64,000 nt of DNA. It comes from Rhodocyclales bacterium. Lineage in GTDB: Bacteria > Pseudomonadota > Gammaproteobacteria > Burkholderiales > Rhodocyclaceae. Made by a program: the position numbers and the translations under genes. This document shows positions 1 through 64,000 of this stretch, piece by piece; position 1 is the first letter of the stretch, and each line of letters begins with the position of its first letter. Below the pieces are notes generated by a model. It was not told the DNA's origin and ran no database searches. It worked only from the letters and a program-made list of their open reading frames with translations. Where the stretch lies: the NCBI GenBank assembly GCA_016235165.1, contig JACRLX010000046.1, positions 62,001 through 126,000 of the forward strand, given 5' to 3'.

Positions 1-1434
1 GTCCAGCGCCGACAGCGCCGCGGCATCCACGGCGGCGGGATCGTCGACGAATACCAGCAGCCGGAAGCGGCTGCCGGTGCTTTGCAACAACCAGCCCGGC
101 GCTCCACCTTTCTCGATCGGCGCATCGTCCAGCGGCGCGCCCGGCAGCATGCGGCCGGCGAAGGCTTCTTCGTCCGGCGTGTTGAGGCTGGAGTCGACCA
201 GGAAGGACGGCACCGAGAGCCGCCCGGAATTCACCAAGGCGCGGCCGAAGGCATGGTCCTTGGCCAGGCTCAGGACGGCATTGCGGAAGGTCCGGCTGGC
301 ACGGCTCTTGGGCGTGATGAAATCGGTCGAGCGGGTCGAGTTCATCAGGTTCTCGTCGGCGGCGTAGACGCGCTCCTCGCTGTAACTGTCGAGCAGGCTG
401 GGCGGCGCCAGGCCCGAGAGCACCAGCTTGAGTTTCCAGCCCAGATTGTCGGCATCCTGCAGGCCGGAATTCGCCCCGCGCGCGCCGAAGGGCGAGACCT
501 GGTGCGCGGCATCGCCGACGAAGAGCACGCGGCCGTGGTTGAATTTCGCCATGCGCCGGCACTGGAAGGTATACACGCTGACCCATTCCAGTTCGAATTC
601 CCTCGCGTCTCCCAGCATGGCCTTGATGCGCGGGATCACCTTCTCCGGCTTCTTCTCCTCGTCCGGATCGGCATCCCAACCGAGCTGAAAATCGATGCGG
701 AAGACGCTGTCGGTCTGCTTGTGCAGCAGCACCGACTGGTTGGGATGGAAAGGTGGATCGAACCAGAACCAACGCTCGGCGGGGAAATCGGCCTTCATCA
801 CCACGTCGGCGATGAGGAAGCGGTCCATGAAGATCTTGCCTTCGACTTCCAGCCCGAGCATGCGGCGGATCGGGCTGCGCGCACCGTCGGCGGCGATCAG
901 CCAGTCGGCTTCGACCGTGTACATGCCGTCGGCGGTTTCCACGGTCAGCGTCGCACCGCTGTCGCCCTGCGTCACCGACACCACCTTGTTCTTCCAGCGC
1001 AGTGCAATGCCGGGGCGCGTGGCGGCGCGGGCAACGAGGTACTCCTCAAGGTAGTACTGCTGCAAATTCACCATGCCCGGACGGTGGTGGTCGGGCTCGG
1101 GCACCAGGTTGAAGTTGTACACCTCCTTGTCGCGGAAGAAGGTGCGGCCCACGTTCCACGACACGCCCTTGGCACAGACCGCATCACCGACGCCGTAGCG
1201 GTCGAGGATCTCCAGCGCGCGCTTGGCGTAGCAGACGCCGCGCGAACCGATCGACACCGTGTCGTCCTCGTCCAGCAGCAGCACCGGGATGCCCTGCAAA
1301 TCGAGGTCGAGCGCCATGCCGAGGCCGACCGGGCCGGCGCCGACGATGACCACCGGCACTTTCAGCGCCTTGCCGGCGGCAATCTCGGGCGGGGTGCGGT
1401 ACTCGTACTTCGGATAGGTATAGGTATTCAGCAT
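1..1434 (-). CDS. FAD-dependent aromatic-ring monooxygenase, MhpA/PHBH-like (3' end off window)
   Basis: Group A flavin monooxygenase, a family that uses NAD(P)H and O2 to hydroxylate aromatic substrates in the cytoplasm. The start is the ATG at 1434. The dinucleotide-binding glycine motif VVIVGAGPVGL lies near residues 28-38, and the second FAD motif GRVLFVGDAAHQ lies near residue 310. The reading frame is open to base 1, so the C-terminus is outside the window; 478 codons are visible. The start is 10 bases after the stop of the upstream metallo-beta-lactamase gene, so the two are probably co-transcribed. The family resembles 3-(3-hydroxyphenyl)propionate or resorcinol hydroxylases. The true substrate cannot be read from the sequence. 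Confidence 0.85.
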   Translation of the reverse strand, partial: MLNTYTYPKYEYRTPPEIAAGKALKVPVVIVGAGPVGLGMALDLDLQGIPVLLLDEDDTVSIGSRGVCYAKRALEILDRYGVGDAVCAKGVSWNVGRTFFRDKEVYNFNLVPEPDHHRPGMVNLQQYYLEEYLVARAATRPGIALRWKNKVVSVTQGDSGATLTVETADGMYTVEADWLIAADGARSPIRRMLGLEVEGKIFMDRFLIADVVMKADFPAERWFWFDPPFHPNQSVLLHKQTDSVFRIDFQLGWDADPDEEKKPEKVIPRIKAMLGDAREFELEWVSVYTFQCRRMAKFNHGRVLFVGDAAHQVSPFGARGANSGLQDADNLGWKLKLVLSGLAPPSLLDSYSEERVYAADENLMNSTRSTDFITPKSRASRTFRNAVLSLAKDHAFGRALVNSGRLSVPSFLVDSSLNTPDEEAFAGRMLPGAPLDDAPIEKGGAPGWLLQSTGSRFRLLVFVDDPAAVDAAALSALD

Positions 1435-1444
1435 CGGCGCGCCC

Positions 1445-2410
1445 TCAGACGGCTTGCAGCGCGTGCCACATCTGCTGGTCCCGCTCGGCGGTCCAGATGC
1501 GCGGGTCGCGAATACCGGACGCCTCATCGTGAGCCCGCGTCACGTCGAAGGGCAGGCAGTGCTCGTAGATGAAGACGTTGCCGAATTTCGGGTCCATCGC
1601 CCGGCGCGTGTGGGCCATGCAGGCGGCGAGGTCCATGCCTTTGGCCACGGCTTCCCTGGCACTGCCATAGAGCGTCGAAACGAAATCGCGGGTATAGGCC
1701 AAGCCGCGCTGCACCTGGTCAGGATTCAGCAGCGCCGGGCCGCGCCCGGGGATCAGCTTTTCCGGCTTGAGCGCGGCCAACTTGTCGAGAGTCGCCGGCC
1801 AGTCGGCGAGATAGGCGTCGCCGGTGTAGCAGGCGGCGTCGGCCTCGACCAGGTCGCCGGAAAAGAGGATCTTCTGCTGCGGCAGCCAGACCACGGTATC
1901 GCCCTTGGTGTGGCCGCGCCCAGGATGCCAGATCTTCACTTCCAGCTTGCCCATCCACAGCGTCAGTTCGCCATCGACCACCACGCTCGGCCAAGTCAGG
2001 CCGGGCACGCTTTCGACGGCATTGAACAGGCGCGGAAAGCGGCCGATCTCGGAATCCATGTCCTGCCGGCCGCGCTCGACGATCAGTTCGTAGGTCGGCT
2101 TCGAGGCGATGATGTCCTGCAGGCCGTGCTGCCTGTAGCCCGAGGCGCCGAGCACGCGCACCGCGTGGTAGTGCGTCAGGGTGACGTACTTGATCGGCTT
2201 GTCGGTCACCAGACGAACGTGGCGCACCACGTCCTGCGCCATCACCGGCGTCGCCGTGGCGTCGATGATCATGACGGCGTCGTCGCCGATGATCACGCCG
2301 GTGTTCGGATCGCCCTCCGCGGTGTAGGCATAGGCATTCTCCGAAAGCTTCTCGAAGCTGACCTTTTTTTGCTCCAGGTCGGCGTGGGAGGCGAACTTCT
2401 TTTCGCTCAT
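1445..2410 (-). CDS. Metallo-beta-lactamase-fold protein with altered metal site
   Basis: 321-residue MBL-fold protein (ATG at 2410), usually a metal-dependent hydrolase fold. The fold is recognisable from THYHAVRVLG (residues 79-88), GHTKGDTV and LFSGDL. The metal ligands are not canonical. The HxHxDH motif keeps H80 and H82, but the Asp and third His are V84 and R85. The usual PGHGP near residue 230 reads PGRGP, while the GHT histidine and the SGD aspartate remain. The protein may bind one metal or none and may not be a classical hydrolase (inference). It is the first gene of a two-gene unit with the FAD monooxygenase, which suggests a role beside aromatic catabolism. Confidence 0.8.
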   Translation of the reverse strand: MSEKKFASHADLEQKKVSFEKLSENAYAYTAEGDPNTGVIIGDDAVMIIDATATPVMAQDVVRHVRLVTDKPIKYVTLTHYHAVRVLGASGYRQHGLQDIIASKPTYELIVERGRQDMDSEIGRFPRLFNAVESVPGLTWPSVVVDGELTLWMGKLEVKIWHPGRGHTKGDTVVWLPQQKILFSGDLVEADAACYTGDAYLADWPATLDKLAALKPEKLIPGRGPALLNPDQVQRGLAYTRDFVSTLYGSAREAVAKGMDLAACMAHTRRAMDPKFGNVFIYEHCLPFDVTRAHDEASGIRDPRIWTAERDQQMWHALQAV

Positions 2411-2442
2411 GACGGCTCCTCGGGGAAGGTTTGAATTTCTCT

Positions 2443-2470
2443 TTACGTAATCAATTTACGCTTATCGTAA
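2443..2470. promoter_or_regulatory. Candidate operator: TTACG inverted repeats upstream of the MBL gene
   Basis: The AT-rich gap upstream of the MBL/monooxygenase pair holds the 8-bp palindrome TTACGTAA (2443-2450). Five bases later comes the inverted repeat TTACG-N5-CGTAA (2456-2470). Spaced palindromes like this are typical of dimeric TetR, MarR or MerR regulator sites. No regulator gene is adjacent, so the binding protein is unknown. The site lies 33-60 bases upstream of the MBL start, where it could overlap a promoter. Confidence 0.45.
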
Positions 2471-2513
2471 TTCTTGTTGCTTTAGTTGTCAAATGTTCCT
2501 GTGGCCACAAAAC

Positions 2514-3731
2514 CTATGGCGGTGGAGCCGGCTGCGGCGAAGCTGTGGGCGCAGGTGCAGGCGCAAGAGCCGGGCCGGGGGTCGGACCGGGCGTCGCCGC
2601 GCCGCTGCGCAAGCTGGCTGCCGCCTGTCGATAGGCCTGCATCGCTTCCTTGCGTTTGCCCGCGGCTTCCAGGGCGCGGGCGCGTCGCAACCAGTCGTCG
2701 GCAACATCCGGCGTCGTAGTCGCCGTGGTGCCAGCGCCGACTCCTTGCTTGCTTTGCACTACCTTCGGGTCGCCTGGGGGATCTTTTTCCGTTTCCGGTG
2801 CCGCCGGCGTCGCATAGCTCAAGGACGCGGATTGCGCTTCCGGCTTGTCGCGCCGTGCCGAGATCACCATCCCTGTCGCCGGTGGGCGCCGGGCGGCGGG
2901 AGCAATCTTGCGCGCGGCATCGGCCTGGCGGATCGCCACCAATGCCGCGCGATACAGGCTCAGTGCCTCGTCGCGACGCCCGGCGGCTTCCATCTTGCGC
3001 GCCTGGGCCATCAGGTTGTCGGCGCGATCAGGCACCGGCTGCGAGCGCTGTGCCGGACCCCAGCTTGCCGCCGGCCGGGCCGCCACGACCCCAAAGCGTT
3101 CCGGGCCACCGATCTCGCGGGCGATCGAAAGGTTGTTGTGGCGCATGGCCCAATGCATCGCGTTCTCGCCGTTCTCATTGACAATGTCCCGATCGGCGCC
3201 AGCCCGCAGCAGGCTGCGTGCGATGTCTTCGCGGCCCTCGCGCGCCGCCATCATCAGCGGCGTCGAACCGTTGGTCGATAGCGCGTTGATCGCGGCACCG
3301 CGCGACAGCAGATAAGCCACCACCTCGGCGTGCCCGGCGAAGACCGCGTAATGCAGCGCCGACCACTCCCGGCCCTCGCGATTGAGCTTCGCTCCGCGCT
3401 CGACCAGCCAGCGCACCGCCGCCAGCTTGCCGCGCCAGGCGGCATGTTGCAGCGCCTGTTCGCCGAGGTGGTTGGCCTGGTTGATGTCGGCGCCGCGCGA
3501 ATGAAACAGTTCCATCATCTGCACATTGCCTTCCCAGGCACCGATCATCAGGCCGCTGCCGATCATCGCACCCTCGAAATCCGGCGCCAGCCCGCCGTCC
3601 AGCCAATCTCGCGCAGCGCCGAGATCACCCTGCTCGATCGCGATGGAAAAACGAACCGGATCGGGCAGGCTGGCAGCGCGCGCCAATGCCAGGCAGCAGA
3701 GCAGTGCGAGGAACAGACAAGGCTTTTTCAC
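2514..3731 (-). CDS. Secreted ankyrin-repeat protein with two TPR-like segments
   Basis: 405 residues from a GTG start at 3731. The N-terminus (MKKPCLFLALLCCLALARA) is a Sec signal peptide. Residues about 30-205 are ankyrin repeats, with recurring GxxALHxA-type helices such as EWSALHYAVFAGHAEVVAYL. Two similar helical segments follow, RKMEAAGRRDEALSLYRAAL and RALEAAGKRKEAMQAYRQAA, separated by low-complexity sequence. The C-terminus is a proline/alanine tail. Probably a periplasmic protein-interaction scaffold of unknown partner. The linker between the two helical segments carries a 20/23 match to the dispersed core repeat at 2721-2743. It is transcribed divergently from the TonB-like gene. 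Confidence 0.75.
   Translation of the reverse strand: MKKPCLFLALLCCLALARAASLPDPVRFSIAIEQGDLGAARDWLDGGLAPDFEGAMIGSGLMIGAWEGNVQMMELFHSRGADINQANHLGEQALQHAAWRGKLAAVRWLVERGAKLNREGREWSALHYAVFAGHAEVVAYLLSRGAAINALSTNGSTPLMMAAREGREDIARSLLRAGADRDIVNENGENAMHWAMRHNNLSIAREIGGPERFGVVAARPAASWGPAQRSQPVPDRADNLMAQARKMEAAGRRDEALSLYRAALVAIRQADAARKIAPAARRPPATGMVISARRDKPEAQSASLSYATPAAPETEKDPPGDPKVVQSKQGVGAGTTATTTPDVADDWLRRARALEAAGKRKEAMQAYRQAAASLRSGAATPGPTPGPALAPAPAPTASPQPAPPP
2721..2743. repeat. Diverged copy of dispersed GC-rich core repeat
   Basis: Matches 20 of 23 bases of the core repeat found at 32841, 35902, 46271 (reverse) and 58547, including CCAGCGCCGACT. It lies in the low-complexity linker of the ankyrin protein. 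Because this is the least similar copy and the region is compositionally biased, chance is possible. Confidence 0.35.
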
Positions 3732-3773
3732 GGCGTGCAGTATATGTCCGGCCCGCCAAATAGAATCCCGCGA

Positions 3774-4256
3774 ATGCCGCTTTACATCGCCCTGATAGCC
3801 AGCTTAGGCCTGCACACTGCACTGATCCTCGGTCCGGCCTGGTTTTCAGCATCGCCAAAGCCCATCGCACCACAGCAAATCGAGGCACGCCTGTTTCCTG
3901 TGGAAGACGCTGCGAACATGGCTGAAAGCGTCAGCACCGAACCACTTGCTGCAAGTCCGGTCACGGCGCCACAACATGCTCCCAGGCAAATGCAGGGGGA
4001 ATCCTTGCGGCGCGCACAGGCCAGCCTCAACCGTCACCTTTACTACCCGCCAGAAGCCGTAGCTCAAGGCATGGAGGGTGAAGTGATACTCTTGCTGACC
4101 CTGGACGAGACCGGTCAGTTGGCCGCGGTCGACATTGCCCGCAGTTCAGGACACGTCCTGCTCGATCAGGCCGCGCTCGACGCCGCGCGCCGCATCGGGC
4201 GCTTGCCGGGCTCACGACGCCAGATGCTGTTTCCGGTCAGCTTCCGCCTGAAATAA
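3774..4256 (+). CDS. TonB C-terminal-domain protein
   Basis: 160 residues starting at MPLYIALIASLGLHTALILG (ATG 3774), an N-terminal signal-anchor helix. Residues 80-160 form a TonB/TolA-like C-terminal domain: YYPPEAVAQGMEGEVILLLT, then LLDQAALDAARR near the end. TonB proteins couple inner-membrane energy to outer-membrane transporters. This one is short and lacks the long Pro/Lys-rich spacer, so it could instead be an envelope-spanning accessory protein. An in-frame upstream ATG at 3744 gives an unlikely 10-residue extension. TAGAAT at 3761-3766 lies only eight bases before the start, so a leaderless transcript is possible. It converges on the Nif3-like gene. Confidence 0.75.
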   Translation: MPLYIALIASLGLHTALILGPAWFSASPKPIAPQQIEARLFPVEDAANMAESVSTEPLAASPVTAPQHAPRQMQGESLRRAQASLNRHLYYPPEAVAQGMEGEVILLLTLDETGQLAAVDIARSSGHVLLDQAALDAARRIGRLPGSRRQMLFPVSFRLK

Positions 4257-4265
4257 ACAAGGCGT

Positions 4266-5027
4266 TTACACCGGGTTGTCGATATCGACAAACTCGCAGA
4301 CAAGCCCGGTCTGCGCGGCCAGATGCTCGCCCAAGGCCTTCACCCCATAGCGCTCCGTGGCGTGGTGTCCGGCGGCGATGAAAGCCATGCCGGTCTCGCG
4401 CGCGAGGTGCACGGTCTGCTCCGAAATTTCGCCGGAAACGAACACGTCCGCGCCGGTGGCTAGTGCCGCCTCGAAATAGTCCTGCGCGCCGCCGCTGCAC
4501 CAGGCGATACGCCCGACCAAACGCTGCGCATCGCCGATCAGCATCGGCTGGCGGCCAAGGGTCTGTTCGACTTGGCGGACGATATCGGCGACAGGAGTCG
4601 GCGCTGGCGGTACGCCGAAAAAGCCGATGTCCTGCTCGGCGAACCGCCCCTCGATGGTCCAACCCATGCTTGCCGCAAGCTGGGCGTTGTTGCCCAGGAG
4701 CGGATGCGCGTCGAGCGGCAGGTGATAGGCAAACAGGCTGATGTCATGGGCCAGCAGCCGCGCCATGCGTTGCCGACGAAACCCGGTGATGCGACCGTCT
4801 TCCGATTTCCAGAACCAGCCGTGATGCACCAGCAGGGCATCGGCCCCGCGTTCTATCGCCGCTTCGATCAAGGCCTGGCTTGCGGTGACGCCGCACACCA
4901 CCCGCCGCACCTGTTCCCTGCCTTCCACTTGCAGGCCGTTTGGGCAATAATCGCGGAACCGCGCGGCATCGAGTTCCTTGTCCAGCCAGGCACGAAGTTC
5001 CTCGCGCCCCAGGGTTTTGCCCGTCAT
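4266..5027 (-). CDS. Nif3-like dinuclear metal-centre protein (DUF34/YbgI family)
   Basis: 253 residues from the ATG at 5027 (MTGKTLGREELRAWL). Family hallmarks are DYCPNGLQVEG near residue 27, the metal-binding HHGWFW near residue 67, YHLPLDAHP near residue 100, and the C-terminal GHHATERYG with the family's second metal-ligand histidines. NIF3/YbgI proteins are widespread hexameric metal proteins whose biochemical role is unsettled. Divergent from the HtrA protease with only 27 bases between starts; this pairing is common in betaproteobacteria. Confidence 0.88.
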   Translation of the reverse strand: MTGKTLGREELRAWLDKELDAARFRDYCPNGLQVEGREQVRRVVCGVTASQALIEAAIERGADALLVHHGWFWKSEDGRITGFRRQRMARLLAHDISLFAYHLPLDAHPLLGNNAQLAASMGWTIEGRFAEQDIGFFGVPPAPTPVADIVRQVEQTLGRQPMLIGDAQRLVGRIAWCSGGAQDYFEAALATGADVFVSGEISEQTVHLARETGMAFIAAGHHATERYGVKALGEHLAAQTGLVCEFVDIDNPV

Positions 5028-5054
5028 CTTCCTCGCCCCGCCAAAATTCGAATT

Positions 5055-6218
<1,164 letters not shown>

Positions 6219-6244
6219 GCGGCCGCGTCGAGCGATACCCCGTC

Positions 6245-7300
6245 TCAGCGCAAGGAGGCGTTGAGCGCGTCCAGCGCCTTGCTGCCGGGGCAGAGATAGG
6301 CGTCGCCAAGCTGGTTGAGCGGCTTCTCGACGGTATTCAAATGGCGGTGCAAATCCACCGCGCCGCTATCCACGTAGAGCAGCCCGGTAACGATCTCGCC
6401 CAGCGCCTGCCGTTCCTGCAGATGGTTCATGGCACCGACGCGATCGGAGGGATCGTAATCGGTATCCAGCTTGCGCAGGTGCAGGATGGAGCCGTCGTGC
6501 TGGACGATGCGACGCAGCGAACCCGCCGGGTAGCTGGCCTCGATCTTGTCGCGCGGAAGAATGAAGTCGAGGCGATTCACGGCATCGTTGTGCTCGCGCA
6601 CGTAGTCGTAGCTCTTGGTCGATCCGGCGTGATTGTTGAAGGTCACGCAGGGGCTGATGACGTCGATGAAGGCCGGGCCGCGATGTCGCAGCGCGCCCTT
6701 GATCAGCGGTATCAGCTGCTCCTTGTCGCCGGAAAAACTGCGCGCGACATAGCTGGCGCCGAGTTGAAGCGCGAGGGCGACGAGGTCGATCGGCGTGTCG
6801 TTGTTGACCACGCCGCGCTTGCTCTTCGAACCCTTGTCGGCAGTGGCGGAGAACTGGCCCTTGGTCAGGCCATACACGCCGTTGTTCTCGCAAATGTAGG
6901 TCATGTTCACGCCGCGGCGCATGGCATGCGCGAACTGGGCAATGCCGATCGACGCCGAATCGCCGTCGCCGGAGACGCCGAGATAGATCAGGTCGCGGTT
7001 GGCGAGCGCGGCGCCGGTCAGCACCGAGGGCATGCGGCCATGGGTAGTGTTGAAACCATGCGAGGCGCCGAGAAAGTAGTCGGGCGTCTTCGACGAGCAG
7101 CCGATGCCGGACAGTTTGGCGACGCGATGCGGCTCGATGTCGAGATCGAAGCAGGCCTGCACCACGGCGGCGCTGATCGAGTCGTGACCGCAACCGGCAC
7201 ACAAGGTCGAAATCGCGCCTTCGTAGTCGCGACGGGTATAGCCGACCGCGTTGCGCGGAGCATCGGCGCGCAGCAGTTTGGGTTTGGCGAGATAAGTCAT
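6245..7300 (-). CDS. korB: 2-oxoacid:acceptor oxidoreductase beta subunit (2-oxoglutarate type)
   Basis: 351 residues; the thiamine-diphosphate-binding subunit of a CoA-acylating 2-oxoacid oxidoreductase. The N-terminal CAGCGH motif and GIGCSSKTPDYF are typical. The ThDP motif is GDGDSASIGI followed by NNGVYGLTKGQ (about residues 110-145). It overlaps korA by four bases (ATGA), so the two are translationally coupled. With the upstream alpha and NAD(P)-linked subunits it would oxidise 2-oxoglutarate to succinyl-CoA and pass electrons to ferredoxin or NADP+. Substrate assignment follows from the three-gene arrangement seen in aromatic-degrading Azoarcus and Thauera, not from active-site residues. 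Confidence 0.88.
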   Translation of the reverse strand: MTYLAKPKLLRADAPRNAVGYTRRDYEGAISTLCAGCGHDSISAAVVQACFDLDIEPHRVAKLSGIGCSSKTPDYFLGASHGFNTTHGRMPSVLTGAALANRDLIYLGVSGDGDSASIGIAQFAHAMRRGVNMTYICENNGVYGLTKGQFSATADKGSKSKRGVVNNDTPIDLVALALQLGASYVARSFSGDKEQLIPLIKGALRHRGPAFIDVISPCVTFNNHAGSTKSYDYVREHNDAVNRLDFILPRDKIEASYPAGSLRRIVQHDGSILHLRKLDTDYDPSDRVGAMNHLQERQALGEIVTGLLYVDSGAVDLHRHLNTVEKPLNQLGDAYLCPGSKALDALNASLR

Positions 7301-9147
7301 GAAGCCACCTGTTTGCGTATGGGGGTCACTTTGTGCGCCGACAGTGCATCGCCTATTTTCCCGGCGATGAAGCGGGCGGTAATTGGCGTGCCGTCGTAGT
7401 GCAGGACGCGGATCAGCTTCTTCGGATCGACTTCACCCTCGGTCAGCAGCAGCATGCGCAACTGGCCGCTCTCGTTTTGCTCGACGACGAATACTTCGTC
7501 ATGGGCATTGATGAACTCGATCACTTCGTCGGCGAAGGGGAAGCCACGCACGCGCATGGCATCGACATGGACGCCGCCCGCTTCGAGCAGGGAAAGGGCC
7601 TCGGTCATGGCAGCGCTGGTGGAGCCGAAATGGATCGCGCCGGATCGCGTCGGCTGCGCGGCCATTTGCACTACCGGCGCAGGCACCAGCTTCTTTGCCG
7701 TTTCCAGCTTGTGACGCAGGCGCTCCATGTTATAGACATAGTCGGTACCCGCCTCGCTGTACTTGGCATAGGCGTTGCGCGTCGTGCCGCGACTGAAGAA
7801 GGCACCCTTGCTTGGATGCGTGCCCGGGATCGTGCGCCAGGGAATGCCGTCCCCATCGACATCGAGGTAGCGGCCGAAGTTCTTGCCGGCATCCAGCATT
7901 TCCGCGGTCATGATCTTGCCGCGGTCGTAGCGACGCGAATCGTCCCAGTCGAAGGGCTTGCACAGGCGGTCATTCATGCCAATGTCGAGGTCGAGCAGAA
8001 CGAACACGGGCGTTTGCAGCCGGTCGGCCAGATCGAAGGCCTGCGCACCCAAGGTAAAACATTCGTAGGGATCCTCGGGGAACAGCATCACGTGCTTGGT
8101 ATCGCCATGGGAGGCATAGGCACAGGAAATCAGGTCCGACTGCTGGGTCCGCGTCGGCATGCCGGTGGAGGGTCCGCCGCGCTGCACGTCGAAGATCACC
8201 GCCGGCACTTCGGCAAAATAGGCCAGGCCGAAGAATTCCTGCATCAGGGAAATACCCGGGCCGGAGGTGGCGGTAAAGGCCCGCGCGCCGTTCCAGGCGG
8301 CGCCGATCACCATGCCGATCGAGGCCAGTTCATCCTCGGCCTGGACAATGGCGTAGCGCGCCATGCCATTGTCGGGATCGGTGCGGTACTTGCGGCAATA
8401 ACTGCCGAAGGCCTCGATCACCGAGGTCGAAGGCGTGATCGGATACCAGGCCGCCACCGTCGCGCCGCCATACACCGCACCGAGGCCGCAGGCATCGTTG
8501 CCGTTGATGAAGATCTTGTCGCCGACACCATCCGAGCGCTCCACGCGCAGACCGATGGGGCACGGCAAGTGCGCCCTGGCGTGCTCGTAACCCAGCTTGA
8601 GCGCATTGACGTTGGCGCCGATCAGCTTGTCCTTGCCGCGGTACTGGTCGGCAATCAGCTTTTCGACGACGGCAAAGTCGATACCCAGCAGCGCCGTCAG
8701 CGCCCCGACGTACATGATGTTCTTGAACAGCTGACGTTGCCGTGCGTCGGTGTACTCCCGATTGCACATCTCGGTCAGCGGAATGCCAAGCACGGTGATG
8801 TCCTCGCGAAAGCGCGAACGCGGCAGCGTCTTGGTCGAGTCGTAGAACAGATAGCCGCCGGGCTCGATCTCGGCGATGTCGCGATCCCAGGTCTGCGGAT
8901 TCATCGCCACCATCAGGTCGCACCCGCCGCGCCGCCCCAACCAGCCGGCGCCCGAGACGCGCATCTCGTACCAGGTGGGCATGCCCTGGATGTTCGAGGG
9001 GAAGATGTTGCGCGGCGCCACCGGCACGCCCATGCGCATGATGGCGCGGGCAAACAGTTCGTTGGCGGAAGCCGAGCCCGAACCATTGACGTTGGCGAAT
9101 TTGATGACGAAGTCGTTGCTGCTTGCGATCGGTTTTACTTGACTCAT
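7297..9147 (-). CDS. korA: 2-oxoacid:acceptor oxidoreductase alpha subunit (gamma-alpha fusion)
   Basis: 616 residues from the ATG at 9147 (MSQVKPIASSN). The first ~190 residues are a gamma-type domain (GSGSASANELFARAIMRMG). They are fused to the alpha pyrimidine-binding domain carrying AAWYPITPSTSVIEAF (about residue 235), the TSGPGISLMQEF motif and a C-terminal transketolase-C-like domain. The fused architecture and length fit KorA of 2-oxoglutarate oxidoreductases. Start and stop overlap the neighbouring genes by four bases on both sides, giving a tightly coupled operon. An earlier in-frame start would run deep into the upstream gene and is rejected. Confidence 0.9.
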   Translation of the reverse strand: MSQVKPIASSNDFVIKFANVNGSGSASANELFARAIMRMGVPVAPRNIFPSNIQGMPTWYEMRVSGAGWLGRRGGCDLMVAMNPQTWDRDIAEIEPGGYLFYDSTKTLPRSRFREDITVLGIPLTEMCNREYTDARQRQLFKNIMYVGALTALLGIDFAVVEKLIADQYRGKDKLIGANVNALKLGYEHARAHLPCPIGLRVERSDGVGDKIFINGNDACGLGAVYGGATVAAWYPITPSTSVIEAFGSYCRKYRTDPDNGMARYAIVQAEDELASIGMVIGAAWNGARAFTATSGPGISLMQEFFGLAYFAEVPAVIFDVQRGGPSTGMPTRTQQSDLISCAYASHGDTKHVMLFPEDPYECFTLGAQAFDLADRLQTPVFVLLDLDIGMNDRLCKPFDWDDSRRYDRGKIMTAEMLDAGKNFGRYLDVDGDGIPWRTIPGTHPSKGAFFSRGTTRNAYAKYSEAGTDYVYNMERLRHKLETAKKLVPAPVVQMAAQPTRSGAIHFGSTSAAMTEALSLLEAGGVHVDAMRVRGFPFADEVIEFINAHDEVFVVEQNESGQLRMLLLTEGEVDPKKLIRVLHYDGTPITARFIAGKIGDALSAHKVTPIRKQVAS

Positions 9148-10928
9148 GTTCTCTTGGCCTCCGCGCCGGCTTCGGCACATTGCAGGAAGAATTTCTGCAT
9201 GTCCCAGGCACCTGTCGGGCAGCGCTCGGCGCACATGCCGCAATGCAGGCAAACGTTTTCATCCTTGACCATCACGCGGCTGGTCTTCAATGCGTCCGAG
9301 ACATACAGCGCCTGGTCGCGATTCCTGGCCGGTGCCTTGAGCCGGCCGCGCAACTCATCTTCTTCGCCGTTGGCGGTGAATGTGATGCATTCGGTGGGGC
9401 AGATATCCACGCAGGCATCGCATTCGATGCAAAGTTTGCCGCTGAACACGGTCTGCACGTCGCAATTAAGGCAGCGCTCGGCCTCGGAACAGGCCATCAG
9501 CGGATCGAAGCCCATTTCGAGTTCGAGCTTGATGTCCTTGAGCGTCTTTTCCAGGGCCTTGACCGGCACCTTCTTGCGTTCTTCCTCCGAGACCTGGTTG
9601 TCGTAGCTCCACTCGTGGATGCCCATTTTCTGGCTGACCAGATTGAATTCGGGCGGCAGTCTGTCGTCGAGTTTCTTGCCACGACAGAACAGGTCGATGG
9701 AGATCGCCGCCTCATGGCCCTGGGCCGCGGCGGTGATGATGTTCTTCGGGCCGAGCGCGGCATCACCACCAAAGAACACCTTCGGCAGCGTCGATTGCAG
9801 GGTCTTCTCGTTCAGCACCGGCATGTCCCACTTGTCGAATTCAAGGCCGAGGTCCTTCTCGATCCAGGGGAAGGCGTTTTCCTGGCCGATGGCGACCAGG
9901 ACTTCATCGCACTCGTGGAATTCGTCGGGCTCCCCAGTCGGGATCAGGCTACGCCGGCCCTTGGCATCGTATTCGGCGCGCACGATCTCGAACAGCACGC
10001 CCGTCAGCTTGCCATTGTCGTGGCGGAACTCCTTGGGCACCCGCATGTTGAGGATGGGAATGCCTTCGTGGATGGCCTCTTCCTTCTCCCAGGGGGATGC
10101 CTTCATTTCCTCGAAACCGCTGCGGACGATGACCTTGACGTCCTCGCCACCAAGACGCCGTGCCGAGCGGCAACAGTCCATTGCCGTATTTCCGCCACCC
10201 AGCACGATGACGCGCCTGGATATCCTGCTCGTATGGCCAAAAGCCACGTTGGCCAGCCAGTCGATGCCGATATGAATGTGCTTGGCTGCTTCCTGACGGC
10301 CGGTAATCGGCGCATCGCGTCCGCGCGGGGCCCCGGTGCCGACGAATACCGCATCCCAGCCTTCCGCAAGCAGATCGCGCAAACTGCCGACCCACTGGTT
10401 GTAGCGGGTTTCAACGCCGAGATCAACGATATAGGCGCACTCCTCGTCGATCACTTCATCCGGCAAACGGAACTTCGGTATCTGGCTGCGCATCATGCCG
10501 CCGGGCGCGGCGCCATTGTCGAACACCGTCACCTGGTAGCCCAGCACCGCAAGGTCGCGCGCCACGGTAAGTGATGCCGGGCCGGCGCCAACGCAGGCGA
10601 TGCGCTTGCCATTGCGCCTTGCCGGCCGCGGCAAACTGTCGCGGATGTCGTCCTTGAGATCGGCGGCCACGCGCTTCAGGCGGCAGATCGCCACCGGCTC
10701 GCTCTCCACGCGCCCACGGCGGCAGGCCGGTTCACAAGGCCGGTCGCACACCCTTCCCAGAATGCCCGGGAAGACGTTCGACCGCCAATTGATCATGTAG
10801 GCATCCGAATATCGCCCGGCAGCGATCAGGCGGATGTATTCGGGAACGGGGGTATGCGCCGGACAGGCCCACTGGCAGTCCACCACCTTGTGAAAATACT
10901 CATGGCCGCCGATTTTCGTCGGATTCAC
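9144..10928 (-). CDS. korC: NAD(P)-linked FAD/iron-sulfur subunit of 2-oxoglutarate oxidoreductase (GltD-like)
   Basis: 594 residues from a GTG at 10928 with a good ribosome site (GAGG). The N-terminus carries the cysteine array CQWACPAHTP and CDRPCEPACRRG, as in glutamate synthase small subunits. FAD binding is at CVGAGPASLTVARDLAVLG (about 110), NAD(P) binding at VIVLGGGNTAMDC (about 240), and GDAALGPKNIITA is a second flavin contact. Two C-terminal 4Fe-4S motifs follow, CIECDACVDICP and CLHCGMCAERCP. This matches the gamma subunit that makes Azoarcus 2-oxoglutarate oxidoreductase NADP-dependent (known from memory of that enzyme). It is the first gene of the operon. Confidence 0.85.
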   Translation of the reverse strand: MNPTKIGGHEYFHKVVDCQWACPAHTPVPEYIRLIAAGRYSDAYMINWRSNVFPGILGRVCDRPCEPACRRGRVESEPVAICRLKRVAADLKDDIRDSLPRPARRNGKRIACVGAGPASLTVARDLAVLGYQVTVFDNGAAPGGMMRSQIPKFRLPDEVIDEECAYIVDLGVETRYNQWVGSLRDLLAEGWDAVFVGTGAPRGRDAPITGRQEAAKHIHIGIDWLANVAFGHTSRISRRVIVLGGGNTAMDCCRSARRLGGEDVKVIVRSGFEEMKASPWEKEEAIHEGIPILNMRVPKEFRHDNGKLTGVLFEIVRAEYDAKGRRSLIPTGEPDEFHECDEVLVAIGQENAFPWIEKDLGLEFDKWDMPVLNEKTLQSTLPKVFFGGDAALGPKNIITAAAQGHEAAISIDLFCRGKKLDDRLPPEFNLVSQKMGIHEWSYDNQVSEEERKKVPVKALEKTLKDIKLELEMGFDPLMACSEAERCLNCDVQTVFSGKLCIECDACVDICPTECITFTANGEEDELRGRLKAPARNRDQALYVSDALKTSRVMVKDENVCLHCGMCAERCPTGAWDMQKFFLQCAEAGAEAKRT

Positions 10929-11131
10929 GTGTCCTCAATCTCCAAACGCGTTCAGAATCAAACACCGCCGGACATTCGCCCGGAGCGTGATCGGGTGCAC
11001 TCTAGCACCGTCCAGCCGTGCCTGAGCTTGGCATGGCGGTGGGGTAAGCGGGAAACGTGGCAGCCGCACCCATGGCGTGCAAAATCGGCTAGTCTTTACA
11101 CTATTTCATCCAACAAGTTTGGTGGTTAGCC

Positions 11132-11851
11132 ATGGCCCTGCGCGCACTCATTTTCGACGTCGACGGAACCCTCGCCAATACGGAAAGGGACGGACATCGC
11201 CCAGCCTTCAATGCCGCATTCGCCGAAGTAGGACTTCCCTGGCACTGGGACGAGGCGTTTTATGGAAGCCTGCTCAACGTTGCAGGAGGCCTCGAGCGCA
11301 TCCGCCACTACGCGCAGACCCACGATCCGGCAACCTGCGCCCGCCCCGACTTCGACGATCTGCTGCATCGCCTGCACGACATCAAGACCCGCAATTACCA
11401 GCGCCTGCTGGCCGCCGGTGCCATACCCCTGCGCGAGGACGTCGGACAGCTGATTTGCGACGCCCGCACCGAAGGAGTGCGGCTTGCCATCTCTTCCAGT
11501 TCAAAACTGGAGAACGTGGTCGGGCTGTTGCGCGCCAACCTTGGGCCCAATGCCGACTCCTGGTTCGATGCGATTGCCTCGGGCAATGTCGCCGCCGCAA
11601 AAAAACCCTCACCCGAGATCTATCAATGGACCTTGCGTCAGCTAAACCTGCCGCCACGCGATTGTCTCGCCGTGGAGGATTCGGAGCATGGCCTGTCCGC
11701 GGCTTTGGCGGCAGGTATACCGACAGTGATTACGATTAGCGACTACACGATCAACGAGAATTTCGATGGTGCCCGCATCGTGGTAACGGGCAAGGAAAGG
11801 CTCTCGCTGGACAAGCTCAGACTCTGGCACGCCACGGCAAGCACGTCGTGA
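11132..11851 (+). CDS. HAD-family phosphatase, CbbY-like
   Basis: 239 residues. The N-terminal nucleophile motif IFDVDGTLANTE, the LAISSSSK motif II (about residue 120), the Lys in AAKKPSPEIY and the acidic VEDSEHGLSAALAAG are all present, typical of the CbbY/phosphoglucomutase branch. CbbY proteins remove phosphate from sugar phosphates such as xylulose-1,5-bisphosphate. No Calvin-cycle genes are nearby, so a general sugar-phosphate repair role is as likely. The 203-base gap upstream (10929-11131) separates it from the divergent kor operon and holds no gene I recognise. Confidence 0.85.
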   Translation: MALRALIFDVDGTLANTERDGHRPAFNAAFAEVGLPWHWDEAFYGSLLNVAGGLERIRHYAQTHDPATCARPDFDDLLHRLHDIKTRNYQRLLAAGAIPLREDVGQLICDARTEGVRLAISSSSKLENVVGLLRANLGPNADSWFDAIASGNVAAAKKPSPEIYQWTLRQLNLPPRDCLAVEDSEHGLSAALAAGIPTVITISDYTINENFDGARIVVTGKERLSLDKLRLWHATASTS

Positions 11852-11880
11852 CAAAATTCCGCTCACGGCTTGCCGTTTTT
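11834..11880 (+). terminator. Candidate intrinsic terminator after the CbbY-like gene
   Basis: Nine-base inverted repeat ACGGCAAGC (11834-11842) and GCTTGCCGT (11868-11876), followed directly by a T-tract (TTTTTG). The left arm overlaps the end of the CDS. The 25-base loop is long, so efficiency is uncertain. Confidence 0.45.
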
Positions 11881-11928
11881 GTTGAATGACGCGAAAATTC
11901 GGGCTTCGGTCGAACACAATGTAAGCGC

Positions 11929-13125
11929 ATGGAACTCAGGGAAGTTGCCGTAACTGAATTGACGTTTGGGGTCTATGTTTCAAGGCTGGACCGGCCTTGG
12001 ACGGAAACCCCTTTCGTGTTTCAGGGCTTCGTTCTCAAAAGCGACAAACAACTCGACGTCCTCAAAAAGTACTGCAAGCATGTCTTCGTCGATCCCGAAA
12101 AAGAGGAGCGACGCGACCCGACCAAGGTTACCGCCGAGGACATAGCAAAGATTCGCGGCACCACGGTCTACAAGGAAGCCGCGAGCGTCGAGGTCGAGCT
12201 GCCCAAGGCGCATAATGCCTATGCGCGAACCACGACGGTGGTGCACGAGTTGTCACGGGCGGTCGAGATCGGCAACTCCATCGACAGTCAACGTTCGCAC
12301 GAGGCTGCCGCACAGATCACCGAAAGCGTGGTGCGCAACCCGGATGCGATGGCGCTCCTGATCAAGCTGCAGGAGAAAAGCGGCGAAACCCTGAGCCGCG
12401 CCGTTGGAATCTCGGTCATGATGACCATCTTCGGCCGCTTCCTGCAGTTGCCGCCGGATCGTATCCAGATTCTCGGCATGCTCGGACTCCTGCAGGATGT
12501 TGGCAAACTCAAGCTGCCGGGCGAGCTTGCCGCGCGCGGCCCGGCCAGCGATGCCGAAGCCGAGTTGTATCGCAGCCACGTCAATCATTCGGTGCGAATA
12601 CTCAGCGACACCCCCGGACTGCCGCCAGAGCTTCCAGGGCTGGCCTCCCTGCATCACGAACGTTTTGACGGGACGGGCTACCCGCGCGGTCTGCGTGGCG
12701 ATGCGATTGCGATTTCCGGTCTTATCGCGGGCATCGTCGATACCTTCGACACACTCACCGCGCCGCGCCCGTTTGGCGAACACCTGTCACCGGCCAACGC
12801 GCTGAGCCAGATCTACAAGGAGCGGGGCAAGAAGTTTCACCCGGCACTGGTCGAGCAATTCATCCAATGCGTCGGCGTGTTCCCGGTTGGCAGCATTGTT
12901 GAGTTGAACAGCGGCGAGATCGCCGTGGTCATCGCCCAGAACATGGTCCGCCGCATGCAACCGCGCATCATGGTGGTGAGGGACGCCAAGGGCGATCCCA
13001 TGGTTCCCTACAAGATGCTCGACCTGATGAAGGAGCCCAAGTGTCGTCCGGATGAGCCTTACCGGATACTGCGCTCGCTCGAATACGACACGGTAAAAAT
13101 CGACCCGAGAGAGCTCTTTCTGTGA
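11929..13125 (+). CDS. HD-GYP domain protein with N-terminal DUF3391 and altered HD motif
   Basis: 398 residues. The N-terminal DUF3391 region (about 1-130) includes YVSRLDRPW and FVDPEKEE. The HD-GYP region (about 150-330) keeps HHERFDGTGYPRGLRGD with the GYP signature. The metal-binding HD pair, normally HD(I/V)GK, reads LLQDVGKLKLP, so the histidine is glutamine. HD-GYP enzymes hydrolyse c-di-GMP at a bi- or trinuclear iron site, so this one may be impaired or a receptor (inference). A further ~70 residues follow, as in other DUF3391 proteins. Its stop overlaps the start of the EAL gene. Confidence 0.85.
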   Translation: MELREVAVTELTFGVYVSRLDRPWTETPFVFQGFVLKSDKQLDVLKKYCKHVFVDPEKEERRDPTKVTAEDIAKIRGTTVYKEAASVEVELPKAHNAYARTTTVVHELSRAVEIGNSIDSQRSHEAAAQITESVVRNPDAMALLIKLQEKSGETLSRAVGISVMMTIFGRFLQLPPDRIQILGMLGLLQDVGKLKLPGELAARGPASDAEAELYRSHVNHSVRILSDTPGLPPELPGLASLHHERFDGTGYPRGLRGDAIAISGLIAGIVDTFDTLTAPRPFGEHLSPANALSQIYKERGKKFHPALVEQFIQCVGVFPVGSIVELNSGEIAVVIAQNMVRRMQPRIMVVRDAKGDPMVPYKMLDLMKEPKCRPDEPYRILRSLEYDTVKIDPRELFL

Positions 13126-14423
13126 CGGAACCGGAGCCCGCCGCAAGCAGCGAGGCCTTCGGCGTCAGTCCGGACAAGTTTGTCGAACTGCTCAAGGGCA
13201 AGCTCGCGGCGCGACAACAAGGCGGCAAGCCGCTGGCGGTACTGATCATTGAATGCGGGCTTGTCGGCCGCATCGACTCGGTGTGGGGCTATCACGTCGG
13301 CAACGCAGTGCGGCAAAGGGTAACTTCGCTGCTTTGCGCTGAGGTCTTACGCCCCGGTGACTTCGTTGGCGAATTCGGGCGCGACGAGTTTGCCTGTGTT
13401 CTGGAATCCATCGATAACCCCGCGGTTGCCCTGCTGGCCGCCGGCAAAACCTTGCGCACGCTGAACGCTCCCTTCTGGGTGGGTGACGAGGAGATTTATG
13501 CCGCGCCGGCAATCGGCGTGGCCCTGTGTCCGACACACGCGGACCACGCGGACGCGCTGCTGCAGCGGGCCCGCAGCGCCTGTACCTTGGCACGCAACGT
13601 CCCCGGGCGAATTGCCGAGTACGATGCCGACCTGGACTTGATCGCCGAGTCGAAGTTGTTGCTCGACAGTCGCCTGCGTACCGCGGTCGCCGACAACAAG
13701 CTGGAACTGGCATTTCAGCCCCAATACGACCTGCGTCTGGGCCAGATGATGGGCGCGGAAGGAATTCTGCGCTGGGCCGACCTCGGCCAGGGAGCACTCG
13801 ACGTCGAATCGGCGTTCGCTGCCGCGGAAACCCTGGATCAGGTGCCCGACCTCCTGTCGTCGATTCTCAACCGCGCCCTGCGCAACATTTCCGAGTTCCG
13901 CTACAGCGCCGGACTCGACTTGCGCGTCGGCGTGCGCTTGCCCGGCAGCGTCCTGCGCCATCCGGAGATCGTCGATGTCATTCAGCGTTCCTTGGGAACC
14001 TGGAGCCGGCGCCCGGGCACCCTTATCCTGGGCATCAGTCAAACCTCGGCCTTGCTGGCGGACGACACCGCCCGGGAAACGCTGGTTCGCGTCAAGGAAA
14101 TAGGCGTGAAGCTGGCGATCGATGATCCGGTAATGCGGATCGCATCGCTATTCAAGCTGGTCGCCTTGCCGTTCCAGGAAATACGTCTCGATTTCTCCCT
14201 GGCCGGTGGCGAATCGGTGGCACCCAAAGCGGAAAAGATCCAGCGTTCATTGATCGACCTTGCACACCAGGTCAGGCTTGGCGTCCTTGCCACCGGCGTC
14301 AGCGACGAAGCCGCGGCAATGCAGCTCAAGACATTGGGTTGCGACTACATGCAAGCGGACTTCAAAGGACCGGCGGTGGCCCCGAAAGAGTTTGTCGAGC
14401 GCTACGGTTTCAGCGAAGACTAG
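13122..14423 (+). CDS. Degenerate GGDEF-EAL domain protein, probably non-catalytic
   Basis: 433 residues from a GTG start that overlaps the HD-GYP stop. A diguanylate-cyclase-like domain (about 35-170) has GRDEF where GGDEF is expected. An EAL-like domain (about 180-430) begins FQPQYDLR but reads AEGILRW instead of EALLRW. The catalytic Asn segment reads VRLPGSVL, the Mg-binding IDDFG reads IDDPV, and the late AEGVE reads ATGVS. Several metal ligands are therefore absent, so neither synthesis nor hydrolysis of c-di-GMP is expected. It may act as a c-di-GMP sensor or as a partner of the HD-GYP protein (inference). Confidence 0.82.
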   Translation: MTEPEPAASSEAFGVSPDKFVELLKGKLAARQQGGKPLAVLIIECGLVGRIDSVWGYHVGNAVRQRVTSLLCAEVLRPGDFVGEFGRDEFACVLESIDNPAVALLAAGKTLRTLNAPFWVGDEEIYAAPAIGVALCPTHADHADALLQRARSACTLARNVPGRIAEYDADLDLIAESKLLLDSRLRTAVADNKLELAFQPQYDLRLGQMMGAEGILRWADLGQGALDVESAFAAAETLDQVPDLLSSILNRALRNISEFRYSAGLDLRVGVRLPGSVLRHPEIVDVIQRSLGTWSRRPGTLILGISQTSALLADDTARETLVRVKEIGVKLAIDDPVMRIASLFKLVALPFQEIRLDFSLAGGESVAPKAEKIQRSLIDLAHQVRLGVLATGVSDEAAAMQLKTLGCDYMQADFKGPAVAPKEFVERYGFSED

Positions 14424-14438
14424 CCACGAAAACGGCGA

Positions 14439-15251
14439 TCACCGCGCCTGATCCCCGGACTGTCGTTCCGCGCGATCGAGCTCCCGATTCATTTCTTCCT
14501 CGGTCGGCGCCTGGTAATCGGTGACGCCCTCGGGCGCGGGACGGACAATCAGGTTGGCCAGAACGATCCCAAGTTCATACAACAGCCATAAGGGCACCGC
14601 CAGCATGAATTGGGAAATGACGTCAGGCGGGGTGAATACAGCACCGACCACGAAGGCGCCGACAATCACGTAGGGACGCCATTCGCGCAGCTTGACGACA
14701 TTGACCACCCCGATCTTGACCAGGACAATGACGATCACCGGCACCTCGAAGGTCACGCCAAACGCCAGGAACATGGTCAGGACAAAGGAAAAATACTTCT
14801 CGATATCCGTCATCCACGCCACGCCTTCGGGAGCGAACTTCGCCATGAAGCCGAACACCATGGGAAAGAACGCGAAATAGGCGAATGCCATGCCGATGAA
14901 GAACAACAATACCGAGGCGATCAATAGCGGAATCGCCAGCTTCTTTTCGTGGGCATACAGGCCGGGAGCGACAAAGGCCCATACCTGATAGAGCACGTAG
15001 GGCAGGACGATGAGGAAGGACACCGCCAATGCCACTTTCATCGGCACCAGAAAAACGCCGACGACGTCGGTGGCAATCATCTGCCCTCCCGCGGGCAAAC
15101 TGGCCAGCAAGGGGGCTGCCAGCACCGAGTAAAGCTCGCGGGCAAAAAAAGCGAGGGGAACAAAGGCCAGCAGAATGGCAACCAGCGCACGTATCAGTCG
15201 ATCACGTAACTCGACCAGGTGCGAAAGAAAGGTTTCCTGTTCCTCGGCCAT
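14439..15251 (-). CDS. tatC: Twin-arginine translocase subunit TatC
   Basis: 270 residues with six predicted membrane helices. The family opening EETFLSHLVELRDRLIRAL and the conserved FAYFAFFPMVFGFMAKF are visible. TatC binds the twin-arginine signal peptide with TatB and recruits TatA to export folded proteins. Its start overlaps the tatB stop by one base; it is the last gene of the HIT-tatABC segment. Confidence 0.96.
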   Translation of the reverse strand: MAEEQETFLSHLVELRDRLIRALVAILLAFVPLAFFARELYSVLAAPLLASLPAGGQMIATDVVGVFLVPMKVALAVSFLIVLPYVLYQVWAFVAPGLYAHEKKLAIPLLIASVLLFFIGMAFAYFAFFPMVFGFMAKFAPEGVAWMTDIEKYFSFVLTMFLAFGVTFEVPVIVIVLVKIGVVNVVKLREWRPYVIVGAFVVGAVFTPPDVISQFMLAVPLWLLYELGIVLANLIVRPAPEGVTDYQAPTEEEMNRELDRAERQSGDQAR

Positions 15252-15640
15252 CAGGTCTTGGTCTCGATCGCAGGACGCGACGCGCCGTCGTCGCCCGTCA
15301 TCGCACCACCCGATACCGGCCCGGAAGTCGGCGCCGGCGCCACGGCGATATCGGCAACCGGCTCAACAACCGTATCCACCGACTTTTCGATCTCGCGCAT
15401 TTCATGGGTTACCGACGACTCCAGGCTGCTTACCTGGGTGCTCACCTGCTGCTGGAGCTTCTTGAGTTCATCCAGCTGAATCTCGCGATTGATATCCGCC
15501 TTGACGTCGCTTACATAACGTTGCAGGCGCCCGAGCAGAAGGCCCGCGGTACGTGCCACCTTGGGCAGACGCTCGGGGCCGATGACCACCAGCGCCACCA
15601 CGGCAATCACCATCAGCTCGGACAGACCGACGTCAAACAT
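15251..15640 (-). CDS. tatB: Sec-independent translocase protein TatB
   Basis: 129 residues. The N-terminal helix [20 protein letters not shown], the hinge [13 protein letters not shown] and an amphipathic helix are typical of TatB. The C-terminal 40 residues are Pro/Ala/Gly-rich. Forms the receptor complex with TatC. A 74-base gap separates it from tatA. Confidence 0.94.
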
Positions 15641-15714
15641 GTTCGTGAATTCAGGAAGCGACGATGAAGCCGAAGGCGGACATTTGGCGTCTAAGCGATG
15701 CCAGACACCGGCCG

Positions 15715-15936
15715 TCAGGTCTTGGTCTGCTCGCGGCGCGCCTCGACGTCGATGGTCTGGCCGGTAACTTGCGGTGGTTCCGCGCTTTTGTCAGCTCCAC
15801 CATCTTTCATGCCGTCCTTGAAGCCCTTCACCGCGCCTCCCAGATCCGAGCCGATATTGCGCAGCTTCTTGGTGCCGAACACCAGCATGACGATCACCAG
15901 CACGATCAGCCAGTGCCAGATGCTGAAAGATCCCAT
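15715..15936 (-). CDS. tatA: Sec-independent translocase protein TatA
   Basis: 73 residues: one N-terminal helix ([20 protein letters not shown]), the [20 protein letters not shown] hinge and amphipathic helix, and a charged tail. Forms the export pore element of the Tat system. Confidence 0.95.
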
Positions 15937-15960
15937 TCTTTGTCTCCTCGCGCGGTCAGG

Positions 15961-16317
15961 TCAGGGCGCCCTGCGCTTTAGCATGGACCCGAGTGGTTCG
16001 GGGCCGCCCAGTATGTGAACATGAAGATGATACACCTCCTGGTGTCCGATCCGCCCCGAGTTGATGATGGTGCGAAAGCCTTCCTCAAGGCCCTGGCCGC
16101 GCGCCAATTCGTTGGCCTTGAGCAGGATGTGCCCCAGGATTTTCTGGTGGCTCGCATCGACCTCCATCAGCGAGGCGACATGCACTTTCGGCACGATCAT
16201 GAAATGCACGGGTGCGATGGGGTTGATGTCGTGGAAGGCGAAAATTTCTTCGTCCTCATAAATTTTTTTCGAGGGTATTTCACCGCGAATGATGCGGCAG
16301 AAAATGCAGTCGCTCAC
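15961..16317 (-). CDS. HIT-family nucleotide hydrolase (HinT-like)
   Basis: 118 residues. CIFCRIIRGEIPSKKIYED at the N-terminus (two Cys, a likely zinc-site remnant) and the histidine triad HLHVHILGG near residue 100. HinT proteins hydrolyse nucleoside phosphoramidates. It sits between hisE and tatA, the usual place in betaproteobacteria. Confidence 0.93.
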   Translation of the reverse strand: MSDCIFCRIIRGEIPSKKIYEDEEIFAFHDINPIAPVHFMIVPKVHVASLMEVDASHQKILGHILLKANELARGQGLEEGFRTIINSGRIGHQEVYHLHVHILGGPEPLGSMLKRRAP

Positions 16318-16319
16318 CG

Positions 16320-16643
16320 TCAGGCTCCCCGACTTTTCTTTTCGTCGATTCCGGAGATGCCTTCGCGGCGACGGAACTCGACCACCACGTCATCGACCCC
16401 GATATCGAACTGCGCCAGCAGGATCATGCTGTGGAACCACAGGTCGGTGACCTCCCGCACCAGATGCAGTCGGTCTCCATCCTTGGCCGCCATGATGGTT
16501 TCCGCCGCTTCCTCGGCGACCTTCTTGCATATGGCGTCGGTACCTTTGGCATACAAGCTGGCCACATAGGACGAGTCGGGCGCCGCACCCTTGCGTTCGC
16601 GCAAGGTAGCCTGCACGCGATGGATGACTTCAAGATCGATCAT
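16320..16643 (-). CDS. hisE: Phosphoribosyl-ATP pyrophosphatase
   Basis: 107 residues from the ATG at 16643 ([14 protein letters not shown]). The MazG-like motif [18 protein letters not shown] and the later [15 protein letters not shown] are diagnostic. Catalyses the second step of histidine synthesis. Overlaps the hisI stop by four bases. Confidence 0.95.
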
Positions 16644-17026
16644 TTGTAAATCTCCTTGGGATTCTTGAGCACCGGCTCGACATCGCGCCACTCGGCGGCA
16701 TCCAGCCGGTTGAAAAAGCAACTGCGCCGACCGGTGTGGCAGGCGATGCCACCGATTTGTTCGATCTTCAGCAACAACACGTCGCTATCGCAATCGGCGC
16801 GAAGTTCCACGACCTTCTGCGTATGGCCGGACTCTTCACCCTTGCGCCACAGGCGGCCACGGGAACGCGACCAATACACGGCATTGCCGGTCTGCACGGT
16901 AAGGGCAAGCGATTCCCGGTTCATCCAGGCAAACATCAGAACCTCGCCGCTAACCGCATCCTGGGCAATCGCCGGTATCAAGCCATGCTCGTCCCACTTC
17001 AGGGCATCGAGCCACTGTTCGCTCAC
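16640..17026 (-). CDS. hisI: Phosphoribosyl-AMP cyclohydrolase
   Basis: 128 residues from a GTG at 17026 that overlaps the hisF stop. Conserved segments are [35 protein letters not shown] and the zinc-binding CDSDVLLL with [10 protein letters not shown]. It opens the adenine ring of PR-AMP in histidine synthesis. hisI and hisE are separate genes here, not fused. Confidence 0.95.
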
Positions 17027-17781
17027 AAGCGCACCTCGATTCCCTGGTCGCGCATGTACTCCTTGGCCTGGCGCACGGTGAATTCGCCATAGTGAAAAAT
17101 GCTGGCGGCCAGCACCGCATCGGCCCGACCCTGGGTAACCCCGTCCGCCAGGTGTCGCAGATTGCCGACGCCGCCGCTGGCGATCACCGGAATGCCCACG
17201 GCGTCCGCAACCGCGCGGGTCAGCGGCAAATCGAATCCAGCCTTGGTGCCATCGCGATCCATGCTGGTGAGGAGGATTTCTCCCGCACCCAGGCGTTCGA
17301 CTTCGCTGGCCCAGGCGATGGCATCGATGCCGGTATTCTTGCGGCCGCCATGGGTAAAGACTTCCCACTTGCCGGGCGAGGTCTGCTTGGCATCGATCGC
17401 CACCACGATGCACTGGCTGCCGACCTTGCCCGAGGCTTCCGCCACGAGCCGCGGATTCTGCACTGCCGCTGTATTCATGCTGACCTTGTCGGCACCGGCG
17501 TTCAGCAACCGGCGTACATCGTCAACCTTTCGCACCCCCCCACCCACGGTGAGGGGTATGAACACCTGCTCGGCGCAGGCTTCGACGATGTGCAGGATGA
17601 TGTCGCGGTCGTCCGAACTTGCCGTGATGTCGAGGAAGGTGATCTCGTCGGCGCCCTGGTCGTCGTAACGACGCGCGATCTCGACCGGGTCTCCGGCATC
17701 GCGCAATTCGACGAAATTGACGCCCTTGACCACGCGGCCGGCGTTGACGTCGAGACAGGGAATGATGCGCTTGGCCAACAT
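17023..17781 (-). CDS. hisF: Imidazole glycerol phosphate synthase cyclase subunit
   Basis: 252 residues from the ATG at 17781 ([20 protein letters not shown]). Beta/alpha-barrel with the catalytic Asp in [14 protein letters not shown] and the second Asp in [14 protein letters not shown]. With HisH it converts PRFAR to IGP and AICAR. Starts 11 bases after hisA ends. Confidence 0.96.
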
Positions 17782-17792
17782 GGACAGACCGC

Positions 17793-18545
17793 TCAGGCCG
17801 CGGAGGCCTTTTTGCCCTTGTCGGCTTCGGCCTGTGCCTTCCTGAAATCCAGGGTGCCTTCGTAGATCGCGCGGCCGGTGATGGCCCCCATGATGCCTTC
17901 GCTTTCCACCGTGCAAAGCGCCTTGACATCCTTCAGGCTGGCAATGCCGCCGCTGGCGATCACCGGGATGCGCAGGGCCTGCGCAAGCTTGACGGTCGCC
18001 TCGATATTGACGCCGGAGAGCATGCCGTCGCGGCCGATGTCGGTATAAATCACCGCCTCGACCCCGTAGTCCTCGAATTTTTTTGCCAGATCGATCACAT
18101 CGTGGCCGGTCATCTTTGACCAGCCATCGACGGCTACCTTGCCGTCGCGGGCATCGAGCCCGACGATGATGTGGCCGGGGAAGGCGCCACAGGCGTCATG
18201 CAGGAATCCCGGATTCTTGACCGCCGCCGTGCCGATGATCACGTAGCTGAGTCCGTCGTCAAGACAGCGCTCGATGGTGTCGAGATCGCGAATGCCACCG
18301 CCCAGCTGAACCGGAATCTCGTCGCCGACCTCGTTCAGGATGTCCTTGATCGCGGCTTCGTTCTTCGGTTTGCCGGCAAAGGCACCGTTCAGGTCAACCA
18401 GATGCAGCCGCCGCGCGCCCTTTTCGATCCAGTGTCGGGCCATCGCCGCCGGGTTCTCGGAAAACACCGTGGCGTCGTCCATTGCGCCTTGCCTGAGGCG
18501 CACACAATGGCCATCCTTGAGATCGATCGCGGGTATCAGCAGCAT
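17793..18545 (-). CDS. hisA: 1-(5-phosphoribosyl)-5-[(5-phosphoribosylamino)methylideneamino]imidazole-4-carboxamide isomerase
   Basis: 250 residues starting at [20 protein letters not shown] (ATG 18545). Catalytic Asp in PAIDLKDG and the second in [13 protein letters not shown]. Barrel paralogue of HisF, next to it as usual. Ends in a Lys-rich tail. A start 10 codons upstream is open but unlike the family. Confidence 0.96.
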
Positions 18546-18584
18546 GGGAGTATATGCAGAACAGGTTGCCGGCAAATCCGGCGA

Positions 18585-19223
18585 TCAGGGTTTCCAGCGC
18601 ATGAAGTTGCCCAGCAGGCACAGGCCGCTCTGGGCGCTCTTTTCCGGATGAAACTGAACGGCGAAGATGTTATCGCGGGCAACCGCACTGGTAAAGGGGA
18701 TGCCATAGTTGCTTGAGCCGGCGATCACGGCCGGATCCAGCGGCTCGACGTAATAGCTGTGCACAAAATAGAAACGCGAGTCATCCGCGATGCCGTCCCA
18801 CAGGGGATGGGGCTCAGCCTGATGCACGCGGTTCCAGCCCATGTGGGGCACCTTGAGGCGGGAACCGTCGGCGGCCTTCATCGCCGCCTCCGGAAAACGC
18901 GGCACGCGGCCGGGAAGGATTTCCAGGCCCATCACATCACCTTCCTCGGCGTGACCGAAAAGCATTTGCAAGCCGACACAGATGCCGAGAAAGGGCTTCT
19001 CCGCCGCGGCGCGTATCACGGCCTCACGCAGGCCGCGAGCGGCAAGTTCGCGCATGCAATCGGGCATCGCCCCCTGGCCAGGAACCACGACGCGATCCGC
19101 AGCGGCGATCTGCGCCGCATCGGAACTGACGCAAACCACGGCGTCGGGCGCCACATGCTCGATGGCCTTGGCCACCGAACGCAGGTTACCCATGCCGTAA
19201 TCGACGACAACCACGGAACTCAT
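18585..19223 (-). CDS. hisH: Imidazole glycerol phosphate synthase glutamine amidotransferase subunit
   Basis: 212 residues from the ATG at 19223 ([17 protein letters not shown]). Class I amidotransferase nucleophile in [12 protein letters not shown], and His/Glu in [13 protein letters not shown] at the C-terminus. Supplies ammonia to HisF. Confidence 0.96.
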
Positions 19224-19233
19224 CTGAAAACGC

Positions 19234-19821
19234 TCAGAGCGTGCCTTTGGTCGAGGGAATGGCGCCGGCCGCGCGCGGATCGGCTTCCACCGCCATGCGC
19301 AGCGCACGGGCGAATGCCTTGAACACCGTCTCGGCCTGGTGGTGGGAGTTGTCGCCGCGCAGGGCGTCGATGTGCACCGTGATGGCGGCGTGGTTCACCA
19401 GCCCCTGAAAGAATTCCCGCACCAGATCGACATCGAACTCGCCGATCATGGCCCGGGTGAAAGGGACGTTGAACACCAGCCCCGGACGCCCGGACAAATC
19501 AACCACCACGCGCGACAAGGCTTCGTCGAGCGGCACATAGGCATGGCCATAGCGACGCAAGCCCTTCTTGTCGCCAATGGCCTTGCTCAGTGCCTGACCC
19601 AGGGCGATGCCGACATCCTCAACGGTGTGATGGGCGTCGATGTGCAGATCGCCCTTGGCCTCGACGGCCAAATCGATCATGCCATGGCGGGCGATCTGGT
19701 CCAGCATGTGGTCGAAGAAGCCGACGCCAGTCGCGAGTTTGGAAGTGCCGGAACCGTCGAGATCGACGACGACGCGAATCTGCGTCTCCAGGGTATTGCG
19801 CGTTATTTCTGCTTGCCGCAT
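19234..19821 (-). CDS. hisB: Imidazoleglycerol-phosphate dehydratase
   Basis: 195 residues from the ATG at 19821. Metal-binding repeats [13 protein letters not shown] and [16 protein letters not shown] in the first half, with [19 protein letters not shown] later. Monofunctional dehydratase without the phosphatase domain of enterobacterial HisB. It heads the hisBHAFIE run because hisC upstream is inverted, so a promoter is needed in the 103-base gap at 19822-19924. Confidence 0.95.
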
Positions 19822-19924
19822 GGCTTCGGAACATCGAGCAAGAGGTGAAGGCGTGCATGATACCATCGGCCTAGTAGCGCGCACGCCGCGCCAAATCGCC
19901 ATTCCACCCGCCACACACCCCGCC

Positions 19925-20983
19925 ATGAGCCGCTTCTGGAGCAATGTCGTCAAGGGCCTCACGCCCTACGTGCCGGGCGAGCAACCCAAGCTCGCCAACC
20001 TGATCAAGCTGAACACCAACGAGAACCCCTACGGACCCTCGCCGCGCGCGCTGGAGGCCATCCGTGCGGCAGCGGACGAATCGCTCAAGCTCTATCCCGA
20101 TCCCAACGCCGATGTTTTGAAACGGGCGATTGCCCAACTGCACGGCCTGACGCCACAGCAGGTATTCGTCGGCAATGGCTCGGATGAAGTGCTCGCCCAT
20201 GTCTTCCTGGGTTTGCTCAAGCACGAGCGCCCGGTGCTCTTCCCGGACATCAGCTACAGCTTTTATCCGGTGTATTGCGGCCTCTACCGAATCGCTTATG
20301 AAACCGTCGCGCTGGGTGAGGACTTCTCGATCCTGGCGACAGACTACACCAGGCCCAACGGCGGCATCATCTTCCCCAATCCCAATGCCCCCACCGGGCG
20401 GCTTCTGGCACTGGACGAGATAGTCGAAATACTGCGCGCCAATCCCGACTCGGTGGTGGTGATCGATGAAGCCTATGTGGACTTTGGCGGGGAGAGCGCC
20501 ATTCCGCTGATTGCCGACCACCCCAACCTGCTGGTGGTGCATACCTTTTCCAAATCGCGCTCGCTGGCGGGACTGCGCGTCGGTTTCGCGATCGGGCAGC
20601 CGGACTTGATCGAAGCGCTGGAACGCGTCAAGAACAGTTTCAATTCCTACCCGCTGGACCGTCTGGCGATTGCCGGCGCCGTGGCCGCGATCGAGGACCG
20701 TGGGCATTTCGAAACCACACGCCGCGCGGTAATCGCCACCCGCGAAAAATTGGTTGCCGATTTAACCGCGCTCGGCTTCGAGGTCATTCCCTCGGCCGCC
20801 AATTTCGTCTTCGCGCGCCATCCCCGGCACGACGCGCAAAAGTCGGCGCTGGCACTACGCCAACGCAGCATCATCGTGCGCCATTTCAGGGCGCCGCGCA
20901 TCGACCAGTTCCTGCGCATCACGGTCGGCACCGATGCGCAGTGCGCGGCACTGATTGCCGCACTGAGGGAAATTCTCCGCTGA
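19925..20983 (+). CDS. hisC: Histidinol-phosphate aminotransferase, inverted relative to the his cluster
   Basis: 352 residues from the ATG at 19925. Fold-type I PLP enzyme: [18 protein letters not shown] at the N-terminus, [26 protein letters not shown], and the PLP lysine in [19 protein letters not shown]. Transfers the amino group to imidazole-acetol phosphate. It lies between hisB and hisD but on the opposite strand, convergent with hisD (14-base gap) and divergent from hisB, so it cannot share their transcript. Confidence 0.95.
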
Positions 20984-20997
20984 GCCTGCCGGCTCGG

Positions 20998-22293
20998 TCA
21001 GGAATCGCAGCGCAGTTCCGCGGCGCGGGCATGCGCCGTCAGACCCTCGCCGTGCGCCAGGGTCGATGCGATCGGGCCCAGCGTCCTCGCACCCGCGGCC
21101 GAGACTTCGATCAGGCTGGAGCGCTTCTGGAAATCGTAGACGCCGAGCGGCGAGGAAAAGCGCGCGCTGCGCGAGGTCGGCAGGACATGGTTGGGACCGG
21201 CGCAGTAGTCGCCGAGCGACTCCGAAGCATGGTGGCCGATGAAAATGGCTCCGGCGTGGCGAATCTTTTCCACCAGCGGCGCGGGGTCGGAAACCGACAG
21301 TTCCAGGTGCTCGGGGGCGATGCGATTGGCGATCTCGCAGGCTTCGTCGAGGCTCGCCACCTGTATCAGCGCCCCGCGTCCGGCAAGCGACGCGGCGATC
21401 ACTTCACGGCGCGGCATGGTCGGCAGCAGGCGCTCGATGCTGGCATACACCCTGGCGATGAAATCGGCGTCGGGACAAAGCAGGATGGCCTGCGCCAGCT
21501 CGTCGTGCTCCGCCTGGGCGAACAAATCGATCGCCACCCAGTCGGGATTCGCCGTGCGATCGGCGATGATCAGCACCTCGGAAGGGCCGGCCACCATGTC
21601 GATGCCAACGGTGCCAAAAACGCGGCGCTTGGCGGCGGCGACGTAGGCATTGCCGGGGCCGACGATCTTGTCCACCTGCGGCACGGTCTGGGTGCCGTAG
21701 GCCAGCGCGGCCACGGCCTGGGCGCCGCCGATGGTGAATACCCGATCCACTCCGGAGAGGCAGGCGGCCGCCAATACCAGCGCATTCTTTTCGCCGCGGG
21801 GAGTGGGCACCACCATCACCAGTTCGCCGACCCCGGCCACTTTGGCCGGCAGCGCATTCATCAGCACCGAACTCGGATAGGCCGCCTTGCCACCAGGCAC
21901 ATAGAGCCCAACACGGTCGAGCGGCGTGACCTTTTGCCCCAGGCGCGTGCCGTCGGCCTCGGTAAAGCTCCAGGACTCCATTTTCTGTCGCTCGTGGTAA
22001 CTGCTGACGCGCTCCGCCGCCGCTTCGAGCGCCTTGCGCTGCACCGGCGGCAGGCGGTCGAGCGCATGCCTAAGTTCCGCGCGCGGCAACTCCAGCTCGG
22101 ACATGCTGCCCGGTTCCAGCTTGTCAAAGCGACGCGTGTAATCGAGCACCGCCGGATCGCCCTCGCGACGCACGCGCGCCAGGATTTCGGCGACGGTATT
22201 CTCGATCGCCTCGTCGGTCGAATTGTCGAAGTGCAGCAAGGCATCGAGTGTCGCGGCAAACCCGGAGTCGGCGCTGGACAGACGGCGTATCAT
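20998..22293 (-). CDS. hisD: Histidinol dehydrogenase
   Basis: 431 residues from the ATG at 22293. Recognised by [33 protein letters not shown] and [15 protein letters not shown], then the zinc/catalytic His segments AEHDELAQA and [19 protein letters not shown]. Catalyses the last two NAD-dependent steps. Overlaps the hisG stop by four bases. Confidence 0.96.
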
Positions 22294-22931
22294 TTGACGG
22301 CCCCCTCGATCGCCGAAATCACCGGCTGCAAGAGTTCGCGCTTGATTTTCAGGGCCGCCTGATTGACCACCAGACGCGATGAGATCTGCATGATTTCCTC
22401 GACCTCGACCAGATTGTTGGCCTTCAGCGTCGCGCCGGACGACACCAGGTCGACAATCGCCTCGGCAAGCCCCGCCAGGGGCGCCAGTTCCATCGAGCCG
22501 TAGAGCTTGATCAGGTCTACATGCACGCCCTTGGCGGCAAAATGTTCGCGGGCCACGGCAATGTACTTGGTGGCGATGCGCAGGCGCGCGCCGCGTCGCA
22601 CCGCCGCCGCGTAGTCGAACCCGTCCGGTGCCGCGACGCACATGCGGCAGCGGGCAATCCGCAGGTCCAGGGGCTGATAAAGGCCGATGCCGCTGTGTTC
22701 GAGCAACACATCCTTGCCGGCGATGCCGAGGTCGGCGGCACCGTACTGCACATAGGTCGGCACGTCCGAGGCGCGCACGATGACCACCCGCACGTCATCG
22801 CGGTTGGTACCGATGATGAGTTTGCGCGACTTCTCCGGATCCTCGGCCGGAACGATGCCGGCCGCCTTCAAGAGTGGCAGCGTTTCCTCGAAAATGCGGC
22901 CCTTGGAAAGGGCGATGGTGATTCCGCTCAT
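22290..22931 (-). CDS. hisG: ATP phosphoribosyltransferase, short form
   Basis: 213 residues. [20 protein letters not shown] at the start, [12 protein letters not shown], and the PRPP-binding loop [20 protein letters not shown]. The length fits the short HisG form without the C-terminal regulatory ACT-like domain. That form works as a hetero-octamer with HisZ, which is not in this window. Follows murA after four bases. Confidence 0.95.
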
Positions 22932-22935
22932 GTGT

Positions 22936-24487
<1,552 letters not shown>

Positions 24488-24497
24488 GGTGATTTCC

Positions 24498-25253
24498 TCA
24501 GGCACGCAGCTTGTAGCCGCTTTTCAGCAGGTTAAGGGTGAATACGGTCAGGATCGCGAAGCAGGCAGCGACCACGGCCAGGCTCAGCCAGGGGGATGCA
24601 TCGGAAACCCCGAAGAAGCCGTGGCGAAAACCGTCGATCATGTAGAAGACGGGATTCCAGTGCGAAAGTTGCTGCCAGAACGGCGGCAGGGAATGCACCG
24701 AATAAAACACGCCCGACAGGAAGGTCAGCGGCATGATCAGGAAATTCTGGAAGGCCGCAAGCTGGTCGAATTTCTCGGCCCAGATGCCGGCGATGACGCC
24801 CAGGCTGCCGAGGATGGCACCGCCCAGCACGGCGAAGATCAGGATCCACCACGGCTCGGCGAAACCCAGCGGGGCGAACCACAGGGTCGCCAGCAGCACG
24901 CCGCCGCCGACCACGCAGCCGCGCACCACGGCGGCCAGCACGTAGGCAGCAAAAAACTCCAGGTAGGAAATCGGCGGCAGCAGGACGAACACGATATTTC
25001 CAGTGACCTTCGACTGGATCAGCGAAGACGAGGAATTGGCGAAGGCGTTCTGCAGCACCGACATGATCACCAGACCCGGAATCAGGAAGGCGGTATAGGC
25101 AATGCCATGGATCTTGACGTGCCCTTCCAGCACGTGGGAAAAGATCAACAGGTAAAGCAGGGCGGTAAGGACAGGCGCGGCGACGGTCTGGGCGGCAACC
25201 TTCCAGAAGCGCAGCACTTCCTTGTAAAGCAGGGTGGAGAATCCGCCGCGCAT
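24498..25253 (-). CDS. ABC-2 type exporter permease (YadH-like)
   Basis: 251 residues, six hydrophobic helices. Conserved ABC-2 segments are FLIPGLVIMSVLQNAFANSS and FLSGVFYSVHSLPPFWQ near residue 185. It partners with the ATPase encoded immediately upstream (one-base gap). Substrate unknown. Confidence 0.9.
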   Translation of the reverse strand: MRGGFSTLLYKEVLRFWKVAAQTVAAPVLTALLYLLIFSHVLEGHVKIHGIAYTAFLIPGLVIMSVLQNAFANSSSSLIQSKVTGNIVFVLLPPISYLEFFAAYVLAAVVRGCVVGGGVLLATLWFAPLGFAEPWWILIFAVLGGAILGSLGVIAGIWAEKFDQLAAFQNFLIMPLTFLSGVFYSVHSLPPFWQQLSHWNPVFYMIDGFRHGFFGVSDASPWLSLAVVAACFAILTVFTLNLLKSGYKLRA

Positions 25254-25254
25254 T

Positions 25255-26163
<909 letters not shown>

Positions 26164-26186
26164 GGAGACCTGGCAAAACGCCGGGG

Positions 26187-26468
26187 TCAGTGCTGCGGCA
26201 GCAGATCGCTTACGCCGTAAACCTCGGCGAGACTCAGCAGGTTCCGCGGGGTATTGAGCAGCTGTACCGTCTTGCCGGCATTGCGAGCGGCACGCATCCA
26301 GCCAAAAATGACAGCCAGACAGGAAGAATCCATTTCCGTGACGCCGGAGAGATCGAATACCGGCTGGTTCGCCAGAATCACCGCTTCGCCCTCGGCCAGC
26401 AACGCGGCCGCGCCAGCCATGGTCATCGGCCCGGATACCTCGACGCGATCAGCCAGCGCACGGATCAT
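26187..26468 (-). CDS. mlaB: STAS-domain protein MlaB
   Basis: 93 residues, single STAS domain with DLSGVTEMDSSCLAVIFGWM around the conserved Asp-Ser of this fold. MlaB binds the MlaF ATPase in the inner-membrane phospholipid transporter. Overlaps the mlaC stop by four bases. Confidence 0.88.
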   Translation of the reverse strand: MIRALADRVEVSGPMTMAGAAALLAEGEAVILANQPVFDLSGVTEMDSSCLAVIFGWMRAARNAGKTVQLLNTPRNLLSLAEVYGVSDLLPQH

Positions 26469-27085
26469 TTCTTGACCGAAGCAGCCTCGCCGGACTTGTT
26501 CTTGGCCTGTAGCGATTTCACCAGGCCATCGATGCCGTTGTTGCGGACCTCGGAGGCGAAGGACTCGCGGTAGTTGGTGACCAGGCTGATCCCGCCAACC
26601 TCGATGTCATACACCTTCCAGGCGCTGCCCAACTTTTCCAGGTAGTAGTCGAGTTCGATGTTCTTGCCGGCGCCCGACTGCTTGATTTCGGTACGGACAC
26701 GAACATCGGTTTCACCGGGTTTGGCAGTAAAGGGCCGGAAATCAATGGTCTGGTTCTTGTACTCGGTCAGCGCCTTCGAATAGGTGCGTACCAGCAGGGT
26801 ACGAAACTCGTCGGTCAGCGCCTTTTGCTGGGCGGCATTGGCCTGGCGCCAATCGCGGGCGAGGGCGAGTTGCGTCATGCGGGTGAAATTGAAATGCGGC
26901 AGCACTTTGGCTTCGACCAGTTCGATCGCCTTCCGGGTGTTACCCGACTGGATGTCCTTGTCCTTGCGAACGATGTCGAGAACCTCGTTGGTGACGTTCT
27001 TGATCAGCGCGTCCGGAGACAACTCCTGAGCCGACGTCGGCAAGGCGAACAGCAGGGCGCTGAACAGGGCAAAAAGGTATTTCAT
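26465..27085 (-). CDS. mlaC: Periplasmic phospholipid-binding protein MlaC
   Basis: 206 residues. Sec signal peptide MKYLFALFSALLFALPTSAQ, then the MlaC/Ttg2D fold with HFNFTRMTQLALARDWRQAN and DIEVGGISLVTNYRESF. Shuttles phospholipid between MlaA and MlaFEDB. Confidence 0.94.
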   Translation of the reverse strand: MKYLFALFSALLFALPTSAQELSPDALIKNVTNEVLDIVRKDKDIQSGNTRKAIELVEAKVLPHFNFTRMTQLALARDWRQANAAQQKALTDEFRTLLVRTYSKALTEYKNQTIDFRPFTAKPGETDVRVRTEIKQSGAGKNIELDYYLEKLGSAWKVYDIEVGGISLVTNYRESFASEVRNNGIDGLVKSLQAKNKSGEAASVKK

Positions 27086-27138
27086 GTGACTTTCCCGTGG
27101 ATCGCCGGCACCGGAAAACCCGGCCCGGACGCAGTGAA

Positions 27139-27972
27139 TTATCTGGCTGAGGTCGAATCGCCCTGCAAAGCCAAAACCGGAACGGGGGCTGCCGCCGCCC
27201 GCGGTTCGGAGAGGGCATCCGCCGGGGCGGCAAGCGGCGCCATCGGCTCGATGTCGGCATGGGCTTCGAGATCACGCGGCGGATTGCCATCGTGAATCAG
27301 GTTGCGACGACGCTGAAGATAGGCATCGCGGATGTACGAGTATTTATCCAGCGCGGCCTCTTCCACCACCTTGTCGGCAGGCAGAAGATTGGCGCGATCG
27401 CTGATCGTACGCAATACCAGGGCAGCGTCACGGGTGCGCCTGGGCCGGTGATTCGCGACCGGGTCGGCGGCGACATCCAGAACCAGGCCAACGGTATCGC
27501 GAGCGGTACGGGGGCCGAACACCGGGATCACGACATAGGCTCCGTTACCCACGCCCCAACGGCCAAAGGTCTGGCCGAAATCTTCTTCATGTTTTTCCAG
27601 GCCTGCATCCGACGCGATATCCAGCACACCCAGCAAACCAATCGTGGAATTGATGGCAACGCGGCCGAAGTCATTGAACGCCTGGGGAATCTTGCCCTGG
27701 AGCAGATTATTGACACCAACAAAAAGGTCGTCGATGTTGGCGAAAAAGTTTGTCACGCCGGTGCGGATCGGCGACGGCAAAACGGCCTCGTAGCCCTTCG
27801 CCACCGGTTTCACGATCGCGGAATCCAGCCCTTCGTTGAAGGCGAACATGGCGCGGTTGAAGCCCTCGATCGGATCCTTGGGATTGCCCGAGGTAGCGCA
27901 ACCGGCAAGCAGTCCGATCGCCATTCCGGCTATGGCTATCGATTTGAGTTGGGCTGTCAGCGTTGTTTTCAT
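27139..27972 (-). CDS. mlaA: Outer-membrane lipoprotein MlaA (VacJ)
   Basis: 277 residues. Lipobox LLAGC at about residue 25. The family motif DPIEGFNRAMFAFNEGLD, then FGRVAINSTIGLLGVLDIAS and GNGAYVVIPVFGPRTARDT are diagnostic. Removes phospholipid from the outer leaflet. The C-terminal ~45 residues are Ala/Pro-rich and not conserved. Confidence 0.95.
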   Translation of the reverse strand: MKTTLTAQLKSIAIAGMAIGLLAGCATSGNPKDPIEGFNRAMFAFNEGLDSAIVKPVAKGYEAVLPSPIRTGVTNFFANIDDLFVGVNNLLQGKIPQAFNDFGRVAINSTIGLLGVLDIASDAGLEKHEEDFGQTFGRWGVGNGAYVVIPVFGPRTARDTVGLVLDVAADPVANHRPRRTRDAALVLRTISDRANLLPADKVVEEAALDKYSYIRDAYLQRRRNLIHDGNPPRDLEAHADIEPMAPLAAPADALSEPRAAAAPVPVLALQGDSTSAR

Positions 27973-27996
27973 TGTTGTTCGGGCACCTATCCGCTA

Positions 27997-28467
27997 CTAC
28001 TTCTTGCCGCCATCTTCGGCAGCCTTGTTGAACATGAACTGGCTGATCAGCTTTTCCAGCACCACGGCCGACTGAGTCTTCTTGATGGTATCGCCGGCCT
28101 TCAACATCGCCGTGTCACCACCCACTTCGAAACCTATGTACTGCTCGCCCAGCAATCCCGACGTATTGATCGTCGCAAAGGTGTCACGCGGAAACTTGTA
28201 GCGTGTATCGAGATTCATGGTCACCACCGCGACGTAAGCTTCCGGATCAAACCTGATCTCCGTTACCCGCCCGACCACGACTCCTGCGCTTTTTACCGCT
28301 CCGCGCACCTTCAGGCCGCCGATGTTATCAAATTTGGCCTGAATTGCATAAGTATCGCCACTGCTGGCGGACGCCATGTTGCCCACCTTGAGGGCTAGAA
28401 ACAACAAGGCACCCAGTCCGACGGCAACGAAAAAGCCAACCCATAAATCCAAAGTCGTACGACTCAT
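27997..28467 (-). CDS. mlaD: MCE-domain protein MlaD
   Basis: 156 residues. One N-terminal membrane helix (LWVGFFVAVGLGALLFLALK), then a single MCE domain with FDNIGGLKVRGAVKSAGVVV and SGLLGEQYIGFEVGG. Forms the hexameric lipid channel of MlaFEDB. Confidence 0.95.
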   Translation of the reverse strand: MSRTTLDLWVGFFVAVGLGALLFLALKVGNMASASSGDTYAIQAKFDNIGGLKVRGAVKSAGVVVGRVTEIRFDPEAYVAVVTMNLDTRYKFPRDTFATINTSGLLGEQYIGFEVGGDTAMLKAGDTIKKTQSAVVLEKLISQFMFNKAAEDGGKK

Positions 28468-28468
28468 G

Positions 28469-29263
28469 TCACGTCCCTGTAAACATGAAAGCAGTGAGAA
28501 TGAAATCCGCCGCCAGAATGGCCAGCGATGATGTTACAACCGTGCGGGTGGTCGCCCCGGAAACCCCTTCGGCGGTCGGTTCGGCATCGTAGCCCTCGAA
28601 CACCGCCACCCAGCTGACGATGATGCCGAAAACAAAGCTCTTGATCACGCCATTGAGGATATCTTCGCGGAAATCCACCGAAGCCTGCATTTGCGACCAG
28701 AACGATCCCTCATCGACGCCGATCAACTGTACGCCGACCAGATAGCCGCCAAAAATGCCCATGGCTGAAAACAGGGCAGCCAGCATTGGCATCGATATCA
28801 CCCCCCCCCAGAACCGTGGTGCGACCACGCGGGCGATCGGGTCCACCGCCATCATTTCCATCGCGGAAAGCTGCTCGGTGGCTTTCATCATGCCGATTTC
28901 CGCCGTGATTGCCGAGCCGGCCCGGCTGGCGAAAAGCAAGGCCGCAACCACGGGACCCAGTTCCCGTACCAGGGACAGCGAAACCAGGACGCCCAGCGCC
29001 TCGGTCGAACCATAGCGCTGCAAGGTATCGTAGCCTTGCAGGCCAAGCACCATGCCGACGAACATGCCGGAAACCAGGATGATGATCAGGCTCAGGACAC
29101 CGGTGAAGTAGATCTCGCGTATCGTCAGGTTCAGCCGGCGCAATGCCGTGCCGGAATGCAGCAGCATGGCGAGAAAAAACCGGCTGGCATATCCCAGGCG
29201 CCAGATCCTGGAGGTCACCTTCTGGCCAAGGCTGCGCAGGGCATCCAGAATCACCTTATCCAC
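28469..29263 (-). CDS. mlaE: Phospholipid transporter permease MlaE
   Basis: 264 residues from a GTG at 29263 that overlaps the mlaF stop; this gives the family length and start (VDKVILDALRSLG). An ATG at 29296 would add 11 residues. MlaE signatures are LVRELGPVVAALLFASRAGS and AEIGMMKATEQLSAMEMMAV. Inner-membrane permease of the Mla system. Confidence 0.93.
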   Translation of the reverse strand: MDKVILDALRSLGQKVTSRIWRLGYASRFFLAMLLHSGTALRRLNLTIREIYFTGVLSLIIILVSGMFVGMVLGLQGYDTLQRYGSTEALGVLVSLSLVRELGPVVAALLFASRAGSAITAEIGMMKATEQLSAMEMMAVDPIARVVAPRFWGGVISMPMLAALFSAMGIFGGYLVGVQLIGVDEGSFWSQMQASVDFREDILNGVIKSFVFGIIVSWVAVFEGYDAEPTAEGVSGATTRTVVTSSLAILAADFILTAFMFTGT

Positions 29264-30071
29264 GAAGCGAGGCCCTTTCCATGATTTCGTCGCCATAAGG
29301 GCGCGCGGGATAGTGGAAGGGCACCGGGCCATCGGCTTCGCCCCAGATGAACTGATGCACGTAAGGAACCGTGGAACGCTTGATCTCCTCGGCCGTTCCT
29401 TCCGCCACGATCTTGCCGGCGGACACGAAATAAACGTAATCGACGATTTTCAATGACTCCTGCACATCATGGGTAACGACCACGGAACTGGCCCCGAGAA
29501 CATCGTTCAGCCTGCGAATCAGTTCGCCGATGATTGAAAGGGAAATCGGGTCGAGCCCGGCAAAAGGCTCGTCGTAGAGGATCAGCATGGGATCGAGCGC
29601 CACCGCCCTTGCCAGGGCCACCCGTCGCGCCATGCCGCCGGAGAGTTCCGCCGGCATCAGATCGTGCGCGCCACGCAAGCCGACCGCGTGCAATTTCATC
29701 ATGACCAGATCCCGGATCACGCTTTCGGGAAGGTCGGTGTGCTCGCGCATCTGGAACGCGATATTGTCATACACCGACATGTCGGTGAACAAGGCACCGA
29801 ACTGGAACAACATGCCCATGCGCCGGCGCAGGGCGTACAAACCGTCGCCATCGAGTTCATGCACCGCTTGCCCACCGACCCTGACCGACCCGGAGGTGGG
29901 CTTCAACTGCCCGCCGATCACCCGCAGCGTGGTGGTCTTGCCGCAACCGGAGCTTCCCATCACAGCCACGACCTTGCCCTTCGGAATCGTCATGTTGATT
30001 CCGGTAAGGACAGGCCGGCTGTCGTAGGTGAAGTTCAGATCGCGGATTTCGACGAGGGGTTCCTGGGACAT
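29256..30071 (-). CDS. mlaF: Phospholipid transporter ATP-binding protein MlaF
   Basis: 271 residues from the ATG at 30071. Walker A GSSGCGKTTTLRVIGG, signature LSGGMARRVALARAVALDP, Walker B LILYDEPFAGLDP, and VVVTHDVQESL. The long C-terminal tail is typical of MlaF and contacts MlaB. First gene of the mlaFEDACB operon. Confidence 0.95.
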   Translation of the reverse strand: MSQEPLVEIRDLNFTYDSRPVLTGINMTIPKGKVVAVMGSSGCGKTTTLRVIGGQLKPTSGSVRVGGQAVHELDGDGLYALRRRMGMLFQFGALFTDMSVYDNIAFQMREHTDLPESVIRDLVMMKLHAVGLRGAHDLMPAELSGGMARRVALARAVALDPMLILYDEPFAGLDPISLSIIGELIRRLNDVLGASSVVVTHDVQESLKIVDYVYFVSAGKIVAEGTAEEIKRSTVPYVHQFIWGEADGPVPFHYPARPYGDEIMERASLRG

Positions 30072-30109
30072 GTCTGCACCGGGATCACCGGCTCGATTTC
30101 TGCGGCTGG

Positions 30110-30118
30110 ATTTTAGCA
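30110..30118 (-). promoter_or_regulatory. Candidate extended -10 promoter of the mla operon
   Basis: On the minus strand TGCTAAAAT (TGn plus TAAAAT) lies 39-47 bases upstream of the mlaF ATG. No good -35 box is visible, which extended -10 promoters can tolerate. Confidence 0.4.
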
Positions 30119-30184
30119 GATCGCCCATTCTCCTTTTCCGGGGCAAACCCCGAAGTGCGGGGTAAACCGCATGCACAAACGACA

Positions 30185-30212
30185 TTGCGCCGCCACGGGA
30201 ATCGGCTAGCAT
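30185..30212 (+). promoter_or_regulatory. Candidate sigma70 promoter for the response-regulator gene
   Basis: TTGCGC (30185-30190), a 16-base spacer and TAGCAT (30207-30212), 33 bases before the TTG start at 30246. Both boxes are only partial matches. Confidence 0.35.
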
Positions 30213-30245
30213 GACCGGATCAAACCAACTTCCGCGGAAACCGAC

Positions 30246-31685
30246 TTGACCGCTTCCGACAGCAAGATCGAATTGCTGATCGTCGATGATGATCCCTTGA
30301 TCGCCGACGCGCTGGGGTTTTTTCTCGGCCGCGACTATGCAGTCACCACGGCATCGACCCGCGCCGAAGCCGTCCGCCGCCTGCGCGGGGGAAAGCAGGC
30401 GCCGGCGCTCGCCCTCATCGATCTGGGGCTCCCGCCCACACCCCACCGGCCGGATGAAGGCTTCGCGCTGATTGCCGACATCCTTGCCCATGCGCCGGGC
30501 ACGCGCATCGTCGTGCTGTCGGGTCAAAGCGACGAGCTGAACGCCCGCCACGCCAGGGCCCTGGGCGCAACCGAGTTCGTGGCCAAGCCGGCGGATCCGG
30601 AGTTCCTGCGCAAACTGATCAGCCGGGTGTTGTCTTTTAGCGACACATCGACTGGAAACGAAGACGGGCTGATCGGGGCCAGCGCGGCAATGCAAAAACT
30701 TCGGGCGCAGTTGCGCCAGTTTGCCAATTCACCGTTTCCGGTGCTGATCGAAGGTGAGTCGGGCAGCGGCAAGGAGCTGGCCGCCGCCGCGCTGCACAAG
30801 CTCTCGGAACGAAACGCCAGGCCTTACCTGGCGCTCAACTGCGCCGCCATCTCGCAGAACCTGGTCGAGGCGACGCTCTTTGGTCATGCCAAGGGCGCTT
30901 TTACCGGGGCCAGCGGCCACCGCTCCGGATACTTCGAGGAGGCGTCGGACGGTACCTTGTTCCTCGACGAAATCGGCGAGCTGCCGCTGGATTTGCAACC
31001 CAAGCTGCTGCGGGTGCTGGAGAACGGGGAATTCCAGCGCATCGGCGAAACCACGGCGCGCCGATCATCGGCGCGTGTCGTCGCGGCAAGCAATCGCGAT
31101 CTCAAAAAGGAGGTTCGCGAAGGCCGCTTCCGGGCCGACCTTTATCATCGCCTTTCGGTATTTACCGTCGCCATTCCCCCGTTGCGCGACCTCGGCGACG
31201 ACCGCATCCTGCTGCTGGAGCACTTTCGCGCGATTTACGCGGCCCAGGCCAATCTTCCGCAGTTTCGACTCGACGCCACCGCCCTGCAGCGCTTGCTGGC
31301 CTACCCGTTTCCGGGGAATGTGCGCGAACTGCGAAACATCGCGATTCGTCTCACGACCAAGTATGCCGGCAAGGATATCGGCATCGGCGAACTGGAAGCC
31401 GAACTCGACCCGGCCAACTGCGGCGAAAATGCTGCATCCCTCGCCGCACCAGCCATGGCCAGCCGCACCGAACTGATCACCCATGCGATGAACGAGATCC
31501 AGGGTCGCCCCGATTTCAACCTCGACGCCACCTTGCGCCTGTGGGAAGAAGCCTACATCGAAGCGGCCCAGCGGCTGGCGCACGACAACATGAGCCAGGC
31601 CGCACGCCTGCTCGGAATCAATCGCACCACGCTTTACAACCGCATCGACACGCTGGCACGCGAAAAGCGGGTCTCCCCCCAGTAG
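30246..31685 (+). CDS. Sigma54-dependent response regulator (NtrC/PrsR-like)
   Basis: 479 residues from a TTG at 30246. The receiver domain (1-130) has the acidic pair LIVDDDPLI, a phospho-acceptor Asp in ALIDLGLPP and the switch Lys in VAKPAD. The AAA+ domain (about 140-375) has Walker [12 protein letters not shown], the sigma54-contacting GAFTGASGH, Walker [14 protein letters not shown] and VRELRN. The C-terminus is a Fis-type helix-turn-helix ([20 protein letters not shown]). Activates sigma54 promoters when phosphorylated. No kinase gene is adjacent. Its place at the head of the pilus cluster suggests it controls that cluster, but I found no convincing sigma54 promoter in the gaps. Confidence 0.9.
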
Positions 31686-31713
31686 CCCCGAGGCGCACCG
31701 ACGGACCACGCCC

Positions 31714-33285
31714 ATGTACCTGGAACACTTCGGACTCAACGAACCGCCCTTCCGCATCACGCCCCACACCGACTTTTTCTTCGATGGCGCCAATCGCGGC
31801 GCCACCCTGGATGCCCTGATCTATGCCATCACCCATGATGAAGGCATCGTCAAGGTCAGCGGCGAGGTAGGCAGCGGCAAGACCATGCTCTGCCGGGTCT
31901 TGATGGAACGGCTGCCGGATACGGTCACCATCGTGTATCTGGCCAATCCGTCCCTGTCGCGCGACGACATACTCTACGCAATCGCCGACGAGCTTCGGCT
32001 CGACATCCCCGAGAACTCGCGCACGTCGATGGTGATGAGGGCATTGCAGGATAGCCTGATCCAGTCCTACGGCGAAGGACGCCAGGTCGTGGTCCTGATC
32101 GACGAAGCGCACGCCATGCCGGCCGAGACGCTGGAAGAAATTCGCCTGCTCTCCAACCTTGAATCCAATCGCAGCAAATTGCTGCAGCTGGTCCTCTTCG
32201 GCCAGCCTGAGCTCAACGACATACTTGCCCGGCCCGACATGCGCCAGCTCAAGGAACGCATCACCCACAACTTCGGCCTGGAACCCTTGGTCCGGGACGA
32301 CATCGCCAACTACCTGGATTTCCGCATGCGCGCGGCCGGTTACCGCGGACCCAGCGTATTTTCGTTGCCGGCGCTGAAGCTGATCGCGCAAAGCTCCCTG
32401 GGATTGACACGTCGCATCAACATCATCGCCGACAAGTCGCTGCTGGCGGCTTTCTCGGATGGCAGCCATCAGATCGGGGCAAAGGAAGCGCAGGCGGCAA
32501 TCAAGGATTGCGAATTCAGCGACGCAACCTACCGTGGCAAGGGTAGCAACAAAAAGCGTCTGCTCTGGCTGGCGGTGGCGATACTCGCCGCGATCTTGCT
32601 GACCCTTTTCGCCGCGGGACTGCCTCAGCACGAAAACCCGCCCTTGCCCCTCCCACCCTCCATTCCCGCAGCCGGCGAAAAACCTTTGGCGACCCTACCC
32701 ACGCCAGCGCCGCTCCCGGCACAAAGCGCGGTCGAGCCATCAACCGGTTCGACACCGGCGGCGCCGGCGGGGACTTCCCCACCTTCCAGCAATCCGCTTG
32801 CGCGAGGAGCCCCGGCGCCGGCAGCTCCCGCACCGTCTGTCGCCGTGTCGCCAGCGCCGACTTCCGCAGCCCCGGCAGCGCCGGCGACATCCGATGCCGA
32901 AAAATCACAGCCTGCCAATGTCGGCGCCCCGAGTACGGACGCTCGGCCCTACCCCAGGAAAGCAGGCCGCCTGACCCGCGAACGTATCGAGTCCAGTCGA
33001 GCCTGGCTGGAACAATTGCCCAATGACCGCTGGTTCATCCAGATCTTCGCCGCGGATGCCGAGCGCCATGGTGAAGTCGAATCCTTGCTGCGTCGGCTTG
33101 CGGCAGGAGGCGAGGACTCCGAACAGTTACGTGTGTATTACTCCGAACTCAGCGGTCGGCCGCGTTACGGAGTAATCTACGGCGACTATCCCAGTCGGGA
33201 GAAAGCTGCCACCGCGATACGCAGCCTGTCGGCGCAGTTGCGCGCCAACAAGCCCTACCCGCGACCCGCAGTAAGGTTACGTTAG
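31714..33285 (+). CDS. ExeA/MshM-like AAA ATPase with C-terminal SPOR-like domain
   Basis: 523 residues. N-terminal MYLEHFGLNEPPFRITPHTD is the typical opening of ExeA/GspA and MshM proteins. Walker A VSGEVGSGKTMLCR and Walker B VVVLIDEAHAM follow. A membrane helix spans about 281-300 (RLLWLAVAILAAILLTLFAA). A Pro/Ala-rich periplasmic linker leads to a C-terminal ~80-residue SPOR-like domain (DRWFIQIFAADAE, RYGVIYGDYPSREKA) that may bind denuded peptidoglycan. Such proteins help insert the secretin through the cell wall. The linker carries the 23-bp core repeat at 32841. Confidence 0.85.
   Translation: MYLEHFGLNEPPFRITPHTDFFFDGANRGATLDALIYAITHDEGIVKVSGEVGSGKTMLCRVLMERLPDTVTIVYLANPSLSRDDILYAIADELRLDIPENSRTSMVMRALQDSLIQSYGEGRQVVVLIDEAHAMPAETLEEIRLLSNLESNRSKLLQLVLFGQPELNDILARPDMRQLKERITHNFGLEPLVRDDIANYLDFRMRAAGYRGPSVFSLPALKLIAQSSLGLTRRINIIADKSLLAAFSDGSHQIGAKEAQAAIKDCEFSDATYRGKGSNKKRLLWLAVAILAAILLTLFAAGLPQHENPPLPLPPSIPAAGEKPLATLPTPAPLPAQSAVEPSTGSTPAAPAGTSPPSSNPLARGAPAPAAPAPSVAVSPAPTSAAPAAPATSDAEKSQPANVGAPSTDARPYPRKAGRLTRERIESSRAWLEQLPNDRWFIQIFAADAERHGEVESLLRRLAAGGEDSEQLRVYYSELSGRPRYGVIYGDYPSREKAATAIRSLSAQLRANKPYPRPAVRLR
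32841..32863 (+). repeat. Dispersed GC-rich core repeat (23-bp copy)
   Basis: Contains GTCGCCAGCGCCGAC and is identical over 23 bases to the reverse complement of intergenic 46271-46293. Read in frame as AVSPAPTS within the linker of the ExeA-like protein. Confidence 0.6.
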
Positions 33286-33395
33286 GCAAATACAACACTT
33301 GCAAAACTGGAACGATTCAATCAAATCATTGAGTTGCGCCAATAACATAACGTGATAAGCTAAGTTATGCCTATTCCTTTCGATCGGGGACTCGT

Positions 33396-35276
33396 TTGCG
33401 CCCACCCGTGATCTCACGGCTGCCTGCCGGTCTGGTTGCATGCCTGCTCCTGTCGGCATGCAACACCCTGCCGCAACAGCCTACGTCGGCCGGACACATC
33501 CGGGCCGAGGACCAGACCGCGGCCAGTCCCGACATTCCCGCGCCGGTTGCGGCTACTCCGCTGCTGCCACGCCCCCGCGCGGCGGCCAAGACGGAGTCCT
33601 ACTCGGTATCGGTGCGCAATATCCCGGTGCAGGATCTCCTGTTCGCCCTGGCGCGCGATGCCAAACTCAATGTCGACATCCATCCGGGCATCAACGGCGT
33701 GGTCACCATCAATGCCATCGACCAGACGCTCCAGCAAATCCTGACGCGGATCGCCAAGCAAATCGACATGCGCTGGGAGCTCGAAGGCCCCAACCTGCTG
33801 GTGATGCCAGATACGCCCTTCCTGCGCAACTACAAGGTCGACTACGTCAACATGTCGCGTGAGTTGTCCGGCTCGGTGTCGATCAACACGCAGATCGCCT
33901 CGACCAGCACCAGCGCGGCGGGCGGTGCCTCCGGCGGCGCAGGCAACAATTCGGCGACATCGGTGAAGAGCTCGGCACAGAACAACTTCTGGCAGTCGCT
34001 GGAAAAGAACCTGAAGGACATCCTGCGCGAGAGCGACAAGATCCTGCCGGAAGGCTCCAGCGAAACCGTCATCGAGCGTTCCGACCAGCAGGCCACCACG
34101 GGTACCGGTGCCCAGGCAACTCAATCCGGCGCCCGCAGCGGGGCTCAATCGGGCGGCATTGCCAACAGCCCCAATCCGGCCAGCGCGCAGCAACAAGGCA
34201 CCACGGTCGTCAAACGCACCACATTCCGTGAGGCGGCATCCATCATCGTCAATGCCGAGGCAGGAGTGATCGTCGTTCGTGCCACGGCGCGCCAACATGA
34301 AAAAGTACAGGAATACCTCGATCTGGTGCTGGCAAACGCCCGGCGCCAGGTAGTGATCGAAGCCACCATCGCCGAAGTCAGCCTGAACGATGCCTTCCAA
34401 CAGGGCATCAACTGGCAAAGCCTGCGCAGCCTGCGGCCCGGCAATCCCCAGGCCGGATTCTCCATTGCGCAGAACCCGACCACCAACACCAACCCGCTCA
34501 ACGCCACCTCGGGATCGTTCGCCACCTCCACCACGGCGCCAACCTTTGGCGCATCCCCCGGCACCTTCGCTTTCTTGTTGAACTACGTCGCGCCCGGACT
34601 CGGGCTGGCTTCAACCTTGAGCCTGCTGGAGACTTTCGGCAAGGTCAAGGTGCTGTCCAGTCCCAAGCTCAGTGTCCTGAACAACCAGACGGCAATGCTG
34701 AAGGTGGTCAACAACCTGGTTTACTTCGAAGTCAAGAACGACTCGACGACGACGACGACCGGAACCACCAACAATTTCACTGCCACGGCCAAGTCCATAT
34801 CGGTCGGTCTGGTGATGAGCGTAACGCCCCAGATCAGCGAGAACGGCACCATCCTGCTCAACGTCCGACCAACGATTTCCAGCAAGACTGGAGACGTGCA
34901 GGATCCGACCCCCAACCTCGGGGCGGTGAACAACGTGCCGGTAATCCAGACGCGCGAAATGGAATCCATGCTGCGCCTTTCGGATGGCGAAGTCGCCGTC
35001 ATGGGTGGCCTGATGGAAGACAAGATCAGCAACACCTCAAGCCAGGTTCCCGGCCTCGGTGACCTGCCGGCAGTGGGCAATTTCTTCCGCAATCGCAGCG
35101 ATACCCTCTCGAAAACCGAGCTCGTGATCTTCCTCAAGCCGACGATCATTCGCGATCCGAGCATCAACACCGACTACCAGGCATTCCGCAACCAGTTGCC
35201 GGGCAGGAATTTCTTCGGCGCCAAGTCCGCGACCCCGGGCAAAGCTACTGACAAGGACGGAGCCGAGGCCCAATGA
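33396..35276 (+). CDS. mshL: Type IV pilus/T2SS secretin, MshL-like lipoprotein
   Basis: 626 residues from a TTG at 33396 preceded by GGGGA; a GTG four codons on is the alternative. Lipobox LLLSAC near residue 21. Residues 65-170 are a secretin N-terminal domain (VQDLLFALARDAKLNVDIHPG), followed by a Ser/Gly-rich linker. The C-terminal secretin domain includes VIEATIAEVSLNDAFQQGIN, VKVLSSPKLSVLNNQTAMLK, VAVMGGLMEDK and ELVIFLKPTIIRD. Forms the outer-membrane pore for the pilus or pseudopilus. The AT-rich 110-base gap upstream (33286-33395) may hold a promoter (TTGAGT, 17 bases, GTGATA). Confidence 0.9.
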   Translation: MRPPVISRLPAGLVACLLLSACNTLPQQPTSAGHIRAEDQTAASPDIPAPVAATPLLPRPRAAAKTESYSVSVRNIPVQDLLFALARDAKLNVDIHPGINGVVTINAIDQTLQQILTRIAKQIDMRWELEGPNLLVMPDTPFLRNYKVDYVNMSRELSGSVSINTQIASTSTSAAGGASGGAGNNSATSVKSSAQNNFWQSLEKNLKDILRESDKILPEGSSETVIERSDQQATTGTGAQATQSGARSGAQSGGIANSPNPASAQQQGTTVVKRTTFREAASIIVNAEAGVIVVRATARQHEKVQEYLDLVLANARRQVVIEATIAEVSLNDAFQQGINWQSLRSLRPGNPQAGFSIAQNPTTNTNPLNATSGSFATSTTAPTFGASPGTFAFLLNYVAPGLGLASTLSLLETFGKVKVLSSPKLSVLNNQTAMLKVVNNLVYFEVKNDSTTTTTGTTNNFTATAKSISVGLVMSVTPQISENGTILLNVRPTISSKTGDVQDPTPNLGAVNNVPVIQTREMESMLRLSDGEVAVMGGLMEDKISNTSSQVPGLGDLPAVGNFFRNRSDTLSKTELVIFLKPTIIRDPSINTDYQAFRNQLPGRNFFGAKSATPGKATDKDGAEAQ

Positions 35277-36706
35277 GTCTCCTGATGGACGCTCTGAAGA
35301 AGGCCGAACTGGCGAAGCGCCAGGGAGGCGGCGATGCCTCGGGCGCGGGCGTTGATGACAATGATGCAACCGGACTGACGCTTGCACCCTTGCCTGATGC
35401 CGAATTTCCGCGGGCCTCTGGCGACGAAGCGGCATCGCATTCCGGGTCTTCGCTTTCCCTAGCCACCCATCTCGAAGAACTCGATGCGCAATTTCTGGAA
35501 GAAGCCGCCGCCGCCGCGCGCCAGATTCCACCGTCCTCGATCGCGGCAGAGCGAACCGAGCCACCTTCACCTCCACCCCCGGCGCCACCTCCGGCACCGC
35601 CTGCCGTCGCCGTCGATCCGCTGCCTCGCACCGAAAGCCCCATCGAAGCGCCGTTGCGACGTGTCCAGCCTGATCCGGACGCGGAAGCCCAGGTCAAGGC
35701 CGCCGCGCAGAATTTGTTTGCCGCCAAACAACCCGAAAAGCAGGAGAGCCGCAAGGGCTTCGCAATTGCCATCGGGGTGCTGACCGTGCTATCCGTCGCC
35801 GGCATCGGCGGCTATTTCTGGTGGCAGCTCCAGCCCAAGGGAGCGATGGTCGCCAAACCGGCTGTCCCACCCGCGCCCTTGCCAGCCGCGCCCAGCATCG
35901 CCGCCGTGTCGCCAGCGCCGACTCCCACGGCTCAGGCAGCGACTACGCCGGCGCTTGGCGCCGCCGCAACCATGGCCGCCAGCGGAACCAAGCCGGCGGC
36001 ACTTTCCAAGGCAGGAGACGACGATAGCGACGACGACGCAGCCGCGAAGAGCGCGCGACCACCTCCCCGCACGCGTCGCGCCGCCCCCCGCGTCGAACCG
36101 GAAGACGACAGTCCGGTTCGCGTCACGCGCGAGCCCTTGCGGGTCGACCCGGCCATCAATCGCGGCTTCGAGGCATTCAACCGGGGTGAGCTGACCATGG
36201 CCCAGCTCGAGTACGAGCGCGCCCGCAAGACCGACCCCCGCAATCCGGACGTATTGCATGGCCTGGCCGCGATCGCCCTGCGCCAGGGCCGGTTCGATCA
36301 GGCGGAGGCGTATTACCGCCAGGTACTGGAATCCGACCCGCAGGATTCCGTGGCCCTCGCCGCGCTGCTCAATCAGCGCGGCCAGATGGACCCGGGGGCC
36401 ACGGAAAGCCGATTGAAATCGCTTGCCGCAACGCAGCCCGACCTGGCCGCCCCGCATTTTTCGCTGGGCAACCTGTATGCGCGACAGGCACGCTGGGCCG
36501 ATGCACAGCAAGCCTATTTCCGCGCCTACAGCGCCGAACCGGACAACCCCGACATCCTTTACAACCTGGCCATCAGTCTTGAGCATTTGCGTCAAAACAA
36601 GCTTGCCGCACAGTATTACGCGCAGGCGATCGCCGCCGCAGCCAGTCACCCAGCCGGGTTCGACAAGGCACAGGCCGCGGCCAGACTGAAGTCGCTACAG
36701 CCCTGA
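35273..36706 (+). CDS. TPR protein of the MSHA-like cluster (MshN-like)
   Basis: 477 residues; the ATG overlaps the secretin stop. The N-terminus MSLLMDALKKAELAKRQ is typical of MshN/GspB-type proteins. One membrane helix (about 163-183, IAIGVLTVLSVAGIGGYFWW), then a Pro/Ala-rich linker and acidic DDDSDDD. At least four C-terminal TPRs follow (YRQVLESDPQDSVALAALLN, NLYARQARWADAQQAYFRAY). Probably a periplasmic assembly scaffold. The linker has the core repeat at 35902. Confidence 0.85.
   Translation: MSLLMDALKKAELAKRQGGGDASGAGVDDNDATGLTLAPLPDAEFPRASGDEAASHSGSSLSLATHLEELDAQFLEEAAAAARQIPPSSIAAERTEPPSPPPPAPPPAPPAVAVDPLPRTESPIEAPLRRVQPDPDAEAQVKAAAQNLFAAKQPEKQESRKGFAIAIGVLTVLSVAGIGGYFWWQLQPKGAMVAKPAVPPAPLPAAPSIAAVSPAPTPTAQAATTPALGAAATMAASGTKPAALSKAGDDDSDDDAAAKSARPPPRTRRAAPRVEPEDDSPVRVTREPLRVDPAINRGFEAFNRGELTMAQLEYERARKTDPRNPDVLHGLAAIALRQGRFDQAEAYYRQVLESDPQDSVALAALLNQRGQMDPGATESRLKSLAATQPDLAAPHFSLGNLYARQARWADAQQAYFRAYSAEPDNPDILYNLAISLEHLRQNKLAAQYYAQAIAAAASHPAGFDKAQAAARLKSLQP
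35902..35923 (+). repeat. Dispersed GC-rich core repeat (22-bp copy)
   Basis: Same 22 bases as 32841-32862, including GTCGCCAGCGCCGAC at 35908-35922, and read in the same frame (AVSPAPTP). It lies in the linker of another protein of the same cluster. Confidence 0.55.
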
Positions 36707-36760
36707 AGCCTGCTCGCCGGGGCTTGCCCTCACCGGCAGATGCGGGATAATCGCATCAGT

Positions 36761-38464
36761 ATGAACTCGCCCAGTCCGCGCCGACCGATAGGCCAGATCC
36801 TCATCACGCAGGGCGTGATCAGCGAGGATCAACTGCGCATTGCCCTGCTGGAGCAGATGAAGTCCAACCAGCCGGTGGGCAAGTTGCTGGTGGCGCTGGG
36901 CTTCGTCTCCGAAGCCACGCTGCGCGATGCCCTGGGCGAATCGCTGGGACACAAGGCGGTCGACCTGTCGAAGTCGATCATCGACCCGGATGCCTTGCGC
37001 ATCGTGCCGCGCGACTTGGCCAAGCGCCACCTGTTCCTTGCCCTCAGCTACTCGCGCCGGGATCAACGGCTGAAAATCGCCATCGCCGATCCCAACGACA
37101 TCGTCGCGCTGGACAAGCTGCGCACCCTGATCCACCCCGATCTGCTGATCGAAACCCTGATCGCCGGCGAGTCCGAGATCGCCCGCGCCATCGACCAGTA
37201 TTACGGCCATGAACTGTCGATCGACGGCATCCTGCACGAAATCGAAACCGGCGAAATCGACTATCGCAGCCTGTCCGCTTCCCTCGACGAATACAGCCAG
37301 CCGGTGGTGCGCCTGGTCGACGCGCTGCTGACCGATGCCGTCAAGCACGATGCCTCCGACGTACACTTCGAGCCGGAAGCCAGCTTCCTGCGCATCCGTT
37401 ACCGGATCGACGGCATCCTGCGCCAGATCCGCGCCCTGCACAAAACCTACTGGGCGGCCATGGCGGTGCGCATGAAGGTCATGAGCGGCATGAACATCGC
37501 CGAAACCCGTGCGCCGCAGGATGGCCGCATCTCGATCAACATCAGCGGCCGTGCCGTGGATTTCCGCGTCGCTTCACAGCCGACGATCCACGGCGAGAAC
37601 ATCGTGCTGCGCATCCTCGACCGGCAGAAGGGCATCGTGCCGCTCGACAAGCTGGGGCTCGACGACCAGCAGATGAGCCTGATGAAGCTGATGGTGGCGC
37701 GCCCCGAAGGCATCATCCTGGTCACCGGCCCCACCGGCAGCGGCAAGACCACCACGCTTTACTCGGTGTTGAACCACATCAACGAAGAAGGCGTCAACAT
37801 CATGACGCTCGAAGACCCGGTGGAATATCCGATGGCGATGATCCGCCAGACATCCGTCGCGGAATCGGCCAAGCTGGATTTTGCCAACGGCATTCGCTCG
37901 ATGATGCGCCAGGACCCGGACATCATCCTGGTCGGCGAGATTCGCGACGCCGACACCGCCGAAATGGCGTTCCGCGCGGCAATGACCGGCCACCAGGTGT
38001 ACTCGACGCTGCACACCAATTCCGCGCTCGGCGCGATTCCGCGCCTGCTCGACATCGGCGTCCTGCCCGACATCATGGCCGGCAACATCATCGGCATCGT
38101 CGCCCAGCGCCTGGTGCGTCGCCTGTGCGCGCATTGCCGCAAGCCTTACCCGGCCGAGGCGCATGAATGCAAACTGATCGGCGTCGCCAGCGGACAGCCG
38201 GCACCGATCATCTACCGTGCCGCCGGTTGCGACCATTGCGAATACCAGGGCTACCGCGGGCGCATCGCCATCATGGAACTGTTGCGTCTCGACCACGATC
38301 TCGACGACCTGATCAGCCGCCGCGCCCCGCTGCGCGAAATACGCAACCAGGCACGGGCCAAGGGTTTCCGTACCCTGGCCGACGACGGCCTGCGGCGGGT
38401 GATCGACGGTTCGACTTCGATCGAGGAGGTCGGGCGCGTGATCGACCTCACCGAGCGCATGTAG
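36761..38464 (+). CDS. mshE: Pilus extension ATPase MshE with c-di-GMP-binding N-domain
   Basis: 567 residues from the ATG at 36761; an ATG at 36740 adds seven residues and neither has a clear ribosome site. Residues 6-60 fit the tandem MshEN c-di-GMP motif (RPIGQIL...G......L...L..Q, then PVGKLL...G......L...L). The GspE ATPase core follows, with Walker A VTGPTGSGKTTTLYS, the Asp box, Walker B DIILVGEIRDADTAEMA and the His box TGHQVYSTLHTN. A tetracysteine zinc site (LCAHC, CDHC) lies near residue 470. Powers pilus assembly, probably responsive to c-di-GMP. Confidence 0.92.
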   Translation: MNSPSPRRPIGQILITQGVISEDQLRIALLEQMKSNQPVGKLLVALGFVSEATLRDALGESLGHKAVDLSKSIIDPDALRIVPRDLAKRHLFLALSYSRRDQRLKIAIADPNDIVALDKLRTLIHPDLLIETLIAGESEIARAIDQYYGHELSIDGILHEIETGEIDYRSLSASLDEYSQPVVRLVDALLTDAVKHDASDVHFEPEASFLRIRYRIDGILRQIRALHKTYWAAMAVRMKVMSGMNIAETRAPQDGRISINISGRAVDFRVASQPTIHGENIVLRILDRQKGIVPLDKLGLDDQQMSLMKLMVARPEGIILVTGPTGSGKTTTLYSVLNHINEEGVNIMTLEDPVEYPMAMIRQTSVAESAKLDFANGIRSMMRQDPDIILVGEIRDADTAEMAFRAAMTGHQVYSTLHTNSALGAIPRLLDIGVLPDIMAGNIIGIVAQRLVRRLCAHCRKPYPAEAHECKLIGVASGQPAPIIYRAAGCDHCEYQGYRGRIAIMELLRLDHDLDDLISRRAPLREIRNQARAKGFRTLADDGLRRVIDGSTSIEEVGRVIDLTERM

Positions 38465-38487
38465 GCGCGGGACGGCACAAGGCAGCG

Positions 38488-39690
38488 ATGGCTCTCTATG
38501 CCTACAAGGCCATGAACAACCAGGGCCGCATGGTGCTCGGTCGCCTTGAGGCGATCAACATCATCGACCTCGAAATGCGCCTCAAGCGCATGGATCTCGA
38601 CTTCATCAACGGCGACCCGGTGAAACAGGGCGGCCTGTTGAACCGCGGCACCATCTCCCGCCAGGAACTGATCAACTTCTGCTTTCATCTGGAGCAGCTC
38701 GCGCGCGCCGGGGTATCGTTGATCGAGAGCCTGACCGACCTGCGCGATACCGTGGAGAACCCGCGTCTCAGGGAAATCCTTGCCGGCATGATCGAAAGCA
38801 TCGAGGGCGGCAAGACGCTTTCGCAAGCCATGGCCGAACATCCGCAAACCTTCGACGAAGTGGTCGTCAGCCTGATACGCTCCGGCGAGGAAACCGGTGC
38901 CCTGCCGCAAGTCCTGGCGAACCTGCTGGAGTCCCTGAAATGGCAGGATGAGCTGGCCGCCCACACCAAGAAACTGGTGATGTATCCCGCCTTCCTCGGC
39001 ACCGTGGTGGTGGCCATCGTGCTGTTCATGATGATCTACCTGGTGCCAAAGATGGCCGGGTTCATCCGCAGCATGGGCCAGGAAATGCCGGCCCAGACCA
39101 AGCTGCTGATAGCGACCTCGGGCTTTTTCGTGAATTACTGGTACGTGGTGCTCGGGCTTCCCTTTGTCATCGCCGGCGTCGTCGCCTTCCTGGTCAAGAC
39201 CAATTTCAAGGCGCGATACCGCTTCGACCAGGTCAAGCTGAAGCTGCCTTACGTCGGCCAGATCCTGCACAAGATCATACTTTCCCGCTTTGCCTCGGTG
39301 TTTGCCATGATGTATTCATCGGGGATCACCATCCTGGATTCGATCAAGGCGACCGAGGACGTGGTTGGCAACCTCGTGGTGAAGGAAGGCCTGCAACGCG
39401 TCGGTGCCCTGATCGCGGAAGGCCAGAACGTGACGGTGGCCTTCCAGAACGTGGGAATTTTTCCGCCCCTGGTGTTGCGCATGCTGCGCGTCGGCGAGAA
39501 TACCGGCGCCCTCGACACCGCCCTGACCAACGTCAGCTACTTCTATAACCGCGACGTGCGTGAATCGATCGAGCGCGTGCAGGCCATGATCGAACCGGTG
39601 ATGACCGTGACCATCGGCCTCATCCTCGGCTGGATCATGATGGCGGTGCTGGGCCCGATCTACGACATCATCACGAAAATGAAGACCTGA
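38488..39690 (+). CDS. mshG: Pilus assembly inner-membrane platform protein (GspF/PilC/MshG-like)
   Basis: 400 residues from the ATG at 38488 (MALYAYKAMNNQGRMVLGRL). Two T2SS-F domains (FCFHLEQLARAGVSLIESL; RFASVFAMMYSSGITILDSI) and three long hydrophobic helices. Anchors the ATPase and pilin polymerisation at the inner membrane. Confidence 0.94.
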   Translation: MALYAYKAMNNQGRMVLGRLEAINIIDLEMRLKRMDLDFINGDPVKQGGLLNRGTISRQELINFCFHLEQLARAGVSLIESLTDLRDTVENPRLREILAGMIESIEGGKTLSQAMAEHPQTFDEVVVSLIRSGEETGALPQVLANLLESLKWQDELAAHTKKLVMYPAFLGTVVVAIVLFMMIYLVPKMAGFIRSMGQEMPAQTKLLIATSGFFVNYWYVVLGLPFVIAGVVAFLVKTNFKARYRFDQVKLKLPYVGQILHKIILSRFASVFAMMYSSGITILDSIKATEDVVGNLVVKEGLQRVGALIAEGQNVTVAFQNVGIFPPLVLRMLRVGENTGALDTALTNVSYFYNRDVRESIERVQAMIEPVMTVTIGLILGWIMMAVLGPIYDIITKMKT

Positions 39691-41225
39691 TGGCCGCCAA
39701 ACGCATCCTGCAGGCCGACGGCACCAGCCTCACGGCCCACTGCTGGAAGGCCGGCCGCATCAAGGTCGAAGCCGAGTTCAGCAACGAACCCGCCGGCATC
39801 GAGGCGCTCGCGGGTTACCTGAAGAAGCACCGCTCCAGTCTTTTCTACCTGCTCGCGGACACCGCCGAAGAGGGCTTCCAGCTCGAGGACCTGCCCTATG
39901 TCCAGGGCGGCGATCGCAATGCGCTGCTGAAGCGGCGCCTGGGCCAGTATTTCTACAACACCCCACTATCCCTGACTGTCTCGCTGGGGCGAGCCAAGGA
40001 CGGACGCCGGGACGAAAAAATCCTCTTCGCCGCGCTGACCCGGGCCGAAATCTTTACGCCCTGGCTCGATGCCTTGCGCGAAGCCGAAGCCATTCTCGCG
40101 GGTGTCTACTCCGTCCCCCTGGTGCTGGCCGAATGCGGCCCGCAACTGTTGGACACCGACGAACCGGTGTTGCTGCTGACGCTCAGCCGTGGCGGTGTAA
40201 GACAGACTTTTTTCGACCAGCGAAAGCTTCATTTTTCACGCCTGTCGCAACTTGCCACGCGCTCCATCGATGAGATCGGCCGCGCCTGCGCCAACGATTC
40301 GGCGAAGATATTCCAATACCTCGTAGCCCAGCGCCAGCTACCGCGCGGCAGCGCCTTGCGCTCGGTAATACTCGCCGAAGCCTCGCAGATTCCCGCCTTG
40401 CAGGGCTATTGCCAGAGCGGCCAGGACATCCATTTCGAATACGCCGATCTTGGCGCCGAGGCACGCAAGTTAAGGCTCAAGGACACCCTGGGCGACAGCA
40501 ACGCCGAAAAGCTCCTGATCCATTGCCTGGCGAGCAAAACCCCCACAGACCAGTTTGCCCCGGCCAGCGAAACCCGCTTCCATCGCCTGTGGCGCATTCG
40601 TTCCGCATTGGCCAGCGCCGGTTGGCTGGTATTTGCCGCCTGCCTGCTGTTCGCCGGCAAGACCGGCTTGCGGGTTGCCGAGTTGCGCGATCAGACAGAA
40701 CTCACCCGTCTGGCCACGGCCGAGGACGGCAGGCGCTACAACACGATTCTCGAAGGCCTGCCCAAGATCAACCTGAGTCCGGACAACCTGCGCGCGCTGA
40801 TCGAACGCCACGAAACCCTGCAAAAGCGCATTCCGGCCATGGAGCCGCTGCTGGTTTACCTCAGCCAGGCGCTCAACGAACACCCGCGCATCGAGCTCGC
40901 GCGCCTCGTCTGGCGCATGGCGGACAACCCTGATGCCACCGCCAGTGCCGCTCCCGGCCCCCGCCCTGCCGGTGCCCCCGGCTCGGGTTGGGTCGTTGTC
41001 GAGATCGAGGCGCAGTTGCCACTGGTCCTGATAAGCGACCAGCGCGCCCAACTCGACCTGATCGACAAATTCGCCGCCCGCTTGCGCACGGCGCAAACCG
41101 ATGTTCGCATCCTGAACCGGCCCTTCGACATTGAGTCCGACAAGCCGCTGCGCAGTACCGGCGATGCCCGCGCCCAGGGTGCGGACGTGCCGAAGTTCTC
41201 CCTGCGCATCACCCGCCCATTGTGA
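39690..41225 (+). CDS. GspL/PilM-PilN-like assembly protein
   Basis: 511 residues; the start overlaps the mshG stop by one base. The N-terminal ~290 residues look like an actin-like PilM/GspL cytoplasmic domain (LFAALTRAEIFTPWLDALRE, LLLTLSRGGVRQTFF). One membrane helix (about 306-325, ALASAGWLVFAACLLFAGKT) is followed by a periplasmic coiled segment and ferredoxin-like end. Corresponds in position and design to MshI or GspL. Sequence identity is not strong enough to name it. Confidence 0.7.
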   Translation: MAAKRILQADGTSLTAHCWKAGRIKVEAEFSNEPAGIEALAGYLKKHRSSLFYLLADTAEEGFQLEDLPYVQGGDRNALLKRRLGQYFYNTPLSLTVSLGRAKDGRRDEKILFAALTRAEIFTPWLDALREAEAILAGVYSVPLVLAECGPQLLDTDEPVLLLTLSRGGVRQTFFDQRKLHFSRLSQLATRSIDEIGRACANDSAKIFQYLVAQRQLPRGSALRSVILAEASQIPALQGYCQSGQDIHFEYADLGAEARKLRLKDTLGDSNAEKLLIHCLASKTPTDQFAPASETRFHRLWRIRSALASAGWLVFAACLLFAGKTGLRVAELRDQTELTRLATAEDGRRYNTILEGLPKINLSPDNLRALIERHETLQKRIPAMEPLLVYLSQALNEHPRIELARLVWRMADNPDATASAAPGPRPAGAPGSGWVVVEIEAQLPLVLISDQRAQLDLIDKFAARLRTAQTDVRILNRPFDIESDKPLRSTGDARAQGADVPKFSLRITRPL

Positions 41226-41232
41226 GCACGCA

Positions 41233-41844
41233 ATGATATCCACAGCCTCCGATCTGGGTCGTCTGAAGTGGGCGATAGCCCTCCTGATCATCCTTTGCGC
41301 GACCGGCGGCGGAGCAGTGTGGACAACCCTGCAATGGCAGAAGGCCGGGGAAAAGGCCGGCAAGGAATCCACCGCCGCGCGCAATGACATCCGTTCCAGG
41401 CTGGCCCGGGCCCGCGACGAGCAGGCCGAACTGCGCGACAAGATCGGGCGCTTCAAGACACTTCAGGAGCGCGGCTTCATCGGCCCCGAACAGCGCCTCG
41501 ACTGGGTGGAGGCCATGGCCAGGATCAAGGTGGCACGCCGCATCCATCGCCTGGAATACGATTTCGCCCCGCAGCGGCCGGCTGACGCTTCAATACTTCC
41601 CGGCGGCGCCGGCGCCGGCGGTTTCGAGTTCATGTCCAGCCAGATGCGCCTGAACGCGCAGTTCCTTCACGAAGGGGAACTGCTGGGCCTGATCGACGAA
41701 ATTCGCGCCTCGGTGCGGGCCCTGATACAGCTGCGTTCCTGCACCCTGGAACGCATACCGGTAAGCCCGAGCGACCGCGGCAATCCGGCCCAGCTCAAGG
41801 CCGAGTGCACCCTGGAGTGGATCACCCTGAGGGAAAGGAAATGA
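41233..41844 (+). CDS. PilO/GspM-like bitopic membrane protein
   Basis: 203 residues from the ATG at 41233. One N-terminal helix (LKWAIALLIILCATGGGAVW), a coiled coil rich in Arg/Glu (about 45-85) and a small C-terminal alpha/beta domain. Matches MshJ/PilO topology. Its stop overlaps the next start by four bases. Confidence 0.65.
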   Translation: MISTASDLGRLKWAIALLIILCATGGGAVWTTLQWQKAGEKAGKESTAARNDIRSRLARARDEQAELRDKIGRFKTLQERGFIGPEQRLDWVEAMARIKVARRIHRLEYDFAPQRPADASILPGGAGAGGFEFMSSQMRLNAQFLHEGELLGLIDEIRASVRALIQLRSCTLERIPVSPSDRGNPAQLKAECTLEWITLRERK

Positions 41845-42290
41845 ATCGGCTCCGACAATTGCTGGCATGCCTTGCCGCCGGCCTCGGCATCGGTTCGGCC
41901 TGGGCCGCCGACGCCGAAGCCCTGGGCCGGCTGTTCTTCACGCCGGAACGGCGGCTTGCCCTGGAACGTCAGCGCACCCATAACGTCCAGCAGGCCCAGG
42001 CCTTGCAGGGCACAACCATGAGCCTCGACGGCGTGGTGTATCGCTCCAGCGGAAAATCGACGGTCTGGATCAACCAGCACGCGCAGAACGAAGGCGATGC
42101 GCGGCGTACCGGCGTCACCGCCACGCTTTCGCCACGCGACCCGGGACGGGCATTGATCTCGCCCGGCGAGGATGTACCGGCCAGGCTCAAAGTGGGCGAA
42201 GCGGTCAATCGCGCCACCGGCGAGCGCAATACCCGCCTCGGTGGCGGCGTGGTGGCGACACCGGCGGATCGGCCGAGGAACAATCCTTAG
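41841..42290 (+). CDS. Small periplasmic pilus assembly protein (MshK/GspC/PilP-like)
   Basis: 149 residues. Signal peptide MNRLRQLLACLAAGLGIGSAWA. RLFFTPERRLALERQR and LDGVVYRSSGKSTVWINQ resemble the conserved part of PilP/GspC-type proteins that contact the secretin. The C-terminal ~50 residues are unremarkable. Functional name is inferred from position. Confidence 0.65.
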   Translation: MNRLRQLLACLAAGLGIGSAWAADAEALGRLFFTPERRLALERQRTHNVQQAQALQGTTMSLDGVVYRSSGKSTVWINQHAQNEGDARRTGVTATLSPRDPGRALISPGEDVPARLKVGEAVNRATGERNTRLGGGVVATPADRPRNNP

Positions 42291-42306
42291 CCAGGCGCGG
42301 CGGACC

Positions 42307-45300
42307 ATGGCAATTTATCGCGCGTCCACGGGAGGGCCGAATGCTTCCCGCGGCTTCGTCCTGATCGCGCTGCTGGCCATGCTGGCGATCGGCGGGCTGT
42401 ATTTCTTCGTCAGCAATCTTTCGCCTGAACTGCTGCGTGCCAAGGCGCAACAACAAACCGGCGATTCCCTGGCACAGGCGCGCGAAGCCCTCATCGGCTA
42501 CGCATTGCGACTGCGCGACGATCAGCTCAATACAGGCACTACCGGGGTGGTATACGGTTATCTGCCGATGCCCGACCTGGGCTCGTCGCGCAACAACAAT
42601 GCCGGATGCCTGCAAGAGGGCTGCGAGGCGGCAAACTTCGACGACAACGCGTCGAATACCACTGTCATTGGTCGCCTTCCGTGGCGAACACTGGGTACCG
42701 GCCCCTTGCGTGACAGCAGCGGCGAGTGCCTCTGGTACGCGGTCTCCGGCAGCCATCAACGCGTGCAGCGCGTGACCCCGATGAACTGGGATACGCTCGG
42801 TCACCTCGACATCGTCGTCGCCACCGGCACGTCCGCCATGGTCAGCGCGATAAGTTCGGCGCATGACCGCCCGATCGCCGTGATCTTTTCGCCGGGGCCG
42901 CCGCTCGCTGGCCAGAACAGGTCGGCCTCGACCACCGATTCGGTCACCGAATGCGGCGGCAATTACGTCGCCACCAACTACCTCGACCCGGTGACAAGCA
43001 CCCAGCTCGGGGGCACCACGAACTACCTGGCGGGCAGTACCAACAGTGCCAGCGGCAATGCTTCGGCGAGCCCCAAGGGGCTCACCGTTGCCGGCGCGGT
43101 ATCCACCCGATCCGGCGGAAACCTGTCGGCGGGTTCCTGCCCTCTCGGAAGTTCGGATACATGCAGCGTGGTCGCCAATGACAACGGTGTAACACTGACC
43201 AGCGAGCAACTGTTCCGCGTGCTGCGTGGATCGAGCTACTTTCGCGCCGACATCAATTCCATGCTGGACCGGATGACGGACTGCCTGCGCGACCAGATCG
43301 CCGCCGGCGGCAGCTTCACGCCGTTGGCACTGACCGGCTTCACCGGGCCGGCCGACAAGGCCGTGGGTCGCATCCCGAGCAGCAGTTGCTATGACGATAC
43401 GACCAACCCGCTTGGCTATTTCAGTCACTACCAGGATCAGGTGTTCGTGCTCAAGCCGAACTCCGGCACCCTCAGTGTGGCCGTCGATGGAGGCACGGCA
43501 CAGAATTGCGCAGGCGCGCTGGTGCTGGGAAACCAGCGCGGCAACAAGAGCCCGGCCCCCTCCGACGCGGGCGAATCGGCCATCCAGATGCGAACCGCAA
43601 CTGCGGTATCGGCAACCAATGCGGTGCTGAACACCAACTGGCCGGCAAACTATCTCGAAGATTCCAACCTGTCCGCCTTCGCCACGTCCTCCACCAGCCT
43701 GTCGGGACACAGCATGTTGGCGCTGGTATCGACCAGCCATACGGCAAGTCAGGACATCGTGCGCTGCATTCCCCAGGGCGCCAGCCTGACCCTCGTCGCG
43801 CCAACGGTATCCGCCGATGCCGGCGACATCACGCTGGCGCGCTACGCACCGTCAACCGGAGTACTTTCCCTCGGCAGCGCCGATATCAACTCCAACTTCG
43901 GCGCGACCGCCGCCGAGCTTTTCGCCTGCGCCTGGAACTCCGAAACGCATGCAGCCGGCACCGGATTTCGCAGCTACTTCCGCTTCCGCGTGCGCCGTGT
44001 CGGCGAAAGCTTCACCTTTGCCGTGGTCGATGGCGACCGCAACGGCACCGATGCTTGTGGCGCCTCGCGCCAGCACCTGGGCTATTCAGGCGACAACGGC
44101 AACGCCCTGATTCCCGAAATCGCCTGGCCCAAGCTGGCGATCGAGTTCGACACGGCGCGTAACTGCAATTCGGCGGGCTTCGACGGTAGCGGATTGCCGT
44201 CCTGCACCTTTACCGAATCCGGGAATTCGCTGTCAAATGGTCGCAACGACCCCTGCTACACGACGAGTTGCTGGTCGGGCAGCCCGCTCTACCCGGGAAC
44301 CAGTCAGGGTCTCGACAACAGCAGCCACGTTGCGATCGTGTATTGGGGCTATGGCGCCGCCAATGCCGGAGCGGGCGTTACCCTGCCACTGCTGGACGAC
44401 AACTACCACGGCTTTCCAACTCCGCCGGACACGTCCGCGAGGCCGGCGCCGCGCAACCCGGCGGCCCAGATGCCCTATCCGACGCCGGCCCCCAGTCCGC
44501 CCGGCGGCGTGGCTCCGCTCGACCGCATGGGTGGAACTACCGGCGCTTTCCGTGAGTTCCACGCGCGGCTTGAACTGACGCGCAGTTTTACGGCACCAAC
44601 CGACGCCAAGAATGGCGTGACCTCCGTGCTGACCAAGTTTTTCATCGAAGCCCAACCGGCCGCCAACATCTCGGCAATGACCTACAACGCAGGCAGCCCG
44701 CCGACGCTGAGCGTCACCACGGCCAGCGCGCACAGCCTGGCCACCGGCGACACGGTGGTCATCAAGGACGCCGTTCCCACCGGCTACAACGGCGAATACA
44801 CCGTGACCGTCTCGGACACCACGCATTTCGTCGCAACCTTGCCGGCGGGCACGGCCAACCCGGGCAAATACATTTCCGCGATCAGTTGGACAGACGTAAG
44901 CGGTTCTACCGACCGCGCAACCGTGACCTCGGCCAGCCACGGGCTGGTGACCGGCGACAGCATCAGCATCTCGGGAGCTTTTCCGCCCGAATACAACGTC
45001 ACGCGCACCATCACCAAAATCGATGACAACTCCTATCGATTCGGACTGGAGCTCGACTACGAACCCGGCGACATGGCACCCGCCATCGCCACGCCGAAGG
45101 CCCTGACAGCACGCGCCAAGGCGCTGGCCAATACCACCCGTCCCATGAGCGAATTGGACGCCACGGCAACGCCCTTTGTCCAGGATACCGCCAGCGTTTA
45201 CGATGAGCAGATGAGCGCCTGCGCCGGTACCGCGCCGCTTTGCCCCACCGGCCAGTCCTGCGGATCGGACAACATGTGTTACAAGCCGTCGTTCCGCAAT

Positions 45301-45405
45301 CTGCGCCTGGGGTTCACGATGTCCGAACGGCCGACGACGAATACCACCACAGCCCGCGGACAGTTGATCGAGATCCGCGACCGCGCGACCACCTGGTTGC
45401 AGTAG
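42307..45405 (+). CDS. Very large prepilin-like protein with repeated beta domains
   Basis: 1032 residues from the ATG at 42307. A prepilin-type leader (SRG before FVLIALLAMLAIGGLYFFV) lacks the usual Glu5. The following ~900 residues are Ser/Thr/Asn-rich, as in exported adhesins, with regular short Cys spacing. Near residues 800-925 two related ~60-residue units (ATGDTVVIKDAVPTGYNGEY; VTGDSISISGAFPPEYNVTR) look like beta-sandwich repeats seen in tail-fibre or adhesin proteins. Likely a tip or minor pilin/adhesin analogous to MshQ. The function is inferred. Confidence 0.7.
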   Translation: MAIYRASTGGPNASRGFVLIALLAMLAIGGLYFFVSNLSPELLRAKAQQQTGDSLAQAREALIGYALRLRDDQLNTGTTGVVYGYLPMPDLGSSRNNNAGCLQEGCEAANFDDNASNTTVIGRLPWRTLGTGPLRDSSGECLWYAVSGSHQRVQRVTPMNWDTLGHLDIVVATGTSAMVSAISSAHDRPIAVIFSPGPPLAGQNRSASTTDSVTECGGNYVATNYLDPVTSTQLGGTTNYLAGSTNSASGNASASPKGLTVAGAVSTRSGGNLSAGSCPLGSSDTCSVVANDNGVTLTSEQLFRVLRGSSYFRADINSMLDRMTDCLRDQIAAGGSFTPLALTGFTGPADKAVGRIPSSSCYDDTTNPLGYFSHYQDQVFVLKPNSGTLSVAVDGGTAQNCAGALVLGNQRGNKSPAPSDAGESAIQMRTATAVSATNAVLNTNWPANYLEDSNLSAFATSSTSLSGHSMLALVSTSHTASQDIVRCIPQGASLTLVAPTVSADAGDITLARYAPSTGVLSLGSADINSNFGATAAELFACAWNSETHAAGTGFRSYFRFRVRRVGESFTFAVVDGDRNGTDACGASRQHLGYSGDNGNALIPEIAWPKLAIEFDTARNCNSAGFDGSGLPSCTFTESGNSLSNGRNDPCYTTSCWSGSPLYPGTSQGLDNSSHVAIVYWGYGAANAGAGVTLPLLDDNYHGFPTPPDTSARPAPRNPAAQMPYPTPAPSPPGGVAPLDRMGGTTGAFREFHARLELTRSFTAPTDAKNGVTSVLTKFFIEAQPAANISAMTYNAGSPPTLSVTTASAHSLATGDTVVIKDAVPTGYNGEYTVTVSDTTHFVATLPAGTANPGKYISAISWTDVSGSTDRATVTSASHGLVTGDSISISGAFPPEYNVTRTITKIDDNSYRFGLELDYEPGDMAPAIATPKALTARAKALANTTRPMSELDATATPFVQDTASVYDEQMSACAGTAPLCPTGQSCGSDNMCYKPSFRNLRLGFTMSERPTTNTTTARGQLIEIRDRATTWLQ

Positions 45406-45492
45406 GCAGCTGTTCCAGTTCCGGACGGGCCTTGTGGCACAATGAGTTTGTTTGCCCCGAATCCGCGCGCTTGCTGAAGGTTCGCCACCACC

Positions 45493-46266
45493 ATGCCATC
45501 GAGACACCTGCTGGACTCAAGGTCGGCCTCGACCGAATCCGGCTTCACGCTGATCGAACTGGCGATCGTGATGTTCATCGTCTCACTGTTGCTCGGCGGG
45601 ATGTTGCTGCCGCTATCGGCCCAACAGGACGTGCGCGCCTACGGTGAAACGCAGAAGGTGCTGACCGAGGCGCGCGATGCCCTGCTTGGCTACGCGATGG
45701 CCAATGACCGCCTGCCCTGCCCGGCGTCGAGCACCAGCAATGGCGCGGAGGATCGCAATCCGGATAGCAGCTGCAACCATCCCTACGACGGCTATTTCCC
45801 GGCGGCGACCTTGGGACTGACGCCGGTCGACTCCAGCGGTTACCTGGTGGACGGATGGGGCAGCGATTCCGACAATCGGGTGCGCTATGCGTTGACCGCG
45901 TCGAACACGAATGCCTTCAGCACCTCGTCGGGAATGAAGACCACTGGCATTACCGTGCTCGCGCCCGACCTCCAGGTCTGCTCCACCAGCACGGGCATGT
46001 CCAATGCCGAAACCGCCTCGGCCGCATGCGCGTCAACGGCGGCGCTCGCCTCCGACGCCGTCGCCGTCATTTACTCGCTGGGCAAGAATGCAGGCTCGGC
46101 CGGCTCAGGCAGCGAAGAAAACCACAATCCGAACCCCCGCTCGACCCTCACGGCCGACCGCGCCTTTATCAGCGCCCAGCAGGGCAGCGGATATGACGAC
46201 CAGATGGTCTGGCTGTCGAAGAGCACGCTGTTCAACCGCCTGGTCGCCGCCGGTCGCCTGCCCTGA
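45493..46266 (+). CDS. Type IV prepilin-like protein
   Basis: 257 residues. Canonical class III signal ESG before FTLIELAIVMFIVSLLLGGM, cleaved by a PilD-type peptidase, with Glu5 present. The body is Ser/Asn-rich with Cys pairs (PCPASS, SCNHP) and shares DALLGYAMAND with the ALIGYALRLRD of the preceding protein, so the two are related. Probably a pseudopilin or minor pilin; no short, abundant-type major pilin is present in this window. Confidence 0.8.
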   Translation: MPSRHLLDSRSASTESGFTLIELAIVMFIVSLLLGGMLLPLSAQQDVRAYGETQKVLTEARDALLGYAMANDRLPCPASSTSNGAEDRNPDSSCNHPYDGYFPAATLGLTPVDSSGYLVDGWGSDSDNRVRYALTASNTNAFSTSSGMKTTGITVLAPDLQVCSTSTGMSNAETASAACASTAALASDAVAVIYSLGKNAGSAGSGSEENHNPNPRSTLTADRAFISAQQGSGYDDQMVWLSKSTLFNRLVAAGRLP

Positions 46267-46270
46267 ACAA

Positions 46271-46293
46271 AAGTCGGCGCTGGCGACACGGCG
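46271..46293 (-). repeat. Dispersed GC-rich core repeat (intergenic copy)
   Basis: Reverse-strand copy, identical over 23 bases to 32841-32863; begins five bases after the prepilin stop. The only copy seen outside coding sequence. Confidence 0.6.
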
Positions 46294-46362
46294 AATTTGC
46301 AGCTGTGGCCGCTGCTTATGTCAGCCATCACAAATCCTGAATCCTGGCCCGGCCATGGCCGG

Positions 46363-46368
46363 TAGAAT
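46363..46368 (+). promoter_or_regulatory. Candidate -10 box of rpe
   Basis: TAGAAT (five of six consensus bases) 28 bases before the rpe GTG start. The -35 region is poor. Confidence 0.35.
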
Positions 46369-46395
46369 CGGCGCACACATTTTCGGGAGTCCGCC

Positions 46396-47085
46396 GTGGC
46401 CAGGAATTTCCGTATCGCCCCCAGCATTCTTTCCGCCAATTTCGCCCGCCTCGGCGAAGAGGTCGACAACGTCCTGCGCGCCGGTGCCGACATCGTCCAT
46501 TTCGACGTCATGGACAACCATTACGTTCCCAACCTGACGATCGGTCCGCTGGTCTGCGAGGCGCTGAAGAAACACGGCGTCACCGCGCCGATCGACGTGC
46601 ACCTGATGGTCAAGCCGGTGGACCGCATCATTCCCGACTTCGCCAAGGCCGGCGCCAGCTACATCACCTTCCACCCGGAAGCCTCGGAGCACATCGACCG
46701 TACCATCGGCCTGATTCGCGAGTGCGGCTGCAAGCCGGGCCTGGTGTTCAACCCGGCGACGCCGCTCGACGTGCTGGACTACACCCTCGACAAGCTCGAC
46801 ATGGTGCTGCTGATGTCGGTCAACCCCGGCTTCGGCGGGCAGAAGTTCATCCCCTACGTGCTCGACAAGGCACGCAAGGTACGCCAGATGATCGATGCGC
46901 GCGGCCTCGACGTCAGCCTGGAGATCGACGGTGGCGTCGGCCCGGCCAACATCCGCGAAGTGGCCCAGGCCGGCGTCGACACCTTCGTCGCCGGCTCGGC
47001 CGTGTTCGGCGCCGCGAAGGACAGCGACCCCAACCGCTACGACACGGTGATCGGCGCCCTGCGCGCCGAACTGGCGAAGGCCTGA
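46396..47085 (+). CDS. rpe: Ribulose-phosphate 3-epimerase
   Basis: 229 residues from a GTG at 46396. [17 protein letters not shown], the metal-site [21 protein letters not shown], and [14 protein letters not shown] are all typical. Interconverts ribulose-5-P and xylulose-5-P. In betaproteobacteria it is usually followed by gph and trpE; here gph lies 10.8 kb away. Confidence 0.96.
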
Positions 47086-47523
47086 TCAGGCCTTCTTGGT
47101 GCGGCGCTTGGCCGCCAGTTCGCGCTTGAACTGCGCGCGCGCCGCCGCCAGTTCGGCCAGCATGTCCTCGATATGGCGTCGGCGCTGGTCGAGCTCGGCC
47201 ATCGCCTCATCGATGCGGCCGACCAGGTAATCGAGCTGGCGGCCACGCCCTTCGCCATGCTCGCCGTAGAGCGAGAGGATGTGCTCGATCTCGGCCAGCG
47301 ACATGCCCACCGCCTTGCCGCGCAGGATCAGCCCCAGCCGCACCTTGTCGCGCCGGGTGTAGGCGCGGCCGCCATTGATGCGGCGCGGCGCCAGCAGGCC
47401 CTTGTCTTCATAGAAACGTATCGCGCGCAGCGAGATGCCGTACTCGCGCGCCAGCTCGGTGATGCCGTGGAGCGCGTCTTCGGGCGCGGCGGGTGGTGGC
47501 ACTTGGCGGCGGGCGGCGTTCAT
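47086..47523 (-). CDS. MerR-family regulator, LiuR-like
   Basis: 145 residues from the ATG at 47523. MerR helix-turn-helix and wing: HGITELAREYGISLRAIRFYEDKGLL and RAYTRRDKVRLGLILRGKAVG. A C-terminal dimerisation coiled coil (about 95-140) lacks metal-binding cysteines, as in LiuR-type regulators of branched-chain and fatty acid degradation. Divergent from the acyl-CoA catabolic operon it probably controls. It ends immediately after rpe, convergent with it. Confidence 0.85.
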   Translation of the reverse strand: MNAARRQVPPPAAPEDALHGITELAREYGISLRAIRFYEDKGLLAPRRINGGRAYTRRDKVRLGLILRGKAVGMSLAEIEHILSLYGEHGEGRGRQLDYLVGRIDEAMAELDQRRRHIEDMLAELAAARAQFKRELAAKRRTKKA

Positions 47524-47585
47524 GGCGCCATCCTAGCAAGCGCGCATGCCGCGTGCAAGATCATCCTGCCCTTTACTGCCTTTTG

Positions 47586-47614
47586 TTGACGTTAACGGCA
47601 CCTGTGTTTAGGAT
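47586..47614 (+). promoter_or_regulatory. Promoter with LiuR-like operator for the acyl-CoA operon
   Basis: TTGACG (47586-47591), a 17-base spacer and TAGGAT (47609-47614) give a good sigma70 layout. The -35 box is inside the near-palindrome TTGACGTTAACGGCA, centred on GTTAAC. That resembles the known LiuR motif (TTGACGTTAACGTCAA type, from memory). A strong AAGGAG ribosome site precedes the ATG at 47651. Confidence 0.6.
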
Positions 47615-47650
47615 GGATGCCATCGACGCCGGCCAGGCAAGGAGACCCGC

Positions 47651-48553
47651 ATGAGCAGTTCCCCGCCCGACGAAGAAGCTCCCTTCTCGCGCTACGCCAG
47701 CGTGCTGCGCCGCGGCCTGTTCGCCGGCGAAGTGCATTGGGTCACTGGCGGCGGCAGCGGCATCGGCCGCTGCGTTGCCCACGAACTGGCGGCGCTGGGC
47801 GCCACGGTGGTGCTCACCGGCCGCACCCGCGAGAAGCTCGAAAAGGTCGCCGCCGAGATCCATGAAGACGGCGGCCGTGCCGAGGCCATGCCTTTCGACA
47901 TCCGTGACGAGGAGGCCGTGCGCGCCGGAGTGAGGGAGGCCGTATCCCGCCACGGCCGCATCCACGGCCTGGTGAACAATGCCGGCGGCCAGTTTCCCGC
48001 GCCGCTGACGGCCATCGGCAAGAAGGGCTTCGAGACCGTGCTGGCCAACAACCTGACCGGCGGCTTCCTGATGATGCGCGAGCTCTACCTGCAGTCGATG
48101 CAGGCCCACGGCGGCGCCATCGTCAACATGACGGCCGACATGTGGAACGGCATGCCCGGCATGGGCCACTCGGGCGCCGCCCGCGCCGGCATGGCCAACC
48201 TGACCAAGACCGCCGCCGTCGAATGGGCGGCCAGCGGCGTGCGCGTCAATGCCGTCGCCCCGGGCTGGATCGCCTCGTCGGGCATGGACACCTACAAGGG
48301 CTCGGTGCGCGAGATGATCCCCAGGCTCAAGCGCCACGTGCCGCTGCGGCGGCTGGGCACCGAGTCGGAAGTCAGCGCCGCGATCTGCTTCCTGCTCTCG
48401 CCCGGCGCGGCCTTCATCACCGGCGTCACGCTGGCCATCGACGGCGGCGCACCGCTGGAAAGCCCGCTGTTCCCGATCGCCGACCACCGGCGTTCGGTGC
48501 CCTTCGACGGCTTTCATCGCAGCGTCACGCCCGACGTGCTGAAGGAAGACTGA
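47651..48553 (+). CDS. SDR-family enoyl-CoA reductase-like protein (PECR-like)
   Basis: 300 residues. Rossmann motif TGGGSGIGRCVAHELAALG (about 35-53) and NNAGGQ. The usual Tyr-x3-Lys active site reads GHSGAARAGMANLTK, so Tyr is His and the Lys position is Arg. The same HSGAARAG string occurs in peroxisomal trans-2-enoyl-CoA reductase (PECR), which supports a role on enoyl- or dienoyl-CoA rather than as an alcohol dehydrogenase. First gene of the MerR-controlled operon; its stop overlaps the next start. Confidence 0.82.
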   Translation: MSSSPPDEEAPFSRYASVLRRGLFAGEVHWVTGGGSGIGRCVAHELAALGATVVLTGRTREKLEKVAAEIHEDGGRAEAMPFDIRDEEAVRAGVREAVSRHGRIHGLVNNAGGQFPAPLTAIGKKGFETVLANNLTGGFLMMRELYLQSMQAHGGAIVNMTADMWNGMPGMGHSGAARAGMANLTKTAAVEWAASGVRVNAVAPGWIASSGMDTYKGSVREMIPRLKRHVPLRRLGTESEVSAAICFLLSPGAAFITGVTLAIDGGAPLESPLFPIADHRRSVPFDGFHRSVTPDVLKED

Positions 48554-50274
48554 TGCCGGTGCTCACGTCCCTGATCGATCCCGCGTCGCCGGGCTTCGCG
48601 GCCAACGCGGCGTGCATGGCCGAGCGACTGGCCGAAGTGCGCGCCCTCGAAGCCAAAGTGCGCGAGGAGTCGGCATCGAAGCGCGACAAGTTCGAAAAGC
48701 GCGGGCAACTCCTGCCACGCGAGCGCGTCGCCCGCCTGATCGACCGCGGCAGCGACTTCATCGAGTTCTGCACGCTGGCCGGGCTGGGCATGCACGACGA
48801 CGACGGCAAGGACTCGGTGCAGGGCGGCGGCTCGATCATCGGCATCGGCACGGTCGCCGGCAAGCGCTGCGTGGTGCTGGCCAGCGACAGCGCCATCAAA
48901 GGCGGCACCATCCCGCCGATGGGCCTGCAGAAGAGCCTGCGCGCCCAGGAAATGGCGCGTGACAACAAGCTGCCGCTGATCTACCTGGTCGAAAGCGGCG
49001 GCGCCAACCTGCTTTACCAGGCCGAGATCTTCATCGAGGGTGGGCGCAGCTTCGCCAACCAGGCACGGCTCTCGGCGGCCGGCATCCCGCAGATCGCCGT
49101 GGTCCATGGCGCCTCCACCGCCGGCGGCGCCTACCTGCCGGGGCTGTCGGACTACGTGATCCTGGTGCGCGGCCGTTCCAGCATCTACCTCGCCGGTCCG
49201 CCGCTGGTGAAAGCCGCCATCGGCGAGGACAGCGACGAGGAGACCCTGGGTGGCGCCGAGACCCACGCTTCGGTCACCGGCCTGGGCGAGTACCTCTGCG
49301 AAAACGATGCCCACGCCATCGTCACCGCCAGAGATGTGATGGACAAACTGAACTGGAACGCCGTTGCCTGCCCGCGAAGCGGAATTCCAGGCACGCAGAG
49401 CGCAGCCGCGCCGTCCGCAGGGGACGCCGGCCCGCGAAGCGGAATCCCCGGCGCGCAAAGCACCGCCTCCGGCTCCGCCGGGGGCATAACTTTCGTGGCG
49501 CCCCGATATTCGCCGGATGAACTCCTCGGCCTCGTCCCCGCCGACGAGCGCGAGCCCTACGACGTGCGCGAAGTCATCGCCCGCCTGGTCGATGCCTCCG
49601 ACTTCCTCGAGTTCAAGGCCGGCTACGCCCCCGACACCATCTGCGGCCACGCCCGTCTGCACGGCCATGCGGTCGGCATCCTCGGCAACAACGGGCCGAT
49701 CCAGCCCGCGGGCTCTACCAAGGCCGCGCAATTCATCCAGCTTTGCGACCAGAGCGCGATGCCGCTCATCTTCCTGCAGAACACCACGGGCTATATGGTC
49801 GGCGCGGCGGCGGAACGCGCGGGGGCGATCAAGCACGGCTCGAAGATGATCCAGGCCGTGGCCAACGCCCGCGTGCCCAAGCTCACCGTGGTGCTCGGCG
49901 GCTCATTCGGCGCAGGCAACTACGGCATGTGCGGGCGCGGCTTCGATCCGCGCTTCATCTTCGCCTGGCCCTCGGCGCGCACCGCCGTGATGGGTGCGGC
50001 GCAGGCGGCCAAGGTCATGGAAATCGTCGGCCGCGCCAAGCTCGAACGCGCCGGCCAGCCGGTCAACGAAGCCGCGCTGGCGGCCATGAGTGAAGGCCTG
50101 CGGCGCCGGCTGGAGGGCGAATCGACGGCGCTGTTCGGCACCGCCCGGCTGTGGGACGACGGCATCATCGACCCGCGCGACACGCGCCGCATCCTCGGCC
50201 TATGCCTCGACGTCTGCGCCGAAGCTGAAGCGCGAACCCTGCGACCCAACACTTTCGGCGTCGCCCGCATGTAA
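48553..50274 (+). CDS. Acyl-CoA carboxylase carboxyltransferase subunit (LiuB/AtuC-like) with repeat insertion
   Basis: 573 residues. Two crotonase-like halves: VESGGANLLYQAEIFIEGGR and HGASTAGGAYLPGLSDYVI in the N half; LQNTTGYMVGAAAERAGAIK and GGSFGAGNYGMCGRGFDPR in the C half. This fits 3-methylcrotonyl- or geranyl-CoA carboxylase beta subunits, which transfer CO2 from carboxybiotin. Between the halves, about residues 273-313 (49370-49491), an insertion contains two tandem copies of PRSGIPG(T/A)QS, absent from the family as I know it. Functions with the biotin carboxylase gene downstream. Confidence 0.88.
   Translation: MPVLTSLIDPASPGFAANAACMAERLAEVRALEAKVREESASKRDKFEKRGQLLPRERVARLIDRGSDFIEFCTLAGLGMHDDDGKDSVQGGGSIIGIGTVAGKRCVVLASDSAIKGGTIPPMGLQKSLRAQEMARDNKLPLIYLVESGGANLLYQAEIFIEGGRSFANQARLSAAGIPQIAVVHGASTAGGAYLPGLSDYVILVRGRSSIYLAGPPLVKAAIGEDSDEETLGGAETHASVTGLGEYLCENDAHAIVTARDVMDKLNWNAVACPRSGIPGTQSAAAPSAGDAGPRSGIPGAQSTASGSAGGITFVAPRYSPDELLGLVPADEREPYDVREVIARLVDASDFLEFKAGYAPDTICGHARLHGHAVGILGNNGPIQPAGSTKAAQFIQLCDQSAMPLIFLQNTTGYMVGAAAERAGAIKHGSKMIQAVANARVPKLTVVLGGSFGAGNYGMCGRGFDPRFIFAWPSARTAVMGAAQAAKVMEIVGRAKLERAGQPVNEAALAAMSEGLRRRLEGESTALFGTARLWDDGIIDPRDTRRILGLCLDVCAEAEARTLRPNTFGVARM
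49370..49491 (-). repeat. Composite in-frame repeat inside the carboxyltransferase gene
   Basis: Two 60-nt units in tandem (49370-49429, 49430-49489). Their first 32 bases match at 28 positions and begin GCCCGCGAAGCGGAAT. On the minus strand, 49452-49493 aligns with the start of the repeats at 53097 and 62361: AGTTATGCC, then the CCGGCG-AGCCGG hairpin and GGCGGT. Further on it matches TGCGGACGGCGC. So it is an inverted, expanded relative of those elements, and its length keeps the frame. Confidence 0.6.
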
Positions 50275-50285
50275 GGAGATCCATC

Positions 50286-51437
50286 GTGCAACTCAGCACC
50301 GAACACCGCCAGCTTGCCGACACCGTTCTGCGCTTCGTGCGCGAGCAACTCAATCCGCATGTCGCCGACTGGGAGGCGGCCGAGCAGTTCCCCTCCCACG
50401 AAGTGTTCAAGCAGCTCGGCGAACTGGGCCTGCTCGGGCTCAAGTACGACCCGGCCTACGGCGGCCATGGCCTGGACTTTTCCTACTCGATGGTGATGGC
50501 CGAAGCATTGGGCGAATGCGCCTGCGGCGGCGTGCCGATGGCCATCGGCGTGCAGACCGACATGTGCACCCCGGCCCTGGCGCGCTTCGGCAGCGAGGAA
50601 CTGAAGCGCGAATTCCTCGCTCCGGCCATCGCCGGCGACGTGGTCGGTTGCATCGGCGTCTCCGAGCCCGGCGGCGGCTCGGATGTGGCGGCGGTGAAGA
50701 CCACGGCGAAGAAGGATGGCGACGACTACGTGATCAACGGCAGCAAGATGTGGATCACCAATGGCATGCAGGCCGACTGGTGCTGCCTGCTCGCCAACAC
50801 CTCGGCCGAGGGCGGCCCCCACCGCAACAAGTCGCTGATCATGGTGCCGATGAATTCACCGGGCGTCAGCCGGCAGAAGATCATCAAGATCGGCATGGAC
50901 GCTTCCGACACCGCGCAGATCTTCTTCGACGACGTGCGCGTACCGCAGCGCAATGTCATCGGCCAGGAAGGCATGGGCTTCACCTACCAGATGCTGCAAT
51001 TCCAGGAGGAACGCCTGTGGGGCGCGGCCAGCAGCCTGCGCATGATGGACAACATGATCGACCAGACCATCGCCTACACGCGCGAGCGCCAGATCTTCGG
51101 CAAGCCCATCCTCGACAACCAGGTGGTGCACTATCGCCTGGCCGAACTGCGCACCGAGGTCGAGGCCCTGCGCGCCCTGACCTGGCGCGCCGTCGAGGAA
51201 TACATCGGCGGCAAGGATGTGACGCGACTGGCCTCGATGGCCAAGCTCAAGTGCGGGCGGCTCGATCGCGAAGTGGCGGATGCCTGCCTGCAGTACTGGG
51301 GCGGCATGGGCTACACCTGGGACAATCCGGTCTCGCGTGCCTGGCGCGACGGCCGCCTGGTGTCGATCGGCGGCGGTGCAGACGAGGTGATGCTCGGCAT
51401 CATCTGCAAGCTGGAAGGAACGCTGCCCCGCTCATGA
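50286..51437 (+). CDS. Acyl-CoA dehydrogenase, isovaleryl-CoA dehydrogenase-like active site
   Basis: 383 residues from a GTG at 50286. FAD/substrate motifs CIGVSEPGGGSDVAAVKTTA and KMWITNGMQADW, plus YTRERQIFGKPILDNQVV. At the usual catalytic-Glu position near the C-terminus the sequence is SIGGGADEVML. A Glu is available in the helix FQEERLWGAASSL, the arrangement of isovaleryl- and long-chain acyl-CoA dehydrogenases. This favours a branched acyl-CoA substrate. Confidence 0.9.
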   Translation: MQLSTEHRQLADTVLRFVREQLNPHVADWEAAEQFPSHEVFKQLGELGLLGLKYDPAYGGHGLDFSYSMVMAEALGECACGGVPMAIGVQTDMCTPALARFGSEELKREFLAPAIAGDVVGCIGVSEPGGGSDVAAVKTTAKKDGDDYVINGSKMWITNGMQADWCCLLANTSAEGGPHRNKSLIMVPMNSPGVSRQKIIKIGMDASDTAQIFFDDVRVPQRNVIGQEGMGFTYQMLQFQEERLWGAASSLRMMDNMIDQTIAYTRERQIFGKPILDNQVVHYRLAELRTEVEALRALTWRAVEEYIGGKDVTRLASMAKLKCGRLDREVADACLQYWGGMGYTWDNPVSRAWRDGRLVSIGGGADEVMLGIICKLEGTLPRS

Positions 51438-51489
51438 ACAAATCTACTGCGCGTGCCGGATCGGGGCTTGGGCGGTGCTCGCTATCCTC

Positions 51490-51544
51490 ATGTACAAACT
51501 CGTACATTCCGGTAGCTGCGCTCCGGCCGCACCCCGCTGCGGCC
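51490..51544. repeat. Intergenic cluster of small palindromes
   Basis: The 138-base gap before the biotin carboxylase gene holds ATGTAC-N6-GTACAT (51490-51507) and GGCCGC-N8-GCGGCC (51525-51544), then a T6 run at 51558-51563. It looks like a repetitive extragenic palindrome or an inefficient terminator inside the operon. No coding capacity seen. Confidence 0.4.
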
Positions 51545-51654
51545 CGCTCGCTACGATTTTTTCACGAGCGGTGAGATGAGTTTCCGACAGATTCTGGTCG
51601 CCAACCGCGGCGAGATCGCCTGCCGCGTGATGCGCACGGCGCGCACGCTGGGCT

Positions 51655-51704
51655 ATCGCACGGTGGCCGTGTACTCCGAATCGCACGGTGGCCGTGTACT
51701 CCGA
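51655..51704. repeat. Perfect 25-bp tandem duplication
   Basis: Bases 51655-51679 and 51680-51704 are identical (unit begins ATCGCACGGTGG and ends TACTCCGA). Because 25 is not a multiple of three, the duplication shifts the reading frame of the biotin carboxylase gene. Confidence 0.95.
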
Positions 51705-53096
51705 CGCGGATGCCGGCGCGCCGCACGTGGTGCAGGCCGACGAGGCGGTGCGAATCGGCCCCGCGCCCGCCGCCGAGTCCTATCTCAACATCGCCGCAAT
51801 CCTCGATGCCGCGCGGCGTACGGGCGCCGATGCAATCCATCCCGGCTACGGCTTCCTCAGCGAGAACGCGACCTTCGCCCAGGCCTGCGCCGATGCCGGG
51901 CTGGTGTTCATCGGCCCGCCGCCCGTGGCCATCGCCGCGATGGGCGACAAGGCCGGCGCCAAGCGGCGCATCATCGCCGCCGGCGTGCCGACGGTGCCGG
52001 GCTATCTCGGCGAGCAACAAAACGACGAGCGCCTGATGGCCGAAGCCGAAGCACTGGGCTTCCCGCTGCTGGTCAAGGCCGTCGCCGGCGGCGGCGGACG
52101 CGGCATGCGCCAGGCCAACTCGGTGGCTGAACTCCCCGAGGCCCTGGCGGGCGCACGGCGCGAAGCGATGGCGGCCTTCGGCGACGCCACGCTGTTGCTG
52201 GAGCGCCTGATCCCGCAGGCGCGCCACATCGAGATCCAGGTCTTCGCCGACGCCCACGGCAACGCCGTGCACCTGGCCGAGCGCGACTGCACCGCCCAAC
52301 GCCGCCGGCAGAAGGTGATCGAGGAAGCGCCCTCGCCCATCGTCACGCCGGCCATGCGCGAGGCCATGGGGCGCGATGCCGTGGCCGCCGCGCTGGCGGT
52401 CGGCTATCGCGGCGCCGGCACCGTCGAGTTCATCGTCGGCCGAGACTTGAAGCACTACTTTCTCGAAATGAACACGCGGCTCCAGGTCGAGCATCCGGTC
52501 ACGGAAATGATCACCGGACTGGACCTCGTCGAATGGCAGTTGCGCGTCGCCGCCGGCGAGCCGCTTCCCCTGCTCCAGGAAGACATCCGTTGCGAAGGCC
52601 ATGCCATCGAAGCGCGCCTGTATGCCGAAGATCCCTACGTCGGCTTTGCACCGCAGACCGGTACCGTGCTGCATTTCCGCCCCGACGACGCGCTGCGGCC
52701 AGGGGTTCGCATCGATGCCGGGATCGTCGAAGGCGGAAAGGTGACGCCGTACTACGACCCGATGTTGGCGAAAGTGATCGCTCACGGGCGCGACCGCGAC
52801 GACGCCATCCGGCGCCTGATCGCCGCGCTCGAGGATGCGCCGCTGCTGGGCGTAACGACCAACGGCCGCTTCCTGCGCGAGCTGCTCGACCACCCGCGCT
52901 TTCGCAGCGCGACCATGCACACGGCGCTGCTCGACGAATGGGCGGCTGGCGACGAGCCGGTCCTGAAGCGACCGCAGCCGACCGAAGCGGACTGGCAGTT
53001 GGCAGCCGCCCTGTTTGCCGGACAGTCGGGCTGGCGGTCAGATAGTGTTGCGAGCTTCGATTTGACGCTAAGTTGCGGTGATGAAAGCCGAAAGCT

Positions 53097-53160
53097 AAGA
53101 GTTATGCCTCCGGCGAAGCCGGGGGCGGTATCCCTTGCGGACGGCGCTGGTAGTACGGCG
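53097..53160 (+). repeat. 64-nt in-frame hairpin repeat, copy 1
   Basis: Begins AAGAGTTATGCC, contains the hairpin CCTCCGGC-GAA-GCCGGGGG (53107-53125), and ends GGACGGCGCTGGTAGTACGGCG-like sequence. Identical at 60 of 64 positions to 62361-62424 in trpC. Read in frame here as [20 protein letters not shown] within the biotin carboxylase linker. Confidence 0.85.
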
Positions 53161-53552
53161 ATCGAATGGACAATCAACGCCCACGGCCACTTGCGTTACA
53201 CCCGCGACGGAATCACCCGCCAGGCGGTCATCCACCGCGACGGCGACACGCTCTGCCTCGCTCGCGACGCAGCGGTCTTCGTCTTCCGCGAAGCCTCGCC
53301 GCTGCCTGCCACGGAAAACCGCAACGACCCCGCCATCGCCCGCGCCGGCGTGGCCGGCACCGTCACACGCCTGGAGGTCGGCGCTGGCGACACGGTGATC
53401 GCCGGCCAGACACTGGCCGTGATCGAGGCCATGAAGATGGAAATGCGCGTCACCGCCGGTGCGGCCGGGACCGTGGCCGCCGTGCGCGTGCTGGCCGGCA
53501 CCCAGGTGGAAGCCGGCACGCTACTGATGGAACTCGACATCGAGGAATCCCC

Positions 53553-54425
53553 ATGCCTGCCAACGACAAAGCCATCCTGACCTGCGCCCTGACCGGCGTA
53601 CTGACCGACCCGCAGCAGCACCCGGTGCCGGTGACGCCGGAGCAGATGGCGGCCTCGGCACGCGAAGCGTTTGGGGCCGGCGCCAGCATAATGCACGTGC
53701 ATCTGCGCCGGCAGGAGCCCGGAAAAGGCCACCTGCCCTCCTGGGACCCGGGGGTCGCCGCCGAAATAGTCGATGCCATCCGCGGTGCCTGCCCCGGCGT
53801 CATCATCAACCTCACCACCGGCGTGATCGGCGCCGACATTTCCGGCCCCACCGCCTGCATCCGCCGCGTGAAACCCGAGATCGCCGCCTGCAATGCCGGC
53901 ACGTTGAACTACCTGAAGCTGAAGGACGACGGCCGCTGGGCCTGGCCGCCGATGGTCTTCGACAATCCGGTGGAGAAGGTACAGGCCTTTCTCGACGTAA
54001 TGGACGAAACCGGCACGCGACCCGAATTCGAATGCTTCGACGTCGGCATTGTCCGCTCCGTCGCCATGTACCGCAGGGCTGGAATGACGAGCCACGCCGA
54101 GTACAACTTCGTCATGGGCGTGGCCTCGGGCATGCCCGTCGATGCCGACCTGCTGCAACTGCTGCTGCGCTGGATCGAACCCGGCTCGCCCTGGCAAACC
54201 ACGCTGATCGGCCGCGCCGAAATCTGGCCGCTGCACCAGCGCACAGCCGAACTCGGCGGCATGCTGCGCACGGGCCTCGAAGACACGTTTTACCTGCCGG
54301 ACGGCAAGCGCGCGGGCGGCAATGGCGCGCTGATCGAGGCGCTGGCGGCCTGCGCGCGCATGGCCGGGCGCGAAGTCGCCAGTCCGGCCGAGGCGCGCAC
54401 ATTGCTGGGACTGGCCGAAAGCTGA
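53553..54425 (+). CDS. Beta-keto acid cleavage enzyme family protein (BKACE, DUF849)
   Basis: 290 residues from the ATG at 53553, overlapping the biotin carboxylase gene by 28 bases. Zinc-binding IMHVHLRR near residue 48, INLTTGVIG, and C-terminal TGLEDTFYLPDGKRAGGN are family motifs. BKACE enzymes cleave beta-keto acids with acetyl-CoA, as in 3-keto-5-aminohexanoate cleavage. As the last gene of the operon it could play the part HMG-CoA lyase plays in leucine breakdown, releasing an acetoacetate-type product (inference). Confidence 0.85.
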   Translation: MPANDKAILTCALTGVLTDPQQHPVPVTPEQMAASAREAFGAGASIMHVHLRRQEPGKGHLPSWDPGVAAEIVDAIRGACPGVIINLTTGVIGADISGPTACIRRVKPEIAACNAGTLNYLKLKDDGRWAWPPMVFDNPVEKVQAFLDVMDETGTRPEFECFDVGIVRSVAMYRRAGMTSHAEYNFVMGVASGMPVDADLLQLLLRWIEPGSPWQTTLIGRAEIWPLHQRTAELGGMLRTGLEDTFYLPDGKRAGGNGALIEALAACARMAGREVASPAEARTLLGLAES

Positions 54426-54514
54426 GCAGTGGCCAGCCCGTTGCCCTCGCGAATCCGCGGCTCCTGTGCTTCAATGTTGACGATGACGCGATATTCCAAA
54501 CAGGGAGAAGAATC

Positions 54515-54916
54515 GTGAAAGCAATCGTCTGGAGCAAGATACTCAGCGTCGGATTCGAGGAAATCGACGAGGACCATCGCAAGCTGGTCGGCATCTTCAA
54601 TGAACTCAACCATGCGGTAACGGCCGGCGATGCCACCGACTACCTCGAGGCCACACTGGAAGAGCTGATCAACTGCACGGTCTGGCACTTCAGTCACGAG
54701 GAGAGGCTGATGCTCAAGCACCGCTATGACGGCATCGATGAGCACAAGGCGCAACACCGCGAACTCATCGAGAGCGCCAGGGACTTGCAACAGCAGTTGC
54801 TTCAAGCGGGGCAGGACGTGGCCGAGGAGCAGATCATCTACCTTGAGCGCTGGCTGACCGGACACATCCTCACCACCGACCAGCGGCTGGGGATGTATCT
54901 TTCACAGGTCGTCTAA
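54515..54916 (+). CDS. Bacteriohemerythrin
   Basis: 133 residues from a GTG at 54515 with GGGAGAAG upstream. Di-iron ligands are visible in order: IDEDHRKLVGIFNEL, HFSHEERLM, HKAQHREL and the terminal WLTGHILTTDQR. Binds O2 reversibly and may store or sense oxygen. Stands alone, 89 bases after the BKACE gene. Confidence 0.93.
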   Translation: MKAIVWSKILSVGFEEIDEDHRKLVGIFNELNHAVTAGDATDYLEATLEELINCTVWHFSHEERLMLKHRYDGIDEHKAQHRELIESARDLQQQLLQAGQDVAEEQIIYLERWLTGHILTTDQRLGMYLSQVV

Positions 54917-55047
54917 GTCCGGCAATTTGCCTGCCCGTGGCGGTGGTCAAGACATTGACCCCAAACAGGGGGCGAAATCGAAATCGGGGTTGCCGGTACG
55001 CGCGAAGTCCGATTGGCTGCGCGTGGGGCCCCCGTTGTTCTCGAACC

Positions 55048-55395
55048 ATGAATTCCGCCGCCGACATCGACGCCGCAACCGCCAACGCCACTCGTGCCTT
55101 CATCGAGCAGGTGGCGAGCAGATACGACTATGCGGGTACCATCCTGTTCGGCAGCCGGGCGCGCAAATCGCATCATCCGGAGAGCGATGCCGACGTCGCG
55201 GTTTTACTGCACGGGCGCCCGGGGAAATTCGTCGCTACCAAACTGGACATGGCCGACCTTGCCTACGACGTGCTCCTGGAGACCGGCATCCACATCCAGC
55301 CGCTGCCGATCTGGAACGAGGAATGGAAGCACCCCGAAACCTATTCCAATCCACGCCTGCTGCATAACATCGAGCGCGAAGGAATACGGCTTTGA
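55048..55395 (+). CDS. MNT-type nucleotidyltransferase (HEPN/MNT pair antitoxin-like)
   Basis: 115 residues from the ATG at 55048. Minimal nucleotidyltransferase signature TILFGSRARKSHHPESDADV with the GS and D-x-D residues. In HEPN/MNT modules this protein neutralises the HEPN RNase, in characterised cases by AMPylation. Its stop overlaps the start of the broken HEPN gene, the normal spacing for the pair. Confidence 0.85.
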   Translation: MNSAADIDAATANATRAFIEQVASRYDYAGTILFGSRARKSHHPESDADVAVLLHGRPGKFVATKLDMADLAYDVLLETGIHIQPLPIWNEEWKHPETYSNPRLLHNIEREGIRL

Positions 55396-55653
55396 AGGCG
55401 ACCGACCTGATGGCAATGGCGATCAAGGCGGGCGCGTCGGCCGCTATTGCTAGACGCGGGGGATCTGGATGGGGCCTGCAATCGAGCCTACTATTCAATG
55501 TTCGATGCGGCCCGTGTGGCCTTGCTGGCTTCCGGCGCGCCGGTCGAAGCCGAAATCGCGAGAACGCATGGCGGCCTGATCGCCGCGTTCAGCCTTCATC
55601 TGGTCAGGAGTCGGCGCGGACAGGACGGCGATCCCTCCGCATACAGGCGCTAG
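55392..55653 (+). pseudogene. Broken HEPN-domain gene
   Basis: Starts at a TTG overlapping the MNT stop (MKATDLMAMAIKAG). Around 55425-55440 the frame shifts by one; the HEPN core then reads LDAGDLDGACNRAYYSMFDA and RTHGGLIAAFSLHLV in the other frame before a premature end near 55653. The HEPN catalytic R-x4-6-H region expected further on is missing. Without it the MNT protein has no intact partner here. Confidence 0.7.
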
Positions 55654-55688
55654 ACCTCAGCAAATAGTGATTCTGACAATTCGGCGAA

Positions 55689-56363
55689 TCACTTCCCTGC
55701 AAACAGGTACTCCTCGCCTGTCAGCGAGGCAATGTGGAGCATGACAGTGTCAGTGGCCTGTCGGAGTATCTCTTCATCCAGATCCCTGTCATCTACTTTT
55801 TCGAATCGCAGCGGCTCACCAATGTGAATGCTTGCCTTGCAAAGCTTTGGCCGTTTGTCACGCACCGACATTATTTCCCACGTCCCACGCATTCCGACGG
55901 GCACCACCGGCAACCCGGATTTGATCGCCAAAAGGGCAACGCCCTTTTTTGCTTTCATCAGTCTGCCATCCGGTGAGCGTGTTCCTTCCGGGAAGATACC
56001 GATTAGGCGGCCCTGTTTTACCGCCCTGGCAATCTCCCTGTAAGCCCTCACATTTGCATCGCTGTAGCGGTCAACGCGAATGCACCCCATGAACGCCATA
56101 AACCACTTCCAGATTGGATGGACAAAGAATTTTTCCGCCGCCAGGTAGTGAATTTTTCGATCAACCACTGCAATGAACAAAATGAAGTCAAAGTAGCTCT
56201 CGTGGTTCGAGGCCACCAAACACGGGCCTTGCGCGGGAAGATTCTCCAGGCCATGAACATCCGCAATCCAGAGCTTCCGCACCACGGGAGAAAATAGCTT
56301 AAAAAATAGCTTAATGAACGGATATCCAAACCGTGTCATCAAGGATTCATTCATATCTTTCAA
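55689..56363 (-). CDS. 1-acyl-glycerol-3-phosphate acyltransferase (PlsC-like)
   Basis: 224 residues. Acyltransferase motifs NHESYFDF (His-x4-Asp) near residue 53 and IFPEGTRSPDG near residue 122. Membrane-associated. Overlaps the HAD gene upstream by four bases; HAD-IB and PlsC domains are often paired or fused. Base composition is visibly poorer in G+C than the flanks, suggesting a separate origin. Confidence 0.88.
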   Translation of the reverse strand: MKDMNESLMTRFGYPFIKLFFKLFSPVVRKLWIADVHGLENLPAQGPCLVASNHESYFDFILFIAVVDRKIHYLAAEKFFVHPIWKWFMAFMGCIRVDRYSDANVRAYREIARAVKQGRLIGIFPEGTRSPDGRLMKAKKGVALLAIKSGLPVVPVGMRGTWEIMSVRDKRPKLCKASIHIGEPLRFEKVDDRDLDEEILRQATDTVMLHIASLTGEEYLFAGK

Positions 56364-57019
56364 GTTGCCACGATCTCCCAGTTACGGGCAGTTGCAATCG
56401 AATGCAACTTGCGGCAGGGATTAACTGCCACCGGTCGAGCCGCCATCTCTAGCACCGGCAAGTCGGAGATGTGATCGGCGTACGCGCTACTGTCGGAGAG
56501 AGACAAGCCGTTTTTCTCAGCATATTCCCGCACCAGACGCACCTTCGCCTCCCCATATACCATTGCGCCATCGATCTGCCCTGTGCATCGGCCATTCTTG
56601 GTTTCCAGCCGGGTGGAGACATAGCCGTCAAAGCCGAGAAATCTTGCAACCGCACCGGCCAGCGGATCAATCGAGTTGGACACCAACACCATGTTCCGTC
56701 CAGCATTGCGTTCTGCTTCTACCCGCTTGGTAACGGCCAGGCAGAGGTACGGTAGGAGATTGCTCCTAAAGCATTCTTCAGCCTCCTGTTCAAGCCGTGC
56801 CATTGACCAGCCTTCGGCGAATCGATAGGCATATTCCATCGCACGGCGCGGTTCGCTCAGAATGCCGGCCTTGTACAGCCCGAACCAACACAACAGCTTC
56901 CACCTTGTTACATTTCCGATGTAGCGCCGCTCGCTGCAATATTCCAGAAAAATGCGCTGGGTCTGGCAACGCACCAAGGTGCCGTCCAAGTCGAAAATCG
57001 CCAAAGATTGCGTCATCAA
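56360..57019 (-). CDS. HAD-IB family hydrolase (SerB-like phosphatase)
   Basis: 219 residues. IFDLDGTLVRCQTQ at the N-terminus, LVSNSIDPLAGAVARFLGFD (motif II), and YADHISDLPVLEMA (motif IV). Together with the adjacent PlsC-type acyltransferase it may act on a phospholipid intermediate; the pairing is known, the substrate is not. The 177-base gap upstream (57020-57196) shows nothing I can identify. Confidence 0.87.
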   Translation of the reverse strand: MMTQSLAIFDLDGTLVRCQTQRIFLEYCSERRYIGNVTRWKLLCWFGLYKAGILSEPRRAMEYAYRFAEGWSMARLEQEAEECFRSNLLPYLCLAVTKRVEAERNAGRNMVLVSNSIDPLAGAVARFLGFDGYVSTRLETKNGRCTGQIDGAMVYGEAKVRLVREYAEKNGLSLSDSSAYADHISDLPVLEMAARPVAVNPCRKLHSIATARNWEIVAT

Positions 57020-57196
57020 CTACCCCAGGCGCAGCTCATATCGAAGTAGACGCCGTCGACCTCAAATTTGCCGTTAAAGGGAAGGTGTTCGTCATGCGTC
57101 GCCATAGGGCACATTGACCGGTGATGTGCTCGCAAGACTCTCTTTGCGAGTCAATATGGTGTTGTGTTGCGTGATGGACCTGCTGCGGATACAAGG

Positions 57197-57439
57197 TCAC
57201 GAATGTGGCGCATTCTCAGCTCCGGCATGTCGATTAAGCTCGATAGCGGCCAGGAAAGTACTTATCGCGGCCATCGGACCCAAGATCCCACAGAGAAACA
57301 GTAGCGAGCACAGGAGTAGGCCCTGCCAACCTTGAAGGGCGTCTCGCGAATCAAACAACCCGCCTAGCTTGGCGCGCTTCCAAAATGCCCAAAGACCGCA
57401 CGCTAAGTGAAATGCCAAATACATCAACATATCTTCCAT
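57197..57439 (-). CDS. Small hydrophobic protein of unknown function
   Basis: 80 residues, two likely membrane helices (MLMYLAFHLACGLWAFW; GLLLCSLLFLCGILGPMAAI). No family recognised. Tightly follows the tiny ORF at 57442 in a low-GC patch. Could be genuine or a spurious frame. Confidence 0.4.
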   Translation of the reverse strand: MEDMLMYLAFHLACGLWAFWKRAKLGGLFDSRDALQGWQGLLLCSLLFLCGILGPMAAISTFLAAIELNRHAGAENAPHS

Positions 57440-57441
57440 AC

Positions 57442-57558
57442 CTACGCCCTAATTGCGCTCTCACGTCCCGTCCGCCGGTACTTCCTAACAAATAGACGCG
57501 TAAGTCTCGTGCATTCGACTAGAAGGAGCCCTAGCCACAGCTGGATGCCATACAGCAT
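57442..57558 (-). CDS. Possible 38-residue small protein
   Basis: ATG at 57558, stop at 57442; one hydrophobic segment (IQLWLGLLLVE) followed by a strongly basic tail (RKYRRTGRE). Ends two bases before the 80-residue protein starts. Unknown; supported only by spacing and composition. Confidence 0.2.
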   Translation of the reverse strand: MLYGIQLWLGLLLVECTRLTRLFVRKYRRTGRESAIRA

Positions 57559-57602
57559 AACCCGTGTTGGGATATCCCGCAACAGGTTATTGCTGTTCGG
57601 GA

Positions 57603-57845
57603 ATGCCGAATCCCATGCATGCTCCTCGCTACATCTTGTTCCGCGAATTTCTTGTCGAAATGCGCGAACGTGGCGGGCTGACGCAAACTGATGTGGCCAA
57701 TAGGCTGGGAAAGCCGCAGAGCTATGTATCGAAATACGAGCGCGGCGAAAGACGCCTTGATTTTGTCGAATTCATTGACGTCGCCAAAGCGCTTCGCATC
57801 GACACTATCGAATCGCTTCTCTACTTGCTCGAAAAGATCCGATAA
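57603..57845 (+). CDS. XRE-family helix-turn-helix regulator
   Basis: 80 residues from the ATG at 57603 (another ATG at 57615). HTH_3 domain: GGLTQTDVANRLGKPQSYVS and KYERGERRLDFVEFIDVAKA. Single-domain DNA-binding protein of unknown target. Last gene of the low-GC patch, just before gph. Confidence 0.8.
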   Translation: MPNPMHAPRYILFREFLVEMRERGGLTQTDVANRLGKPQSYVSKYERGERRLDFVEFIDVAKALRIDTIESLLYLLEKIR

Positions 57846-57910
57846 AAAGGCAATATCGCCTTATCGAGACCGCTTGCGACTGCATGAGCCGGCCATGCTA
57901 TCGTCGCCCC

Positions 57911-58585
57911 ATGAATACCATCCGCTCCGTCACCGTCGATCTCGACGGCACCCTGCTCGACACCATTCCCGACCTTGCCGCCGCCGCCAATGCCATGCTG
58001 CGCGAACTGGGCCGGCCCGAACTTCCGCTGGACACCATCGCCACCTACGTCGGCCGCGGCATTCCGAAACTGGTGGCGCGCTGCCTGCCCGAGCTCGACG
58101 AGGCCGCGGTGGAAGCCGCCCAGGCCATCTTCCGCCGCCATTACGCGATCGAGAACGGACGCCGCTCGACCGTCTTCCCCGGCGTGCTCGACGGCCTGCA
58201 GGCCATGCGCGATGCCGGCCTGCGCCTGGCCGTGATCACCAACAAGGCGGCGGCCTTCACCGAGCCGCTGCTGGTCGCCAGCGGCCTTGCGCCCTGGTTC
58301 GAATTCGCCGTCTCCGGCGACAGCCTCGCGCACAAGAAACCGCATCCGGCACAGTTGCTGCACGCCTGCCAGCGCATGGGCACCCGGCCCGGCGAAAACC
58401 TGCACATCGGCGACTCGCACCACGACGCCGTCGCGGCGCGCGCCGCCGGCTGCCCGGTGTTCATCGTCCCCTACGGCTACAACGAGGGCATGGACGTGCA
58501 GGGAATCGACTGCGATGCTATAGTCGCGTCGCTGGCCGAGGCCTATCGCCGTGTTGCCAGCGCCGACTTTCGAAAGAGCGCTTGA
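57911..58585 (+). CDS. gph: Phosphoglycolate phosphatase
   Basis: 224 residues from the ATG at 57911. HAD motifs VTVDLDGTLLDTIPDLAAAA, LAVITNKAAAFTEPLL, HKKPHPAQLL and HIGDSHHDAVAARAAG. Clears 2-phosphoglycolate. Normally sits between rpe and trpE; trpE follows directly, but rpe has been separated. Its last codons (VASADF) are part of a core repeat copy. Confidence 0.94.
   Translation: MNTIRSVTVDLDGTLLDTIPDLAAAANAMLRELGRPELPLDTIATYVGRGIPKLVARCLPELDEAAVEAAQAIFRRHYAIENGRRSTVFPGVLDGLQAMRDAGLRLAVITNKAAAFTEPLLVASGLAPWFEFAVSGDSLAHKKPHPAQLLHACQRMGTRPGENLHIGDSHHDAVAARAAGCPVFIVPYGYNEGMDVQGIDCDAIVASLAEAYRRVASADFRKSA
58547..58569 (+). repeat. Dispersed GC-rich core repeat at the gph 3' end
   Basis: 22 of 23 bases match 32841-32863 (one C to T change). 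It lies in the last codons of gph. Confidence 0.5.
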
Positions 58586-58592
58586 ACCCATC

Positions 58593-58670
58593 ATGCTCCA
58601 CCGCAACCTGCAACTGACAAGGAAACACGCCCTCGGGGCGGAGGCCTGGCCCTGGCGGCCCTGGCACTGA
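58593..58670 (+). promoter_or_regulatory. Possible trp leader peptide (trpL-like)
   Basis: A 25-codon frame (ATG 58593, TGA 58668-58670) ends AEAWPWRPWH, with three Trp codons in the last seven residues, 72 bases before trpE. That is the design of a ribosome-mediated trp attenuator. A hairpin GGCGCG-N10-CGCGCC follows at 58687-58708, but without a T-run. The ribosome site is weak, so this is a hypothesis. Confidence 0.35.
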
Positions 58671-58742
58671 TTCTTCCACTTGTCCCGGCGCGAGCCTGAT
58701 CACGCGCCCCGTCGTTGCAGTACCGTTCTTCCGGAGCATCCC

Positions 58743-60166
58743 ATGACTGAAATCGAATTCAACCGCCTGGCGGCGGAGGGCTACAACCGCATCCCGGTGA
58801 CGCTCGAAACCTTTGCCGACCTCGACACGCCGCTGTCGATCTACCTCAAGCTGGCCAACGACCCTTACTCCTACCTGCTCGAATCGGTGCAGGGCGGCGA
58901 GCGCTTCGGCCGCTATTCCTTCATCGGCCTGGCCGCCGGCACACGCATCGCCGTGGTCGATGGCGCGATCATGGTGTTGAGCGGAAACCGCGTCGCCGAA
59001 CGACGCGACCATACCAACCCGATGAGCTTCATCTCGGAATTCATGGCGCGCTTCAAGGTGCCCGACCTGCCCGGCCTGCCGCGCTTCTGCGGCGGCCTGG
59101 TCGGCGTCTTCGGCTACGACACGGTGCGCTTCGTCGAGCCCAAGCTGGCGAAGAACCACAAGCCGGAAGCCGCCGGCATGGAGGGCGTGCCCGACATCCT
59201 GCTGCTGCTCTCCGAAGAGATCGCGATCATCGACAACCTCTCCGGCAAGCTGAGCCTGGTGGTGTATGCCGAGCCGGGCTTTCCCGGTGCCTGGAAGCAG
59301 GCGCAGGCGCGGCTGAAGGAACTGCTCGGCCGCCTGCGCGCGCCGGTGGCGATTCCGGAGGACGTGCGCAGGCCGTCGGCACCGGCGGTATCGGAATTCG
59401 GCGAAGATGAATTCAAGGCCGCCGTGCGCCGCGCCAAGCAGTACATCGTCGATGGCGACATCATGCAGGTGGTGCTCTCGCAGCGCATGAAGAAGCCCTT
59501 CGCCGCCAGCCCGATGGCGCTCTACCGCGCGCTGCGCACGCTGAACCCCTCGCCCTACATGTTCTATTTCAACTTCCAGGATTTCCACGTGGTCGGCGCC
59601 TCGCCCGAGATCCTGGTGCGCCTCGAAGACGCGGGTGAAGAGCGGACCGTCACCGTGCGCCCCATAGCCGGCACGCGCAAGCGCGGCGCCACGCCCGCCG
59701 AAGACGAAGCCCTGGCCGCCGACCTGCTGGCCGACCCGAAGGAGCGCGCCGAACACCTGATGCTGCTCGACCTCGGCCGCAACGACGCCGGCCGCGTGGC
59801 CAAGACCGGCACGGTGCGCGTCACCGACCAGTTCAGCATCGAGCGCTATTCGCACGTGATGCACATCGTCTCCAACGTCGAAGCGACGCTCAAGGACGAC
59901 GAGGGCGCGACCAGCGTGCTCAAGGCCACCTTCCCCGCCGGTACCGTGTCGGGCGCGCCAAAGGTGCGGGCGATGGAAATCATCGACGAACTTGAGCCCA
60001 GCGCACCGCCGTGGTCAAGGACGGCCACATCTTCGTCCAGGCCGGCGCCGGCATCGTCGCCGACTCCGACCCCGACAGCGAATGGCAGGAGACGCTGAAC
60101 AAGGCACGCGCCCAGTTGCGCGCCGCCGAGATGGCCGAGTCCGGCCTCGATACGAGGCTGGAATAG
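58743..60166 (+). pseudogene. trpE: Anthranilate synthase component I, internally deleted and frameshifted
   Basis: Starts MTEIEFNRLAAEGYNRIPVT and is normal through [11 protein letters not shown] (about residue 420). Conserved TrpE segments [42 protein letters not shown] and FPAGTVSGAPKVRAM are intact. The next expected block (about 25 residues including the GAVGY-type chorismate-binding motif) is absent. The sequence jumps out of frame to what should read [20 protein letters not shown]. In frame the protein ends at 60098; the displaced correct frame runs to a TAG at 60166. The product should be inactive. Could be a real deletion or an assembly fault. Confidence 0.85.
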
Positions 60167-60568
60167 ATGAACACCATTCACCACAGAGACACAGAGACAC
60201 GGAGAGATGCCCTTACAGAAGAAATCATTGGGGCGGCCATTGAAGTCCATCGAACCCTTGGCCCTGGCCTGCTCGAATCGGCATATGAGGAGTGCCTGTG
60301 TGTCGAACTAGGCTTGCGCAGCGTGCAGTTCAAGAGCCAGGTGGAATTGCCCTTGGTCTACAAAGATCGCCGCCTGGACGCGGGTTATCGCCTCGACCTG
60401 ATCGTCAATGACGAAGTCGTTGTCGAATTGAAGTCAGTCGACCAACTCTCCAACCTCCACCAAGCTCAGCTTCTCACGTATATGCGCTTGGGTGGATATC
60501 GAACTGGTTTACTCCTGAACTTCAACGTACCAGTGCTCAGAGATGGGATACGGAGAATGAAACTATGA
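60167..60568 (+). CDS. GxxExxY protein (PD-(D/E)xK nuclease fold)
   Basis: 133 residues from an ATG directly after the displaced trpE stop. The family string [17 protein letters not shown] supplies GxxExxY, and [10 protein letters not shown] is the ExK of a PDDEXK_3 fold. Residues 4-15 ([11 protein letters not shown]) are translated from the left inverted repeat, a feature I recall for many members of this family. Function unknown. Its two-sided inverted repeats mark it as a mobile or cassette-like unit placed between trpE and trpG. Confidence 0.88.
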
Positions 60569-60612
60569 ATTCTCTTTGGCTTTTCTCTGTGACTCTGTGT
60601 CTCTGTGGTGAA
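60177..60612. mobile_element. 436-bp unit with 31-bp terminal inverted repeats around the GxxExxY gene
   Basis: Left end 60177-60207 and right end 60582-60612 are inverted repeats, identical at 28 of 31 positions with the outer 20 perfect (TTCACCACAGAGACACAGAG). No transposase is inside and no clear target duplication is visible, so it would be non-autonomous or move by another route. The trpG ribosome site (AAAGG) lies at its right edge. Confidence 0.75.
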
Positions 60613-60623
60613 AGGTTTTCATC

Positions 60624-61196
60624 ATGCTGCTGATGATCGACAACTACGACAGCTTCACCTACAACCTGGTGCAGTACTTCGGCGAACTCGGCGAGGACGT
60701 GCGCGTGTATCGCAACGACGCGATCACGCTGAAGGAAATCGCCGCCATGCAGCCGGAGCGCATCGTCATTTCGCCCGGGCCCTGCTCGCCGGCCGAAGCC
60801 GGCATCTCGGTGGCGGCGATCCGCGAGTTCGCCGGCAAGGTCCCGCTGCTCGGCGTCTGCCTCGGCCACCAGAGCATAGGCGCGGCCTTCGGCGGCGACA
60901 TCGTCCATGCCAAGACCTTGATGCATGGCAAGACCTCGCCGGTGCATCACGAGGGCAAGGGCGTCTTTGCCGGCCTGCCCAATCCGCTGACCGTGGTGCG
61001 CTACCACTCGCTGGCGATCCGCCGCGAGACCCTGCCCGCCTGCCTCGAAGTCACGGCCTGGACCGAGGACGGCGAAATCATGGGCGTGCGCCACAGGGAA
61101 TACGCGCTGGAAGGCGTGCAGTTCCATCCCGAATCGATCGCCACCGAAGCCGGCCACGAATTGCTACGGAATTTCCTGAAAGGAAGCCAATCATGA
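60624..61196 (+). CDS. trpG: Anthranilate synthase component II (glutamine amidotransferase)
   Basis: 190 residues. [19 protein letters not shown], the catalytic Cys in [10 protein letters not shown], and His-Glu in [11 protein letters not shown]. May also serve p-aminobenzoate synthase. It overlaps trpD by four bases but is separated from trpE by the GxxExxY unit. Confidence 0.96.
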
Positions 61197-62218
61197 TCAC
61201 TCCCCAGGAAGCGCTCCAGCGCACCATCGAACACCGCGAAATCTTCCACGACGAAATGCTGCACCTGATGCGGCAGATCATGAAAGGCGAGATCTCGCCG
61301 CTGATGGTCGCGGCGATACTGACTGGCCTGCGCGTGAAGAAGGAAACCATCGGCGAAATCTCTGCCGCCGCGACGGTGATGCGCGAGCTGTCGACCAAGG
61401 TCGACACGCCGCACAACCCGCACTTCGTCGACATCGTCGGCACCGGCGGCGACGGCGCGCACACCTTCAACATTTCCACCACCACCATGTTCGTCGCCGC
61501 GGCGGCGGGTGCCACGGTGGCCAAGCACGGCAACCGCAGCGTGTCGTCGAAGTCCGGCGCCGCCGACGTGCTGGAAGCGCTGGGCGCCAACATCATGCTG
61601 ACACCGGCCCAGGTCGGCGAATGCATCGAGGCCATCGGTTGCGGCTTCATGTTCGCGCCCAACCACCACCCGGCGATGAAGAACGTCGCCCCGGTGCGGC
61701 GCGAAATGGGCGTGCGCACCATCTTCAACATCCTGGGGCCCCTGACCAACCCCGCCGGCGCGCCGAACACGCTGATGGGCGTGTTCCACCCCGATCTGGT
61801 CGGCATCCAGGTGCGCGTCATGCAGCAGCTTGGCGCCGACCACGTCATGGTGGTCTGGGGCAAGGACGGCATGGACGAAATTTCGCTGGGCGCCGCCACC
61901 CTGGTCGGCGAACTCAAGGACGGCAAGATCACCGAGTACGAGATCCATCCCGAGGACTATGGACTGTCCATGGTCTCCAATCGCGGCCTGCGCGTCGCCG
62001 ACGCGGCGGAATCGAAGGCCATGATGTTCGAAGCGCTGGAGAACAAGCCCGGCACGCCGCGCGAGATCGTCACCCTCAATGCCGGTGCGGCGCTGTATAC
62101 CGCGAACCTGGCAGACTCGATAGCCGACGGCATCGTCAAGGCGCGCGAAGCCATCGCCAGCGGCGCGGCGCGCAAGAAGCTCGACGACTTTGTCGGCTTC
62201 AGCAAGAAGTTCGGCTGA
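61193..62218 (+). CDS. trpD: Anthranilate phosphoribosyltransferase
   Basis: 341 residues from the ATG at 61193. PRPP-binding [34 protein letters not shown] and [12 protein letters not shown] are diagnostic. Second step of tryptophan synthesis. Overlaps trpG and trpC. Confidence 0.96.
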
Positions 62219-63048
62219 TGGCGGCGGATATCCTCGAAAGAATCCTCGCGGTAAAGCGCGAGGAAGTCGCTGCCGGGAAAGCCGTGAAATCGCTCGCGGC
62301 CGTTCGTGCCGAGGCCGAGGCACAGGCGCCGGCAAGAAGCTTTGCTGGAGCGATACGGTCAAGAGTTATGCCCCGTGCGAAGCAGGGGGCGGTATCCCTT
62401 GCGGACGGCGCTGGTAGTACGGCGGTCATCGCCGAAATCAAGAAGGCCAGTCCATCCAAGGGCGTCATCCGCGCCGACTTCCGCCCGGCCGAAATCGCCG
62501 CCGATTACGAGAAGTACGGCGCCGCATGTCTTTCCGTGCTGACCGACCGTCAGTTCTTCCAGGGCTCTCCGGAGTACCTGCAGCAAGCGCGCACCGCTTG
62601 CGCGCTGCCGGTGCTGCGCAAGGACTTCCTGGTCGATCCCTGGCAGGTCTATGAAGCGCGCGCCATGGGCGCCGACGCCATCCTGCTGATCGTCGATGCA
62701 CTCTCGCTGGCACAGATGCAGGAGATGGAAGCCATCGCCTTTGCTCTCGGCATGTCGGTGCTGGTCGAATGCCACGACGCGGCAGAACTCGACATCGCGC
62801 TGCAACTCAAGACACCGCTGGTCGGCATCAACAACCGCAACCTGCGGAGCTTCGAGGTCGATCTCGACACCACTTTGGCGCAGCTCGGCCGCATCCCGGC
62901 CGACCGCATCGTGGTCACCGAATCGGGCATCCTCGCCCCGGCCGACGTGGCCTTGATGAACTCGCACGGCGTGCATGCCTTCCTCGTCGGCGAAGCCTTC
63001 ATGCGCGCGCCCTCGCCCGGCGAAGAGCTGGCGCGCTTGTTTGCCTGA
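62218..63048 (+). CDS. trpC: Indole-3-glycerol phosphate synthase with in-frame repeat peptide
   Basis: 276 residues; start overlaps the trpD stop. Catalytic barrel motifs [61 protein letters not shown] and VTESGI are intact. Between FAGAIRS and AVIAEIKK, residues 49-69, the protein carries [20 protein letters not shown], encoded by the 64-nt repeat at 62361. Other TrpC proteins have a much shorter loop here. Being in the loop just before strand 1, it may be tolerated. Confidence 0.95.
62361..62424 (+). repeat. 64-nt in-frame hairpin repeat, copy 2
   Basis: 60 of 64 bases match 53097-53160. The hairpin here is CCCCGTGC-GAA-GCAGGGGG; relative to copy 1, one pair changes from G-C to T-A on both arms. 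Same reading frame as copy 1. Confidence 0.85.
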
Positions 63049-63082
63049 AATCCAAAACTGCCAAGGCGTCCCCGGACAAAGA

Positions 63083-64000
63083 TCAGGGACGTTGCCGCAT
63101 GTCCTCGCCGCAATCCAGGCGCCCTGTCGTCGCCCAGTTCTCGAGCCGTTCCCAGACCAGTTGCACACCGTCTCCCCGTCGGCCCTGCAAGCCATGGTCC
63201 GCCCCGTCCAGGCGCCAATCGCAGACTGACAAGCCATTGGCAGCAGGTAGCGAGCGGAGCCTGTCATAGGCCTGCTGCGGAAGCAAGGCATCGTCGCCGC
63301 CCCAGACACGAAGTACGGGCAGCTTGGCCTCCACCAGCGCTGCCGTGAGTTTCCAGCCGAACATGTCGCGCCAGTAACGCAGGCTGCGCCCTTCGACAAT
63401 CATGTCGTCCGCCTGGCTGGACGCGGCTGTTTCCTTGAGCTTTTTCCAAGCCTGCCCCTGGCCCAGCTTCTCGGCTTGCATTTCGCCGGCGACGGCCGGG
63501 TCGAGCCCGGTTGCCGATAGCAACACCATGCCAAGTGGATTGGGAATCGCCGGGAGCAGATAGGGAACAAGCTCGGCCCCCTCGGAAATCCCGAGCACGA
63601 TAGTCGGCAAGGGAACGGCATCGCCTGCATTCACCTGCCTCAACGCCGCGAGTGCGTCATCGCGCCACGTGCCGAGCGCGTCATGGCGCAGGAACTCAGG
63701 CTGGCATTCGGCCGGCGCCGGCCCGGCGGACAAATCCGCATGAGGCTTGTGCAGCACAATCACCTGCGCCTTCGCCAGACCGCTGAAATACTTGGCAGCA
63801 AACGGCGTGAAGCCGGTACATCCCGAACCGGGAATGACCACCAGACGGAATAGCACAGGGCCCTGCGCTGCCTCGCGCCGCAAGGCCTGTATCCGCGACG
63901 TCGGGGCAAGGCCGGAAAAAACCTCGACGCGCCAGCCAGATGGTATTCCCGGCGGGCCGGATGGGCTGGAAGCGGATTTCCAGGCGCCACAGGAGGATGC
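63083..64000 (-). CDS. Alpha/beta hydrolase, probable lipoprotein (5' end off window)
   Basis: The minus-strand frame is open from the stop at 63083 to the window edge, with no convincing start inside; a TTG at 63883 would truncate the first strand. Visible triad: Ser in VLGISEGAELV, Asp in VWGGDDALLP, His in DGADHGLQG. Near the edge the sequence ASSCGAW resembles a lipobox, so the precursor may be a lipoprotein (inference). Substrate unknown. Converges on trpC. Confidence 0.75.
   Translation of the reverse strand, partial: ASSCGAWKSASSPSGPPGIPSGWRVEVFSGLAPTSRIQALRREAAQGPVLFRLVVIPGSGCTGFTPFAAKYFSGLAKAQVIVLHKPHADLSAGPAPAECQPEFLRHDALGTWRDDALAALRQVNAGDAVPLPTIVLGISEGAELVPYLLPAIPNPLGMVLLSATGLDPAVAGEMQAEKLGQGQAWKKLKETAASSQADDMIVEGRSLRYWRDMFGWKLTAALVEAKLPVLRVWGGDDALLPQQAYDRLRSLPAANGLSVCDWRLDGADHGLQGRRGDGVQLVWERLENWATTGRLDCGEDMRQRP

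Follow-up and report, generated by a model that had tools for sequence, protein, structure and literature searches.

A dispersed 24-bp motif in a Rhodocyclales genome, most likely a DNA signal, hosts small hairpin cassettes

A DNA signal not described before seems to be present in the genome of this Rhodocyclales bacterium and to serve small inserts as a landing site. Hundreds of copies of a sequence-specific 24-bp motif, RAAGTCGGCGCYGGnnnnACGGCG, lie on both strands, in genes and between them; many of the sites are common to different species, and some motif copies contain short hairpin cassettes, which are of several kinds and sit at two positions. Within genes the motif arises in place, nearly always leaving the length unchanged, at sites where the peptide it encodes is tolerated or is similar to what the protein already had. 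The motif is most likely a sequence-specific DNA signal, perhaps for uptake.

Motif sites in the window

The window is the whole stretch of 64,000 nucleotides that was analysed. The initial annotation had pointed out two 64-bp repeats, at 53097-53160 and 62361-62424, and these are indeed nearly identical, with 60 of 64 bases equal and four differences. As described, both are translated in the same frame, although one lies in a biotin carboxylase, whose gene includes a methylcrotonyl-CoA-carboxylase-alpha BT domain, and the other in the unrelated TrpC. A 20-mer from the repeat matched the window (up to 3 mismatches) at these two copies only, compared to no matches in 100 shuffles, and an Rfam search of the 64-kb window gave no match. 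Each repeat is the 24-bp motif with its AGT and CGGCG parts separated by a hairpin cassette of 39 bp, and we infer that both are cassette-occupied motif sites. The anticipated further copies exist: in this genome, 19 of the 43 listed matches of a 70-mer have E ≤ 3e-4 (the place of the query counted), and a covariance model yields 40 matches at E ≤ 1e-3, the last three being bare motifs. The motif sites of the window are as follows; apart from TrpC, MurA, KsgA and Pfam-matched genes, gene names (ArgJ, for example) are presumptive.

2721..2744, minus strand: bare 24-bp motif, exact, sense frame 0, ankyrin-repeat gene
4594..4617, plus strand: bare motif, 1 mismatch, trypsin/PDZ gene, close to its called start
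15324..15347, plus strand: bare motif, exact, antisense, TatA/B-family gene; exact motif also in the G002 orthologue
20839..20862, plus strand: motif with 2 mismatches, class I/II aminotransferase gene; G002 has it with at most 1 mismatch, G016 lacks it
22264..22287, plus strand: bare motif, exact, antisense to a gene and at its called start
23971..24048, minus strand: motif holding two more cassettes, the left one of about 21 bp and the spacer one of 27 bp, murA (gene 22936-24252)
32841..32864, minus strand: bare motif, exact, antisense, AAA/SPOR-domain gene
35902..35925, minus strand: bare motif, exact, antisense, TPR gene
46270..46293, plus strand: bare motif, exact, intergenic
53097..53160, plus strand: motif with 39-bp cassette, in frame, BT-domain region of biotin carboxylase (AAGAGT 53097-53102, cassette 53103-53141, CGGCGCTGGTAGTACGGCG 53142-53160)
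55607..55630, plus strand: motif with 2 mismatches, intergenic, possibly a chance or decayed copy
58547..58570, minus strand: bare motif, exact, 3' end of a called gene
62361..62424, plus strand: motif with 39-bp cassette, in frame, trpC (AAGAGT 62361-62366, cassette 62367-62405, CGGCGCTGGTAGTACGGCG 62406-62424)

The murA orthologue in G002 is shorter by 16 aa than the cassette-bearing gene. In a similar gene of a relative (locus L059), the biotin carboxylase repeat lies at the same place, as judged by eye rather than by alignment.

Origin of the motif and its cassettes

Comparison with orthologues separates the motif from its inserts. Protein length is unchanged at 18 of the 20 motif sites with a well-aligned orthologue, and an 8-residue gain is seen at none. 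Five of these orthologous sites carry the motif or a decayed copy; of the other fifteen, length is unchanged in fourteen, which means that the motif arose in place. Likewise, TrpC has equal length in six outgroup genera (6 of the 29 non-genus matches were examined) and in genus members with the 24-bp motif only. Hence, the TrpC motif was also formed in place, and on these lengths the reading of the 64-mer as one inserted element was rejected. The TrpC alanine codon is GCT in 20 of 24 genus loci and in none of six outgroups, as counted by eye. The sites also resembled the motif beforehand: orthologous windows have on average 5.4 mismatches to it (18 of the 20 values, entered by hand), compared to 8.55 in random windows; calculated by hand over all 20 sites the mean is 5.3, and over the 15 motif-less ones 6.3. 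Up to 8-9 positions differ at motif sites while the flanks stay conserved. In the stem that the motif could form by itself, no pattern of compensatory changes is seen, so it is the sequence, and not the structure, that is kept.

Sites are often shared between species. Of eight G000 (this genome) sites located in the G002 sample, six have the motif with at most 2 mismatches, and of 16 G002 sites located in G000 loci, ten do, often with different spacer bases; these counts are biased upwards, as the motif itself had been used to retrieve most of the G000 loci.

What does add length is the cassettes inside the motif, usually by 39, 24, 36, 27 or 21 bp. One of their two positions is between AGT and CGGCG, the other is the nnnn spacer, and every cassette found in a gene has a length that is a multiple of three bases. 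The hairpin reported for the two starting copies is present in both, as is the compensatory G-C versus T-A pair (columns 16/25 of the alignment). The claim that the structure is selected could not be sustained from these two copies, since the TrpC copy has a G.G mismatch at the adjacent pair, but it gains support across 35 distinct 39-bp cassettes, where the hairpin covaries (19 double-change cells vs. 4.2 ± 1.6 in 1000 shuffles, the largest value being 10).

In TrpC, the cassette adds 13 aa. Among the 24 of 31 genus genomes that gave a TrpC match (the other seven gave none), two have this cassette, five have other cassettes, four have tail additions, and 13 have none. A peptide common to TrpC of all relatives, which the initial annotation had named as evidence against its reading, was not found for the cassette, while the flanking motif is present at this place in most of the genus. 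Most motif copies in the own genome have no cassette. Moreover, G363 has 354 exact motifs and no match to the cassette model, and hence the motif exists without the cassette.

Abundance, placement and neighbours

The bare motif has 657 copies in this genome (up to 1 mismatch), compared to one for the reversed pattern, and its family provides the most over-represented 12-mers in samples of two species. The density is about 1 per 7 kb. The architecture is bipartite: the 4-bp spacer is free, 18 positions within a span of 22 bp are fixed, and the left arm is asymmetric. All 31 genomes of the genus carry the motif, with 33-686 copies each, and it is abundant in four further genera of the family. 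Species of the genus differ about 20-fold in copy number, which also varies patchily between genera. G016 has hardly any copies; among the 10- and 12-mers of G016, G032 and G034, none was prominent and dispersed enough to suggest an alternative dialect, and the top k-mers of G016 resemble local repeats. The TrpC tree gave no resolution between motif loss in G016 and early branching of this genome. A surface-polysaccharide cluster of 61 kb is free of the motif.

In three samples totalling 864 kb we found 133 motif copies, of which 85 are internal to genes called by a simple home-made caller rather than by curated annotation, about 35-37 are intergenic, and 13 lie at a gene edge. The internal copies show a strong frame preference (35/0/5 in sense, 12/29/4 in antisense orientation), although G000 and G002 copies that occupy orthologous sites are not independent in these counts. 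Intergenic sequence makes up 7.1% of the samples, yet holds 37 of the 133 copies, 12 of them between convergent genes.

Of 15 RAYT transposase genes from relatives, 11 have a motif (up to 1 mismatch) no more than 200 bp away, compared to 103 of 761 called genes (13.5%), chance pattern matches having been filtered out; the 15 loci are not independent, as some are near copies of each other. Ten of the 12 motif copies near RAYT genes share the orientation of the gene. A different, GGGGxCAG-like sequence lies at the upstream end of the RAYT gene in 14 of the 15 loci. No RAYT genes were found in G000, G001, G007, G011, G016 and G018, of which G001 and G011 are only 83-86% complete; five of these six genomes hold 290-657 motif copies. 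As a possible driver in the own genome, the sole Y1 transposase found was an IS200-like gene of 153 aa, located at a contig edge; the stretch examined next to it contains no motif, and this candidate was rejected.

Possible nature of the signal

Our tentative preference, with somewhat less than even confidence, is that the motif may be a DNA uptake-type signal kept by uptake preference, with the cassettes as secondary passengers that use it as a landing site. A protein would recognise the motif as DNA, and copies would be maintained because DNA bearing them is favoured. Uptake signals are the best-fitting precedent: competent cells would prefer motif-bearing DNA, and motif-bearing alleles would spread by transformation. 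Cassettes would land in the motif secondarily. With similar reserve, a previously undescribed two-layer system can be proposed, in which a multi-genus 24-bp uptake- or recombination-like mark hosts a guild of mini hairpin cassettes landing mostly inside it. The cassettes, translated in frame in TrpC, MurA and KsgA, would be held to lengths divisible by three because the signal and hence most landing sites lie in protein genes. ComEC, the competence marker examined, is present in 30 of the 31 genus genomes; as the motif-poor G016 is among them, its presence does not discriminate. Known uptake sequences are about 9-12 bp long and several times denser than the 24-bp motif. The motif copies beside RAYT genes are left unexplained by uptake.

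Alternatively, a chromosome-associated protein of high abundance, with a role in the nucleoid, segregation, recombination or replication, could bind the motif, which would be selected like Chi, matS or Noc sites, the cassettes being incidental. Sequence specificity, independence of orientation, shared sites and tolerance in genes agree with such a site, as might even spacing, which is weak in our data (P = 0.056 for G002; P = 0.019 for C17, but only once C17 had been cut post hoc at its 61-kb gap, its spacing being clustered otherwise). Still, the 20-fold copy variation within the genus, the patchiness across genera and the near absence in G016 are unlike a core function, and 18 fixed positions are long for sites of the Chi, matS or Noc type, so we consider this somewhat unlikely. 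A little more doubtful is overwriting from a template, perhaps through a single-strand enzyme of the RAYT type, where a motif copy anneals at a partial match and replaces it in one step as a selfish patch. It would account for the unchanged length, the many differing positions amid conserved flanks, the pre-existing similarity of the sites and the adjacency to RAYT genes, mostly in one orientation. However, to our knowledge no mechanism of this kind is known; the motif abounds where no RAYT was found, and the sequence at the upstream end of RAYT genes is not the motif.

It is very improbable that the motif arose with no functional selection, through bias in mutation or mismatch repair near a methylated site, as has been proposed for some cyanobacterial palindromes: although excerpts of PMC4390886 describe such over-represented motifs as likewise accumulating in place, 18 fixed positions over 22 bp and the asymmetric left arm exceed the product of a methyltransferase site. 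HIP1 of cyanobacteria is similarly over-represented and formed in place within genes, but it is an 8-bp perfect palindrome, GCGATCGC, while the motif is a different, asymmetric sequence of 24 bp. HIP1 occurs in thousands of copies. Hardly credible, finally, is that the 64-mers are mobile palindromic elements of the Rickettsia or REP type, inserted whole and kept in frame. Their frame, hairpin and copy number are suggestive, and palindromic repeats inside ORFs are known outside Rickettsia, REPs being so placed in several bacteria (excerpts of PMC3733652); but the bare motif adds no length, most copies have no cassette, and the motif occurs without it. The resemblance to Rickettsia palindromic elements noted by the initial annotation thus survives at most for the cassette, which is in-frame hairpin DNA in unrelated proteins, lengthens ORFs (unlike the bare motif) and has a conserved hairpin (unlike the motif's own stem). 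Even so, it lies mostly within a pre-existing motif, and its hosts are free-living Rhodocyclales. At 39 bp, the cassette is also shorter than the Rickettsia elements.

REPs and REPINs with RAYTs (GTAG and CGTC families) are, like the motif, short and of high copy number, with intergenic copies near stop codons; some REPs lie inside ORFs (PMC3733652, in part), and the motif is found beside many RAYT genes. It differs in having no GTAG or CGTC tag, in being mostly intragenic (85/133) without added length, in its abundance where no RAYT was found and in the other sequence at the RAYT gene end. The beta-proteobacterial repeat element, also with some copies in coding sequence, is about 90 bp long with at most 29 copies according to excerpts of PMC3110155, and is set apart from the motif by this description only.

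Returning to the possible uptake signal, the DUS of Neisseriaceae and USS of Pasteurellaceae share with the motif hundreds of copies on both strands, in and between genes, under frame constraints, formed in place without added length, genus-wide and patchy beyond the genus. The motif is longer (24 bp, bipartite) and sparser (about 1 per 7 kb), hosts hairpin cassettes and belongs to a different order. Neisseriaceae DUS frequently form close inverted pairs at terminators, whereas opposed motif pairs less than 150 bp apart are rare (2 pairs among the 133 copies in 864 kb). Uptake sequences also occur within genes, in permissive core regions and paired at terminators (excerpts of PMC3630211).

As the initial annotation supposed, no such family seems to have been described for this group, our literature searches having found no description. 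The repeats also correct a misreading, as gene repeats that seem inserted can be sequence written in place. The nested cassettes provide a natural experiment in how selfish DNA survives in important genes, via length and frame. Should the motif prove to be an uptake signal, Rhodocyclales would have their first one, as far as literature searches could find, and an unusually long one, whose origin and upkeep could be tested in a genus whose genomes carry between 33 and 686 copies.

A conserved motif and its hairpin cassette

The initial annotation described two 64-base stretches, in the genes of a biotin carboxylase and of TrpC, as matching at 60 of 64 bases and translated in one shared frame, and this description holds. 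Aligned copies reveal two layers, an outer 24-bp motif, RAAGTCGGCGCYGGnnnnACGGCG, and, in a minority of copies, an inner 39-bp cassette, TATGYCTCCGGCnnnGCCGGRGRCGGTATCCCTTGCGGA, between AGT and CGGCG (the left position); other cassettes occupy the nnnn spacer. Cassette-occupied genes in the window are:

53097-53160, biotin carboxylase, motif with 39-bp cassette
62361-62424, trpC, motif with 39-bp cassette
23971-24048, MurA, third cassette-occupied gene

A 70-mer query listed 43 places in this genome (4.47 Mb, 57 contigs), 19 of them at E <= 3e-4 with the query place counted. Searching named genomes for an exact 21-mer from the repeat gave 64 stretches, every one labelled Sulfuritalea, Rhodocyclaceae, Rhodocyclales or uncultured beta proteobacterium. 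With the pattern AGTCGGCGCYGGnnnnACGGCG and up to one mismatch, we counted 657 motif copies in the genome (323 forward, 334 reverse), the reversed pattern yielding one. In the window and contig C17 (464 kb), there were 39, 30, 19, and 12 copies at 0, 1, 2, and 3 mismatches, compared with 0, 0, 0, and 9 for the reversed control. The motif was also the top over-represented 12-mer family in samples of this genome and of G002. A covariance model of the long form gave 40 matches at E <= 1e-3, at least the last three being bare motifs; among 36 matches checked, 29 had both motif halves by pattern, and two of the seven missed (L099 and L111) contain the halves with a variant start.

In 35 distinct 39-bp cassettes, 94.6% of hairpin cells are paired and there are 19 double changes, compared with 88.9% and 4.2 ± 1.6 in 1000 shuffled cassettes. 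No covariation is seen in the stem that the bare motif could form: C8-G19 changes to C-C 17 times and never to G-C in 183 instances. The motif keeps its sequence and the cassette its structure. By sequence-filtered counts, left cassettes measure 24, 27, 39, or 42 bp in genes (26/26 multiples of three) and 24, 38, 39, or 40 bp between genes (33/35); in the spacer, 27 or 36 bp are added within genes (7/7) and 36 bp, or once 52 bp, between them. Cassettes thus have an intrinsic usual length, and those that depart from it lie between genes. TrpC and MurA also show a left form of 21 bp, and the same motif is seen both occupied and empty in TrpC, KsgA, and MurA. The TrpC cassette is near-identical, down to an odd mismatch, in this genome and G028, which are not neighbours in the weakly resolved TrpC tree; this suggests either that recombination transferred it or that it was inserted long ago and has since been lost from other genomes. 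Outside any motif, the cassette unit is found in a tandem array at L130 (G000:C5:177767-177918) and as tandem repeats at L145 (G000:C5:49289-49385), perhaps the source form of the cassette.

Distribution across genomes

The motif is present in all 31 genus genomes searched, from 33 copies (G016) to 686 (G022), and 30 genomes of other genera have 0 to 4 copies each. Among 300 genomes drawn from the order, exact matches number 393 in this genome, 59 in G284, and 0 to 4 in the remaining 298. Among 121 family genomes, the four members of the genus have 178 to 421 exact copies, and six genomes from genera g142, g169, g36, and g192 are also rich (G336, 171; G363, 354; G284, 59; G421, 207; G386, 101; G432, 146); the other 111 have 0 to 8. 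Clustered copies in motif-poor genera (G403:C1:1461265-1502264, G379:C104, G349:C1:564284-584605) look as if imported from motif-rich relatives. The cassette model (E <= 1e-3) matches in 31/31 genus genomes and, once apiece, in two of 30 others. In nine motif-holding genomes of other genera, it gave 23 matches each in G421 and G284, three in G386, two in G432, one each in G336 and G349, and none in G363, G379, and G346; thus, the motif can occur without the cassette. The genus member G016 is almost devoid of the motif (33 copies at up to one mismatch; in a 687-kb sample, no exact copies and six with one mismatch). Either it lost the motif or it branched before the motif spread, and it could point to the gene behind the motif.

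Placement and origin of motif copies

In 864 kb (the window, C17, and G002 samples; up to one mismatch), 85 of 133 copies lie inside called genes, 35 between genes, and 13 at gene edges. Internal copies favour certain frames (sense 35/0/5, antisense 12/29/4; P = 2e-12 and 2e-5 against equal thirds, copies treated as independent), encoding KVGAGxTA and AVxPAPT. The same frames are favoured in G432 and G363 (4/5 sense, 3/5 antisense), where 22 copies around chosen places comprise 10 internal, 10 intergenic, and two edge copies. As sense and antisense copies are nearly equal in number (40 and 45), the feature belongs to DNA, not RNA. By midpoint, 37/133 copies fall in the intergenic 7.1% of sequence, where convergent genes flank 12 of them and 13 lie no further than 10 bp from a stop codon. 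Copies are spaced more evenly than random, weakly so. The motif is missing from 61 kb (G000:C17:265025-326348), a one-strand cluster of 57 called genes; eight of 10 scanned proteins fit a role in making or exporting surface polysaccharide. The cluster includes glycosyltransferases, NeuB, DegT aminotransferases, and a capsule gene, and was probably imported.

TrpC was found in 24/31 genus genomes and 29/30 others; all 24 and six of the 29 were compared. The six outgroup loci (L298, L300-L304) equal motif-only genus TrpC in length. In the genus, two carry the 39-bp cassette (this genome and G028), three a 36-bp spacer cassette, one a 36-bp spacer and a 21-bp left cassette, one the 21-bp left cassette alone, and four tail additions; 13 have no addition, one of these (L293) being one residue shorter. 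A comparison across genes set proteins with the motif, taken from G000, G002, and other genus loci, against samples of G016, G032, and G034 and the TrpC outgroups. Of 93 comparisons, 69 had good flanks; once duplicates were removed, 25 rows were left, representing 20 distinct sites. The net length change is zero at 18/20 sites; at the other two the motif carrier is shorter, by eight and two residues, and an eight-residue gain was found at none of the 20. Where orthologues have at least four mismatches to the motif, length is unchanged at 14/15 sites. The bare motif is thus no insertion. Random windows differ from the motif by 8.55 ± 1.25 mismatches; orthologues of motif sites come nearer to it, so the sites were near-matches beforehand, through chance or protein sequence. 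In the biotin carboxylase described above, the biotinyl domain (window 53374-53397) encodes EVGAGDTVIAGQTL with two mismatches to the motif; as the G002 orthologue has at most one, a native peptide may have turned into the motif.

RAYT genes and a possible role in DNA uptake

We found no gene for RAYT, the transposase family tied to REP elements, in this genome, G001, G007, G011, G016, and G018; except for G016, these still hold 290 to 657 motif copies. Fifteen of 16 RAYT loci in the genus were readable, one giving no ORF. In 11/15, the motif (up to one mismatch) lies within 200 bp (L253, L255-L258, L260, L261, L264, L266, L267, L269), compared with 103/761 called genes, and 10/12 such copies share the gene's orientation; 14/15 RAYT genes have their own GGGGxCAG-like sequence upstream. 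The association is real, partly stems from related loci, and lies outside what uptake explains. REPs inside ORFs are already known, including Rickettsia elements and Thauera, but as insertions, according to extracts of PMC3733652. Separately, L031 (G000:C2:87-443), lying where a contig ends, encodes an IS200-like transposase; a GC-rich hairpin follows downstream, and the motif is absent from the stretch read around the gene.

The main rivals of an uptake role are a chromosome-binding protein recognising the motif and templated overwriting that produces its copies. Searches of the literature on this group, partly at the level of titles and abstracts, yielded no description of such a motif. ComEC is present in 30/31 genus genomes, motif-poor G016 included, which is compatible with uptake but no proof of it. 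Close inverted pairs, usual in Neisseriaceae, are rare here (two pairs in 864 kb). Still, origin in place, intragenic copies in tolerant regions, enrichment after genes, genus-wide but otherwise patchy occurrence, and absence from the 61-kb polysaccharide cluster resemble the behaviour of Neisseriaceae uptake sequences, as described in extracts of PMC3630211, and by this analogy the motif most likely acts like a DNA uptake sequence.
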